DNA from: Ectocarpus siliculosus
Lineage: Eukaryota > Sar > Phaeophyceae > Ectocarpales > Ectocarpaceae
Assembly: GCA_000310025.1 (NCBI GenBank)
Contig: FN649741.1
Location: 7,010,718 to 7,073,830, forward strand
DNA length: 63,113 bases
Reading direction: 5' to 3'
The notes beneath the pieces are model-generated. The model worked only from the letters and a program-made list of their open reading frames with translations, was not told the origin of the DNA and did no database searches. Of this stretch, positions 1-63,113 are shown in pieces. The stretch's first letter is position 1. Every line of letters starts with the position of its first letter. The position numbers and the translations under genes are program-made.

Positions 1-477
1 GCCGGATGTTTTAATCCTTCTTCTCAATGCAGATGGGTGGGAACACCAACCGAAACATCGACGGCACGTGTACGGTCGACCTGTGTGTCATGTGAGTACG
101 TAGCGATACGGGTAGGTTGTCTTGTATTTCGTGGCTCGATTGATTCACAACCAAGATGGTGCCAACCACAACCAAGAGGGTTTCCATCGACAAGCAACAA
201 CTGACCAACGCTGGAAAGGGTGGTCTTACGAAATTTCTCGTCGAGAGCTGTCTTTCCTTTGCCATGCATCCGTCGGTTTTCGCGCGCTCTTGGATGTGGG
301 CCGATCGGGCTTTGAACGAAGGTCAAGGAGGGATAAGCGTCATCACGGGCACATTTGCGGGGGGGGGGGGGGAGCTTGCCCTTACCTGTTGTCTCACCGT
401 TTGCATTTGCAGTGGTCTCACCTTACGACAAGATCCTCATCTTGGGGGGGTGGGGGTGTGTTGGGTCTTTGTTATTT
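1..477. other. No gene recognised
   Basis: Short overlapping open frames only, with no recognisable domain. Homopolymer G runs occur near 360-372 and 446-455. Confidence 0.5.
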
Positions 478-600
478 GCATCCACCGCGCTGACCGGCTG
501 ACCAATGAAAAGGCGTCAGTCTTAGTGCAGTTGAAACACAAAACACTTCTATCTGCCATGAACTGGGAGACCCCATGAGGGGGGGCAGCATGGGGGGGGC
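478..600 (-). repeat. SINE-like dispersed repeat, copy 1
   Basis: Minus-strand copy of a repeat whose core reads CACTAAGACTGACG followed by TTGGTCAGC and a GGTTAGCGC-like block. Upstream of the core (higher coordinates) it shares a block around TCATGGGGTC with copy 3. The GGTTAGCGC segment resembles the D-arm/A-box of a tRNA, so a tRNA-derived SINE is the favoured reading, but no full tRNA fold was found. Confidence 0.6.
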
Positions 601-3021
601 TAAACTATCCTTCGGATCGAAATGTGTGTTTGTGTGTGTGTTCCTAGCGGTGTCCTCGATCAAACGCGTGTTCTTCGGTGGTCCTCAATATCCCGTTCTC
701 TTTGCCGCTGGCTGCTCGTTGGTGCGAAAACTTGTTGCCGTGCAGGTTCTGTTGCGGCTGCCCCTTGCCGTGCCGAGTTACCGTCAACGGCATCGGGGGC
801 CCCGACGGTATTGTGGGAAAGGGGGGTGCACCCGTCGCGGACGAGATCGTTCGCTGACGACCGCCTTTTTTGTTTCCCCTTATCTTGACGTCACGTAGTA
901 ATAGACCACCCTCCCTTTCGCGGGAAAAGGGAGCGTTCCAGAGCACAGCGTTTGCTGTCTTCACTCAACCTCCAAGTCCCAGTTTGTTCTCTTCACCCGC
1001 TCTAGCTTTGCGTGAGGGGGTGGAAGGTTTGCTTTTTGTTCTGTGCGTTGCTCTGCGATGATGCCCTTCCTTGCCTTGACGTGGTGGGCTGGCGCGCAGC
1101 GTTTGCTGTGGTTGTTGTTTGGTCCGGCCGTGTGCCGGCCGACCCGCCCGTGTACGTGGGCTCTCTCGCACACGCCTGGCTTCGTTCGCGTTCATGCGTT
1201 TTCATGTGGAGGGGAAACAACCGCTACGCGCTAAGAAGCATGCATGCAATTGATTGCTCCCCTCTGTCTGTTTCGTTTTGCGGTCGTTGTCTTTTGGGTA
1301 CATGTTTGGGTGCGTGTTTCGATGGACTTGGAGGGGGAGCTTGGATTTGTTATAGGCAAGAGCCACACACGGAATACTAGTTGAAATCGCGCTCGAGTCA
1401 ATTGGCTACGTTGATGAATGTCCGGGTAACACGGGTTACCTTTGGGAGAGCTAGGGGCCACGGTTTGGCTGTAGTAAGCGGCTATTTGTTCGTTTGTTGA
1501 TCGCAGAATGCTACAGAATTATGCTTCGTTATGAGGGAGCGGCAGCCCTATCCTACCCTAGCGCAAGCAAGCATTCCAGGCCTTTCGCCCGGCGGGTTAT
1601 GTGTTGCCCGTCTGGAGTTCAATATGCATGAGTTGTTATTGGGGCGTTGAACGCCAAGCCAACAACACTAGTTTATGCTTTCTTTGTCAGGAGGCGGGTA
1701 CCGGTTCCAACACAATAATAGTACAATTGAGTAGTATTCAAAGGGCCCCACAAGCGGCCGGCTGGCTCCATGGCAACCCAGCCCCAAGGCTTGTTTTTTG
1801 GCGGTGTAAGCGCTCGAAATCTCGCCTCAACACGGTTGTTGTTGCTGGCGACGTTGTGGTTTTTTCTATCTCACTTCTATAGGGAGGAGGGGCGGGCGGC
1901 GGAGGGGACAAAGCGTTGCGTTGTTGTCCTTGCCTGCTGCGCGCGGGGAAGGCAGATTAAATATGATAGCACTTGGCATTCTGTGCTGCAATGCAAGTTG
2001 GAAGCGGCGGGGGAGCGGCGGGCACCGTCGCCGGGCTCTGTGGCATGATTTGATTGGCTTGAGTTGTTTGTGAATGTAGAACACGCCGCAGTGATCAGTA
2101 GAGTGCGAGGTATCTCGAGCTCATCGCTCCACGCGGGGTTCAACTCTGGTTGATGCCTACTTGGCGTGGGGTCGGTGGTAAGCTGCTCTCTTGGTGATTG
2201 ATGTTCAGGCTGCTGTGTATGTTTGGTGTTTTGTTTAGTGTTGGATGGGTTTTCGGTCGGGTGTATGGCGGCGAAGGCGCATAAGGCGGCGGTTAAGCTG
2301 CTGCTGTAGTCTGGTGCCGGCAGACTTTCTTTTGCCAGGCATACTACTCATCGTGTGGTTGTTTGTGTTGATACGTTTTCGATGTTGAATGCGTGAAGTA
2401 GCTATCGGAGCGAGTTGCTCCCTAAACGAAGAGCCTGGTGCAGATTTGGATGATTTTAGGAGCCTATATTTTTGCAGAAACTCTGGTACCTGTCTAGATG
2501 ATTTGGGGAGTACATTTTCGTCCTGGATGAGCTTGTTCTCTTCTCGCCAACGACAGCCTCGCGTCGGGGTACGTTCGGCTCTTGTGTTGGTGTCGGCAAT
2601 GGCAATTTTAATTAGTGGGCTGATGTGGCGCCACAAATACCTCTTGCCTGCTGCCCACCGGCGTGCACACGGGCAAGGCAGATGCTCCGTAGCGCCTTTT
2701 TTTTACATGGCTTGGATTATATATCGCAAGGTGCGGAGAACAAGCGCTGGTCGTGTTTCAGAGCATGCTTGTTTGATGATTTTTTGTTCTAGTGTCGCGG
2801 TGATGGTAAGTCAAACCTACAATGTGCTGCTTGTGTGTGGACCGGAGTGCGTTATCCATCAAGGCAGAAAAAGGAAACAAGCGGGGGGTGGGGGGGGGGG
2901 GGTCATGTTTCACGATGGGAGGGGCTGACTCATTCGGGTTTCTGGTGTTTTAGAGTGCATCTGCAGGTAGTTTGCCGGTCGCAGCTGCCCATAATTGTAT
3001 CTAATTTTTTTGTGCACGGGC
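601..3021. other. No gene recognised
   Basis: About 2.4 kb without a convincing coding region. The longest frames (a plus frame at 2389-2928 and a minus frame at 2235-2636) overlap on opposite strands and show no domain. Confidence 0.5.
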
Positions 3022-3235
3022 AATGTATTTGTTCTCTTTCTTGTTGTGGTCGTGCAAGGAAGAGGAGGAGGCCACGCTCGACAACTGTTTTTTACACCAC
3101 TTGAGCTGAGTAGTTGATTCCGCGTGGAGTGGACTGGGTGTCCTGACGTTGATATAATACGAATGCATGTGTAATGGCGTGTGAGCGAGTGCGCGATTCA
3201 TCAGGGTGTTGCTCAATTGTTCTGAACCCCTTCTC
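3022..3235 (+). pseudogene. Orphan duplicate of the 3' end of the Rav1/DMX-like fragment (empty site of the pogo-like element)
   Basis: This stretch closely matches the last coding residues and 3' flank of the gene fragment at 28.87-30.89 kb. It encodes a hydrophobic end followed by SCKEEEEA and a stop codon at 3107-3109, then the same 3' flank. Here the sequence runs straight through GAGCTGAG-TA-GTTGATTCC at 3111-3112, exactly where the other copy carries a 1.8-kb transposon. Homology begins abruptly near 3022-3025 and fades near 3235, so this is a short duplicated piece and not a gene. Confidence 0.85.
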
Positions 3236-4659
3236 CCCCAAGCACGTGTGGCACAGCATCATTGGCCATGAGGGCACCGGGAGCATTTCATTTTCTGCAC
3301 ATTGATCGCAGCAAGTTATTTGGATACCTGTTGATGTGCTTCGCTTCTAGTGCCGAAAATGACCTTGCTCTCCCTGTGTTCGACGAACGGTTCTATCGCA
3401 GCTGATGCCCTCAACGCCACGCGCAAGAATAACCATTTCCGATATTTTTACGGGCATGCGCACCGCTGTCACTGCTAGAATATTCACTGTTTGTCCTTGA
3501 TGTCGCTCTCATGTATCACGCACATTCCAGGGGCACCTCTTGGCCCTCTCTCTCTGCCAACAGTGGAGTGCCCGCGGGTCCGTTCACCACCACCCTTTAT
3601 CTGAAAACCTCCCGCACAACCTTGTTCCTTTTTTTAGCGGAAAATCCCATTTTCGGCGTCGTCTCCAAAACATCTCTCTACTTTTGTGACGTTGCTCTAA
3701 GTCTCTATGCCTTGAACGACTCCTACCATTAACTCGAATCCTGGTTTTACTGCCGCAGATACTGGCCAAATTTCTGGCAACTTTCCCCTTACCCTTCCAA
3801 CTCGTTTTGTGGCTGCTGCTTCCTGCGAGCTTCATTTTTTGCGAAGGCAAGGAGAGAGTCAGCGAGTCCGGCCCGCCGTCCTTTCTCCCACGCGAAAAAC
3901 ACGACTGACTGCGTTTGTTTGTGGCCGGTCGTGTTGTACACGGCACGCGGCTCCCTGTCCCCGTACTGGTTGCATTCAAGTGGGAGAACAAATGTGCCAC
4001 GAAGGGGTTCTCTAAGACGCATCTATCTCCCGGGAAAGCGCCACTACATTACTTCGGAACCCTTAAGAATTTCATTTTGCGAAGAAACCAGCCTTCATTG
4101 TAAAAACTACCACGCATCGCGCCCACGGAAAACCAAGTGCCGCCAACAGCTGGGCGTGGCACCTTGGGTGCGCACCGGACTCTCCACATGTTGTCGTGGT
4201 GAACAAACAAATCATGATGTCTCACACGGCTCATGATGTGCAAGTACGAGCCCAACCAAACCGGGCGCTTCCTCCCGCTCGGTTTCGTTGCTGCACGGGC
4301 GGGTTTGCTAGTCGTCCTCGGTTGATGGTGTTGTTCGGCCGTCCTTTGCCGCTCTTGCGGCCTGAGCACCAAAGCCGAGTTCGCGAGACGGTGGGCACGT
4401 CAGTTGTGCACGCGAGCAAACGAAAGCGGTGGTCGGTGAATGATAGCCTGGGTGGGCTGCTGTATGTGTGTCCGTACAATAACTTTTCTACTGTAGTATT
4501 CAAGAGAGACAGTATCCTGGGTTAACACCAACTGCTGCGCACAATCCAAAACACGGACCAACGGGAGAGTCGGTGGCACAACGATGGCAGATTTTTGAAA
4601 CGACCACAGGTGGGCCCGGCGCACGCCCCCAAAATGAACGGTGGTACGCGCGCGCGCGC
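3236..4659. other. No gene recognised
   Basis: No convincing coding region on either strand. A short CG dinucleotide run lies just before the next repeat (about 4648-4660). Confidence 0.5.
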
Positions 4660-4745
4660 GCATACAACTTCAACCGCACTAAGACTGACGTCTTTTCATT
4701 GGTCAGCCGGTTAGCGCGGTCGATGCTAGTAATAAAAAAACACAC
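4660..4745 (+). repeat. SINE-like dispersed repeat, copy 2
   Basis: Plus-strand copy carrying the core CACTAAGACTGACGTC, then TTGGTCAGCCGGTTAGCGCG and GTCGATGCTA, ending in an AATAAAAAAACACACACA tail. The tail composition matches copy 3. Confidence 0.65.
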
Positions 4746-5238
4746 ACAAGAACAAACGCCGCAGGACAAGAGAGGACCTGCCAAAAAGTAGTGGGAATAT
4801 CGGCGACGAGAGTGGCGGTAGTAAATGCAGGGATGTGTGTTGTTGTGTTTCGTCCTACTTATTTTGGCGACAGTCCCACCATTTTTCGTGGTGAGAAGTG
4901 TGCTACACGTGTTTAAGTGCATGTAGAGTGCAACATTTTTCAGTGTATGTTTTTGTCCAACTACAACCGTACACGTACAGCTACAACCAGGGTCACACAG
5001 GAGGGGGTAAACACCGAGGCTTTCTTCTTCTTTCTCTTTTTAGTTTCGTGCCCCATGTTTCTCCTGCGGTGCATACTGTTTTTTGCTTTTTTTTCGCGAG
5101 GAAGGGCGCAGCCGATGCTAATGAGAGCACCCCGAAACGAACGCGCGTCCAAAGTAGCAGCAGCCACGATAAACGTGCAGTTGTCTTCTGTTATTGCTGC
5201 GGTATCTGACTTTTTCCCGGAGAGTAGCAGATCCTCCC
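4746..5238. other. No gene recognised
   Basis: Downstream flank of the minus-strand DnaJ-type gene. Its 3' untranslated region, or a further small exon, could lie here, but none could be identified. Confidence 0.4.
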
Positions 5239-5385
5239 CCATGACGCCCCCTCACGGGGTCCCATCATGGCCTTTTGAAGCATTGTGTGTTTTGAACCCA
5301 CTAAGACTGACGTCTTTCTTTTGGTCAGCTGGTTAGCGCAGTCGATGCTACGATATACAAAAAACAAAAAAACACACACACACCT
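5239..5385 (+). repeat. SINE-like dispersed repeat, copy 3, abutting a coding exon
   Basis: Plus-strand copy beginning near the CCCCTCACGGGGTC block shared with copy 1. It contains ACTAAGACTGACGTC, TTGGTCAGCTGGTTAGCGCA and GTCGATGCTA, and ends in an A/C-rich tail (AAAAACACACACACAC). The tail ends at 5383-5385, which is the last codon of the recognisable zinc-finger exon on the other strand. The repeat therefore supplies the bases that follow that exon. Confidence 0.7.
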
Positions 5386-6237
5386 CGTTCAGCTCGTCGT
5401 AGTCCCTGGCAGGCCTTTGAAGAACGCCTCCGTTTCCCACGTCCATATTCGTTTTCCAGAACTTGCCCCAGCTCTCCCAAGGCAAGAACCCGCCGCAGGC
5501 GTAGCACTTCTTGGGCTGTCTGAGCTGCTTCCCGGAACGCGATGTGCTCACCAGCCCTGAGCCCTTGCACACCTCGCACGCGCGCTGCGTCACTATTCGC
5601 TACATGGATGTGTAGCCCGCGAGGCACAAACGCGTTGTTACCGGTGGGATGACACAGTAGTAGGCAGGTAAATCAGGAACAGAACAGCAGGCGAATCATG
5701 TTCTAACCTACCTGCCGTGCTTGCAAATAGCACATGGGCAGTGATGAGACCGCACTAACTGCTGGTAATAAAAAAAAAGAAATGAGCAATTGCGTACACT
5801 GAACAGTTGGATGCATATGAAGCAGTAGTGGCAGCTACGGCCGCCACTGTGTCGCACTCTGCTGTTGGGCTCACCTTTCCGAACTCGTACGCCGCCCAGG
5901 CATAAGCAGCAAGGCAAGCTGCACTCCCGATTACGATCTTATCGAAATCTGCCACATCGCCTGGAACATACGGGATTTGCTCCACGACAGCTCCCCCTCG
6001 AGAAGAATCTGCTGCCACCGCCAGAATCCAAGTAGCATGGTCCATGGCTTCAATAACACTGGCCCCGTCTGCTGCTTCAAAATGCATCATTCGGAGCTGT
6101 CCCTTCTGACTAGTCGTACCCCGCCTAGCTGATGCTGTTCTCGATGTGATTCTGGTTGGCACATCTGGATGAAATGCGAGGCAGGTGCTCGAGGCGAATA
6201 AGAGAAGGGACGGTGACGAGAGTACGCCCATCTTCAT
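5348..6237 (-). CDS. Plastid-targeted DnaJ-type zinc-finger protein (two exons recognised)
   Basis: Two exons join in phase: 6237-5875 (121 codons, donor AAAG|GTGAG) and 5599-5384 (72 codons, acceptor ATGTAG|CGA). Residues 1-22 form a hydrophobic signal peptide ending CLAFHP; the Phe just after the predicted cleavage point is the hallmark of stramenopile bipartite plastid targeting, and a Ser/Arg/Thr-rich transit segment follows. Residues around 105-117 are Ala-rich and could be a membrane segment. Exon 2 has CEVCKGSG and, 21 residues on, CYACGGFLPW, giving two CxxC pairs as in DnaJ/BSD2-type zinc fingers that assist plastid protein assembly. After 5384 the frame reads 11 more codons into the antisense SINE-like repeat and stops at 5348; alternatively GAG|GTGTGT is a donor to an unseen exon. 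Family assignment is good, exact function unknown. Confidence 0.75.
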
Positions 6238-6667
6238 GCTTGTGACTGGAGAGGGCGATTTTGTGCTCTAGGAGAGAGACACGTGACCCAGGGAATGTAC
6301 ACGCGAGAAACCGCTGTCTCTGAGTCTCTGACACCACATGGCGGCTGACGGCATCAAAATGCGGAGAGATTACAGGAAGCTGCTCCCGAAGCGGCACCTG
6401 AACCCGAACCCTTGCTGCCACATGACAGACAGCCGTGTGCCGTGTGCCGTGTGCCGTGTGAAGACATCGAGAGACGCTGCGCACTGCAGACACAACACCC
6501 TCCCCTCGACTGATGGAGTTATATCTCGAACGGGACGTCTTTTTGTGACTGCTTGTACTTGCAACGTACACACATATTATATTTCTAAGAATATCCAAGA
6601 ACTTGGCCATAGAGAAAAGGCAGACAGGTGCTCAGTTTTCCGAAATATCCTACAAAAAGATAAAAAC
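6238..6667. other. Upstream flank of the DnaJ-type gene
   Basis: The promoter of the minus-strand zinc-finger gene should lie here. No TATA box or other motif stands out, and no coding region was recognised. Confidence 0.4.
6660..6667. repeat. Target-site duplication, left copy
   Basis: ATAAAAAC, identical to the 8 bases that follow the element at 7667-7674. Eight-base duplications are characteristic of hAT transposons. Confidence 0.85.
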
Positions 6668-7666
6668 CAAGGGTTTACTCGGTAATATTACCGCCGTCAA
6701 ATTACCGCCGTGGCGGGCGGTCCCGGTAATCCGCCGTTTTACCGCCGTTTTTTGGTTTTACCGCCTCCGCCAAAGCCGCTACAGCCGAAAAACGCGTTAC
6801 CGCTTACCGTCAAAACCATTACCGCCGTATGGCGTTACCGCCGAAAATTTACCGCCGTTTTTTTATTTTGCCGCCTCCGCCAAAGTCGTTACCGCCGAAA
6901 AATTACCGCCATACGGCATTCCCGCCGAAAAATCAACATCAAATAGGTGCGTTACCGCCTATCGACGGTCCGAGTGACTAGAGGTCTAGCCCAGCATCAT
7001 TCCAGATCACTGACCGTCAGGAGTTCGAGTCCGCACGTGGACTTGCTTGTTTTGTTTCCGAACATATTTTTCACTTTTTCAAAGATTTTATTTCATCTGC
7101 TCTTTGGTTCTGGAGTTTGGTTCGGGTTCGTTTTTCCGTTTTTCTGGTCATATTTTTTTATTTTTTACGTCGTGCTGACTCTAAAATGTGAAAGCCACTG
7201 GTGAATACGAAAAACAATCCATGAAAGTACATGGTCAATCTTCCGAAGGAGGATTGGCATCTGTTCGGACGCCGTAACTCGGCACTGCACTTGCGGCCTT
7301 GTTTGGTGTCGCTTGAAGTTGTGGTCATATGTAAATATTATGGCAATGGCACTCATTACCACCGTCAAATTACCGCCGTGGTGGGCGGTCCCAGTAATCC
7401 GCCGTTTTGCCGCTGTTTTTTGGTTTTACCGCCTCCGCCAAAGCCGCTACCGTCGAAAAAAGCGTTACCGCCTACTACCGCCAAAAACATTACCGCCGTA
7501 AGGCGTTACCGCCGAAAATTTACCGCCGTTTTTTTATTTTGCCGCCTCCGCCAAAGTCGTTACCGCCGAAAAACGCGTTACCGCCTACCGCCAAAACAAT
7601 TACCGCCAAACGGCATTACCGCCGAAAACCTGTCCGCCTAAAAAACCCTTACCGAGTAAACCCTTG
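6668..7666. mobile_element. Non-autonomous hAT-like DNA transposon (999 bp)
   Basis: The element begins CAAGGGTTTACTCGGTAA and ends with its exact reverse complement, an 18-bp perfect terminal inverted repeat. It is flanked by the 8-bp duplication ATAAAAAC. Just inside each end lies a roughly 270-bp array (6680-6945 and 7355-7645) packed with TTACCGCC/CCGCCGTTT motifs. The two arrays are direct repeats of each other. The 400-bp middle holds no transposase and no recognised gene. The open frames through the arrays are repeat artefacts. Subterminal motif arrays are typical transposase binding sites of hAT elements; assignment to hAT rests on duplication length and structure, not on a protein. 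Confidence 0.85.
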
Positions 7667-7674
7667 ATAAAAAC
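7667..7674. repeat. Target-site duplication, right copy
   Basis: ATAAAAAC, the partner of 6660-6667. Confidence 0.85.
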
Positions 7675-7859
7675 GCATTTGTTGTGTACCAATGTACCAA
7701 TGTACCAATGCGCACACAGATATAAGAACAGAGCCCCAAAACACGGCGGCGGCTGCAAGATACCCCTCAGGAAGGTGGGAGGTGACCCCAACATCAACGG
7801 CTACTTTCAGATTCGGGGCGGGAGGGGGGCGGGGGACCTCGTGAAATACTGCTTGTTCG

Positions 7860-8300
7860 CGCGGAGGGGGCAGGGGGCTTACTCATGTTTTGCAATATTA
7901 TTATTTTCTTAGCTGATACCAGTAGATTATTGACCACGCGTCCTCGAGAGGACGGAGCATTGTTCCCGCAGGAACAATCAAGCATGGCCAATCGTTCCTT
8001 CCTAATTTGCCAAAGGTGACTCAAAAAACGTTTTCTACAGCAGTATCTATCTAAACGAAATCACTTTCCGCCTATTCAACCCACTTCTCTACACCAACTA
8101 CCTACCGCATTTTCATGCTTGCTTCAAACATCTCCCTGTACCTCTCTTGTTTTCCCCAGCTCAGACATGCACATTTCTCTCTCCCTGTCGTACAACGGAC
8201 ATTCCGCAACTACGTGAACCCGGTCTTCGCACTCGGAGCTGAATCATTCACATTCACTCGAAGTGAGGGGTTCCCGGTTTTCTGCTGGTGTTCAACACGC
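7860..8300 (-). mobile_element. Decayed 3' fragment of a non-LTR retrotransposon
   Basis: On the minus strand, frames 8260-8170 and 8025-7915 encode pieces similar to the C-terminal end of the LINE at 35.3-37.3 kb: an RVHVVAECPLY segment (compare RPHIVGECELY in the LINE) and an LWQIRKER...GRVVN tail (compare LWQKRKEL...GRVVNGQ). The last 100 bases share GACGCGTGGTCAAT and an ATGAGTA-GCCC ending with the LINE 3' end. Several frame changes separate the pieces, so this is a dead, 5'-truncated copy or a sister family. Confidence 0.65.
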
Positions 8301-8390
8301 CTTTGTACCCTTCGTTTGAAGTCCACCCAGAAAGACCCATCTGTGTGCTCTTTCGGGGCAATCGGCGTAGAAGTATGAACAAGAGCCCCG

Positions 8391-9060
8391 TTTTTCCTAG
8401 GTAGACGTCTGTTCCTAAAAAAAACTTGGAAATGAAAAACATGGGCTCGGTTTGAGTCAACCAAAAAGCGTCGAACTTCACGCAAAATACGCGGTTCTCA
8501 AGTGTGGCGCGTTCTTCTGCAATAAGTTTAAGGACTGCAGGCATTGAGACTAAATAAAAAAAATACTCGCAACAAATTGCAACAAATTGTTTATTTAGAA
8601 CCTGGTACGTACCAGTGTTTTCGCCTATGGCTGGGTGGAAAGATCTATGCACCCTGCCCAGGAGAGTCTCGTGCACTGATGCTCGCCGCGCCCTGCACTG
8701 GAGACGATCGATGCAACGCGAGCTTTGGAGGGAACATCCACTAGACATGCTTCGAAACCATACTATGTGAAACCAACAACCTACCACCAATAACCCCTCC
8801 TTCCCGTCCATTCCCCCCCCCCGTTCAACACCGAAGTGCGCCTATCTGTCTGCGGCTGCATCGAAGAAATACCACAGGTTTCCGACGCCCACCGCACCAC
8901 GTACGTACGACAACGAACCGGGCCGAGAGGGCATGTTCACGACGTGCACCAACAACGACCTTCCTCCGCACCCGCTACGGAGAGAGGAGCTTGGCAACAT
9001 CGCCGGCGCGTGCGGCAACACGACGGCTTGATCTGGCACCAGCATGGTCAAATACAGTAA
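8391..9060. other. No gene recognised
   Basis: A minus frame extends to 8811 but has no domain, and its lower end is LINE-derived. Confidence 0.4.
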
Positions 9061-9065
9061 TATAT

Positions 9066-9320
9066 ACCATGTGAGAACACCTCCCGGGGCGATCGCCCTT
9101 CTTCTTTTGTGAAGTGGAAATCATAAACCCCGCCGGGGTGAAGCTCAATGGAAGAAGGGCGCCCGTGCTTTCTTTCTAAAAACTCAAAAACAAAAAGCCT
9201 GGGCGAAAAGACCCCGGGGGGCGTTGTCTCTCCTCTTCTGCTGTGATGATGCACCTGTTGTGTAACACAACCAGAACATAGCGCTGATACGCTGACCCAC
9301 AAGATATCGGGATTCGCTTG
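9066..9320. repeat. Direct repeat flanking the ankyrin pseudogene, downstream copy
   Basis: Starts GAGAACACCTC and contains ACACAACCAGAACATAGCGC followed by GACCCAC and ATCGGG. A diverged copy lies at 10986-11160. Since the ankyrin gene runs on the minus strand, this copy is its 3' flank. Confidence 0.55.
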
Positions 9321-9619
9321 AAACACCAACACCAAACCAACTACAACAACACGGCAACTGACACACACACGAGAATGCTGCCACAATGGAATGCCGTCCG
9401 TGGGTTTGCCTGCAAACGGCCCGCTGGGCGCCCCAAACATCTGCCGAAAAAATAACACCCCGGGGCTTAAACGTAGAGGGGCCAAAAGCTGAAAAATAAG
9501 CAAAAAACGATACCCACCCCCGGGGCTATAGCTGCCGGCGTCCCTTGGCGAGGGTCCGTTATCACCAACCAAATGGTACCAAGTGGGTGTGTAGCGCATT
9601 GGACGCACTTCGCCCAGTG

Positions 9620-10870
9620 TCACCACTCGATATCAACCGGTATGGTCGGTTGCGAAGTGGTCCGCCAAACGTTATTCTTCACCCAGCCACGGATGTAGCC
9701 GTAGCCGTTGGCATCTGCCACGTCTGAAAGCTCCCCGTCCCATGTGCAGTCGTTCGCTAGGGCCCAAATCAACAGTGTGAGGTACCCGTACGCGGCTGCC
9801 TTGGTGCAGGTGTCGCAATCCCAAGGACAGCCCTCTTCACGAAGCCATTGAAGGATCTTGAGATTCCCTCTTGCAGTCGACATCGCGCAAGCCCGACTAT
9901 CCCAAGGACTGCCGTTCGCTCGTGCCCAGCGCATAACTCCAAAGTGCTGTCTCCAGGTAGCCGACGCGAAAGTGTCATGGTCCCACTCGCACTCGTCGGG
10001 CCCACTGCAACACTTCCAGGTGCCCACCATCCGCTGCCGCTGCGCAGGTCCGCGCGTTCCATGGACATCCATTACGCCTCGCCCACACTAGCACTTCAAG
10101 ATGGCCGCCAAGTGCAGCCCCGGCGCATGGACCCCCGTCTTCGAGGTCCCAAGGGCAGTCGTTATCCCGGAGCCACTTAAGCATGAGCAGATCTCCTCTG
10201 CAAGCGGCCAAGTAACAGGATTCGCCGTCCAGGGGGCATCCTTGAGCAACTGCCGACTGAAGGATGTCCAAGAATCCGCCAGCTGCGGCAGATCCACATG
10301 TCCTTACATCCCATGGGCAGCCGTGTGTACGAAGCCATTTCAAAGTGTCGTGGCACCCGGCATAGGCAGCTTCGGCGCACGCCTGTGGGCCCCAAGGGCA
10401 TTATTTCGGGTCCACTGTCCCCGTCGGCCAGTTCTCGGTTGGGGACCTCACCCATTTCAGGACCCGGGAATGACCTCCGAGGGCGGCCAGTTGACATGTT
10501 TTTTCATCCCAGTCACAGCCCTCTGCGCGAAGCCATTGGAGGGTCTCAACGTGTCCCCCCCTGGCGGCCTGGCTGGGGTCCACCCGCAAGCGCTCTCTTG
10601 GGCAAGCTTAAGGAGGTCTAGTCTGCCGAAACGGGCAGCGGCGTTGCAGATGGTCGCTTGCCTGATGCTCGAGGGCAGGCCGAGCTCCAAGCAGTACGTG
10701 AGCTGCCTGACGGAAGTATCAGCCACCACGGGTCGGGTTACCGTAGCTCGTGGACCCCACGCGCGCTGAAGGCCTTCGACACCGGAGCGATGAACAGGTA
10801 CTGGTCCTGATCCACGAACTCTGCAAGGTACCACATGATGTCTTTGTTTCCGAGGACAAACCAGGATGCC
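9620..10870 (-). pseudogene. Ankyrin-repeat protein pseudogene ('CPWD' family)
   Basis: The minus strand encodes about ten ankyrin-like units of the form GG-LEVL-WAR-NGCPWD--TC-AAA, preceded by a segment (about 10870-10770) resembling the usual N-terminal region of this family (FVDQDQYLF). The frame is broken at least four times: a shift near 10770, a shift in a G run near 10580, an in-frame TAA at 10401-10403, and a shift near 9993. The last stretch (about 9990-9623) is open and ends at 9620. Ankyrin repeats mediate protein binding, but with these lesions no full product is possible. Introns could not rescue all breaks, as most fall inside continuous repeat units without splice consensus. 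Confidence 0.8.
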
Positions 10871-10985
10871 AAGGTGTTTCCCTGCAGGTGATATCACCGC
10901 AGAGCAACCGCGGCGAGGGATTGGGGTGTTGGGGCGGCGAAGGAGTCGTGCACGCTTGCTTCATATGTACACCGTAGTATCATTT

Positions 10986-11160
10986 GAGAACACCTCGGGG
11001 GGGGTGGTCTTGTCCTTTGGCAAAAACATCACTCCGGGCCGTTCTGGAAGGTGGAGGGCGACATTTTCAAACACTGCAACATGTTATTTTTTCTGTTGTG
11101 AGGTACCTGTACACAAACCACAGCGCCGACCCACGAATGTCGGGTCTATAACACAAACCG
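10986..11160. repeat. Direct repeat flanking the ankyrin pseudogene, upstream copy
   Basis: Begins GAGAACACCTC and carries ACACAAACCACAGCGC followed by GACCCAC and GTCGGG, matching 9066-9320 with many differences. It may be the 3' flank of a lost tandem ankyrin copy. Confidence 0.5.
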
Positions 11161-14100
11161 CGGGTGTACCTTGACGTGCCTGCTACCCTGGCGGTACTTG
11201 CTTTTGGGGGGGGGCGTTTTTAAGCGTTTTTATGCCGAGGGGGCGTTCTCGAAGGATTTTTTTTTTGTCTTCACTTCAAATCAGCGCTCACAGCACTATT
11301 ATATTGCCGTTTACTCCAACCCGTGGTCACACAGAAGAGCCCCTCTCTACCCTCCCCTCCTGCGGTACTTTGCCTTCGATTTTTGACGCGAGAAGAGTTC
11401 AGCACTCTCTTCCCTCTGTGTACACACGAACTAGCGCTATCCACTAGACCAGGAGCGGAAGCGAGAGAAAAACTCACTTTGCAAGAAAAGCTCGCTTACG
11501 CCGGGATTCGAACCCCTGACCTGACCTCTAGAAGGTTTCGAGGATACCACCTAGACCACCGGGGCGACCGAAGGATAGTAAGGTACGGTACGCCTGGTGC
11601 ACGGTGGTGCGTCCAAGTATAGAGTATCGCACGGGCAAGCGTGAGTGCATTTTCACACGAAAAATGCACACATACGAGCGTTATGTGGAGTCCGCAGCTC
11701 CTTCAATCAACCCGACCGTGTAGCTCGCTCGATAGAATGGACCAACAGATGACAAGTTCCACAATTGGCAACAAGAACCAATCGGACTCCGCCGCGGACG
11801 CAAGCCCGGATTTCTCTCGCCGTCAAATAGGTGCCATACACTTGCTGGTTGGGACGGTCAATGAGCAGCCTTTGAGTTTGCTTTAGACAAGAATAGGCCG
11901 TTGCACAGTTTCAACAGGTGTGTGTGCGTCGACACACGGATTCACCTTCAATACGGACTATTCATGGATACCTTACAAGATGAACTGGGACAGATAGGTT
12001 GCAATGGCTTCCTCACATTCGGTGGGTTGTTGTGCGCTTCGGTCGGGGCGCTGGTGGCGCACCCTCCTCCTCCATTTGGCCCGGCGGCCGCTGCCCCGCC
12101 AGAACCTTGATTACTGCACTCGCGAGACGGTTACGGAGGAGCGGGGAACTCATGAAGCACGGGAAACAGCAGCGGGGTCAAACACCGGCCGGGCCGGACA
12201 AGATACTCGGTACAACCGGTTTCCGAGCGACAATGGGAGCTGTTCCAGTCACGTACATTGCGATAAAAATTGTTCTGTTGCTATAGGTTCCTTCTGGAAT
12301 TCACGCACATCTCTTGGAGGTTGGGTAGTCACCGCAGCCTTCGCGCTGTAACCTTGAGCGTGATTCACGTGGGGTTCGTGTGGGATTCCCAATATATTCG
12401 TTCGTGATTTTTTCTCCACCTGTTCCAGTATTCGCTGGAAATATCGTGTCTCGCAAGCGTCTACAGTACACTCAGGCCAATCTATGACCATGCATGTATT
12501 CCCTTATTCTCGTCATCATTCAGATACCATGATGCTCGAGACGGGGGTGCTTGTTCCGGAAACAATAAATCCATGACCACGCGCGCAACCCTGGAAAGGC
12601 GAGTATCTACTGCTTTGTCGTCATCTCTCCATGTTCGATACGGTATTGTAGACATTCTGGACTAGTATTGAAAGAACAGTGCTTCTTTGATGACTTACGT
12701 CATTTAAAAGGCTCTAGGAATTTCGTACAAAAGCTTTCCTGCTCCAACATTTCTCTGATCTGGACAACAAGAACAACGTGTCGCGATACTTGGCAGAAAT
12801 CCGCATCTGAAAAGTGGATATGTCTCTCTTCTACAGGGAAACTAACACCAAGCGCTCTTGGCTACAATCCAGTGATATACAAGCGCAACGTCGGAAAATC
12901 GAGAGAATCTGCCTTCCAAGTACAAGCACGTGGAACACGGCCTGACGTTGACGACATTGACTACTCGTTGGTGCAAGCCGCGCTTGACACGTTGGACTCG
13001 CCAACCTGACTGAAGCGGGGTACGGCCGTGATACGATTCGCCGATTCCTCAGCATGACCAACACTATCGACTCAGATGGTTTGTGCACACACCTTCCCTC
13101 TCGAGCCTGCCTGCGGCTAGTGCTGTCGGTGCCGCTGTTGATGCCTCCACTTACCGTTTCAGCACCAGCCAGTGATGGAGCAGCAACCGCAGATGCCGCA
13201 CGTCCGTTCACGTCGATCCTTGCGTGCCGTGTGTCACTTTGTTGCGCACTCTCAGCTCGAAGAATGACTTGCCGTGGGAGAACTTGCACCTCTATGGTTA
13301 TTTGCGACTACGCGGAACAAGGCCGAGAGAAGGGGACGGGGCGGTTTGTCACGCTTTGTCCGTGGCGGCAATGTTTTCCCTCAGCGACTCCAAACAAGGG
13401 TCAAGCGGGTGGCCGTATCCCAGGCCAAGCGTACGACAGGGGTCAATTACCAGGAGCAGGGTGCGATCATGTCATAAACCAAACTCCGCAAAACCGCGAA
13501 CAAAAACGTCAACTGATATCCTGGGGTACAGGCATTTACACAAGCTTCATGGGAGAGAGAGAGAGAGAGAGAGAGAGAGACGGGGGGAGAGAGAGCGAGC
13601 GAAGACCCATGGTAGCTTTTCTGTGGTAGAACGTGAACAGTCAGGTAGACTTTTCAAAATCGTTAGCCCACCGACCGACCGGGAAATTGAATGGTTGTAC
13701 CGGTCAGGCGTACTGCCGTATGGCAAGCTACCAGTTCTGCTGCCCCCATGGACATATCATGTCATACATTCGTGGGGATCGAAAGATTGACTACACTCGT
13801 CGAAAGGGAGGGAACATCTGACCAGACAAATGTCATACTTATTCGATTTACGAAGCAGGATTGGCGCAACGCTTGGATGGATCTACTACGTCCCGATGCG
13901 CGAGAGATCGAGGCAGAGGAACTGGTGAGTTTAAACAGTGACTGGCGAAGAGGAATCGTTTTATCAGCAGACCGCAGGAGGAATGTAACCAATCAGTTCG
14001 GCAGGTACCGTAAGGATGCGGGTCTTGGCACGGATCGGCTACATCGCACAGGCCGGGGTCTTGGCACAGGGGGTGCGGAAAAAAATCGGGTTCCAAGGGA

Positions 14101-14548
14101 TTTAATTGATTATCGCACATGTATCGTTCACTTCGCACAGAGGTGTGCGGAGACCCCAATACCTTCGGCGAGGTTGGGTGATACCATGGTATCCAGCTTT
14201 TGTCGCGGGCCACTACTTGTACTGTACCAAGGTACATAGCTTGTATCAGGGGCTCCACTCTGTGTGCTTTGGCATCGTAACGGTGCTCATGTGCAAGTGA
14301 TGTTGTTCAACATTGTCATTTTTGTTGGAAAACGGTTTCTACTCAATGTCTGTTCACTAAGTCTTCCTCACCTGGTGTGTACGACAAAGAGCTTCAAACC
14401 ACCTCCGGTGTTAATGACGACCTGCACGTCTTGTACCTTGCCCCTGCCCTTTGTTGGTCCGCGCATCTGACGTCTCCGCCGGTCCTGGCTGTACCGCCGG
14501 TCCTCATTCTCATCCATGCATCTCGCTGCTGCATCCTCCCTATCAAAG
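11161..14548. other. No gene recognised
   Basis: About 3.4 kb without a convincing gene. It contains a tRNA-like stretch (next entry) and a GA microsatellite at 13553-13596. Plus frames at 12668-13009, 13054-13790 and 13691-14239 are open but have no domain or splice context I can support. Confidence 0.45.
11503..11575 (-). other. tRNA-like sequence, probably a pseudogene or SINE head
   Basis: The minus strand reads CCGGTGGTCTAGGTGG (A-box-like) and, 40 bases on, GGGGTTCGAATCCCGGCG (good B-box). The acceptor and T stems do not pair properly and no normal 7-base anticodon loop forms, so a working tRNA is unlikely. Confidence 0.4.
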
Positions 14549-14549
14549 A

Positions 14550-15116
14550 CGAGATATTGATGAGGTCCAAAACGACGAAGAGGGGAGCACTGCAAGAAGT
14601 CAGTACCCTACGACACAGGGGCACTGAACAAGCAGATCGACACGGTCAAGGGCTTGTGTAAACATACTCTAAGGTACCTGCATCTACCAGGCGCTGTTGG
14701 GAATGCGATTTGAATCGATGGATTTGCACACCCCAAGAGGAGCTGAAGTAGACCGCACAGATCGACAAGTTCTTCGCTGGTCTAAGCCTCGCATTCGGGA
14801 GGGTGCTTGTGCTTTCCCCGGCACTCAATAGGACCGCATCGAACGCGTATTTACATGAAACGTGGTGTTGTTCATTGTGAACGGTGTGAGGGACTGACTG
14901 CCCGTCACCATTACCGGAGGAGCAAACCGAGCTCGCATATTTCATTGAAACGGTTTGATGCGGCCAGGATCGCACCACAAAATACGTCTGCGCAGGCCGT
15001 ATGGCGCGCTCTAATTCACATGCTCGATGGCCTTTGCAAACGCTGATAGGTCCGTTCCTAGTGCCCATTCACAAACAAAAAGGTGCTCTATCATACTTGC
15101 TTCCTACTAAAACACG
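14550..15116. repeat. 0.57-kb direct repeat, copy A
   Basis: Begins near GATATTGATGAGGTCC and runs to GATATCAATGAGGTCC of copy B. Shared landmarks include GTCAGTACCCTACGACACAG, GATCGACAAGTTCTTCGCTG and TTGAAACGGTTTGATGCGGC. No coding content was recognised. Confidence 0.8.
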
Positions 15117-15880
15117 GGATATCAATGAGGTCCAAAAAACCAAGAGGGGAGCACCGCAAGAAGTCAGTACCCTACGACACAGGGGTACTGAGCAACTACA
15201 CGGATTGACACGGTCAAGGGCTAGTGTAAACATACTCTAAGGTACCTGCATCTACCAGGTGCTGTTGGGAATGCAATTTGACTACCGTATATCGATGGAT
15301 TTGCACACCCGGAGGGAGCTGAAGTAGACCGCACAGATCGACAAGTTCTTCGCTGGTCTAAGCCGCGCAGTCGGGAGGGGGCTTATGCTGTTCCCGGCAC
15401 TCGATAGGACTGCATCGAACGCGATTTTCATGAACTGTCCTCACTGCTGCTATTGTTCAGTATGAACGGTGTGAGGGCTGACTGCCCGTCACTATGCCGG
15501 AGGAGCAAACCGAGCACGCAAGTACCCGGGATATGTTTCATTGAAACGGTTTGATGCGGCCAGGAACGCACCACCAAATACGTCTGGGCAGGCCGTCATG
15601 ACGGGCTCTTATTTACATGCTGAATAGCCTTTACAAACGCTGATAGGTTCGTTCCTAGTGCCCATCCACAAACAAAAGTGCTCTATCATATTTGCTACAT
15701 AGCACGTACTTTTGCATGTTCTCGTTCCAAGTCAACACAAGAGCTTTTCTCCCACAACGGTTTGCATACGACGCTATAGCTGGAACCGTTAGAAACGCAA
15801 TCAACATCAATGTCTGCTGGAGATACTCCTTGAACTAAAACCAAACAACTCGGGTCACAATATATCATACTTCCATCCAA
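15117..15880. repeat. 0.57-kb direct repeat, copy B with extension
   Basis: Lies head-to-tail with copy A and extends 190 bases further (CTTTTCTCCCACAACGG, GCTGGAACCGTTAGAAA, CACAATATATCATA). That extension is shared only with copy C. Confidence 0.8.
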
Positions 15881-15935
15881 ACACCTAAATGTGATACGTA
15901 GACTAAACACGAACGAACATAAATTCCTCGAATAA

Positions 15936-16155
15936 CATGAAAGTTTGTTGTCGAAGACCGAACATACTGTAGTCTATTGTGCACGGAAGAATTCGGGACA
16001 TCTCCTAGATCTACGCACGTATTTGGGTTCTTGTTGTGTCACCCTGGAGGTGTGTTGGTTTGGATGTCTTGTATCGGTTTTCTGGGGTCCCCAAAGAGTA
16101 AGGTGTCACGGAGTTCTCATTCTGCAGGCTCGCTGCTCCTGCAGCAAGAGTAGTC
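15936..16155. repeat. Inverted repeat, left arm
   Basis: From GAAAGTTTGTTGTCGA to GCTCCTGCAGCAAGAG. The reverse complement recurs at 16640-16855 with roughly 85-90% identity by eye. Shared landmarks are GTGCACGGAAGAATTCGG and TGTCTTGTATCGGTTTTCTG. Confidence 0.75.
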
Positions 16156-16229
16156 CCCTACGCGACTGGGCGCTCCGGCCAAGCGAGCTCCATCATCATC
16201 CCGCCCTCGTCCCTCAGCCCAGTGAGAAA

Positions 16230-16373
16230 AAACTACGACATGTTTGCTAGCTATGGTCCGAACTTCGATGTAGCTAGCTGCTGCCCTCCCGCGTGACCCT
16301 CCGAAGCGGGCTGGGTGTTACACATTGTGTATTCCTGGATTGAGTCCAGTGGACACGCGTCTATCAAACTACT
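16230..16373. repeat. 0.15-kb direct repeat, copy 1
   Basis: AAAAAACTACGACATGTTTG to GACACGCGTCTATCAAACT. It is repeated in the same orientation at 16489-16649. Confidence 0.8.
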
Positions 16374-16488
16374 ACTCTGGAACCCGACAGCCCGTGTGGT
16401 ATGTGCTTGAAACAATGAGTGGGTCCTCCCTCGTAACATTCTCTCCTATCCCCTACCTTCGAAAGAAAAGGGGTGGGTAGGCGGGGAA

Positions 16489-16649
16489 AAAACTACGACA
16501 TGTTTGCTAGCTATGGTTCGAACTTCGACGTAGCTAGCTGCTACCTTCCTATGCCGCGTGACCCTCCGAAGCGGGCTGCGTGTTACACATTGTGTATTCC
16601 TGGACACGTGGCCCTCGAGTCCAGTGGACACGCGTCTATCAAACTCTTG
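16489..16649. repeat. 0.15-kb direct repeat, copy 2
   Basis: Partner of 16230-16373, with an extra block around GGACACGTGGCCCTCGAG. It is joined directly to the right arm of the inverted repeat. Confidence 0.8.
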
Positions 16650-16855
16650 CTGCAGGAGCAGCGACGCTGCAGAATGAGAACTTCGTGAGACGTTGCTCTT
16701 TGGGGACCCCAGAAAACCGATACAAGACATCCGAACCAACACGCCTCCAGGGAGACACAACAAGAAACCAAATACGTGCGTAGATCTGGGACATATTCCG
16801 AATTCTTCCGTGCACAATAAAGTACCGTTTGTTCGGTTCGACAACAAACTTTCAC
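16640..16855. repeat. Inverted repeat, right arm
   Basis: Reverse complement of the left arm at 15936-16155. The minus-strand frame 17123-16446 runs through it but has no recognised domain. Confidence 0.75.
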
Positions 16856-17627
16856 TTTTTGTTTTTCGAATTACCTTGATTGCTATTTTCCGTGGCCTAC
16901 GGAAGGAGACTTCCCCCGTACCACACGTTCCGCACGGCACAAAGCATCCGCGGCATCCTAACGTGTCTCTGCTAATAAAACACAAATATCTCCCTCCGAA
17001 TACCACAAGACGGGACGATTGAGCCTCCCAATGGTACGCACTACCATTCAGAAAACACCCAATTCCAAGTCGTGCGACATCTGCTTCGGCAGACAACATA
17101 GGAAACGTCCCAATAAGAAACATGATTGTGCGATATCCCGAGACAAAAGAAACAAGGGGTAGAAGCTGGGGGGGCGTGTGCCAAAGAAACGTCCCAATGC
17201 TGCCATGTTCCCTTCTCCCACCTCCTACCTAGCTCATGTCATGTGATTTTTTGGGGCGGAGAGTTGTTATTTTCGCGGTGCCCCCCGCGCCCCAGCGCCG
17301 CCGCGGGTTGCGCAACCCACTGCTGCTGTACATCTGTACTGCCACAACCCCCAATGTTCGCAACACCGAGCTGTCGGTTTAATGCTGAATGAAGGCTTTT
17401 GATGTGTTGTTTTCTTCGCCATCAGAAATAAGATTAAACAGCAGGAATAGGAGAATCAGCAGGACGCGACAGCCCAAAGGAAAAAGAAATCCGTTTTAGG
17501 AAATTGACCGACTTCGGCTGGTCCTTCTGCCCAGAATAAGGAATTGAGGCTCGACGCGATTTTGACGTTTCTTATCTCCAGGCCCTATCTGTAAACAACG
17601 AAAAAATCCAGTTCACACCGCAAAGTG

Positions 17628-18250
17628 TTTACCAGGTGCTGTTGGGAGTGTGATTTGGCTACCGTATGTCGAGAGATTTGCACACCCGGAGGGAGCTTAA
17701 GTTGGCCGCACAGATCGACAAGTTCTTCGCTGGTGTAAGCCGCGCAGTCGGGAGGGTGCTTGTGCTTTCCCCGGCACTCGATAGGACCGCATCGAACGCG
17801 TATTTACATGAAACGTGGTGTTGTTCAGTATGAACGGTGTGAGGGACTGACTGCCCGTCACTATTACCGGTATTGTTTCATTGAAACGGTTTGATGCGGC
17901 CAGGAACGCACCACAAACTACGTTTGCGCAGGCCGTATAGCGGACTTTTATTCACATGCTCGATGACCTTTGCAAACGCTGATAGGCCCGTTCCTAGGGT
18001 CCATTCACAAACAAAAGTGCGCTTTGATACTTCTACATAGCACGTGCTTGTGCATGTTCTTGTTCCAAGTACCACACAGGAAGGAATAAGAGATTTTCTC
18101 CCACAACGGCTTGTATACTACGCTAGAGCTGGAACCGTTAGAAATGCAATCATTGTCAATGTCTAAAATTGCTGCTTCGTATATGGACATGCTCCTTGAA
18201 CAAAAACCGACACAACTCGGATCACAATATATCATATATGTACCATGGAA
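17628..18250. repeat. 0.6-kb direct repeat, copy C
   Basis: Matches copy B from CCAGGTGCTGTTGGGA through CACAATATATCATA, in the same orientation. About 1.75 kb separates B and C. Confidence 0.8.
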
Positions 18251-18689
18251 TCCGTAACGTGATGGACGAACACGATCACGTACTCATTGAACAACGAATC
18301 AACACAGCTCACAACGTAAAACGTTTACTATCATAAACGTTGGTGTAATTAACGAACACGAGCACCTCCTTATTCAACAAACAATGAAACAATGCGGCTC
18401 GCAAGAGAAAACTATTTAGGATCGAACCCGTAAATGCAACACAGATGAGACTACCTACGAGATAGTTTTGAACAAAAACAAATGCAGCGTATGGCCAATT
18501 TGGACCATTTTGGCTAATCATTGTTTTACAGTATGACAGATTTCGTCCGTGGGATACAGGCTACGATATGGTTCACTATTGCTTGACATCAAGTTGTCAC
18601 TACCAGCGACACAGCAACAATACAGCTTCGATACTTTTCGCGAGTTTTTGTGTTCGGTTTGGTTTTGAAGAGGCCGATATTTTCTCGGG

Positions 18690-19065
18690 ACGGGTTGGTT
18701 CCGGTTAGGTCAGGTCAAAGACTTCATGGGCTGAAAATACTCGCGGGTTACGTCAGATCGAGACACCAATTCAATCGGCTACCCAGTTGAGCACAACGTC
18801 CGCAGGTCAGTTTGCGTCTCCAGTTGCAAAAAGCCTTCATGGGTCAGGTCGGATCATATCACTGGCTGCAAATACGTCATGGGCAGGATCGGATCGAGTC
18901 ACAAATCCACACGCCCAGCGTGGTCAGGTCGGACTGAGTCATCTGTGAGACAGGTCTTGCGGTTTGGGTCGGGTCGAGTCACCAGCTGCAAATAACCTTC
19001 AAGGGTTGGGTCAGATCGAATTACTAGTTACAATTGGTCGTGTCGGATTGAGTCATCGTGACACA
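18690..19065. repeat. Degenerate minisatellite with GGTCGGATCGAGTCA units
   Basis: Six or seven diverged units of about 50-60 bases recur, of the form GGGTCAGGTCGGATCGAGTC followed by AC-AGCTGCAAATA-CTTCA. Confidence 0.65.
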
Positions 19066-19579
19066 ACTCTTGAACGCATGCTGTTAGAACAACAATCATG
19101 AGCACGTTTCCGCTACATCAAAGAAGGAAGCTGCTTTGCATCATACTACTGTGCGATATATTTGCGATGCATGAAGAAGAGATGTCGACACGAGACAAGA
19201 AACGCAGAAACAGTTCGCACGTACGCACGCTCGACGAGCGGTAAGAATACTGCTGCAGGTACCACGCCGACGCTTTGAGCTAAGTCCGATGCCATCAAAA
19301 TACACATCCAGATATGTGCAGGGCGGATTCTTTCCTTTGCCCACAGATACAATGATACAGGTTGTCGGGGGGGCGGGTGCTTATCGCCAGAGGCTGTGAA
19401 GCAAGGTTTACTCAAGACCTTGGTTATTTATCAAATGAGTAGGGCACGCTTGCCCTGCACGGCAGAAGGGGCATTCATTGCCGTTCTACAAACACATACC
19501 AACATGATACACGAAACCCCCTAGATCTCCGTAGATCCGTATCTGGTGCAGTATACACTTATCAGTCCCCCTTACTCGG

Positions 19580-20110
19580 TAAAACATAGGGTGTGTTTAG
19601 TAACGTATACTCATCCTCGAGTGTTTCAAAAATGCTCAACTTTTACTAAGCCGTCCAATGTTACTCAACCGTACTCGGAATGTTGAGTAAGTATTTCAAC
19701 AATACTCATCGATACTCAGTCAGGTAGTACAAGTAAGTATTGCAAACCTACTCATCATGCGTAGATATTTGAGTATTTTACTCAACCTTGAGTATATCTT
19801 TGAGTAAGTACAGCATTTATTTAAAAAAATACTCAACTTTTACTCAATGAACCCTTTGAGTAAGTAGTCCTAAATACTCATCCGTACTCGGATTGTTAGG
19901 TAAGTATTTCAAAAAATACCCACCAATACTCGGGTACTCATCGTTGAGTACATCCTCATGTAAAGATAATCAACTATCATAATGCATTTGTACATCTAAA
20001 AGCCTTTGAGTAAGTATTCCGAGAGTGAACACATCCATCCGTACTCTATGGTTGAGTAAGTACTTCAAATATGAAACCCATCGATAACCGGAAGGTTGGG
20101 TAAGTAGGTA
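19580..20110. repeat. AT-rich tract of TGAGTA/TACTCA motifs
   Basis: More than twenty occurrences of TACTCA, TGAGTA or GAGTAAGTA in both orientations make many short palindromes, for example TACTCAACCTTGAGTA near 19789. No gene was found. The left end begins near GGGTGTGTTTAGTAACG, which resembles a transposon terminus, but no matching right end was found. Confidence 0.7.
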
Positions 20111-21259
20111 TTTCAAATCTAGATTATCCATCTTTCCAATTCGGAACAAATCCATTGAATCTTCAAATAAATATCAGTTCATTTTTCTTGATCCATTATA
20201 AGTATCAATATATCATCTATCCCCTCAAGACGGTACTACAATACTGTCTCCGTGTTTTCCATTCAAAATACGTCTTAATTGACCAAACCCAAAATTAACG
20301 ATGAAAAACCGTATCACAAGTTAACCTCGTGAGGCAGCCAACCATTCTCTGTAGCCTCTAACGATAAGCACCCCCTGCCCCAACACACGCGACCCCCACG
20401 CGGCCCCTCTACCATCATGCCAATGCATACTACCCCCATGCAGTAGTCCTCTGTTGTCAGACTACACGCGTAGTGATCCCTGAAGACCCTGATGAGGACT
20501 CACTTGGTTATTATTAATAGTGATACTTCGAAGTATAATAGTAATCTCTTTGAACACCAGTGCTTGCTTTAGCCTTGCTCTCCAAACACATCCCATCCGT
20601 GAAAGACCCTACATACAACTTACCCACACGGTCACCAACACCCAACACCTATGGCATATCCAATCATGAATGACCATATCACAGCAGCTGTGGTATTGCT
20701 CAAGGATCCCTTTTGGTTGGCCCTCGATAGTTTTTGAAGGCGGTCACCAATTAAACAACATGTCCATGATCCCCGCGACATGTCGGACCAGACTCGAGGA
20801 CCAAAAAAAAAAAAAACACCTATAAAAGTCTACATGGCGAATATGTAGCGTACCAAATTCAAGAAAAAAAAAGACAGAAAAAAATACTCGAAGCACGTGG
20901 GATCGAACCCCTGTCTTCGTGTACCCATGACCTCCAAAAATAAGGAGGGATGAAAAATGTTATCCCGTGCCCACTTGCCACTTGCACATACTGTAGTAGA
21001 CACGATGGTACTTTGCTACGCGCACAATAACCCGAAATTTACCTGTTGCACAATTATTATCCCAGAAGGGTTCTATACCAACAACACACCCCACCAACTA
21101 CCCAACACCTTCCTTCTACACCTTCCCAGCAAAACATACAACAGGTAGATGCAACAGATGGCTACCAAACTGTCTTGTTGACCCTGTTAACCACGGGGGA
21201 GATATCTCTCTGTGTGCTGCTCGGGAAATCGTGTGAGTAAATAAATACAATCTTCTTGC
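20111..21259. other. No gene recognised
   Basis: AT-richer sequence. A minus-strand B-box-like stretch (GGGGTTCGATCCC, near 20902-20914) is followed on that strand by T runs, suggesting a tRNA-derived fragment. Confidence 0.4.
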
Positions 21260-21347
21260 CTTATCGTCTTGACGCGCTCGATTTCCTCGTCCGTGTAGGT
21301 CGAAGAGATCTTCCCCACGAAGATGCTGGCGGCCTTGCGGATATCAC
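21260..21347 (-). CDS. Possible single exon of an unidentified gene beside the assembly gap
   Basis: The minus strand holds an open segment, GDIRKAASIFVGKIS and a further 15 residues, with acceptor AAGCAG|GTGATA at its start and a possible GC donor AAG|GCAAGA at its end. The composition looks like a real conserved protein, unlike the surrounding frames, but I do not recognise the family. Neighbouring exons may be hidden in the 501-base gap 430 bases upstream on this strand. Confidence 0.35.
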
Positions 21348-21776
21348 CTGCTTGGAAAGTGAACCCCGGGAAGCAAGAGCAGGAGAGGAGAAAAGGTGTT
21401 GTCCCCAGTGCTTCTTGCTTCCATATAGCCACAAGTCGCTTCGTAGCCGGCTGTTGAACGAGCGTCATCGACCGCCGAATCATACCAGCAACCAGTCTAT
21501 CTACACCAATCTCTCAACCGCGGGCATGATGATAGACGAAGCTATCAGTGACGCCGTTGTCGCGTTTGTTTGGCTGAGCCGCCGGTCCATTGTATGGAGT
21601 GAGGAACGTATGCATACAACGCGCGCATACCCGTTTGACCCAAGTACAGCTGCAACACACACACGCAGCTTTGCTTGCAGAGATTGCGTGAAGTAACGTC
21701 TCGGGCACACACCTGGTTCTTCTCCCCGTGAAGAGATGACGTTCAGGCATGCCGACATGCAGTCGCGCTGTGCCGA

Positions 21777-22277
21777 NNNNNNNNNNNNNNNNNNNNNNNN
21801 NNNNNNNNNNNNNNNNNNNNNNNNNNNNNNNNNNNNNNNNNNNNNNNNNNNNNNNNNNNNNNNNNNNNNNNNNNNNNNNNNNNNNNNNNNNNNNNNNNNN
21901 NNNNNNNNNNNNNNNNNNNNNNNNNNNNNNNNNNNNNNNNNNNNNNNNNNNNNNNNNNNNNNNNNNNNNNNNNNNNNNNNNNNNNNNNNNNNNNNNNNNN
22001 NNNNNNNNNNNNNNNNNNNNNNNNNNNNNNNNNNNNNNNNNNNNNNNNNNNNNNNNNNNNNNNNNNNNNNNNNNNNNNNNNNNNNNNNNNNNNNNNNNNN
22101 NNNNNNNNNNNNNNNNNNNNNNNNNNNNNNNNNNNNNNNNNNNNNNNNNNNNNNNNNNNNNNNNNNNNNNNNNNNNNNNNNNNNNNNNNNNNNNNNNNNN
22201 NNNNNNNNNNNNNNNNNNNNNNNNNNNNNNNNNNNNNNNNNNNNNNNNNNNNNNNNNNNNNNNNNNNNNNNNNNNNN
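21777..22277. other. Assembly gap (501 N)
   Basis: A run of N. The 100 bases that follow consist largely of homopolymers (A, T and G runs) and are probably unreliable. Frames crossing the gap are not real. Confidence 1.
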
Positions 22278-23212
22278 TTGAAAGGGGTTAAAAAAAATAT
22301 GCCCCAAGAAAAAAAAACCCAAAAATATTTTTTTTTAGCCCCCCCGGGGGGGGGGGGGGGAGGTGTACGGGATGACTTTTTACGGCACCCTTGGGCACCC
22401 TTGCGTGGGGGGGGGGTTGGTTCCGAAACAAACTGGAGAGTCAAGGCGCGGATATTCGGCGTACGATGGTCCTCGCAGTACAATCGCAGATGGTATCTTC
22501 TCCTCCGTGGACCGCATGGTCCTCCGGTTGATGATTCGGAACAGTACTAAATGCAATCCGGTGTTTCGTGACGCATCGCACGGGGGGGGTTGGCCGTTGT
22601 CTAGGAGACATCCCCCATTCCTCCACGGCCGCTACACAAGCGCTGCAATACGTTGTGAAAGTCAAGGTGCCACATTATTCAACACGGAGCGACAGGGAGA
22701 GGACCGAATTAAGTTGGATGTAGCGTCTCTCAGATTGCCCATCCCCTCATCCGTCGTTTTTTCCCCCCTCCTGTATCAGTGCAATGTTTGATCAGGTATG
22801 TATCCGCTCGCTCACCTGATCGTTCGTCGTAGCCGAGCCAGCCCCTCTGCACCAAAGGGTCCCGATTGCGGTCTGCTAGCGGCGCGGGGGTTTAGCTTGC
22901 ATCTGCGCGCAATGCTGTCCATCTCGTCCGCGTCCCAGGAGCTGATCGATCGGCCTGCTCGTCGAGCAATGCATGTACAACGGGTAAAGCGAACATCGAC
23001 TCCGGGGTTAATGCCAGCAGGCTGTGACAAGACACCGGCGAGCTTCCAATGGTACAAGAAATGATTGCTCGAAAAGTAGAAAATTGTTTTTCATGAATCT
23101 CTACTGCTTGTAGGTCGTCGATTGTGAGTGCCATGGTTGTCGTGACATGTAGCGCATTGTGCATTTTTTCGAATTTTGGTACCCTTCCAGGGACCTTGGT
23201 TTTAGTAAATTG
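22278..23212. other. No gene recognised
   Basis: Low-quality start, then unassigned sequence. Confidence 0.45.
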
Positions 23213-23275
23213 CTGGCACTGACGTCTTGTCATTGGTCACCGGTTAGCGCGGTCGATGCTACTAATAAAGACACA
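23213..23275 (+). repeat. SINE-like dispersed repeat, copy 4
   Basis: Contains CACTGACGTCTT, CATTGGTCACCGGTTAGCGC and GGTCGATGCTACTAATAAA. This is a shorter copy with an AATAAAGACACACC tail. Confidence 0.65.
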
Positions 23276-25229
23276 CCTACCCATGGACTTGCCAACACCT
23301 GGCGTGGAGGGATACAGGGTGGCAACTCCATGGCATGCCACCACACCAGCATTTGCAAACAAACGATCAATCAATGATCTACCAGTCAGCGCGCCTGAAG
23401 ACCCAAAAGGGTTAACCCTGCTTTCACATTTTTCGTGGAAAGAACCTGCCTTTGTTTTGCGGGCGCTACAGTAACTGTACAGAAGTAAGGCATAAAAGCG
23501 CCCGGGGTAGGTGACTTTGAGTGGCCCTTCTTTCGCTCGCGTGTTTTCTTGCGAGCACAGAATTGTAGAGTTGAGACTATACATACGTTGAGGGTGGCAC
23601 CTGTTGGAAACGAGACACCAGTTCAAAAAAAGGCCGATACAAAACCTCTTCGAGAAACAGCACGGTTGCCCGCAGCAACCTGCGATTGCCGGTTCCATGT
23701 TATTCCTGCTACCTTCTACTCATTCCCGTGCCTTACTTGGGCTTGCGATCCGGGCCCCGCCGCGGCCCTTCAATGCCCCTACATGTAGACTCGTATTTTC
23801 AAAGGTGGGGCGAGCGCGCTTTTACAGGAGGATGCAATATGTGGTACGGGGCATTCCCTCTCTTTGGTTCGCCGAAAAAACGGGGGCCAGGGTAACACGC
23901 GGTGTCCATGGACTCCCCGTATCTCACAGTACGATGTCAGACGGGTGTTGCCTCCCTTCAGTCTAAGTGGGGTTGGTTGCAGCAACGCTCGCCATCTGTA
24001 CGTAACGCAATTTGACCGTGCCGGCATTCATTCACGGCCAGAGATAGATCTCGGAGGAATATCCGGCTTCAACCAAATCGCAAGATCGTATGCATAGCTG
24101 TAGATCATCGCCTCCCGCGAGCAGGCTTCAACTGAACGCTAGCCCCTTGTGTTGCCAGAGGCTATACTGCAAAGGAGTATCTTCACAGCCAGCACCCGCC
24201 CGTGTGCCAACCTGGGGGTGGTCGCACTCTCTCGCGCAAAGCTACACTCGTTTCCCTCCCTCTCTCAAGGGCACCTTGCGGACAAAAAGGCTCCTAGAGG
24301 GAAGGAACCCAAGCGCACACAAGTCTCCGAGATCTAACCAGCTCTCAAGAACTGACCAGCTTCCCTCCTTCGCTCGATCGACCTCGCACCCCTCTGGTAA
24401 TGTGAGGAAGGGGGGGGACTTTCAGCTAGCGGTGCACTCGATCCCGCCAAGCGCAAGATACAGCTACAACGCGTGTGTGTCCCCATGGCCTATTCATCTC
24501 ATTGCGTCAAAATCACAACCACGAGCTTGAAGCCTGCTTTTGAAGACACCAAAACCCACCTGCGCTTTTGCTGCTCTCTCCCTCCTCTCTCTTTGCTCGC
24601 CTCTCTCCCAGTCCGCCGCGGCCAGATCTTCCCGCCGCGCGCGGTCGCAGATCGGGATGGATGGGGTGTTGAAAACCCGCCCGCGTTTTGAGATGTGCGG
24701 CGTGTCAAGCGCCTTTGCCGGTGTGGAAGAAATGTCCCGAAAAAAGCGGGGAAGGGACCGGGTATCCCCCAAGATATAGCGTGTCTCTGCCAGACTCTTC
24801 GAGCGTGTGAAACGGTTGCACACACGGCCGTTAAAAAACCGATCACATGCATTCGCTCCCCAAACATGATGATGATGATGACCTCTTGCCGACGAAGAGC
24901 GAACGTCTCCGACCAAAGGGGCTGGCCGCATCTTTGGTCAATCTGTTCTCCGCCCAGCTCGGTAGCCCTGCGCCGATCCCACACGCAACCCCATCTCGTT
25001 GGCAGATCTACGCCGCGAGCTTCTGCCATGGATTGGCTGATTGCTGGAGCGGTCGGCTGCGCGGCGTGATCCTTGACAGCGAAGCGGCTCCGGCACAGGT
25101 GTATGTGGTACGTGCAACCATACACGGGGCCCCTAGTCTCACTCGCTGCTGTCTGCTGTCCTGTGCATCTGCCTGCTGTGACAGGACACATCATAGAGCA
25201 GTAGCTTCAGGCGTCGTGAGAACGCCTTT
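23276..25229. other. No gene recognised
   Basis: About 2 kb with open frames on both strands but no domain or splice pattern I can support. Confidence 0.45.
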
Positions 25230-25467
25230 CATGGCTCCCCACAGGCTTGCCGCGCTACTACTGGTCGCGAGCGTTTTCGTGTGCCAGGTGGTTGTGACCC
25301 TGGGGTTCATCGCGCCCAAGGCTTCTGTCGCCGTTGGAAGCAGCGCCGGCGAGGGCTTCCTGGGGGAGACATTGCAGGAGAAGGGGCTAGGTGCGGGCAC
25401 AGCTCTATGGTTTCTTCGAGGCCGGACAGCAGAGGTGGTGATGGGGCTACTATGTGCCTTGGGGTGA
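25230..25467 (+). CDS. Possible first exon with secretory or plastid pre-sequence
   Basis: The ATG at 25230 opens a frame whose first 27 residues form a strong signal peptide ending LGFIAP, matching the Phe-at-cleavage-site pattern of stramenopile plastid pre-sequences. A Ser/Ala/Val-rich stretch follows. The frame stops at 25467 (TTG GGG TGA), but the same bases form a good donor, TTGG|GTGAGC, so it may be an exon of a larger gene. No downstream exon could be found, and the mature domain is unknown. It could equally be a chance frame. Confidence 0.35.
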
Positions 25468-26928
25468 GCATGGGTGCAGCCAGTCTCTTGTCATGTTGGT
25501 CAGACGCCCGTAGGAATCTACAGCAGTAGTAACCTTCGAAGAATTGTCTCATATTTGCACCGCCTTTTTCATACGTTCACGCGCAGCAGCAGCCCTTGTG
25601 CAGCAGCAGCTCTCCTTGCCCCGAGATGTTCTACGTCGGTTGTCTAAACAACAAGTAAAGCGCGACAGCAGTCGTTCGAGACAAGTGGGATGTGATTCTC
25701 CGTGATGCTGTACTCTACACAGCAACGTTGTGAAACCAAAAGAGATGGAATGTGGTAAACACAACAGGTCCATTTCAATCCCGGGGGGAGTAGATACAAC
25801 TCTACATCAGCGTCGACGTACGGCCAAGGATTTGGCGAAGCATAGACTATCCTTCTAGACGCTACCATGGAGATATTGCTGTAGTCTACCGGCAAACACA
25901 TGTACATTGCTTTGGAAGCCGACGTACTCAACAATTGCAACCTCCCGTTTGCAGGACGCACACGCGAAGAGTCAGCGGTTGATCCATGTCGCAAGAGTGA
26001 GGGTAAGAGCAGCATGGAAATCAGCATGCGGCAGCTTCTCACCGATACAGGCTTTTGCGGGATCGTGAGCACCGAACCGGCGTGCGAGCACAGCAGCAGT
26101 ATTGCATACATATGCATATGACAGCAGTTCCTTCTTCAGCAGTGCAGCCCCCGGCCGAGCTGGGCTCTGTCGGTACTCTCTGTTGCGCGTCGTGTGCGCG
26201 CGAGAGTGGGGACACACAGATCGCAAGCGAGCAAACACGCACATGCCCGATGACTAGAAATTGTTCGCGTTTTTAAATCCCAGATAAAAACCAAGGCAAG
26301 CACCGCAGGGAGAAAAGTGGGGCGCCGGAGGCGATGCCGCCGCTGCGTACAAGTCTGTCGGGGGATCGTCTAGGAAGCTGCTGCGGGACGAGTTATTTCC
26401 CGTGTTTGATGGCGAGACCGAGTGAGTGAGAGCGCTACAATTATAGAGAGGAAGAGAATGAGAAAGAGGGAGAAGGGGAGTTTGTGTGTGAGAGAGAGGG
26501 AGAAAGAGAGACAGACAGACACAGACAGACAGAGAGTCAGAGAGAGAGAGAGAGAGAGAAGAGGGACAGAGAGAGACAGAGTGCGGAGACAATAGTGCGA
26601 TGAAAACTGGCAGCAGAATAGAGGATGAGGATGTGCCATGTGAATGAGGGGCAACCGGGCGAGTCACAGTGAGACAAACGGGTGACGTGACGCTTAAGGC
26701 ATGCTCTCAAGCGACCGTTGAAAAAGAGCCGTTGAACTCACTTAATCACCAAGACCAGCAACCGCGCGCTCCTCCCTCCGCCCCCATGGTGCGCAAATTG
26801 CTTCAACGGGCTTTGATGATGCCCCAACCCCCCCCAATGCACCCTTCCCGTTGCTTCCAACCTTTCCAGGCATGGGCCAACGCAGGGACAGCAGCGATCA
26901 TCATCCCCTCTCCAGCGCAACCCATTCC
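25468..26928. other. No gene recognised; GA-rich microsatellite
   Basis: Holds a GA/GACA-rich simple-sequence tract at about 26440-26580. Upstream exons of the following Rav1-like fragment were sought here without success. Confidence 0.4.
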
Positions 26929-28957
26929 AGGAGTTCGCCACCCTGTTCTGGCTGGGGCAGCCGGACCGAGCGCTCTGGGTGCTGTGCTACGGCCTCGTCG
27001 CCTCCGGCCACCACGACGACCCCTACGCCGCCCCCGCGGCGCCGACTGTCGAGGGGAAGGGGGTTTCCTCAACAGTGGCGGCGGCCAACTTGTCGGGTCT
27101 CGACCTGTGCAACCGCGCCATCGAGGTCGCGATGAGACCCTTCCTCGTGTCCAAGCTCCGGCAGATCGAGAGCAGAGGCAAGCCCGCCCGCGACAGGTCG
27201 GCGGTAGCGGCGGCGGCCGGCGGCGGTGGCGACGGGGCGGCGGGAGACCCCCTGCTGATCAACGCGCGGCGGGCCGCGGCAGCACCTGGCCCGGAACGGG
27301 ATGGAAATCTCGGCGCTGGAGGTGCTTGGGAGTGACGCCGGCGGCGGTTGGGCGGCGGAGCTCGCCGAGCGGCAGCTCGCCCGGCGGACCGGTCCCGAGA
27401 ACGGGGCCGCGGGGGGCGGGGGCGATGTTTTGTCCGGCGGGGGGGTGGGTGCGGGGTTCAAAGCCACGGCATCGCCATGAAGCTGATGAAACCCAAGGCA
27501 GGCGCTCCCGCAGCGGAGGCGGATTCCGGTGAGCTCTCAGGGGATATGTTTGGTGGGTTCGATGCGGCTCCGCTCCGACGGACAGCCGCTGCGTCGACCG
27601 CCGCTGCTGCTACGGTAGCGTCTGGGGAGCTGTGGTGAAATATGCAGTGGTTTTGATGCCACGCCGCCCCGGAGGAAGGCTGCTGCTTCAACCGCCGCTG
27701 CCTCTCCGGTAGCGTCTGGCGAGCTCTCTGGTGACATGTTCGGCGACTTCGACGGTCCAAAGAGGGGCCCCGCAGCAACCGCTCCCCCCAAACCTCGGCT
27801 GTCGAGCCCCACGGACGTCGCTATGGGCGAGTTACCGAGCGACCTTTTCGCCGCCTTCGACGCCCCCCGCCATGCAACGGCGTCGCCCCCTGGAGGTCAC
27901 GACCGGATCTCGGGCGGCGGCGGCTCGCAGGCGGGCGTGGGCAGCCCGGCAGCAGGAGGAGGAAAAGGAGGAGTTGCGGAGGGACTTGGACGGATGTCTC
28001 CGCGGTCCAGCAGCCACGGGTACTTCGAGCGGGAGGGACCGAGCTGGGAAGAGTACGACAGGCACGTAGCGCGGCGGCCTGGCGATTTGGACAGCGAACC
28101 GAGTGCGAAAGGAGGAGGGGGGCAAGACACGTGAGTTTGCGGGGGATTGATTTTTTCACGGTTAGCGAAGAGTGATGCGTGTTGGGGGGGGGAAGGTACA
28201 GGGGTGCGGGCCCGTGTTAGCCGGCAGCAGGTACTCGTAGATCGACCTCTTGTCTGCCGCTTACTGCCACAGGGATATGTCTTTTTACTTGGTTTTTCTG
28301 CGTTTCTTGCAAAAGTAAGAGATAGATTCATCTCCACCTTTCCACCTAACGCATGCATGGTTATTGTCTGGGGAAACTCGCCAGCCACCCGCCCAGAAAA
28401 ATACTGCTGTTTCTGTCTCCCCGAACGCCCTCTCTGTATGTCCATTTTTTTTATTGTTTGCCCCGTCCCCCCAACCTCCTTTCCACCACCAGCAGCCCCC
28501 TCGAAGCTACTCCCAGCTCCGGGAGTGCACACCCTCAGCAGTGGGACTTCTGGGCAGAAGACCTCGCCTACATACGAGGCGGCGACCAAGCGGCTTCTCC
28601 GAGAGCTGCGACACCTCTTGGGAAGCCTCGACGCGCTTGCCCCAACCGCGCCCAACATGGCCTTCGCTCTAGAGTCTCTGGGGGCAGCGGAGACCGGGAC
28701 CGGCTCGCACGGCGGCGTTGCTAGAGAGCGTCCGCGCGGTGGGGGAGAGCCTGTGCAAGGCGCACGGTCTCTCGGCGGGCGAGCTTGCGGCGGCGGCGGC
28801 GACGGGCGCGCTCAGCCACGCGTCGGCGGGGGGATCGAGGCGCCTCGGCGCGCTGTGCCTGCTGCTCGGCGCGCTGTATTTGTTCTCTTTCTTGTTGCGG
28901 TCGTGCAAGGAAGAGGAGGAGGCCGCGCGCGACAAATGTTTTTACCACTTGAGCTGA
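26929..28957 (+). pseudogene. C-terminal fragment resembling Rav1/DMX-like (rabconnectin-3) protein, frameshifted
   Basis: After an acceptor CTCTCCAG|CGC, the sequence encodes NPFQEFATLFWLGQPDRALW, close to the DPFLRSMAYW-type segment of DMX-like proteins, and further on GMEISALEVL (compare CPMLALEVL). These proteins regulate V-ATPase assembly. Four spaced units of the form GELSGDMFG-FD follow, with acidic-Phe motifs. An intron 28132 to about 28489 (GACAC|GTGAGT to CCACCAG) leads to ATKRLLRELRHLL and a C-terminal hydrophobic stretch before the stop at 28957. The frame changes near 27285, 27460, 27630, 28570 and 28715, and the family's large N-terminal WD40 part is missing, so this is a decayed partial duplicate. 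The family call is tentative; pseudogene status is firmer. Confidence 0.55.
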
Positions 28958-28960
28958 GTA

Positions 28961-30762
28961 CAGTGGGGGGCCCTCTATAGTGCCGGTTGAATAGTGCCAA
29001 CTGCCGGTATAGTGCCGGTAAAATCTCTCCACACAGAAAGCGCCCTCAATAGTGCCAAACGGCACTATTGAGGGCGGGCCTGGTATAGTGCCGGTTGGGC
29101 ACCACGTCAGCCCGCAATAGTGCCGGTTCACACACGCACGCACACACACCACCACACTCCCAAAATACAGACACCGTGCTGCTGCAGTCCAACACAGCTC
29201 TACGCAGAGGCGCACCATGCCGTGTGCGGAAGGTGAACTGTGCCTTCAACAGAACAGAACGCCGAAGGCCCCTCATGGCCACGTCTGCAAGGGAGGATGT
29301 GGCGGGCGGCTCCATGGCACTTGCGGCAGCGTGGAGGGTGACTTCGAAACATCCCGCATCTGCAGTTCTTGCGTCGCTGCTAAGACTGGCAAGCGCAAAG
29401 CGACCGCAGCTGGGGTTGATGCTGGGGCGGGACCATCTAAACGTCCGACAGAGAAAGGGGGGGGGAAGAAGGCTTCTCGCGCGCGGCTGAGCAACGCTGA
29501 CAAGGTTGAGGTCCTCAAGCTGCTGGATGCCAAGATTTCTCATGAGCAGATAGCAGATCGCTTTAAGTGCTCGGAACGGCTGGTCTGCAAGGTGAACGCT
29601 GAACGGAAGGAAGTGGAGGCTAAGGCAGCTGCAGGCGACGGAAGCCAGAAAACCGCACGCAGAGGAGACTTTCCGGAGGTAGGTAGAGTACACGACATGC
29701 CTGGCAATTTCCTCTCGAACGTTGTTTTTCCCCGCCATTTTTCAAAAATGCCCTCATGTCGCCGATTTCTACTGCTGTACCTTTTTTTTTTTTTGCCCTT
29801 CCTTGTTTCTTTGCCTTTCCCTTTTCGTCTTTTCGTATGTATCATATGGTGTTTTTTTTTTTCATGTCACCTCCTTTTTTTGTTATGTCTTTGGCCTTTG
29901 AGGTCCTCGATGTCCACACTCATAGACCTTCCGATTATTTGTCCTTGAAATTGAAAGAGCACTGTTGTGTACATATTCGCACCCGCTTTTTTTTCAAAAC
30001 AAACAAGCAGGCGGACAGTGATCATGAGGACACGGGGAGCGGCCGCCGCGCCCCACCGGCTTACGGTGAACTGTCTTCTCACTTCGGCGTCCTGGAGGTG
30101 GCCGCGCGGGAGAGTGGAAACGGGGACGCTGCGTTCCACCTATCGAAAGCGAAGATGGCGATGATCGCGGCGCATGCCGCTAAGGGCGTGCGCCAGACAG
30201 ACATGAGAGAGTTTGTTGATGAGTGAGGGGGGGACAGCTATACCGCAGTTTTTTTCTTTTTGTTTTGTTTTATTTTTGTCCGCTTCGTTGCTGGCGCGTT
30301 TATTGGTTTTGTTGGCGTGTCTCATCACGCAACATCGTAGGGAGGCAGCGAGGAACGTGATATTTTTTCAAGTATACTAAGTTGCACGGACAGGAGCTGT
30401 ACACGGGGTTTGGCTCCGAAGGTGAATTCTGCGCGTGCATGCGGGAATGGTTTCGCGGCAAACTCAGCTATCAGAGTGGAACCCACATTTGTCTCAGAAA
30501 AGGCTGCCCCTGCCGCCCACAAAGTATATTCACCACACTCGATCCACATGCTACTCTGTTGGCCTCGCAAATGGTAAGCGATACACCATGAACTCAAACA
30601 GCAGTGCCTCAGTAGTGCCAGACCGGCACTACTGAGGGATATCGATCACCCGAATAGTGCCGTTTGGCACTATTGAGGCACTATTCCCAGTTGTGCCGGT
30701 GCCCGCTATAGTGCCGGTGAACGCCCTGCGCACGTACCGGCACTATAGAGGGCCCCCCACTG
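28961..30762. mobile_element. Pogo-like (Tc1/mariner superfamily) DNA transposon, 1802 bp
   Basis: Begins CAGTGGGGGGCCCTCTAT and ends with its exact reverse complement; the perfect inverted repeat is 27 bp. It is flanked by TA at 28959-28960 and 30763-30764, the expected Tc1/mariner target duplication. Both subterminal regions contain repeated TAGTGCCGGT motifs in direct and inverted orientation. The paralogous sequence at 3022-3235 shows the same site without the element. The single gene inside lacks a DDE catalytic domain, so the copy is non-autonomous or has lost its transposase. Confidence 0.92.
29217..30226 (+). CDS. Transposon-encoded zinc-binding and helix-turn-helix protein (225 aa, two exons)
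   Basis: Exons 29217-29678 (154 codons, donor CCGGAG|GTAGGT) and 30011-30226 (72 codons with stop, acceptor AAGCAG|GCG) join in phase. The N-terminal region (residues 3-52) has a Cys/His array, C3, C9, H22, C24, C28, H33, C36, C49 and C52, like a cross-braced zinc finger. Residues about 84-135 resemble the N-terminal helix-turn-helix of CENP-B/pogo transposases (DKVEVLKLL, then EQIADRFKCSERLVCKV). The C-terminal 70 residues are helical and unrecognised. It sits wholly inside the pogo-like element, and a role in binding the TAGTGCCGGT repeats is inferred. There is no catalytic DDE triad. Confidence 0.75.
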
Positions 30763-30764
30763 TA

Positions 30765-32802
30765 GTTGATTCCGCGTGGAGTGGTCTGTGTCCTGACATT
30801 GATATACTGCTGTAAATACGAATGCATTTGCGTTTTCGTGTGAGCGAGAGTGCGCGACTTATTTGAGTGTTGCTCAATCGTTCTGCACCTCTCCTCTTAA
30901 TACGAAACATATTTTGAGTTACAAAACATATTTTGAGTTACAAGCAAGTTAACATTACAACAGCCGCTAGCTGCGCACTCCGGTAGCTATGTAGCTCTGT
31001 CTCGGAAGTAAGGCCATTTCGACTGTTGTTAGCTACGTAGACCAAGTAGACCGCTACTGCTGTAACGATGAAGACAAATTTTATTCCCTACCTTGGGAGT
31101 CAGTCTACAAAGCAGTAGTCTTCCACACCGGACCATCTGCATTCCAAGGATCTTCGATCGTAATCATGTAAGGATCTTTGATCGTAAATGTATAAGGAAA
31201 AATAATGCAAACAGAGACGAAGGGGATGTGTTGGAGATATAACCACAGTCGAACGGGATGGGTTGGAGTCTTTGCAGTGAGTGGAGGGAAACCGGCTGGG
31301 TACTGGGCTTCATTGAGTTTATTTAAGCCTGTATACATACACTGAAATCATGTATTGTACGATTTGTCCGTAGGGTAGTCTTTCTGTGGGCGGTTGGCTC
31401 TCGGCTACACGTCTACAAAATCTGAGCCTGTGAGTGATGAAGGCTGCTGGTGGCTGTTAAGTGTGAAGTCTACAGGCAGCCTGTGGGCGGTTGGCTCTCG
31501 GCTACACGTCTACAAATTCTGAGCCTGTGAGTGATGAAGGCTGCTGGTGGCTGTACGTATGCATATGCATACATCCGTAATACAGTAGTTGAGTTGTGGA
31601 ATCTTGAAACTGTGATCCTACAATACGTAATATATGCAGACTACAGCATAGGTGTACTGCTGTCTGCTGTCGTCGTCTACAGTCAACAGCAGACAGACAT
31701 ATAGCCGACTTTGCAAGTTCCGTGTACATCGCCGCGCCACTGCTCTCCCTGCTGCGCACAATCTCCCCTACAACGGGAAAAGTATAAGCAAATTTTTATG
31801 ATCATAACGATAGAACCCCGCCACGAGAGCTTCTGTCTCGTCTCCTCGTCGATCGAGAGAGTAGCTGTCGAGTGCATGTCGGTCAGGGAGCGACTCACGA
31901 CTCACGCTTCGCGGCGAAACCGAAATTTCTGACGAAGCGCCGAAAAAAGCCTCCATATTTTTTTCCTACTACTGTGTAGTCCAACTATAGAAATTATCGA
32001 CGCGCTCCGTGCCATCTCCCTCGGGAAGGCTTGTTGTAGGCGACGGCCAGGTTTGCTTTCCGATAAACCCACGCTACACAGAGACATTATTGCGCTGAGA
32101 GTTTCTTCGGAATCACACCCTTTTTGCAAGGTGAGAACGCTGTGTGGCGCGGCTGTGTTCGTCTCTGTCTGTTACGAAATTGTTCGGTTGATGGGTTAGA
32201 CGTTGTTGCAACAAGCTCATATGGCGTGTAGGGTATGGTAGACGGGGAACGCGCAACTACCGACTCATGGCCGTCGTGTGTATGTTTGAGGCAGTTGTGT
32301 CTTTCGAGAGTTCGGCGCATGATCCCCGGCAAGAGGTGTCGCTTTGCTTCCTCGAGCCGCGTGAGGTGGTCTCGTGGAAAACTGAGACGACACCCGTTCA
32401 ATTGCCGCTTGCTGCACAGCAGTTTATCCACAATAGTTCAGCAGCGTTCCTGCTGCACACACTCCGACCCGTTTGCCGTGGATCATGCCCACAGGGCAGC
32501 CCACAGTGACGCAACTCGTCCAAGAAAAGCCGTTTGGTCTGTGCAGGCATTGGTCTCTGCAGGCATCTTCAGTTATCGAAAATGTTGTTGGTTGTACACA
32601 CCCGCCGCGGACCCTTCTGCATTTACGTACGTTCCATCCAAAACAAAATGGTTCGCGCTGAAATGTCCAAATCTCACACCACTTGACCACCCCCAACGGG
32701 CTTGCACAGGATCTCTGATCCGCTCTCTGCGTGGTGCCTTCATAGACGCTACCTTCACCGTCCAAAACGTGCCGTTTGCTCTCGGGTGTGCTCGTGTTCA
32801 CC
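30765..32802. other. No gene recognised
   Basis: The first 125 bases are the 3' flank shared with 3112-3235. The rest holds a short duplication of ACATATTTTGAGTTACAA (30906-30941), a 97-base tandem duplication (next entry) and unassigned frames on both strands. Confidence 0.5.
31384..31554. repeat. Recent tandem duplication, period 97
   Basis: 73 bases from CTGTGGGCGGTTGGCTCTCG to GCTGCTGGTGGCTGT are repeated at 31384-31456 and 31481-31554 with about one difference. Confidence 0.85.
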
Positions 32803-35800
32803 ATGCTGCAGGTTGGCCGTGTGGTCACCATGGGCAAGGCAGCGGCAGGGCTGGCGAGAGGTTATTCGTACAACAACTGCTACAATGAAGACGGCCTGGA
32901 GAGCAGCGGGCGCCGGTGGCGGGCCTGGGAGGGACACCTTGCCAGGTGGGATGGTCAGCAGCAGTTCACAGCAGTTGCGTCTTGGACCCGGCAGGCTTGA
33001 AGCGCCGTAGGACATGCGGGCGTGTCCCTTGGTATATACTATTTTCAAGACGGCGTCCAGAAGACCGGCAAACCTGACCTTTGATAATACGGCGCATGTT
33101 TCCAGAAAAATAAGTAGCGTCCAAGGGTTAGGGTTAGAATGTAGAATGTTGTTGTTTGCAACTTCGAAAGAACACGTTCACGCGCACGAGGACTAAAACC
33201 TCCCTTGACTGGGACGGACGGGGTGTAACTTTTTTTTTTCTCGAACCATGAGAGAAGAGAGCGTCGGCATGGAATCGAACGAACAGATGTTACCTTGACT
33301 ACTTTTTACTGCCGTGCACGCGGAGCGGTGTGACGCGCTCTTCGAATGTCCGTGTCTGGGTAATGGTCCTTGTTGGTGAGCGCTAATCTAAAGTGATGAA
33401 AAAAAATGGGTGTCGGCCAACACCACAGACACAGATTATATCTACCCGAGCTACATGCATATCTCCAGAGGGCACACATGCATTTGTTGGCTTGCGCAAC
33501 ACGTCGCATGCGTCCGATTTTTGACCCATACTGCTGTACATGCGATATCTCTGGTGTGGTCGATTGTCATGCTTGCGTTTTCAGCTCATCGTATGATATG
33601 CATATGTCTGTGTATGCCTGGTATACGTTCTTACCGACCGCCTTCGCGAACGTTTTCTTTTTTAGCTACGAAATACAGAGGAGGTGTTCGTATCCCTATC
33701 CCTACCCTAACCTCCATCCCCACCTACTGAAACCAAGCTTAAGAATCTCAAGAAGGCTACTAGTTCTTACAGTACACTAACCTCGTGGTTTTCTGTCGCG
33801 CTCCCTATTTTGCTGTGTACGCTTGTTGCCCCCCCCCCCCCCGTCTGGGCAGGCTCTACGTCGTGAACTACGTTGCCGTCGCGGTGTTCGCGGCCTCCAT
33901 GTACCGCATCGTGCGCCTGTGGGACGGCTCCCTGAACCGGATGCACTTCTTCCCGCTCGCCGTGCCCTTCATCGGCGTCTTCGCCTCCATGACCTACCTC
34001 TTCGGCTTCTTCGGCATCAGCATCATCTCGGGCGTGATGGATCCCCCCTTCCTATCATCCCCAGCCCCCAGCCCAAAGGACAGGTCGGCGGCACCCGCCG
34101 CCGGCCCCGCCAAACACTTCTCCCCCACGGAAGAAGGCCCCTCGGACTACGGCCTGGACAAGCCGGAGGTTATCATCGTTGGGGCGGGGACGGCGGGGGC
34201 ATCGGCCGCGGCCACGTTCGCTCGACAGGGCCGCAAGGTGCTCCTGGTCGAGAGGTGCATGAGCGAGCAGGACCGGATCGTGGGCGAGCTGCTGCAGCCG
34301 GGGGGGCTCCGGGCGCTGGAGCGCCTGGGGCTGGACGCGTGCGCGAAGGAGGGCACGGACAGCGTGGTCGTGGACGGCTACGCGATCATCCGGTCCGCCG
34401 AAGCCGGCGGAGCCGCCGCCGCTCCCGGAGGGCGGCGGGATTCTGTGATGCTATATTACCCCGAGAGTGACCCGGAGAACAGGTCGGAACTCTTCGGCAA
34501 GGGCGTCAAGCCCGCCGCCGCAGCGACGGCGAAGGGCGGGGAGGCCGGCCGGCGGCCTTGCTCGCGGGAGGGGGAGGTGCCGCGAGGGAGAAGCTTCCAC
34601 AACTGCCGGTTCGTGCAGCGGCTGCGGGAGGCGGCGCAGGCGGAGCCGAACGTGAGGGTGGTCGAGGGGACCGTGTCGGCCCTCCTCGAGGGCGACGGTG
34701 GCGAGGTCGTGGGAGTTCGATACCGCGAAGCGGCAAAGGGAGAGGGACAGGAGGAGGAGGAGAGGGTCACCCGTGAGGTCCGGGCGCCGCTGACGGTGGT
34801 AGCGGACGGCATCTGGAGCGGCCTCCGAAAGTGTGCGAACACCAACCGGCCCCAGAAGCTGTCCACCTTCGTCGGGGTCCTCGTGAAGCACGCCGCGGAC
34901 GCGGCCCCGGTGCCGCACAAGCACTGCGGCCACGTCGTGCTGGCCCACCCGTCCCCGATCCTCATCTACCAGATCTCCTCGACGGAGACGCGGGTCCTCG
35001 TGGACGTCGCCGGCGCGATGCCCAGCGCCGCGGACGGCGGCCTCTCGGCCCACCTGAGGGAGAAGTCCGCGCCGCAGCTCCCGGCGATGTTCCGGCCGGC
35101 GTTCCTGGAGGCGGTCGCCCGCGGGGACGTCAAGTCTATGCCGAACAGGGCGATGCCGGCGTCGAGCGTTCACCGCCCCGGAGCTCTCTTGCTTGGGGAC
35201 GCCCTGAACATGAGGCACCCGCTCACGGGGGGCGGGATGACGGTGGCACTCAAGGTGTGTGTGATGGAGCGAGGAAGAGTAGCATGATGTACCGTTCGTG
35301 TGTGTTTTGTTGGACAGCGAGGGGGTGGGGGTGGGCGTACTCATTTGTTGCTTGCCTTAGTCATTTGACCATTGACCACGCGTCCCTTTCGAGACGGAGC
35401 ACCGTTCCTACCCCTACTAGAGACACCACCAACATTTGGGAGCTCTTTACGTTTCTGCCACAAACTCCATAAAAATTTCTTGCACATCTTATCCCCGTCC
35501 TCTTGGGCCTCTTGTGCCCACCATCTATCCCCAATTATCGCGATCGTTTTTTCGCTGTTGTCTAGTTTACCAAACTTGTCCATGTCACACCCTCTCTGTC
35601 TCATTTCCTCCTCGAGATCCTCTCTTTCCTCCCTGTACAACTCACACTCCCCGACTATGTGGGGTCTACTCTCCTCCGATTTGCCACATGGACATGTGTG
35701 TCTATCCTCCTCTTCCTCTCTCCTACGGCTGGTATACCTCTTCCTCCGTTCTGGCAAGTCCAGATCGCCTACTCGAAATTGCAATTTCAGCTTTTTCGCA

Positions 35801-38075
35801 CAGTCCATGGGGCCGTCCAAGTACGTCTTCATCCCTATCCCTTCTTTCAACTTCCCGTATATCTCCAAGCGGTCTTCGCTTCGTACAATCTTCCGAAGGG
35901 TTGCCTCCTCCCTACTTTCTAGCATCTCCTTGACTTTCGTCTTGAACCCCCCGAACCCTTCCGTGTCCAACATCTCCTCCTCGTCTCCTATCTCCTTCCA
36001 AACCTTCTCTACCACCTTGTCCCATCTGATTCCCTTCTTCCCTGGAGTCGCTTTTCCCCAAGCTGCCTTGTCAACCATGGCTGGTAGTCTATCGTCCGAC
36101 ATTCTACTTAACCTTGTACTGCCAATTCAACTTCTGCATGTCTCTCTTTGTTTTAAGAGAGTACATTCCCAATTCTGCTCTCAATACAGTGTTGCTCGTT
36201 GTACTTGAACATCCTAGCATTTTCTTGGCCGCTGCCATCTGCACCGTTTCCAGCTGCTTGACGGCCTTTTCGTTACCTTCCCATACCTCTCCTGCATACT
36301 CTAGCTTAGGTACAATCACATTCAAGAGAATACACCTCTTAATCCTAGTGTCTAGGTGTGGGTCCGTAAGGATCTCGTCCATCTTGCCTATCTGAGCTTT
36401 ACCCTTCCCAATCAACTTCGCTATGTGTGCGTCCCATGAGCGCTCCTTCGAAATCTCTACTCCCAGGTACGTATACTTGTCTACTACCGGTAGTTCTTCC
36501 TCCCCCCATTTCCATTTGAATTCTACAGGATTTTTCTTGTCTTCGTTACAGACCACTACTGCGCATTTTCCTACGTTCGCCGACAGTCTCCAATTTCGGG
36601 TGTATCCTACCGCCGCATCTATTTGTTCTTGCAACCCTTCTGGTGTTTCGGATACCCCCACGAAATCATCTGCAAACATCAGTCCGGACACACTCTTTCC
36701 CCCTACTTGGACTCCCTGTCTTACTGCTTCAACCGCCCTTATCAAATCGTTGATGTAAATCTTAAAAAGAGTGGGTGACATCGTACAGCCCTGTGCGACT
36801 CCTTGCAGTATATCCACGTACTTCGAAATTTCCCCATCCAACATCACCGCACTTCTTGTGCATTCTGTCATCTTTTTCAACATCCTCCACATTTTCCCCC
36901 GGATCCCGATGTCCCACATCTTTTTCCACAATCCATTGCGCCATACGGTGTCGTAGGCTTTTTGTACATCTAGGAAGAAACAGTATGCCGTACGCCCGGC
37001 GTCTTTCTTACCTTGGATAATTTTACTCAACGTATATACATGGTCTACACAACTACGATCTGGTCTAAATCCAGCTTGTCCTTCGCTGATCTTTTGTTTC
37101 CCCTCCAACATGTCTCCCATTCTATTGTCTATCATCTTGCCAAACAGTTTCCCCACTGTCCTCAGCAGGGTTATCCCTCTACAATTCCCCGGGTCAGTTG
37201 TATCCCCCTTTTTGAACAGGTTCACGACTACTCCTGCGGGGGGATGGGGGGGGGGTTGCAGGGCGCGTAGTGTGTTTTTGAAAGCAAGGTTGCTGTCGTG
37301 GTTGACCTTTTGTTTGCGTGGCTGAAGCTGTATACAGCAGCGTGTGGGCAATGTGTGGCCCGCGTTTCGAAGGCAAGTTTTCTCCGTGTTTGGCCTGCCA
37401 TGTGTACCCACACACAACCGCCCCCCATGTTTGTCATCTTGGCACGTGTTTTCTCGAACGACTCTTTCTTGTATGCTCAGAAGACAGCCGCCTGTCGTTG
37501 CCGATATGAAAATAATAAACCCTGCCGTGCGTGGTGCGTCGTTCCCCTTACACGCGACGCATCAGGACGTGGAGCTTCTCTCCGAGCTGCTGCGAGGAGT
37601 GCCCTTCCGGGACGCGGCCGCCGTAGCGTCGGCTGCGGCGCGCTTCCACGCGGGCCGTAGAGCCCACGCCGCCACCATCAACATCCTCGCCAACGCCCTG
37701 TACCACGTGTTCAGCACGCCCGAGGACCCGGCCTCCAAGGGCACCCGGGTCGACCTCCAGGCGGCTTGCTTCGACTACCTTAGCCTTGGCGGCTGCTACT
37801 CGGCCGGACCAGTCGGCCTCCTTTCCGGCCTCAGCCCCGTACCGTGGGTCCTGACGACCCACTTCTTCATGGTGGCGTTTCACGGCTGCCGGGAGCACCT
37901 CCTGCCGGTCCCTACCCCGGGGGGAGTGCTGCGCGTGTATCGGCTGCTCCACGTGGCGACGAAGATCATCATGCCCCTGCTGGAAGAGGAAGGGTCGACG
38001 TTCTTGGCCTGGTGGCCCTTCAGAAAAGCGATTCAGCTGGTTCTTCCCTGGGAGCACGAGAGATGGGAGAACTAA
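32803..38075 (+). CDS. Squalene epoxidase (squalene monooxygenase)
   Basis: FAD-dependent enzyme converting squalene to 2,3-oxidosqualene in sterol synthesis, normally on ER membranes. Exons 33853-35254 and 37566-38075 are firm: donor CTCAAG|GTGTGT, acceptor CATCAG|GAC. An exon 32803-32945 is phase-compatible (GCCAG|GTGGGA to GGGCAG|GCTC) but inferred; an internal ATG at 32830 is an alternative start. Together they give 684 residues. An N-terminal hydrophobic region (VVNYVAVAVFAASMYRIV and on to FGFFGISII) suits a membrane anchor. The FAD motif VGAGTAG lies near residue 158, and the second FAD-binding motif GDALNMRHPLTGGGM precedes the last intron. The final exon carries QACFDYLSLGG and the conserved C-terminus. 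A Gly/Ala/Glu-rich insert separates blocks in the middle. The last intron (2.3 kb) contains an antisense LINE. Confidence 0.9.
35330..37250 (-). mobile_element. 5'-truncated non-LTR retrotransposon (LINE) inside the squalene epoxidase intron
   Basis: The minus strand encodes a reverse transcriptase from the fingers (VVVNLFKKGD, NCRGITLL) through FADDFV (the YxDD-type catalytic motif) and a thumb/C-terminal domain ending at 35341 in a Cys/His segment (CPCGKSEESRPH). Frame 37250-36104 is followed, after a stop and a one-base frame change near 36103, by frame 36102-35341. The 5' half of the element (endonuclease and upstream frame) is absent, and truncation occurs just before the fingers in a G-rich stretch near 37240. 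The copy cannot be active. Its orientation is opposite to the host gene. Confidence 0.9.
35341..37250 (-). pseudogene. Reverse transcriptase, truncated and frameshifted
   Basis: Coding remnant of the LINE. RT motifs are in order: LFKKGD, GFRPDRSCVDH, DVQKAYDTVW, GVAQGCTMSP and FADDFVG. A stop codon at 36104-36106 plus a frame change separates the RT core from its last 250 residues. The C-terminal part includes GMKTYLDGPMD, a Cys-x-Cys/His motif near residue 125 of the second frame, and the end GRVVNGQMTKASNK. Confidence 0.85.
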
Positions 38076-39312
38076 TAGCTATACATACCTCCACGCCCGC
38101 CCGGCACGCGAAAACACCACCGGGGGCGATTTTTGCTAGAGAGAACCGTCTACATGGGTTTTACGCCAAGCTTTTTCTTGGAGGACGCCTGGCTGGCGTT
38201 CACGTGCGCGTTTTTCGCACGCGAGACTTACGACATGGATGGAGGAGTGGAATGAACCGGATTTATCTGCCGGGCGGAATAACTAGTGCACTATTAGTAA
38301 TATCGGCATAGTGGTCGATCGTACGGTATGTCTGTTGGACAAACCGCTCGTGTCGCTCTAGAATCAGGGTTAAGAAGACTAGTTTGTTTTAACGCTCTGG
38401 GCGGAGGGTGGTCTTCATGAGGGGGGCTTGCCTTTCCTTCTTGTAGGTTTTTAACACGCGGTGTGTGTGGTGTGCCAAGCTTGGCTACAGACTCCCGAAA
38501 GAGAGAGTGGTCGCGAACGAACATGGATTTCGTACTCCATCTCCGTCGGGCATGTTTTGTTTTGTTTTTCAGTCTCGGTTTTGTTTCGAAGTTTGTTTTG
38601 TCGCTTAGGACATTTACGCATGCAGGGGGAGCCTCACGTGCACGAGGGATATTTGTGTGTGTGTGTGTGTGTGTTTTGTTCTGCCGCCGCTCGTGTCGTG
38701 GTGATGACGTTTTCAATTGTCGTGCAAGGATTTTTCTAGGTGCCACCACTAATACGAAATTACCCGCTCTTTCGTGCATGGATGTAGTTAGGGCCGCTAC
38801 AATAATATACCGTCGTGGCCGCCTCTGGGGGCGCTAAGGTGCTTCTTAATGTTAATTTCGTTGTCCCTCCATAACTTTTGACTGAAGTGGAGAACAAAAA
38901 AAAAAATAACATGTTATTAACGCCCGCGAAGAGGCGCAAAAGAGTAGCGAGTCGGAAAAAAAAAAAAAAGGGAAAATTATGCCTTTCGCCGGGGCTCGAA
39001 CGTTAGTCCTGGGTCATTTTTGCACCATTTTTGTTTTTTTTTGCGTCGATTTTTTTTTTTTCATTTTCTTTTTTTTGGTTGCAAACATGCGTCACGTCGA
39101 GTAAAACACCCCCAAACACCGCACAAACGCAGGTACCCTTCACCTACTGTACTGTATCACCCTACAGCAACTTTTGGCAACGAGCAACCGCACAAAATAC
39201 GTGTATTCACACAAAAAAAAAAAAAACAGGTAAAAAAGCTGAGAAAATGTGGCGAAAACAGGGGGAAAAAAGTCAGTGCTGGACAGCACAAGGAATACAA
39301 ACGCATGCCTCT
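38076..39312. other. No gene recognised
   Basis: 3' flanks of two convergent genes (squalene epoxidase and the DDE transposase). It contains a GT microsatellite near 38650-38672, several long A and T runs (38890-39070), and on the minus strand a B-box-like CGTTCGAGCCCC followed by T runs near 38960-39003. Confidence 0.45.
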
Positions 39313-42300
39313 CTACTTCCTCCACGTGTTCGGCGTCGGGCGCCTGTGGGACTTGAATTTCTTGTAGATCTCCTTGCCCGTGGGTCCAAGTGCACGTGCC
39401 TTCAGGTACACGAGGGCATGCGTGTAAGCCTTCTTGCAGTAAGCCTGGACTACCGCAATGGCCTGTCTATCCTTCTCCGGTCTAAAGCTCAACGGCACGT
39501 TTTTGCGCAAGCATTCCATCGAATATGTGCAGTTCTGGCGCGTCCAGTCCTTCGCACGGCCCCAAACGAGCTCGATGGGGTTGCACTCGCAGTGGTACTT
39601 GGGGAGCATCACGCAGACTCCCCCGTGCCGCCGCATCAACAGCACCAGACTAGAGTCAACTTCCTTGAAGTCTCGCTGCTCTCCCAGAACATGCTCCATG
39701 CTCATGCTGAGGTCCTTCTTCTCGCCCGTCCCCCCCAACTTCGACATGCCCTTCTTCAGCAACCCCCTCTCGAACAAGATCTGCCGCATCCCCTTCAGCT
39801 TCCCGACATACTCCGACGGTCGGAGGTGCTCGGCGTAGAAGGGGGGGTCGTCCCCCCTTTGGAAAACCAAGTGCTGTGTCGTGCCAGCTTTGAGGAGTGG
39901 CGTATCTTCCAGAATCGTCACGGCATCCATCGCCGCAAGCTCTTCTCCCTTTCTCACTCCACCGAAACCCACGTTCATCCCGCTCACCCTTGGCGCGCCG
40001 ACCTCTAGGCAGTCATGGCAGGACGACCAGTCGAACAGGCACACAGGCTTGTGGTTGGGGTAGAGGACGGCCACCACATCCAGGACGTCGTTCGTGTGGT
40101 CCAGCATTTTCAGACCGGTCCAGTAGCCCTCCTTGTTCTTGCCGTACTCGAAGAGATGGAAGGACCAATAGTTGCCGTCGTCGTCGACATGCAGCATGTC
40201 GATTGGCCGGTACTTCTCTGGTTTGATGTTCTCCCCTCGTCTAGCTGCAGCGGCCGACTCACGGCAACGTTTCTTCCGGTTGCTCTCGGCCTCAGCTACC
40301 TGGCTCGGCGACGCCGAAAAGAAGCCAACGTTGTGGATGATCGTTCCTGACACCATGATGCCCTGGCCGGGTGACTTCTTTATTACCACACGCTGGTCTT
40401 TCCTGAACCACGCCCACTTCTGGTCGTCGTTGGCTGCCGAAGAAAGAAGAAGAAAACAGGGGCGGCCAAAAAAAAAAGAATCAGAGAGTGCAACAAAAAC
40501 GTTCAGTACTCTGCTGTAATGTACAGTACTCCTACACAGTACTGCTGTATGTGCGAGACCACTGCACACAACCCAACCTTGTCGAAGTATTTTTGCAACT
40601 TTAACTTCACGTGGTGGACGACAATTTTTGCATTGCTCTACAATATTTTTATGTTTTGACTTGACTTCCCACTAACCTCGGAAGATGCTCTCGTCCTGGT
40701 AGAGAAGCAAGGCCTTCTTCCCGTCCGGGTACGTTTTCTTGCTCTGTACTTTAGCTTGCAGGTCAGGCGACAGGTCCGCCAACGCCGATTGTAGATCGTC
40801 GACACTCACCCAGACACCGTCACCTTCCTGCATGCGGTCGGCCTCCGGCACTTCGTTCACGTCAATGCCCCAGGCCTCGGCTTCCTCGTTCGGCACCGGA
40901 ATCCACACGTCCATGCGGTCGCGAGCGTCGAACAGTTGCGGCAGAAAGTCGTTGTTCCGGTACTTGAGGGTCTCCGGGTCGTCGTGGCCGTCGAAGTAGA
41001 GACCCTTTTTGGCACCGTGGTACTCGCACCCTAGCTTCTTCAGCCATGCCGTTGCTGTAGACAGGGAGATGAAACGCTTCCCGGGAACGGGGGGCTCGCC
41101 ATCTTTCTCTGTTGGTTCTTCCCGCCGCACTCTCAAGCCGTCGAAAGGGTCGAAGTCCTCCGTCTCCAGCGCCTCCAGCTTGGGCATGATGGTCTTGTTG
41201 ATCCACTTGCGGAAATCTTCTGCCGTCTTGTTGGCTTCACCGCTCAGTATGCCGCAGTTGTCCAGCATCCACTGCTTCACCAGCTTTTGGATGCCTTCGT
41301 CGAGCTCCAGGAGAAAGGTCCGCTGGAAGCGACCTTTTTCTGGCGGCTTGATTTTGCCGCGTGCTAGAAAACCATGCTCCCAGTCGTTTACGGTTCCAAT
41401 GCTTCGTCTGCCCACTCGTGCGGCAGCTGCTAGCGCATCGGTGCGGTTGACCCCGTCTTGCTGGAGAAGGTACAGATGGAGCAACGTCATGGCCTGTTGA
41501 ACCACGTGGGCCAGCTGGTAGTTGGACAGGGCAGCCCCCGGTGCGCTCGCCTCGTCCTGTGGAGAATGCCGGAGGGAGAGAGCGAGGGTGTGGGGACGGG
41601 GGGGTCAAACAACTGTTGTCGATGAAATGAACGTTACAGTATTGCTTTCGGATGTGCACTGCACAGCAGAGGCGCCCATGGTGCTGGGCGGACGCAGCAG
41701 CAACTTAACAGCAGTGTTTTACAGCAGTATACTTATTCGAGTGGTGACACTGTACACAGCAGTACAGTGGTTAAAGGAGAAAGTAGTTTGCGGCAGTACA
41801 TTACTGCTGTACAGCAGTTCTTTACACACTCAAAAAAAACACTCACATCTTCCAGTGCCGCTGCCGCACTGATGGCCTTCTGCGCATCCCTCAACACGGT
41901 ATCAAAATACTCGATGCTGTCCGCGCGAAATTCATCCGCCGCCGCCTCAACCGCCCGTGCTCTGAGATCTGCCTCGCGAGCACGCTTGATCTTTTTTCTA
42001 GCCTGCGATGTGTTGTACGTGCCCTTGTTCATGTACCTCTTCATCGCCTCATCGGCCATCTCAGGCTCAGTTGCCTTCCACGCCCGCAACAATTCTGCCA
42101 GCGTCCCAGCTTGAAGTTCGAGTGCGCCTGGAAAGGCTTTGACGAGCTCCTCGCGCAGCATGGTAGCTCTTTCTCGCCGGGCCCTCTTTCCTAGGCTTCC
42201 TTTCTTCCTCCCGGCGCCCTCTCTGGCGCCGCCGCACCCTTCTCGCAACCTTTCGGCGCCTCCAACACCAGGTTCTTGAAGAGAACCAGGTGCGGGAGCT

Positions 42301-42629
42301 GCAAGTCTGACACCCGTTGTAACCCGGGAGGGTGGTTGCTGGATCGCTTCATGCTGGATGGTCTTTGCTGCAAGGTCTAACCATGTTTGCGCTGTGATGG
42401 TTCTGCATGCTTGAGACTCGGCGGCTCTGTCTCTGCCACGTGCACTCTTCGTGGTGAACGTCCGGCTGTGCCACTGAAGTAACGGCTGGCCGGCCTGGCT
42501 GCTGTGTCTTGCTTTCAGACCAATGCGGTACTTTCGTGGAGCCCCTCTGTGCACCTCGAGTTCTCCGAGCTCGTACTCAGCAGGCAGAGTTCCCTTCACA
42601 TGCAGCAGCGCATCTGTATCGGGGTCCAT
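39313..42629 (-). CDS. DDE superfamily transposase of the IS630/Tc1-like lineage (927 aa, three exons)
   Basis: Exons 42629-41847, 41556-40677 and 40433-39313 join exactly (donors GAAGAT|GTGAGT and CGAG|GTTAGT; acceptors CCACAG|GAC and GGCAG|CCAAC), giving 927 residues without a stop. Residues about 310-340 resemble a helix-turn-helix (ALAAAARVGRRSIGTVNDWE). The catalytic triad is visible as D549 in YQDESIF, D689 in LFDWSSCH and E842 in CNPIELVW, the layout of the large eukaryotic IS630-like transposases also common in fungi. The first exon is Arg/Lys/Ala-rich and may bind DNA. The frame is intact, so this could be an active or recently active gene. Terminal inverted repeats were not identified, so element borders are unknown and domestication cannot be excluded. 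Intron 1 is full of TACTGCTGTA-type motifs. Confidence 0.85.
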
Positions 42630-45046
42630 GGTCCCGCCCAAGATCTGTGGCAAAAGCGTACCCTGCACGCCCTGAGAAATTTGAAATTTTCCTCTGCTAT
42701 GCAGACGCTCGGAGGTTCCAACCAAACGTTTTTAGAACCCATTTTTTGCGGGGATTCCAAAAATGGAACTTTTTTTTGCGGCAAAAAAAGTCTTCGTCGT
42801 CGATTGCGCGTTTTTCCTATTTCTCGCCGATTCTATGAAAACGGCCAACCCAGCGTAGCTCGTGCCCATCTAATTTGCCGCAGCCAAAAGTGTGTTCATT
42901 CGAAAGCTCTCGTTCATAGCTTTCACATGATATATAGTTTGCTGTGTGAATCGTCTGCATAGTGGAGATATTAATCAATTGTGCCTGGGCTGGGGGCCGG
43001 AAAAATACCACTGTATAATAGTGTGGATTGTTTCTTCTGTCGTGACGTTCGTTCGTTTTGTTTATTTGTCGTCGTGTGTTGTGTCGGTGATCTAGGGTCG
43101 TGCCGTTGCCCTTGGGGACTTGTCAAAAATTGTGAGGCAACTTTATAGCTCAAGAGGTGTGCACGTTTGTTTGTGTCCGCGCATCTTGACCCAAACACAT
43201 AGTCTGGGCCCGCCCCCAGACGAAAAATTATCAACAATAAATGCCCGCTTCGAAGCCAGAGACCAAACGCTGCCAGCAGGACTTACGACTGTTCACCACA
43301 AAATATGTTAACATGACAAAAGTACACATGAACCACTTGCTGTGGCGGATCGTGTGTCGGTGTGTCCCTCAGAAGACATGAGTGGTCAAAACATGACCCT
43401 TCATTTAGCCATCAACACGAGGCTACCCACATTTCCACATTTTGTCCGGGGGCGCAGACCTCCTCTTACAGTGGTATTGGGAGGTCCATTTTTTGGTAAG
43501 GCGTTCTTGTCGCGCGCGGCTCGCGAATATCCACAGCTCACAGCTCACGCGGAGACGCGGAGCATCCCCGCCATACAGATAGCTGGCCCTGAGCTCAAGA
43601 GCAAGCGCCATCCCGTTTCACATGTGAGTTTCTAGGTTGCCGTGAAGGATTAGCAGAGGAAGTTCTCAACCAGGAAAAGTCCTGGCGTTTCTGCGTGTGC
43701 TGACTTCGTGGATGCCGTTTGAGATTGTGAGAGGATTAGTCACCAATGTCGCACCTGCCCATGTCAAGCAATGTGGGGTAACTTGACCGCTGTCCGTGAT
43801 ACCCACACAGCTGACACAGCCTTCGCCGTGTGTTTCGCTATACCCAAGCTTAATCGCAAGTTTGTCACACATAAATCGGAACGGTCACCTGCTGGGCTGT
43901 GTTGTTTTGGCGTAGACTTGCTGGGTCGAGTGAAGCCCCGAGAGCGTCGCATGTTTCCGTGCACTGCTGTATTGCGTAATTTGTAGTCTACCAACAGCAG
44001 CGATTGCTGTACATGTCTTGATCGGTATTCGAGCGAGACAGAGAAATTTCAAGGTGTGTTTAGGTGGGGACGCATCACCCATACGATTGCTCCACTTTCC
44101 CTTGGCAAAGTACATGTAGCACCACGTATTCGTTTAGCAAGCAAGTATCCGGGTAGTACAACACTACAACGTTTACTCTGGTCTGGAGACCGGCAGGCAA
44201 TGGTAGCCACTAGCCAGGCGCCCTAGGGTGTGCGGCTGAAACAGCTCCTGGCATCCGACTTGCTCTGCCTCGTTGCTGCTGTCGCCCCTGCCCTCAGTAG
44301 GAGGAGTGGTAACGGCCACACTGCTCTAGCCAGCTCCCCTAATAGCACTGCCCTGCCTGTGCCTTGGCCGCTTGTACATCGAGCGGCTACACATGCAACG
44401 CATTTTCATGTCGTGTGGACGGCGAACATACGGATTGGTGACAAACAGCTCGACGCAATAAATGAATCGAGCTGTGGGGGGAGGTTTCCTAGCTCATGTG
44501 CCCAACATCATTCTCCTGCTGTTCTTCATGTTGCACAACACAGACGCAGCACCGTGGCTGCCTCTGAAATACTTCCAAGGTTCGGTAGGGTATTGGAAGT
44601 GCCACGCATTTCACAGAAGTATCCGGTAGGGTATCGGAAGTCTCACAGAACTCGTCTGTAACGTTCTGTAGGGTAAATACCCGGAAAAATACCGCCGATA
44701 CCTCCTGCGGGTACCCTACAGAACACACCCTTTTGAAATTTCGTTGCCCCCCTCTGCGGAAAGTCTACCGTTGGTTGCGTGGGGTCGGGCTGACCGGCGA
44801 TCGTCATCTTTTTCAACTCTCGCGGGGTGGCCCCAGGGTTTGCTTCTTTCTCGCTGGGCCAGAACTACCCTGTCACATCTGCCTTTGTTGGAAGCACCAC
44901 AAACAATCACATAACACATTCGTAAACGACAGGCTCTTAGTACACCCTCCCTCTCAGCATACACATGACGAAAACGCCCAAATACACCGATCGCGCCGCC
45001 ACCCCATCGGCAGCTCTTCTCCTAGTCCGCAACACGCAACGTGAAC
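42630..45046. other. No gene recognised
   Basis: About 2.4 kb between the divergently transcribed transposase and PUS7 genes. It must hold their promoters, but no motif stands out. A 13-bp perfect hairpin lies at 44663-44724. Confidence 0.45.
44663..44724. repeat. Hairpin-forming inverted repeat
   Basis: GTTCTGTAGGGTA (44663-44675) pairs perfectly with TACCCTACAGAAC (44712-44724). Just upstream, CGGTAGGGTAT-GGAAGT occurs twice (44583 and 44624). Confidence 0.7.
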
Positions 45047-48000
45047 ATGGACGGCGGCCGAGGTCGCGGTGGCAGAAGGGGAGGGGGGGGGAGGGGATTC
45101 CGGGGCGGAGGCGGAGGCAGAGGTGGCCGAAGGGGGGGTGGGGGGAGGGGGGGCAGGGGTGGTTGGAGAGGAGGCGGCGGTCGTGGTGGCGGGGGCGGCG
45201 GATGGAGGGGTGGAGGGAGGGGGGGTGGGTGGGGGGGGGGCGGCAGAGGTCGAGGGGGAGGGACTGACTGGAACGACCGCAGGCCGGCGGAGCCCACTGC
45301 GGAGACGCTGGCGCTAATGGGTGAGTCAACACGTAACCAAACTTCCACGGCAGTCGGCAACGTTCCGGGGGGGTCATTGGATGATGGTGTACGTACGTGG
45401 CGCGACGTTTTCATTGGGTGCCTGGCGGCGTACTCGAAGCAGCGGAGCTGTGTTTCGGCCGCCGGAAGATGCTTCTTGAGCACCAAATATGTAGCCATCA
45501 TCATCACACGGGGGGACGCCTTCATTTTTGAAATTATGGCATCGACAGTCACGGTGTTCAGCACAGCGTCTGTCCTTGTACGAATTCCCACCGCACATGC
45601 CGGCACCTTGAGTGAATTCACGGGCACCCCTTCCCGGGTCTTCTCTTCGTGCCGAAGACAGTCAGCCAACTGCATGTAGGAGGACAGCAAGTAGTTCGTA
45701 CGTGCAATATCGGTTCGTAGGCACGCGCCCTGTTCGTGCTGTGGCAATGAACATTTGGCCGTTTTTTTTTCTTTTGAATGGTTCCTCAAGGTGAGAGGGC
45801 GGAGGAGTCCACCGTGGGCATCACACACTTCATTACGGAGAACGACACTGGCTTCTCCGGTGTGCTGAAGCAGCGCTACTCCGACTTCGTCGTTCACGAG
45901 GTGGGCATTCTTCCCAACAGCAGTTTGTCCTTTTCAAGCGGGGGGTGTATTGTGATGCCACCGCAAGCGGTCTCCAGTGCCTGTGTAGTGAAACACCTCC
46001 TGTGTGTGGAGGCGGTGTTGCTACTCAGACGGTTCGAAGCATCTTCTTGTGCTCGACCGACCGAAGTTGATCCCGAAGATGCGTTCGCTGCCAAGACGCC
46101 GTGCTGTTGTTTTTGGCGCCTCGAACACGCCCGGTCGTGTTCAGTCTTTGGTGTTACGGGTACTCACGACCCCGCCTTGCCGCCACTAGCTCTCGCGACC
46201 GTCATTTTACACGCTCGACCTGGTATTTGTTTCTCTGGCAAACTATTTTTGGCTGCAAGGTCACGCGCGACGGTGAGGTTTGCAAGGGCACCGATTTCCC
46301 GGGGCTCCTGCGGCCCATCGAGCACGAGCGGCAGCCGCCGCCGCCCGCCCACGGCCAGCCTACCGCCGACGCCGCGCATAAGGAGACCCCCTCTGATAGC
46401 ACGGCGTCACCGACAGCTGTGCGTGGTTCTGATGCGGTTGAGGACGGCTCGAAGGACAAGGAGGGGGAGGGCAAGGGTAATGATGAGGGCGGCTCGAAGG
46501 ATAAAGAGGGGGAGGGCAAGGGTGATGGTGAGGGGGGCGCCGTGGATGGTTCGTCAGGCGGGGGGATGGAGGAGGAGGAGGAGGAGGAGGACGCCAGGCG
46601 TGCGAGGGAAGAAGAGGAGAGAGAGAGGAGGAGAAAGGAGGCGGAGGAAGAGCTAAAGAAGCAGGCCAAGAGCGGTGCTGAGACCCTGCTGCCCGTGGTC
46701 GGAGAGGAGGTTGCCGCCAAGGTGGGGAGAGGCCGAGTGCTGGCTGGCAGGGGATGTGGGTCCATCGCTACTGCTTACGCCGTGGGTTGTTTATCGCGGC
46801 GGTATGATGGACTTTCTGTTCGAGGAGTTTGACTACAAATTCTGTCAGGAATCTGGTTTGTGTTGGTTGTGGTGGGAGTAGCGAGGTGATGGCAGCGCCT
46901 TGAGCTATCTTTGAGAAGACGCAGGCCCTCCTGCTGCGGCTGCCCCGTAGCTGCGGTGGGCTCGTGGCTCTAGTATAGCGCAAGCTCCTTGCCCCTCGTA
47001 CCCCTTGCCTCGCTGTCGGAGCCACGATCGGTGTGCTTCGTGATTTGGCTAGAATTGCTACAGTACTGTTTTTTTTCAACATTGACCGCAGTCAAGTGCC
47101 CGCAAGTTGTCAGGCTGTTGTTTTTGCTGCTTGTTTCCACCGCTGCTGTTCCTGCTGCTGTAATTGTAGGTGTTGGTTCCTTTGCTCTGCTGCTCGTCTT
47201 GTTGGCCACGATCGTTTACTCCAACAGTAGTCCCTCTCTTTGGTTGTGTGTTTTTTTTGTGGTATTCTGCTGTATGACCCGTGTCCTTTTGGTCTTATGT
47301 ATGCTATCTCGACGGTTTTCGCAAGCAGGTGGAGGCGTTCATGTTGGAGGGCTTGGGGGTCACGGGCAAGGACAAACGGACGCTCACGCTCCCCACCACC
47401 GACAAGAACACCCGGACAAAGGTACGTAAGTCGTGCCAATGTACCGCGCAGCGGGGTCCATCTTCCACACCCCGCATTCTGGAAAAACAAGTGAGAAACT
47501 CCTGTTTCCCAACAAACGCCTCTCCTCGGAAAATGTTTTTTTTCATGTCCGCGTTTTTTTTTTTTTTTACGAGCTTGGAAAATGAACCCAGGCAAAAGGG
47601 TGCGGTACCTTGCGGCATGCAATGTTTTTGTGGAGTTGTCGCTGTATCCTCTACTCCTCGACCGCTGTTGCGAGCATCACGCTTTGCATAATCTCGGACC
47701 ACCGTGCAGCTACTGCTGTTTAGCGGCACGGGCAATCGATCCGCTGTCTGCGGCGCCGCCACCGGCCGAGCCTAGCAGCATACTCTCGAGTGATCACACG
47801 GTGCCCCGCAATGGGCCTCCGGGGTCAGTCCTGGCGCCCCTCCTGCTCTGTCATGTTTTCCAACCTGTCGCCCCCCCCCCCCCCCGGGTGTATGGCCTCC
47901 TGACGCAACACTTCAGCAAGTGTAATGCTTATGCTTTCCGACCTGTCGTCGTCGCCCCCCCACCCCCCCCGCGTGTTCTGTGACTCCCAAGGTGTACGGC

Positions 48001-51000
48001 CTCCTGAAGCAAAACCTCAGCAAGTACCTGCTGGCGGTCACCGTCGATGACCCCGCCTCCGCCCCGCCTCCTACGGCCTCCAAAACCGAAATCCCCGAGG
48101 CCAAAGACGCCGAGGACGGCGACGCTAAGGCAACGGCGGGAGCCAGCGACAACAAGGGCGACGCCGGCGGCGAAGCTCCCGCCGCGGAGGAAGGGAACGG
48201 TACGGAAAAACCGTCCAGCGAGAAGGCAGGCGAGAACGGGGGCGGCGGCGGCGGCGGGGAACCGGCGGAGAAGACGGCGGCAACTACGAAGGCTTCGGCC
48301 GGCACCCCCGCTGCGGCGAAGAAGCCTGATCCGAACGGGCCCAAGTGCGTGCAGCTCAAGATGAAGCCCGACTGGCGAAGGGTCGACGGCGGCAACAAGC
48401 GCAGGAGGGGCGACCTGGACAGGTCCGGGCGGGGCGGAGGGAGGGGCGGGGGCGGCAGGCGCTGGGCGTGGCCCGAGGGGCGGCCCGAGTTCTGCCGGTT
48501 CGTGCTCTACAAGGAGAACAGCGACACCGTGAGTTGTATGCAGGGTTGGTAGAGACAGGCCTACTGAGACTCGTAGGTGCATGGTCGTGACCCTCGAGGC
48601 GGCGGAGGTATACTCTTGCGTGGGAGGGGGGGTGTTGAGCTCGATCGATGCGTGGGTTGAATAGACAGAAGTGTCGAAACACATCGCCCCATGCAACGAG
48701 GATGTTGAAGAACGTTCTCCCCAGTACCAAGCGCCAACGCCAAACCATTGCAGTTTCAACGCGTGCCAAGGCAAGAGGGTGCATGGATTGAGAACGCGTG
48801 TCTTGGTGCTAGATCCTGTTTCACGACGAGGCATTTTCGCTTTCGCTCCCGGGGGGGTCATTCGGAGGCCACCGCGGGTTTGTGTCTCGACAGGGACGTT
48901 CGCCGCTCCCAGGGGCTCGCTGAACCAGCAAAAAAATGGCGGTACTGTATCATGCGCATCGACGTGTAACTTGAGAGGGATTCCGGTTCATTGCTCTTTT
49001 TTCGGACGGGTCACGCTCTCGTCCGACGATGCAAGTATCGTTGACGCAATCCATATGAAAGTTGAGATGGGTCTCCCATCTCTTGCTCTCCTCATGCTCG
49101 TTTTCATCGCTACCATGTGTTTTCTGGGCCCACTGCTGTCGATATCCGCAGATGGGAGCCGTCAGCCGCATTTGCAAGCACTTGCGGTTCTCGAGCAAGG
49201 TCGTGGGGTACGCCGGGACTAAGGACAAGCGGGGCGTTACGGCGCAGTGGTGCACCGTCAAGAGGAAGTCTATCGAGGAGCTCAGGAGCTTCAACCGCCC
49301 GCTCGGTGCTTTCCAGGTTAGCAGACCATTTGTTTTATGTAGATGACGTAGAAAATATCAAAATGCAGATTTGTTTCCAGGGCAGCCGACCAAAATGTTC
49401 TTGTTTTCGCACAGTAAATGAAAATGCAAACTTGATTCCAGGTTAGCCGACGGAAATTTTGTTGTTTTCGCATAGAGAACACAAAGTTGCAGATTTGTGT
49501 TGCCAATTTCCATGAAGAGTGCTTGACCCATGCTATCGTCTGGAAGAATCGCCTTCTTTTCGTTCCTTGGTTGGAAGGTCAACCGTCCTCAAGATGCAAG
49601 TGCTGTCTCCAGTCAGCAACTTCGTTCGCCAGATCAACCTCAACAAATACAGCATCGCACAAAGTATCTTGTCAGGTCTTTTGATCTTCGAGAGAAACTT
49701 TGGGGCTTGTCACACTATCCGATTCTCCGGAGCCCCTCCCTCGCCGGACGTTTTTTCGAGAGCAGGGGTCGATCGTTCTCCTTGGGAATTTCTCGTACGT
49801 GGCGGAGCCCCTCAAGCTCGGAGACCTCTCCGGCAACCGCTTCGGCATCGTCCTCAGAAACCTCACCCTGCCCAGCGGCGGCGGGAACGGTACCGGGAAC
49901 GGTGCAGAGAACGGTGCAGAGAACGGTGCTGGGGGGGGGCAGGACGCCTCGGCTGACGATGCGTCAAAGAAGGAGGCCGAAGACCCTGAGGCGGCGGTGG
50001 TCGAAGCCGGCGCTAAGCTCAAGGAGACCGTGGACCGACGCTGCGCGTGGGTCAAGGAGCGGGGTTTCATCAACTACTTCGGCCTCCAGAGGTTCGGGTC
50101 GGGGGGAGCACCGACGAGCGAGGTGGGGCTGGCCATGCTTAAGGAGGACTGGGCGGGGGCGGTGAGGCTCATCATGACGCCCAGGATGGGCGAGAACGAG
50201 GCCACGCACGCGAGCAAGGTGGGCTTACCGTGGAGTATATGCTTGTTTGTACGGTATGTGTGGACCACCGCGACAATGTACCGCGTGTGTTCTTCACGAC
50301 TTGTCGGATGGCGTCTGTGTTTTTTCTGTTTGCAGCGGTGTGATGGCGCCGCTTGAGCAACGGTCACGGGCAGTACCGTAAGTCGTGGGGTACGACAAGC
50401 TTGTTCCGCTCCGTGTGTGGAGTTGTGTTGCGAGGGCTTCGATTGACGCTTGAGGGCGAGCAGACGATATCGCGCGTGTGGTTCACAAACCGGATCATTG
50501 CAGCGCTTGGCGTTTGGTGTGCCGAGATCTGTTTGTCCTTTCTAGCCTCCGCACGAGCAATGATGCGGTTTATCAGATGTGTGTTGGCATGGCGCTATGT
50601 TCTATAGTACGGCACGAGGGCAACTTCTCGCCTTGCCGTCGTCTCAGTATCACGCCGCGGTCAACCTTCGCCCCTCGGGCCGGCTCAAACCCTTGTGCCG
50701 CTGGATGAGTTTAGCAGCAGTGACGTTGCTTCCTTGCATCCAGAGGTCTTTCGGAGGGTGCCATGTCTTCGAGGTGTTTTGGTCGCGTCCATGGCGCCGG
50801 CCTTTTGACACGGTACTGGCTCTCCCGCGTATCCCGTTGATGCTGCCACAGTCACTGACTCAAAAAAGGTACTATACCACACATTTTGGGGCAGATCGAC
50901 TCCCGCCCAGGGCACTATTTCATGGATACCGGGCAGAGCCAGTTGCCGGTGGAATATCCTTTAAAACATCCCTCCAATCTTGACCCCCACACCACCGCCT

Positions 51001-53566
51001 CCTGGCCGCGCACACCTTCTTTCGTGGTGTCGAAAAGAACACCCTTAATCCTGATCCCCACCACCGCCTCCTTACCTCGCACACCTCCTTTTGTCCGGTA
51101 CCAAAAAAGGTACACTACCTTAAGAACCCGACGGACATCCAGGGCACCCTCAACAAGCTGCCGTTCTTCATGGATGCCGAGAAGAGCATGATGCAGGCGC
51201 TGCTCAAGGGCGGCCCCAACGCTCACATCGACGCCCTCAAGGCCGTGCCCAAGAATCTTCAGCTCATGTACCTGTGAGACGAAGTGGATGATATGTCCGA
51301 TAATTTGTTGCTCGCATTGTACCGCGTAACGACAGCACTATAGAAGTCATGCAGTAGATCTCCCGTGATGCCGCTATTTGGGCATTTTGAGGTGTAGCAA
51401 TCAGGAGCGTATGTTGCAGCAAAAGGCATCTCAGCGCGAAGTTGGTATGTCAGTTTCACGGGGCACGTAAACGCTGCGGAGAAAGTTGACCTTGTTTTGT
51501 TTGACGTACAACATGCCGCAAATACTGAACACATTGCATGCACAAGATGTCGAGGTGGCTGAAACCGCGGCCGCCGTGCAGTTTGTCCGTTGAAACCCAA
51601 GCCCGCCCCTTGTGTCTCCCTCGCCCTCTACCGCTGCTTCGGCTTGACGTGTACCGTGTGTCAATCCCCAACATCAACACCAACGACGATGGCGACAACA
51701 ACGACGACAACAACAATAACAACGGCAATAACAACGACGCGGACCAAAGGCACGCCTTCCAGTCCCTGCTGTGGAACCTCGCCGCCTCAGAGCGCATCAA
51801 GCTCTACGGCAGAGACGCCGCGGTGGAAGGCGACCTCGTTTTCCCCCGAGACTCACCCGCCGCGGCCATCGAAGACGACGCCACCCTGGTCGACCCTGCG
51901 ATAGGAGCCGCCGCCGTCGACGCCGCTGAGGGGGACGGCGACGGAGAAGATGAGGGCGGGGAGGGGCAGCAGCCGGAGGCCAAGCGGGCCAAGACAGCGG
52001 GGTCCTCCCTGCCCCCGGTGCACGTGGTGACGAAGGAAGACGTGGAGGAAGGGACCTTCCGTGTTACCGACGTCGTGCTCCCGATGCCCGGGTGAGGAAT
52101 TTTCATAACCCTTGGCAGGGTGTTTCGTATTCAAGAAAACATGTTGGATTAAAAGCGTACAATCGGGGGTGAAGTTGGGTCAGGGTTGTGGAATAGGGTC
52201 TGCGTACCCCCTCCCTGTTCTATTGTCCTTACAATTCTGAATTTTCCCGCGAAGTCGGTCCGGAATTTTGTGATACATGCGTGTGTTTCTTGTTTTGGCA
52301 GGAGGAAGGGGAGGGGTGTTGTGTTGAAGCTCCCGTTCTTCGTTACGTGAACCGTGTGTACCGTTGTGGGGGCATCGATGCCTTTTTTTTGTTTTTGTGG
52401 ACTATTCGCGGCTCCTGGAACATAGAGACTATCATCCGTTCGAGGATATACCCCGTTCGAACTGAAGCGGCTGGGCAGCCCTCGTCTTATTTTGTTTCCG
52501 GACGCGACAAGTCTACTTCGAGAGTAGCTTCGTGCTGCAAAAGTCTGCCCTCGTTTTGTGTAGCTGGGGACGGGGTCATAGGGTGTTTGCTCGTGCTCCG
52601 ATGACAGATGTAGCTTCGATGATATGACCAGACAGCGTCCTATTCACTCCGAACGGCCATGCCCAACGCAAATGCAATTTCGATTTGACAACGTAGAACT
52701 CGGCAGACATACCTAGAAGTGTCCCGTGGCCCACGAGCATGTTACGACAGGAGATATCAACATCAAACTTTGACAGCGTCAATGAGTAAGAGTAATAGCG
52801 TTATCTATCGTCGCAGCCCCCATCCACTCACCCATTTTCATGCCCAACTTCTGTGCAAAACCGTTTCAGGTCGGGGGTGACGTACCCTACGAATGGCGTG
52901 AAGGAGTGCTACACCAAGGCGTTGGAGGAGAGGGGTGTCACGGAGGCGTGCTTCAGCTCGTCCACGCAGAAGGCCTTCAAGCTGGGGGGCGCGTACCGCA
53001 GGTGAAACGATCGGTAAAAGTTACCGGTTGTTTCTGTGACCATCAGGTCGGCGGCGCCGGAGTACTTGACTGCTATTGGTGAAGTTATTTGCCGTCCGCT
53101 GCTGCACGCCATCTGAAAGAAGTTCGTGTGTGTACGAACGTGTAGTTTCTGGCTTCCGCTAGGTGCGGCCGTGCTTGCCTACGTAGCCCTTTTTTTTTTG
53201 CTGGTTTGTGTTTGCGCGACCGCGAGGCCCGTGCATGGGACCTAAATAGCGGCATTGCCCGATGACCACTTTCAGCTGCACTCGTTCATTCGAGAGGAGT
53301 CATACCGGGGGGGGGAATATCATCACCTATTGAGAGCGTCTTCCATTTTTCCCGTTCTCTTGTCTCCAGCCTCTAGTATTTGGTGTGCTTGTCCGCGGGA
53401 ACGGTGCTACTGTCGTGGCGTCGCCGGTCGGCTCATGGCTTACCGCCCTTTCTCCAAAGCGTCGCGGCACCCGTTCTCCTTGCAGATCCTTTCACGCCAT
53501 AAAGGTTGCACCAGTTTCTTTCTGCTCGCACGCTAAACATCGACACTCTCTGATTCATTTGTACGC

Positions 53567-53638
<72 letters not shown>

Positions 53639-54367
53639 TCTTGTTCCTCTTTGGGACCCCCCGAACGATCCGTCGAATTCCTGTTGTGCAGGCTGCTGCA
53701 GGTGCCCAAGGACATGCAGTGGGAGCTGAAGCGCTACGACGACCACACGCTGCACCTCATCAACACCGACATCGACGACCTCCTCGACATCGACGACGCT
53801 AAGATCGCCAAGGAGGATGCCGAGAAGAAGAAAAAGAAGGAGGAAGAGGCCGCCGCCGCCGCCGCCGCGGCCGCGGCCGCGGCCGCCGCTGACCCTTCTG
53901 CTGCTGACCCTGCTGCTGCTGACCCTACTGCTGCTGACCCTGCTGCTGAGGCTGATGGCGAGAAACAACCTCCCTCCGCCAAGAAGGAGGAGGGTGACTC
54001 AAAGGCCACGACCCCCGACGCAATGGACGTGGATGGAGCGGTTCCCGAGAGCAACGGCGAGGCATTGCGGCCGGCATTGCGTGGTGGCCGTTTCCACGGC
54101 CTGTGTCTCCACTTCACCCTCCCGTCTTCGTCCTACGCCACAATGTGCCTCAGGGAGGTGACCCAGCAGGACACAAGCACCATCTTTCACACGAGCCTCA
54201 ACAGCCTGTCTGCGGGACAACACCCTGCCAAAAGGGGCTCTTCTGCTGCTGCAGCCGGCGCCGGAGGAGCGGCGGCGGCGGGCGCGGAGGGGGGCGAGGA
54301 AAGAGACGAGGAGAAGGCTTCGCCGCCCAAGCGTGCAGTCATCAAGATCGGATCGAGCTTGAAGTAG
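45047..54367 (+). CDS. PUS7: PUS7/TruD-family tRNA/mRNA pseudouridine synthase (11 exons, 1,135 aa)
   Basis: Exons: 45047-45320, 45791-45900, 46260-46721, 47329-47421, 47992-48528, 49152-49316, 49766-50218, 51110-51273, 51750-52091, 52870-53001 and 53692-54367; they sum to 3,408 nt with consistent phases. The enzyme isomerises uridine to pseudouridine in tRNA and other RNAs. The N-terminus is about 75 residues of RGG repeats, likely RNA-binding. DTGFSGVLKQRYSDFVVHE matches the conserved TruD start; GYAGTKDKRGVTAQ contains the catalytic Asp (about residue 517). LGNFSYVAEPLKLGDLSGNRF, INYFGLQRFG, HAFQSLLWN and LPSSSYATMCLREV follow in family order. It is longer than the human enzyme (661 aa) because of acidic, Ala-rich and Gly-rich inserts in exons 3, 5, 9 and 11. 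Exon 8 follows an unusual purine-rich acceptor, CAAAAAAG|GTA, the least certain junction. Confidence 0.93.
47852..48034. repeat. Tandem duplication covering the start of PUS7 exon 5
   Basis: Within intron 4, 47852-47929 (CCAACCTGTCG, a C run, GTGTATGGCCTCCTGA, CTTCAGCAAGTG) is a diverged copy of 47930-48034 (CCGACCTGTCG, a C-rich run, GTGTACGGCCTCCTGA, CTCAGCAAGTA). The upstream copy lacks a good acceptor (CCCCGG instead of CCCAAG) and hits a stop after about 32 codons, so it is a dead pseudo-exon. Confidence 0.75.
49311..49505. repeat. Three-unit minisatellite copying the exon 6 splice donor
   Basis: Units begin at 49311 (TTCCAG|GTTAGCAGACC), 49375 (TTCCAG|GGCAGCCGACC) and 49436 (TTCCAG|GTTAGCCGACG), with periods of 64 and 61 bases. 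The first unit contains the real exon-intron boundary of PUS7 exon 6, and the third is an intact decoy donor. Confidence 0.75.
53571..53640. repeat. CT microsatellite
   Basis: About 35 CT units in PUS7 intron 10, some 50 bases before the exon 11 acceptor. It may act as part of the polypyrimidine tract. Confidence 0.95.
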
Positions 54368-55228
54368 ATGGGCTCCCCCCAGAAGCGCTTGTCTTTTGTT
54401 GGAATGCATTTTTGGGGTGTGGGTTGATTGGCCATTATCTTAGCGGACCGGCCACAGAGAAATCAGAGGATGAGCAGAACCAGTGATAGTACAATAAACT
54501 GAAGCCTCAGAGCCAACTGTGAGAATTCAGAAGCCAAAGAACAGAGGTCAAACAAACAGACCAGGACGAGGACGAACGCATACGCGCATACCCTCTCGAA
54601 ACGAATTAAAAGTTTCGGCCTTCGCTGATGCGCGACGGATCTTCGACCAATCAGATTACGTAGTTTATGAAACATTTGAACCACACGCGCAGAACAACCT
54701 CCATACAGCGGCTACAGCCTACACTGTTGGATTGCGAGATGATCCCCTGTTCTGGTTTGTGTCGGAGTGGCCGAGCGGCACAGGAGGAACGTAGAGAGAG
54801 AACACAACCGGTGGGCGTTGTCTACATGTAGTCGAGAGGCAAGATTCGTCGGGCAAAAAAAATCAAATATGTATGCACCGATACAGAGTAGAATTCGTCC
54901 GGGAGAAATTGTTGTGGTTCATGACCTATCTCCGTTTCTACTGACCACCGAGCAGCATACATGATACCGCCCCTGTGGACAACAGGCCCAACCAGAGAGC
55001 AATGTTGAGAAACAGAGAAGCAGACATGGGAGAGTTGTGATGAGCCAGGCAGCAGGCAGGAGCGGGGGCTTCGCGAGGGGAATACATTTCACGGAGCCCC
55101 GGCTGACCCCCTCCAGGGCCGCAGAACACACCTGCAGCCTTGCTGTGGCTTGCCCCTTGCCCCACAGTCTTCGTCTCCTACCGAAGGCTTGGCGGTTCGT
55201 CGGGCCTTGGGCTTGACCCTCGTGCGCA
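54368..55228. other. Intergenic, tRNA-like remnant
   Basis: GTCGGAGTGGCCGAGCGGC at 54763-54781 looks like the 5' half of a tRNA-Leu/Ser (A-box GTGGCCGAGCGG), but no matching 3' half follows. No other gene recognised. Confidence 0.4.
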
Positions 55229-56090
55229 ATGTTCAAGAGACCTCGACGGAGATTAATACGGCTGTGCTGCCTCGCTGCTGCGGCGCGAGCCAGCTCGCCC
55301 GAAGAAGAGGTTGAAGTGGTGACTCTCGGTGCCATGGTGCCTCCGCTTGTCAGCAGAGGGCGTCCACCTGGAAACGGGGCCGCCGGGCGGCCAACGAAGA
55401 CGCCGACTCCTCTCGAAGAGGGGGAGAGCCCTGACCAAACGATCGCTAGGCTTTTGAACGCCATCATCGAACGAGAGAGCCAGCAGCATTTTCATGACAA
55501 CCAGGAGGATCTCGCGCCTTCTACGGTTGATGATCCTGTTGGGTCCTCGCCCCAAGAAGCTCTTGTCGGCAGCTGCAGCGGCAGCAGCAGCAGCAACAGC
55601 AAGGATGACAAGGGGAGAACGGCAGCGGGGGAAGAAGCAGCATTCTCACACAACGTGGACGAAAAATTCGAAGAAAGTTCCCGTGTCAATGGTTCACCTG
55701 ACGGCGAGCCTTCGTACGTTCACTCGGCTGCGCAAGACGTACAACCGTCGAGCGACCTCGGGGGAGATGGCCAAGAGGCCAGCGATGCTGCTACTGCTGT
55801 TGCAGGTGCCGAGCATGTTCTTGCCGGTAGCAGCAGCAGCGGCACGGCAGATTCGCCTGCTGAGGCCGAGGTTGATGGTGTTCCTTCTAGTTTGGAGGGT
55901 GTTGCCCAAGGCCTCGGGGAACGTTGTCATGACGCCGCCAGCGATGCTGCTGCTGCTGCTGCCGCCGATGCTGCTGCTGCTGCTGCTGCTGCTGGTTCGC
56001 CTGCTGAGGCCGAGGTTGATGCCGCCCCTTCCCATGGCTCTATGACGGGTGTTGTGGAAGACCTCGGGAAACGTAGTCAAGACGCCAGCG

Positions 56091-56136
<46 letters not shown>

Positions 56137-57919
56137 AGACGCCGAAGCTGCTTCGGCTGGCGAGGGCAGCACGGACACCTCGTCCGCTGAGGCGGAGATC
56201 GATGCTGCTCCTTATGCTGCCCAAGTGGGGAGCGCAGCACAAGCGCTAGACGGCATCGTTGACGAAGAGGAGGCGACCGCCAGTGCTGGGGAGAGCACAA
56301 CAGTAGGCGCCGAAGATTTTGAAGAGTTTGTAGATGGAGGTGAGGGCGATGCGACTGATCGGGTTGGGATAGACCGACCGCCAGCCGAGCGGGGCGAACC
56401 GGCCGGGAGTCGAGAAGCGGCAGAGGAGGGTGGCGCTGTTCCCCAACCGGATCACGACACGACAGCAACTACGCTGCCAGGTATCGACGACGACCATGTG
56501 ATTGTTGAAGATGAGGAGCAGGAGGAGGAGGAGGAGGAGGAGGAGGAGGAGGAAGAGGAGCAGGAAGAGGAGCAGGAAGAGGAGGAGCAGGAAGAGGAGC
56601 AGGAAGAGGAGGAGGCGGAGGAGGAGGAAGCCGCCGCTGGAGATGCGCGGCCGCCACCAGCAGCGAGGCCTACCGGCGATACCCACGACGATGAGCGAGC
56701 GAACGAAGCCGCAGCAGCGTCCGCTCAGCCAACGAGCAACGATGCGTCGATGGACGCTGTGATCACTGCTGGAAAGGAACAAGGGGCCGCTGCGTTGCTG
56801 GCCGTTGATAGTGCCGATGAGGACAGCAGTGTGGACTCGGGGAGGGGCGAGGCACTTACTGGGCAGGGCGGTGACGGGGCAATCGATGCCGTTCGCGATG
56901 CACCCACAGCAGAAGCGTCATCGATGGGGTCGCAGGGCGAGGGGACCGATGCAGGCGCGGAGGGGCAAGGCAGAGCTCCTGCGGTTGTCCCGGCAAAGAG
57001 CGCCGGAGAACAAGAAGACGACCACCGTGATGTCGATCCACTCGAGCCTGACGCACGGACAAGCGCGATGGAATCGTCGAGTGATTTCGGTTCGGGGACG
57101 GGAGCGGGAGCGTCGTCAGGGGCTGGTGACGACGAGACGACCGCCCCCGTGGGCGTCGATGCTGACGTTGCCGCCGGTGCCAACGTAGACGGAGATCTTG
57201 AAACCGACCTGGGGATGACGGAGATATCGGCAAGCGAATGGAGCGGGGTCGACGCCCGCCCGCCGAGGATGCCCAGCGGGCGGTGGCCGTCTCCACAGCA
57301 CCGGAGAGCCACCACCGGGGACGCCGCAGCCGTGCCGCCTGACGACTACGTCTCCACGAGCGACTCGTCACAAGAGGTGGAAGCGCTGCTGTTGGAGGAG
57401 GAGGAGGAGGAGGAGGCGAGCGGCGAGGACTTCCCGCGCAGGCGCCCGGTGTTCCGTTTCTCTGAACCCTTGTCGGCGGGGCCCGACCCCGTCGATGTCG
57501 GGCTCGCGGGGCAGCGGCCGCCTCGCCGGCGGCACACCGCAGACGTGGAAGACTTCGTCGTCCTGCCCCCGCTCCCGCCGTTAGACTCAATCTCCGCCGA
57601 GCCGCCGGGGGAGGCGATCGACCCGGCGGGCGCGATGGTAGGGTACAGCGAGGAGAACGGGTGGGAAGCTTGGGCGGCAGAGTTGGCGGTAGCGTTGAGG
57701 AAGGCGTCGGTGCGGTGGGCGGGGGTGGCGGCCGAGCGGGGCGGCGTTCTGGCCGAAGAGTTGCTCGAGGCGTGCAAGGCGCAGGTGGTGAAGAGCTGGC
57801 ACGAGACCGTCCAGCCGCTGGCCGGGTACGCCCGGCGGCGCCTGGAGGCGACGGCGAATTTCTGCTTGGGGGAGGTGGGCCAGCATCTCGAGGACGCGGT
57901 AACGGCGGAAGCGCTGTGA
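55229..57919 (+). CDS. Acidic low-complexity protein of unknown function (896 aa, single exon)
   Basis: An uninterrupted frame from ATG 55229 to TGA 57919. Residues 1-25 are basic then hydrophobic (RRRLIRLCCLAAAARA), a possible targeting sequence. The middle has imperfect repeats starting SPAEAEVD or SSAEAEID, each followed by a long Ala run, and a run of about 45 Glu with a few Gln (near residues 430-475). The last 90 residues are free of low complexity and strongly helical (WEAWAAELAVALRKASVRWA; HETVQPLAGYARRRLEATAN), perhaps amphipathic. I do not recognise the family. Large purely acidic frames can arise by chance in GC-rich DNA, and long opposite frames exist, but the ordered C-terminus and lack of stops support a gene. 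It lies 0.86 kb downstream of PUS7 in the same orientation. Confidence 0.65.
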
Positions 57920-60189
57920 CAGTCCCTTCTTCGTTCGCTGCAGCCACGGGTAGCGAACGGTTTGTGTACGAATAGGCGCTTGTTTTAGTATTATAGTGGT
58001 CGTCGGCCGGTGAAGTGCGCGTCGACGGCTCTGCGCTGGTGTTGGTTTGAGTGTGGCGACTTGTGCTTCAACAAATACCATCCGTCCGTTGTGAGGCGAC
58101 CTTGTTTTCAAGTACGCGTCGTGTACATGCTGTCTTCATAGTGTTGGGGTTTCTGCGTTCGCGTGCTGTGGCATTTTGTTTTCATGTTCGGCGTTTTTCA
58201 GGGTCTTGGAGAGGGTTTGTTTCGTTCCCGGCAGTTTGGGTCCCCGACTCGTACGAAACGGGCTGGACAGTTTGTTGTTGTGCTGTGTAACTGCAGGAGA
58301 GATCATCAAGCAAACGACGTGCGTGCGTGCGTGTAGCCCGTATCGAATCGCCGTTAGCAAACATGAAATTAATTTGTTGTAAAACTACCGAGAGCTCTTA
58401 TGTTGGAACCAATCCGGTCATCCATGGTCTCTGCGCTTCCTTGCGCACAAGCCACTCTGATGGCCATCGTTTCGCGATCGAGCCTCCCGCAGCCTCGATA
58501 CCGGTATCGTCTGCGTTCGAGTCGGCCGGTTTTTCGCGGTGCCTTTCGCCACGCCGCGCACCGAGCCGAGGAGGACCGGCGGCGGGGAACATAGATAATG
58601 TAGCAAAATTAGTTTTTTAGATCGTTACTGAGCACCCTTCGCGCAGAGACTTGACCACATCATCAGCAACTTCGGCCATTGCGCCCGCTCTTGCGCCCGC
58701 TTATTAGCGCCGGGCGCAATTTTCCTGCAGGCACCATGAGAGGAGCCCTCTATGGCATACAAAAAAGAAAAAAAAAACGGAAATCGTTCCGAACCAAAAC
58801 AAGAAGCCCACGTACGTTAAGCTAGCCGTCGTCTCGGCCGACCCTCCTCGATTAATGCAGTCGCATCAAACGACGGGCAGAAGCAATCTACACGGAACCT
58901 TTACCAAAAGGAACAATACAAAACGGACTATTTTACACCGTCAAGTCCACAGGGCTTGGCTTAGTGGTTTTCCAGCCGAGATCTCGAACATGGCCAGCAA
59001 CGAACTGCCCACAACACTTGCACTGCCTACCACGGCGGAGAGTCAACCAATGAGCTCTCCCCGCGCTGGGCATCAGTCGAATAACAACACGCAGGCTCTA
59101 CAATAGTAATCGCTCGTGTGTGGCACGGGGCAAACCAGCAACAAAGCCTTCGCAATGGCCCGCTGAAGTCGATCACAATACGCAAGCTCAACCGAGCTCA
59201 ACCGACTAGCTTTGTCGCTCATGTGCTACGCAGGGCAAGGCCCACGACAAAGCATCCGAGGGCCCGCTCAAGTCCACCTGCCATAACTCTCTTGTTCTCC
59301 TGTATACTGCCTGCTGCAGCGCCGGGCAGCACCGGCTAATTGTCTCTACCACTCGTTTTCTTGCCTAAAGGGCCCGACTACATCCACAACCAACAACCAA
59401 AACCGTCAAAAAATTCTCGAAAACCCCCAAAATTCTTCAAAAAATAAGCTTTTATCGGTGAGATCTCTCTCCTGTAACCTTGCCATGCTCACCAATTTCC
59501 CGGAAATTCCACCCGCAGCCGGTATATAATACCGGTGCCTACCTCTGAGTACTCCAAGTCAAGCAAGGTATGGTCTAAGACGCCAGCGTACACGCTCGAT
59601 AAATCAACACGACTCTCTATATTGCCCGGCTAAAGTGCTGCTTCACCGCCACGACACCTAATCGCCGGGTTACTTCGCCAACCGCATGCCTCCCATCGTG
59701 ACCAGTCAGTCGTGAGCGCCAACCCTCACCACCAGCAACAGGCACTCAACCTCAACAGTACGACCAGACGAGCCGACAAAAAAAACACAACACATAAAAA
59801 AACGAGGTTCTGTTTGCCCATAGGAGTTCAACCCCTAACACGCAAGCCCTACCGTTGGCACCGCGAGTGTAGCAAACCCTTGATACAACCACTCGCTCCG
59901 CCGAGCCGCTCGCTCCTCAAGCGCTCAAGCTCAGGACCCTTTCCCATATGCACATACCCCACCAAACAACCAACCCCGTTCTCTTCAAAACACTCGCCAA
60001 AACTCCCCATCCACACTCTCTTGTCTACACACCTTGCTCTCTCAAAAAGTTCGTCCCCACGGAGGAACAAGCGGACGCATTGCATGCCCCCCACCCAGAC
60101 TCTTTGTCTACACACACCTTTTGCTCAAAAAGCTCATCCCCACGGAGGAACAAACACGCATGCTTCGCCAAGAACGCCTCACACCTTAA
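57920..60189. other. No gene recognised
   Basis: 3' flanks of the acidic protein gene and of the cyclase gene. It contains a TATA-like palindrome (CCGGTATATAATACCGG near 59518) and repeated AAGGGCCCGACTA/GGGCCCGCTCAAGTCCA phrases near 59155-59390. Two imperfect copies of TTGTCTACACACC...CCCCACGGAGGAACAA lie at 60020-60075 and 60102-60160. A decayed retroelement end is possible but unproven. Confidence 0.4.
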
Positions 60190-63113
60190 CTAAGGCTTTG
60201 CGTCCTCGCTGTCGCCATGCAGGGCCCAGGCCTCGGCGATGGCCCCCTTGAGCTCGTCAGGGTTGATGTCGTTCACGCACACGGAAGAGCCGATGCCACC
60301 CTTGAGGAGCGGCACGCGCTGCTTGCCGTGGCGGTGTTCGACGGCGTCCGCAAGACCCTAATAACATTTCCCGCGGTTTTTTAACCGCGTAACGCAAGGA
60401 ACATGGGCGGGGGAGGGCATAGGTAAGCCGCGGGTCGAGTCACACAAAAGGGGACGGGGTTCGGTCATACGGCTTGCAGCCCATGTAGTACGAAAAGCGG
60501 GGCTGTTCTTTCGAGCTTGGAGTTCTCACTGCGGCATCGGTGGTTGAAAAAGGTATGTATGCTCCGCACCCCCCCCCCCCGCCCTCTCTCAAACCAAACC
60601 TTCCGTTTGAACGAGTAGCAAAAAACCCAACAAATATGATAACCGTGGTTTGCTAAAATGCTCTCTCTGAAGGCAAGGTGTTGCTCTGTTGAAGGGTGCA
60701 GCGAGCCTGGCGGAGCTACTAAGCGTACGGTTCCGAAGGAGGGTCGGCATGTGGTGCGTGCAGGATACCTAAGAGTACCATAGTCTCCTGGATCTATTCT
60801 CCTGCAAAGCCTAAAAAAAAAGACGCCACCAAAAAACACAGCACATAATGTCATCCCTCGGGTAAGGACACCAATTCTAACGACATTCCCCCGGTTATAG
60901 ACAACTTTCTTTCACAGGCATGGCTCGCAGAGTGAAGTACAACATAAGGAGGGGTATCAACCTTGGGGACACTTCCCCGGCTAAAGGACACCTGCTTACA
61001 CGAAGAACCATGTATGTCCTTAACAGAGGGAGTACTGCTGTACATGCAAACCAGTAGTCTGCTCTAGTCTACGCATGAATACCGTGTATACAACGCGAAG
61101 ACATGAGAGACGTTGCTTGGGAGGGGCGGGGGGGGCGGGGGGCGGTTGTTCGCTCACCTTGACCATCGGCGCGAGCTGCACGCTCTCGTGGATGGTGGGC
61201 AGGCCGATGCTCTTCATCACGCGGAACACACGGTCGAGCACCGCCTCGGTAATCATGCCGCGCCGCTTGGCGATGACAAGGCACAGGAAGCCGTCCACGT
61301 TGACGGCCTCTCCGTGCATGATGTCAGCCGCGGGCTCCATCTCGATGATCTTGCTGAACGTGTGCCCGTAGTCCACGCAACTGTTGCAGAGGGACGGGAG
61401 CATCCGGGAGGGGGGGGGTGCTCTTGTAAACGCATGCCGTAGTCGTTATACCGTTGACCTCGATGCCGGGACGGAGCGAAATGCCGGGTTTTGCCGGCCC
61501 AGGCTACGTTTTACAAGAATGAACCATTGTCATCCTTGGGGGGGGGGTCGGGAGGGGGGGGGCGAAGCGGGAAGTACGGTCGTCCCTGTCGCACGTAAAA
61601 TCGCAGGCCGACAGATAGACGAGTCTTGACATCGATCGCGCAACAGCAACAGTGTCGCTACACCGACACGCGCGAAAGCAAGCTCAAGAAATAGCGGAAG
61701 ATGGGGAGGGAGCGAACGTGTCCGAGTACAAAAGTACACCTTCAAGGCGAGGCTAAAGGCGTGTCTCACCCCACCCAGTTGCAAGCAGGGTTGTGTAACG
61801 TCTCGAAAACAACTGGACCAGCGCAAAAGCGAAATATCCTGCACGCTGCTTCGAGAAGGAACCCCAAGCAACACCAACGAACCCTCGAATTTTCCTGAAA
61901 AGAACAAAAGAACAGAAAATCTTACCGCTCCAGCTTGTGCTCCCAGAGGTTGGGGCCTAGCTCCTCGAGCATGATCTGCACCGACAGCTCGATCACGCGG
62001 TCCGACACGCCATCCGCTCCCTAGACCATCACGCCGCATGAAAAGGGGCAGTCAGTCAGTCGCACGAAGATCGTCAAAGCGAGAGCTGCGGCAAGCCAAG
62101 AGCTGCCAAAAAGACACTTACTTGTTGAGAGCGCAAGGAGGGGCGAGAAAGAGAAAGAAGGCATCACACGAGGGAAAAGCAGCCAAGACTTGGGGGGGGT
62201 GACCCTATACCGCCGTGCTCGCTCCGACACGACGATAGGGGCGAGAGGACCACCCCCCGCTGCGACACGGCGGTGCAGATTGTTGGTGCCTTTCGATCGA
62301 TTTAGTTCTGCTCTTGGAATTGGCGGCGTTCTTCATGATTGAGCCACGGCATCACCTAACATGCCAACGCTGCCGGAGTTCGGCCCGCACAGGCTAACTT
62401 TCACGACAACAGCAGTGCTCTATCACGGGTGCCCGGCCAGCGGCAATCGAGCTGCGGCATCTACCCCCATAGGACCCCCCTCGTTACCAAACGAAATAAT
62501 TCCATTGCTGCGTGTAAATATTTTTCATTTGCCGCGTGTATTTTTTTTCTTTCGAACGCACCTGAAAGCGCTCGCGCACGAGGCGGGCACCGTGCAGCTC
62601 GAGGAGCGAGAACAGCTCCGTGGACCGCACCAGCGCCAGCTTCATGATCTCTCCGAGGCCGTTGATAATGTTGCGCTCATCCTGTACGAAGGCAAGAACA
62701 AGATGACCGACGAAAGCAGCAGCAGCAGCGGCAGCAGCATGGTACACGGGACGGGAGCGTTGACAGAGCGACGACGAGACAAAAATCTTCGACTGCTGTG
62801 GTTTTATCTCGAAAGGGTAGTTTTTGTTTGATTGTTTGTAAAATTCGTTAAAAAGCTACTATTATAGAATTACAACGCAGCAACAAACGCTCTCACTGGT
62901 TGAAAAAAAGAAAAGAAAAATCGGCACTCAGTCTTACGCCAAATAACCCATCCATTCCTCTGCTGGCAACACATCGCAAAAAAAGAAGCCCGGCTGCTGC
63001 TTCGTGCGCCTACACTCGTCGTCTCGCACACGAACCTGGGTGGCAATGAAGGACTTGTCGAGAAAGGCCCCGACCGGCGCGTAGAACGTTCCGACGCGGT
63101 TCTTCTGCGGCCC
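60190..63113 (-). CDS. Sugar-phosphate cyclase, 2-epi-5-epi-valiolone synthase / demethyl-4-deoxygadusol synthase group (C-terminal part)
   Basis: Five exons on the minus strand, cut by the window edge: 63113-63036, 62681-62562, 62020-61926, 61380-61158 and 60357-60190, summing to 684 nt. These dehydroquinate-synthase relatives cyclise sedoheptulose 7-phosphate into C7 cyclitols, precursors of mycosporines or gadusol. Visible motifs: KNRVGTFYAPVGAFLDKSFI, NGLGEIMKLALV (zinc-ligand Glu), LEELGPNLWEHKLERCVDYG, GHTFSKIIEM, IMHGEAVNVDG (zinc-ligand His), RVMKSIGLP and RHGKQRVPLLKGGIGSSVCV before the stop. True dehydroquinate synthases have a second His in GHT-GH; here it is GHTFSK, as in C7-cyclitol synthases. 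Which product forms cannot be told from this part. Intron 62561-62021 and the others have normal GT-AG ends. Confidence 0.88.

Follow-up and report, generated by a model that had tools for sequence, protein, structure and literature searches.

A TA-flanked DNA transposon with an empty-site paralog, subterminal motif arrays and a predicted nuclease-free DNA-binding protein in Ectocarpus siliculosus

The window, a 63,113-nucleotide stretch of DNA from the brown alga Ectocarpus siliculosus, carries an element of 1802 bp at 28961-30762, with TA at both borders. Its termini are perfect inverted repeats of 27 bp (27/27 identical): the element starts with CAGTGGGGGGCCCTCTATAGTGCCGGT and ends with the exact reverse complement of CAGTGGGGGGCCCTCTATAGTGCCGGT. 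The bases before the left end are GTA and those after the right end are TAG, of which TA is the duplicated part. The borders, the length of the repeats and the flanking TAs agree with an earlier sequence-only reading of the window.

28961..30762, plus strand: whole element, bordered by TA, with perfectly matched 27-bp inverted ends and an empty-site paralog
28961..28987, plus strand: left terminal inverted repeat, 27 bp, 100% pair
30736..30762, minus strand: right terminal inverted repeat, 27 bp, 100% pair
28959..28960, no strand: left TA of the target duplication
30763..30764, no strand: right TA of the target duplication

The two ends further share an inner stretch of 26 bp as a perfect inverted repeat, and the 13-base tip of the element, CAGTGGGGGGCCC, occurs in exact form within the window only at these ends. 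As a check on chance, TA-flanked inverted 20-mers were sought throughout the window, with a spacing of 60-8000 bp, up to 4 mismatches and no 20-mers in which one base predominates. The 8 pairs obtained lie in three places: two in the element, five in an inverted repeat at about 15.97-16.82 kb and one weak pair, with 4 mismatches, at 475/4729. With so few places found, the element among them, its structure is not a chance arrangement. The data support a DNA-transposon insertion with a TA duplication.

The inverted repeat near 16 kb (15938-16854) has arms of about 214 bp that are 91% alike and about 490 bp apart, and is probably another transposon, with long ends. Around it, at 14536-18236, direct repeats about 420-650 bp long and 79-84% alike form three pairs. 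Elsewhere, a run of 501 N at 21777-22277 represents an assembly gap or a masked stretch.

The insertion lies directly behind an open reading frame.

28673..28957, plus strand: 94-aa stop-to-stop open frame, possible last exon of a host gene

This frame has no Pfam match and ends with the TGA at 28955-28957, and the target TA begins one base downstream; the frame may represent the end of a possible host gene. Read by eye as an intron, 28958-30765 would run GTACAG...CTGTAG, and a host transcript might splice the element out with the loss of four bases compared to the empty site (also by eye).

A sequence related to the flanks, and lacking the element, is present in the same window.

3024..3235, plus strand: empty-site paralog with the same flanks, a single TA at 3111-3112 and no element

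When the flanks were joined with one TA and aligned to the window, they aligned with 3024-3235 across the junction (83.4% over 223 columns, E 3e-62), the only partial paralog in the window that covers the junction; a looser local alignment placed its start at about 3013. Left of the junction there were 82 matches, 4 mismatches and 3 gap columns, and right of it 104 matches, 17 mismatches and 13 gap columns, with an identical run through the junction that includes GAGCTGAGTAGTTGATTCCGCGTGGAGTGG. The site contains exactly one TA, no trace of the element and no excision footprint, which bears out the earlier claim of an empty site in a short paralog at 3022-3235. That claim extended to proof of the exact borders. 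The TA duplication and the empty site stand, but homology alone leaves the position of the 1804 inserted bases free to shift by 3 (G, T, A), which makes the claim of proof a little too strong; it is the symmetry of the terminal repeats that sets the border at TA.

The copy lies about 26 kb from the insertion site. It begins mid-way in the 94-aa frame and is therefore a fragment; by eye, it retains the last stretch of that frame (with a three-base difference) and its stop. Hallmarks of a retrocopy (poly-A, flanking repeats) were not seen by eye at the paralog. Since 21 of the 207 aligned bases (both sides summed) are mismatched, the duplication is not very recent. The order of events proposed earlier, in which the piece was copied before the insertion or from an allele without it, is also our simplest reading: duplication would have come first and insertion later, or the copy would derive from an allele that lacked the element. 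There is a third route, in which the element was at first present in the copy at 3024-3235 as well and was then removed perfectly. This is compatible with the sequence, but the copy has a single TA exactly and no footprint, so that exact repair would be needed, and Tc1/mariner-type excision normally leaves a footprint of a few end bases. We consider traceless loss highly improbable.

The two ends of the element contain dense arrays of a short motif, ATAGTGCC, together with potential hairpins.

28977..29124: left subterminal array, seven exact copies of ATAGTGCC, six on the plus strand and one on the minus strand
30612..30746: right subterminal array, seven copies of ATAGTGCC, five exact and two with one mismatch
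29041..29076: left hairpin, 16-bp perfect stem and 4-nt loop, formed by two head-to-head motif copies
30607..30637: right hairpin, 13-bp perfect stem and 5-nt loop
30653-30674: second right stem, 9 bp

Allowing one mismatch, the element has 14 copies, seven per end, all within 170 bp of an end, and none in the nearly 1.5 kb between the arrays. In 300 simulations with a first-order Markov model of the element, exact copies had a mean of 0.04 and a maximum of 2, compared to the 12 observed, and copies with up to one mismatch had a mean of 1.09 and a maximum of 5, compared to 14. The rest of the window has 24 such copies (0.39 per kb). Five repeat units of the left array follow in succession at steps of 32-40 bp, and some copies stand head-to-head as palindromes. 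Folded as single-stranded DNA, both ends outscored every one of 200 shuffles (z -4.1 and -7.8); the z values of two internal stretches were 0.3 and -1.1. The arrays resemble binding sites, putatively for the helix-turn-helix protein of the element described below or for the full transposase of its family.

Between the arrays, a spliced gene of 225 aa is predicted (29217-29678 + 30011-30226).

29217..29678, plus strand: predicted exon 1, with a C4HC3-like pattern (aa 3-52) and a helix-turn-helix (about aa 91-138)
29679..30010, plus strand: predicted intron, 332 bp, GT...AG, 40% GC
30011..30226, plus strand: predicted exon 2, encoding 71 aa before the stop, without a Pfam match

Exon 1 begins with the ATG at 29217, and the exons have a GC content of 60% and 63%, compared to 40% for the intron. 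A codon model, trained on a single gene, the 500-codon squalene epoxidase frame at 33785-35284 in the window (PF08491, E 5.7e-54), scored the predicted frame above the other five in each exon, with a narrow lead in exon 1 (-0.19 compared to -0.215). The spliced score was itself negative, at -0.12, compared to 0.29 for the training gene; it exceeded those of all 1000 of 1000 simulations, in which stops were allowed, and stop-free simulations came to 12 of 5000.

The 225-aa product has cysteines and histidines in a C4HC3 pattern at aa 3-52, with a spacing that we take to be PHD-like and that matched once the first gap was loosened. The same residues did not match C-x4-C-x16-C-x2-H, presumably the spacing of the EsV-1-7 motif. 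The only helix-turn-helix matches in Pfam were generic (HTH_23, HTH_7, HTH_38 and HTH_11) and all lay below the cut-off; HTH_23 gave E 2.8e-4 with exon 1 and 3.8e-5 with a 55-aa stretch, both below the curated cut-off. For exon 1, AlphaFold predicts three helices at 93-138, in a block with pLDDT 91-94 for residues 91-130 and 79 for 131-140; the model is otherwise poor (mean 62), with low confidence for the zinc-finger part. Foldseek, queried with the whole exon 1 model, poor parts included, returned 421 matches with E values up to 10, of which none reached 0.001 (best E 0.14). The best 50 of these 421 consisted largely of homeodomains and bacterial helix-turn-helix regulators; among the few remaining ones were a ribosomal chain and, at rank 48, an IstA transposase. 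A sequence search of solved structures had no hits, even with E allowed to 10.

Neither DDE nor other nuclease models matched at or near the cut-off in the two exons or in any stop-to-stop stretch of the element that reaches 40 aa (25 of 25), and TnpB/Fanzor models likewise had no match in the exons or in the stop-to-stop stretches. Matches in other frames to MIP-T3 (E 0.057), BAR_2 (0.078), HCV_NS4a (0.072) and dGTP_diPhyd_N (0.19) were far below cut-off and were taken as chance. We also set aside a PCNA-box-like C-terminus, QTDMREFV, which fits a loosened pattern only. The protein is thus predicted from its sequence to combine a zinc-finger-like and a helix-turn-helix part and to be nuclease-free.

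The window holds other frames related to mobile elements. A minus-strand frame at 39316-40569 has a weak match to DDE_3 (E 0.0014, below cut-off) and, together with its neighbour to 41505 on the same strand, looks by eye like an IS630/Tc1/mariner transposase. As an autonomous partner of the element, this frame and the adjoining one are not supported: the tip CAGTGGGGGGCCC is absent there, and no element-like ends were found around the DDE_3 frame in 25 of the 31 inverted pairs of at least 14 nt in 37800-44500. One inverted pair of 18 nt (39137-39154 / 41760-41777, 83%) has TA-CAGT tips; these were rejected as partner ends, as they face away from the frame and are unlike the ends of the element beyond CAGT. 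At 36107-37417, on the minus strand, a reverse transcriptase (RVT_1, E 1.7e-31) probably belongs to a LINE-type element.

Searches beyond the window gave no relative of the element. For the predicted protein, 15 stretches in viral contigs and 39 in prokaryotic genome contigs matched the search pattern and none was confirmed; exact or slightly degenerate patterns of the element ends had no hits in either collection. For the DDE_3-matching frame, two stretches in viral contigs matched the pattern and none was confirmed, and for the reverse transcriptase none matched the pattern there. Nulls in viral and prokaryotic collections are expected for a eukaryotic element and say little. A literature search with the terminal sequence and motif strings retrieved no transposon paper, judged by title.

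What kind of element do these data describe? Beside the observed ends, TA duplication, empty site and subterminal motif arrays, the element looks non-autonomous, because its predicted protein has no nuclease match. We consider it likely that it is a non-autonomous, TA-target cut-and-paste DNA transposon, IS630/Tc1/mariner-like, that inserted one base after the stop of a possible gene, either once a copy of the flank already lay about 26 kb distant or in an allele that was not itself copied, and that its predicted protein is the DNA-binding remnant of a transposase, with transposition dependent on a transposase acting in trans. A transposase encoded elsewhere would recognise the ends, cut in trans and insert the element at TA. 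The nuclease part of the full transposase would have been lost by internal deletion, and this is the simplest account of the 225-aa protein, which would be its DNA-binding descendant; this protein or the full transposase would bind the ATAGTGCC arrays.

Whether the protein still does anything can be read in more than one way. It might be an inert remnant of an ordinary internal deletion, in a large non-autonomous copy whose ends alone matter and whose full member lies elsewhere. No nuclease model matched in the element, and most Ectocarpus Mariner-Tc1 copies are non-autonomous (PMC12477816), but the spliced 225-aa frame has no interruption and its splice sites are plausible, although a young remnant would fit this too; we hold this reading to be close to evenly balanced, tilting slightly against. 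The protein could instead be a working regulator. It would then compete with the full transposase for binding at the subterminal sites and so repress or direct transposition, in the manner of the KP protein of P elements (PMC7776569). The open spliced frame has some coding bias, it encodes a zinc-finger-like/helix-turn-helix part and is nuclease-free, and 14 repeated sites lie at the element ends. Against these points, the reading draws on a single copy, and a recent deletion derivative would look identical, and we regard a working regulator as rather unlikely. A broader proposal, that a TA-target family, perhaps algal, has its own nuclease-free zinc-finger/helix-turn-helix protein that reads seven ATAGTGCC per end and controls the transposase of other elements in trans, is speculative and less likely again; if true, it would be a KP-like self-regulator in the Tc1/mariner world. 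The likelihoods of these rival readings overlap and do not sum to one.

With the likely reading, a non-autonomous TA-target transposon, the insertion is clean and otherwise ordinary, and its gene for a nuclease-free DNA-binding protein is a little unusual. The ATAGTGCC arrays and the predicted spliced gene are newly described here. A filled and an empty site in one window give the ends and the target duplication without a second genome, and the paired sites are a useful anchor for annotating the repeat family of the element. A nuclease-free protein with seven sites per end makes a simple, testable case in which a transposon may regulate itself.

The sequence-only reading had called the element pogo-like. 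Its TA duplication, short perfect ends (27 bp), length of 1802 bp and helix-turn-helix do fit the pogo superfamily, in which elements of 1.2-5.2 kb have TA, TAA or TAAA duplications and ends mostly of up to 40 bp (PMC7386202). Pogo transposases, however, are 300-977 aa long and combine a DDE domain with named DNA-binding motifs (CENP-B_N, HTH_ABP1_N, HTH_Tnp_Tc5, BrkDBD and HTH_psq); Stramenopiles are among their hosts (PMC7386202). The protein of the element has 225 aa, and its Pfam matches include none of these five models (E allowed to 10, with the HMMER filters dropping most matches above about 0.1), nor DDE_1 in the exons or the 25 of 25 stretches. The element also differs in its dense subterminal motif arrays, which the description of pogo consulted here (PMC7386202) does not mention. 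The name is therefore not borne out, given these DNA-binding models, the DDE domain and the protein length. It is a fair possibility, though one that we lean against, that the element is a true member of the pogo superfamily whose DNA-binding part has diverged and whose DDE domain has been lost; the DNA-binding part of Mover is likewise undetectable (PMC7386202). Judged by its sequence, the element appears to behave as a TA-target (Tc1/mariner-group) transposon and should not be classed as pogo. We take its CAGT tip to be equally compatible with pogo and Tc1.

A TA duplication at an exact empty site was found for this element; it is one mark of Tc1/mariner in the wide sense, another being movement by a DDE/D transposase of that family. 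Its cysteine/histidine pattern is unlike the EsV-1-7 spacing assumed above, and in this it differs from the Ectocarpus transposase TcMar-2_Ec32, which carries an extra EsV-1-7 domain, a possible zinc finger, at its N-terminus (PMC12477816). Ectocarpus has 17 Mariner-Tc1 families, in which most copies are non-autonomous, and 51 unclassified DNA families (PMC12477816). Compared by description only, the element shares with the former the Tc1/mariner group and the mostly non-autonomous copies, and it may belong to a family already catalogued in that genome (PMC12477816).

PIF/Harbinger elements may encode a DNA-binding protein in a gene of its own, and the element resembles them in its predicted gene for such a protein. 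It differs in its TA duplication and its one predicted gene, as PIF/Harbinger elements in Ectocarpus have a three-base duplication (TNA or ANT) and their autonomous members have two tail-to-tail genes (PMC12477816). TA-flanked Fanzor elements with variable ends are present in an Ectocarpus virus (PMC3627910). P elements have perfect ends of 31 bp and subterminal inverted repeats, and small non-autonomous members may code for a repressor, for example the KP protein of 207 aa (PMC7776569). They differ from the element, which has TA, in an 8-bp target duplication and a THAP-type binding domain (PMC7776569). By analogy, the KP-type P element is nevertheless the nearest working parallel: it too is small, with perfect ends of about 30 bp, subterminal repeats and a short, nuclease-free DNA-binding protein (PMC7776569).
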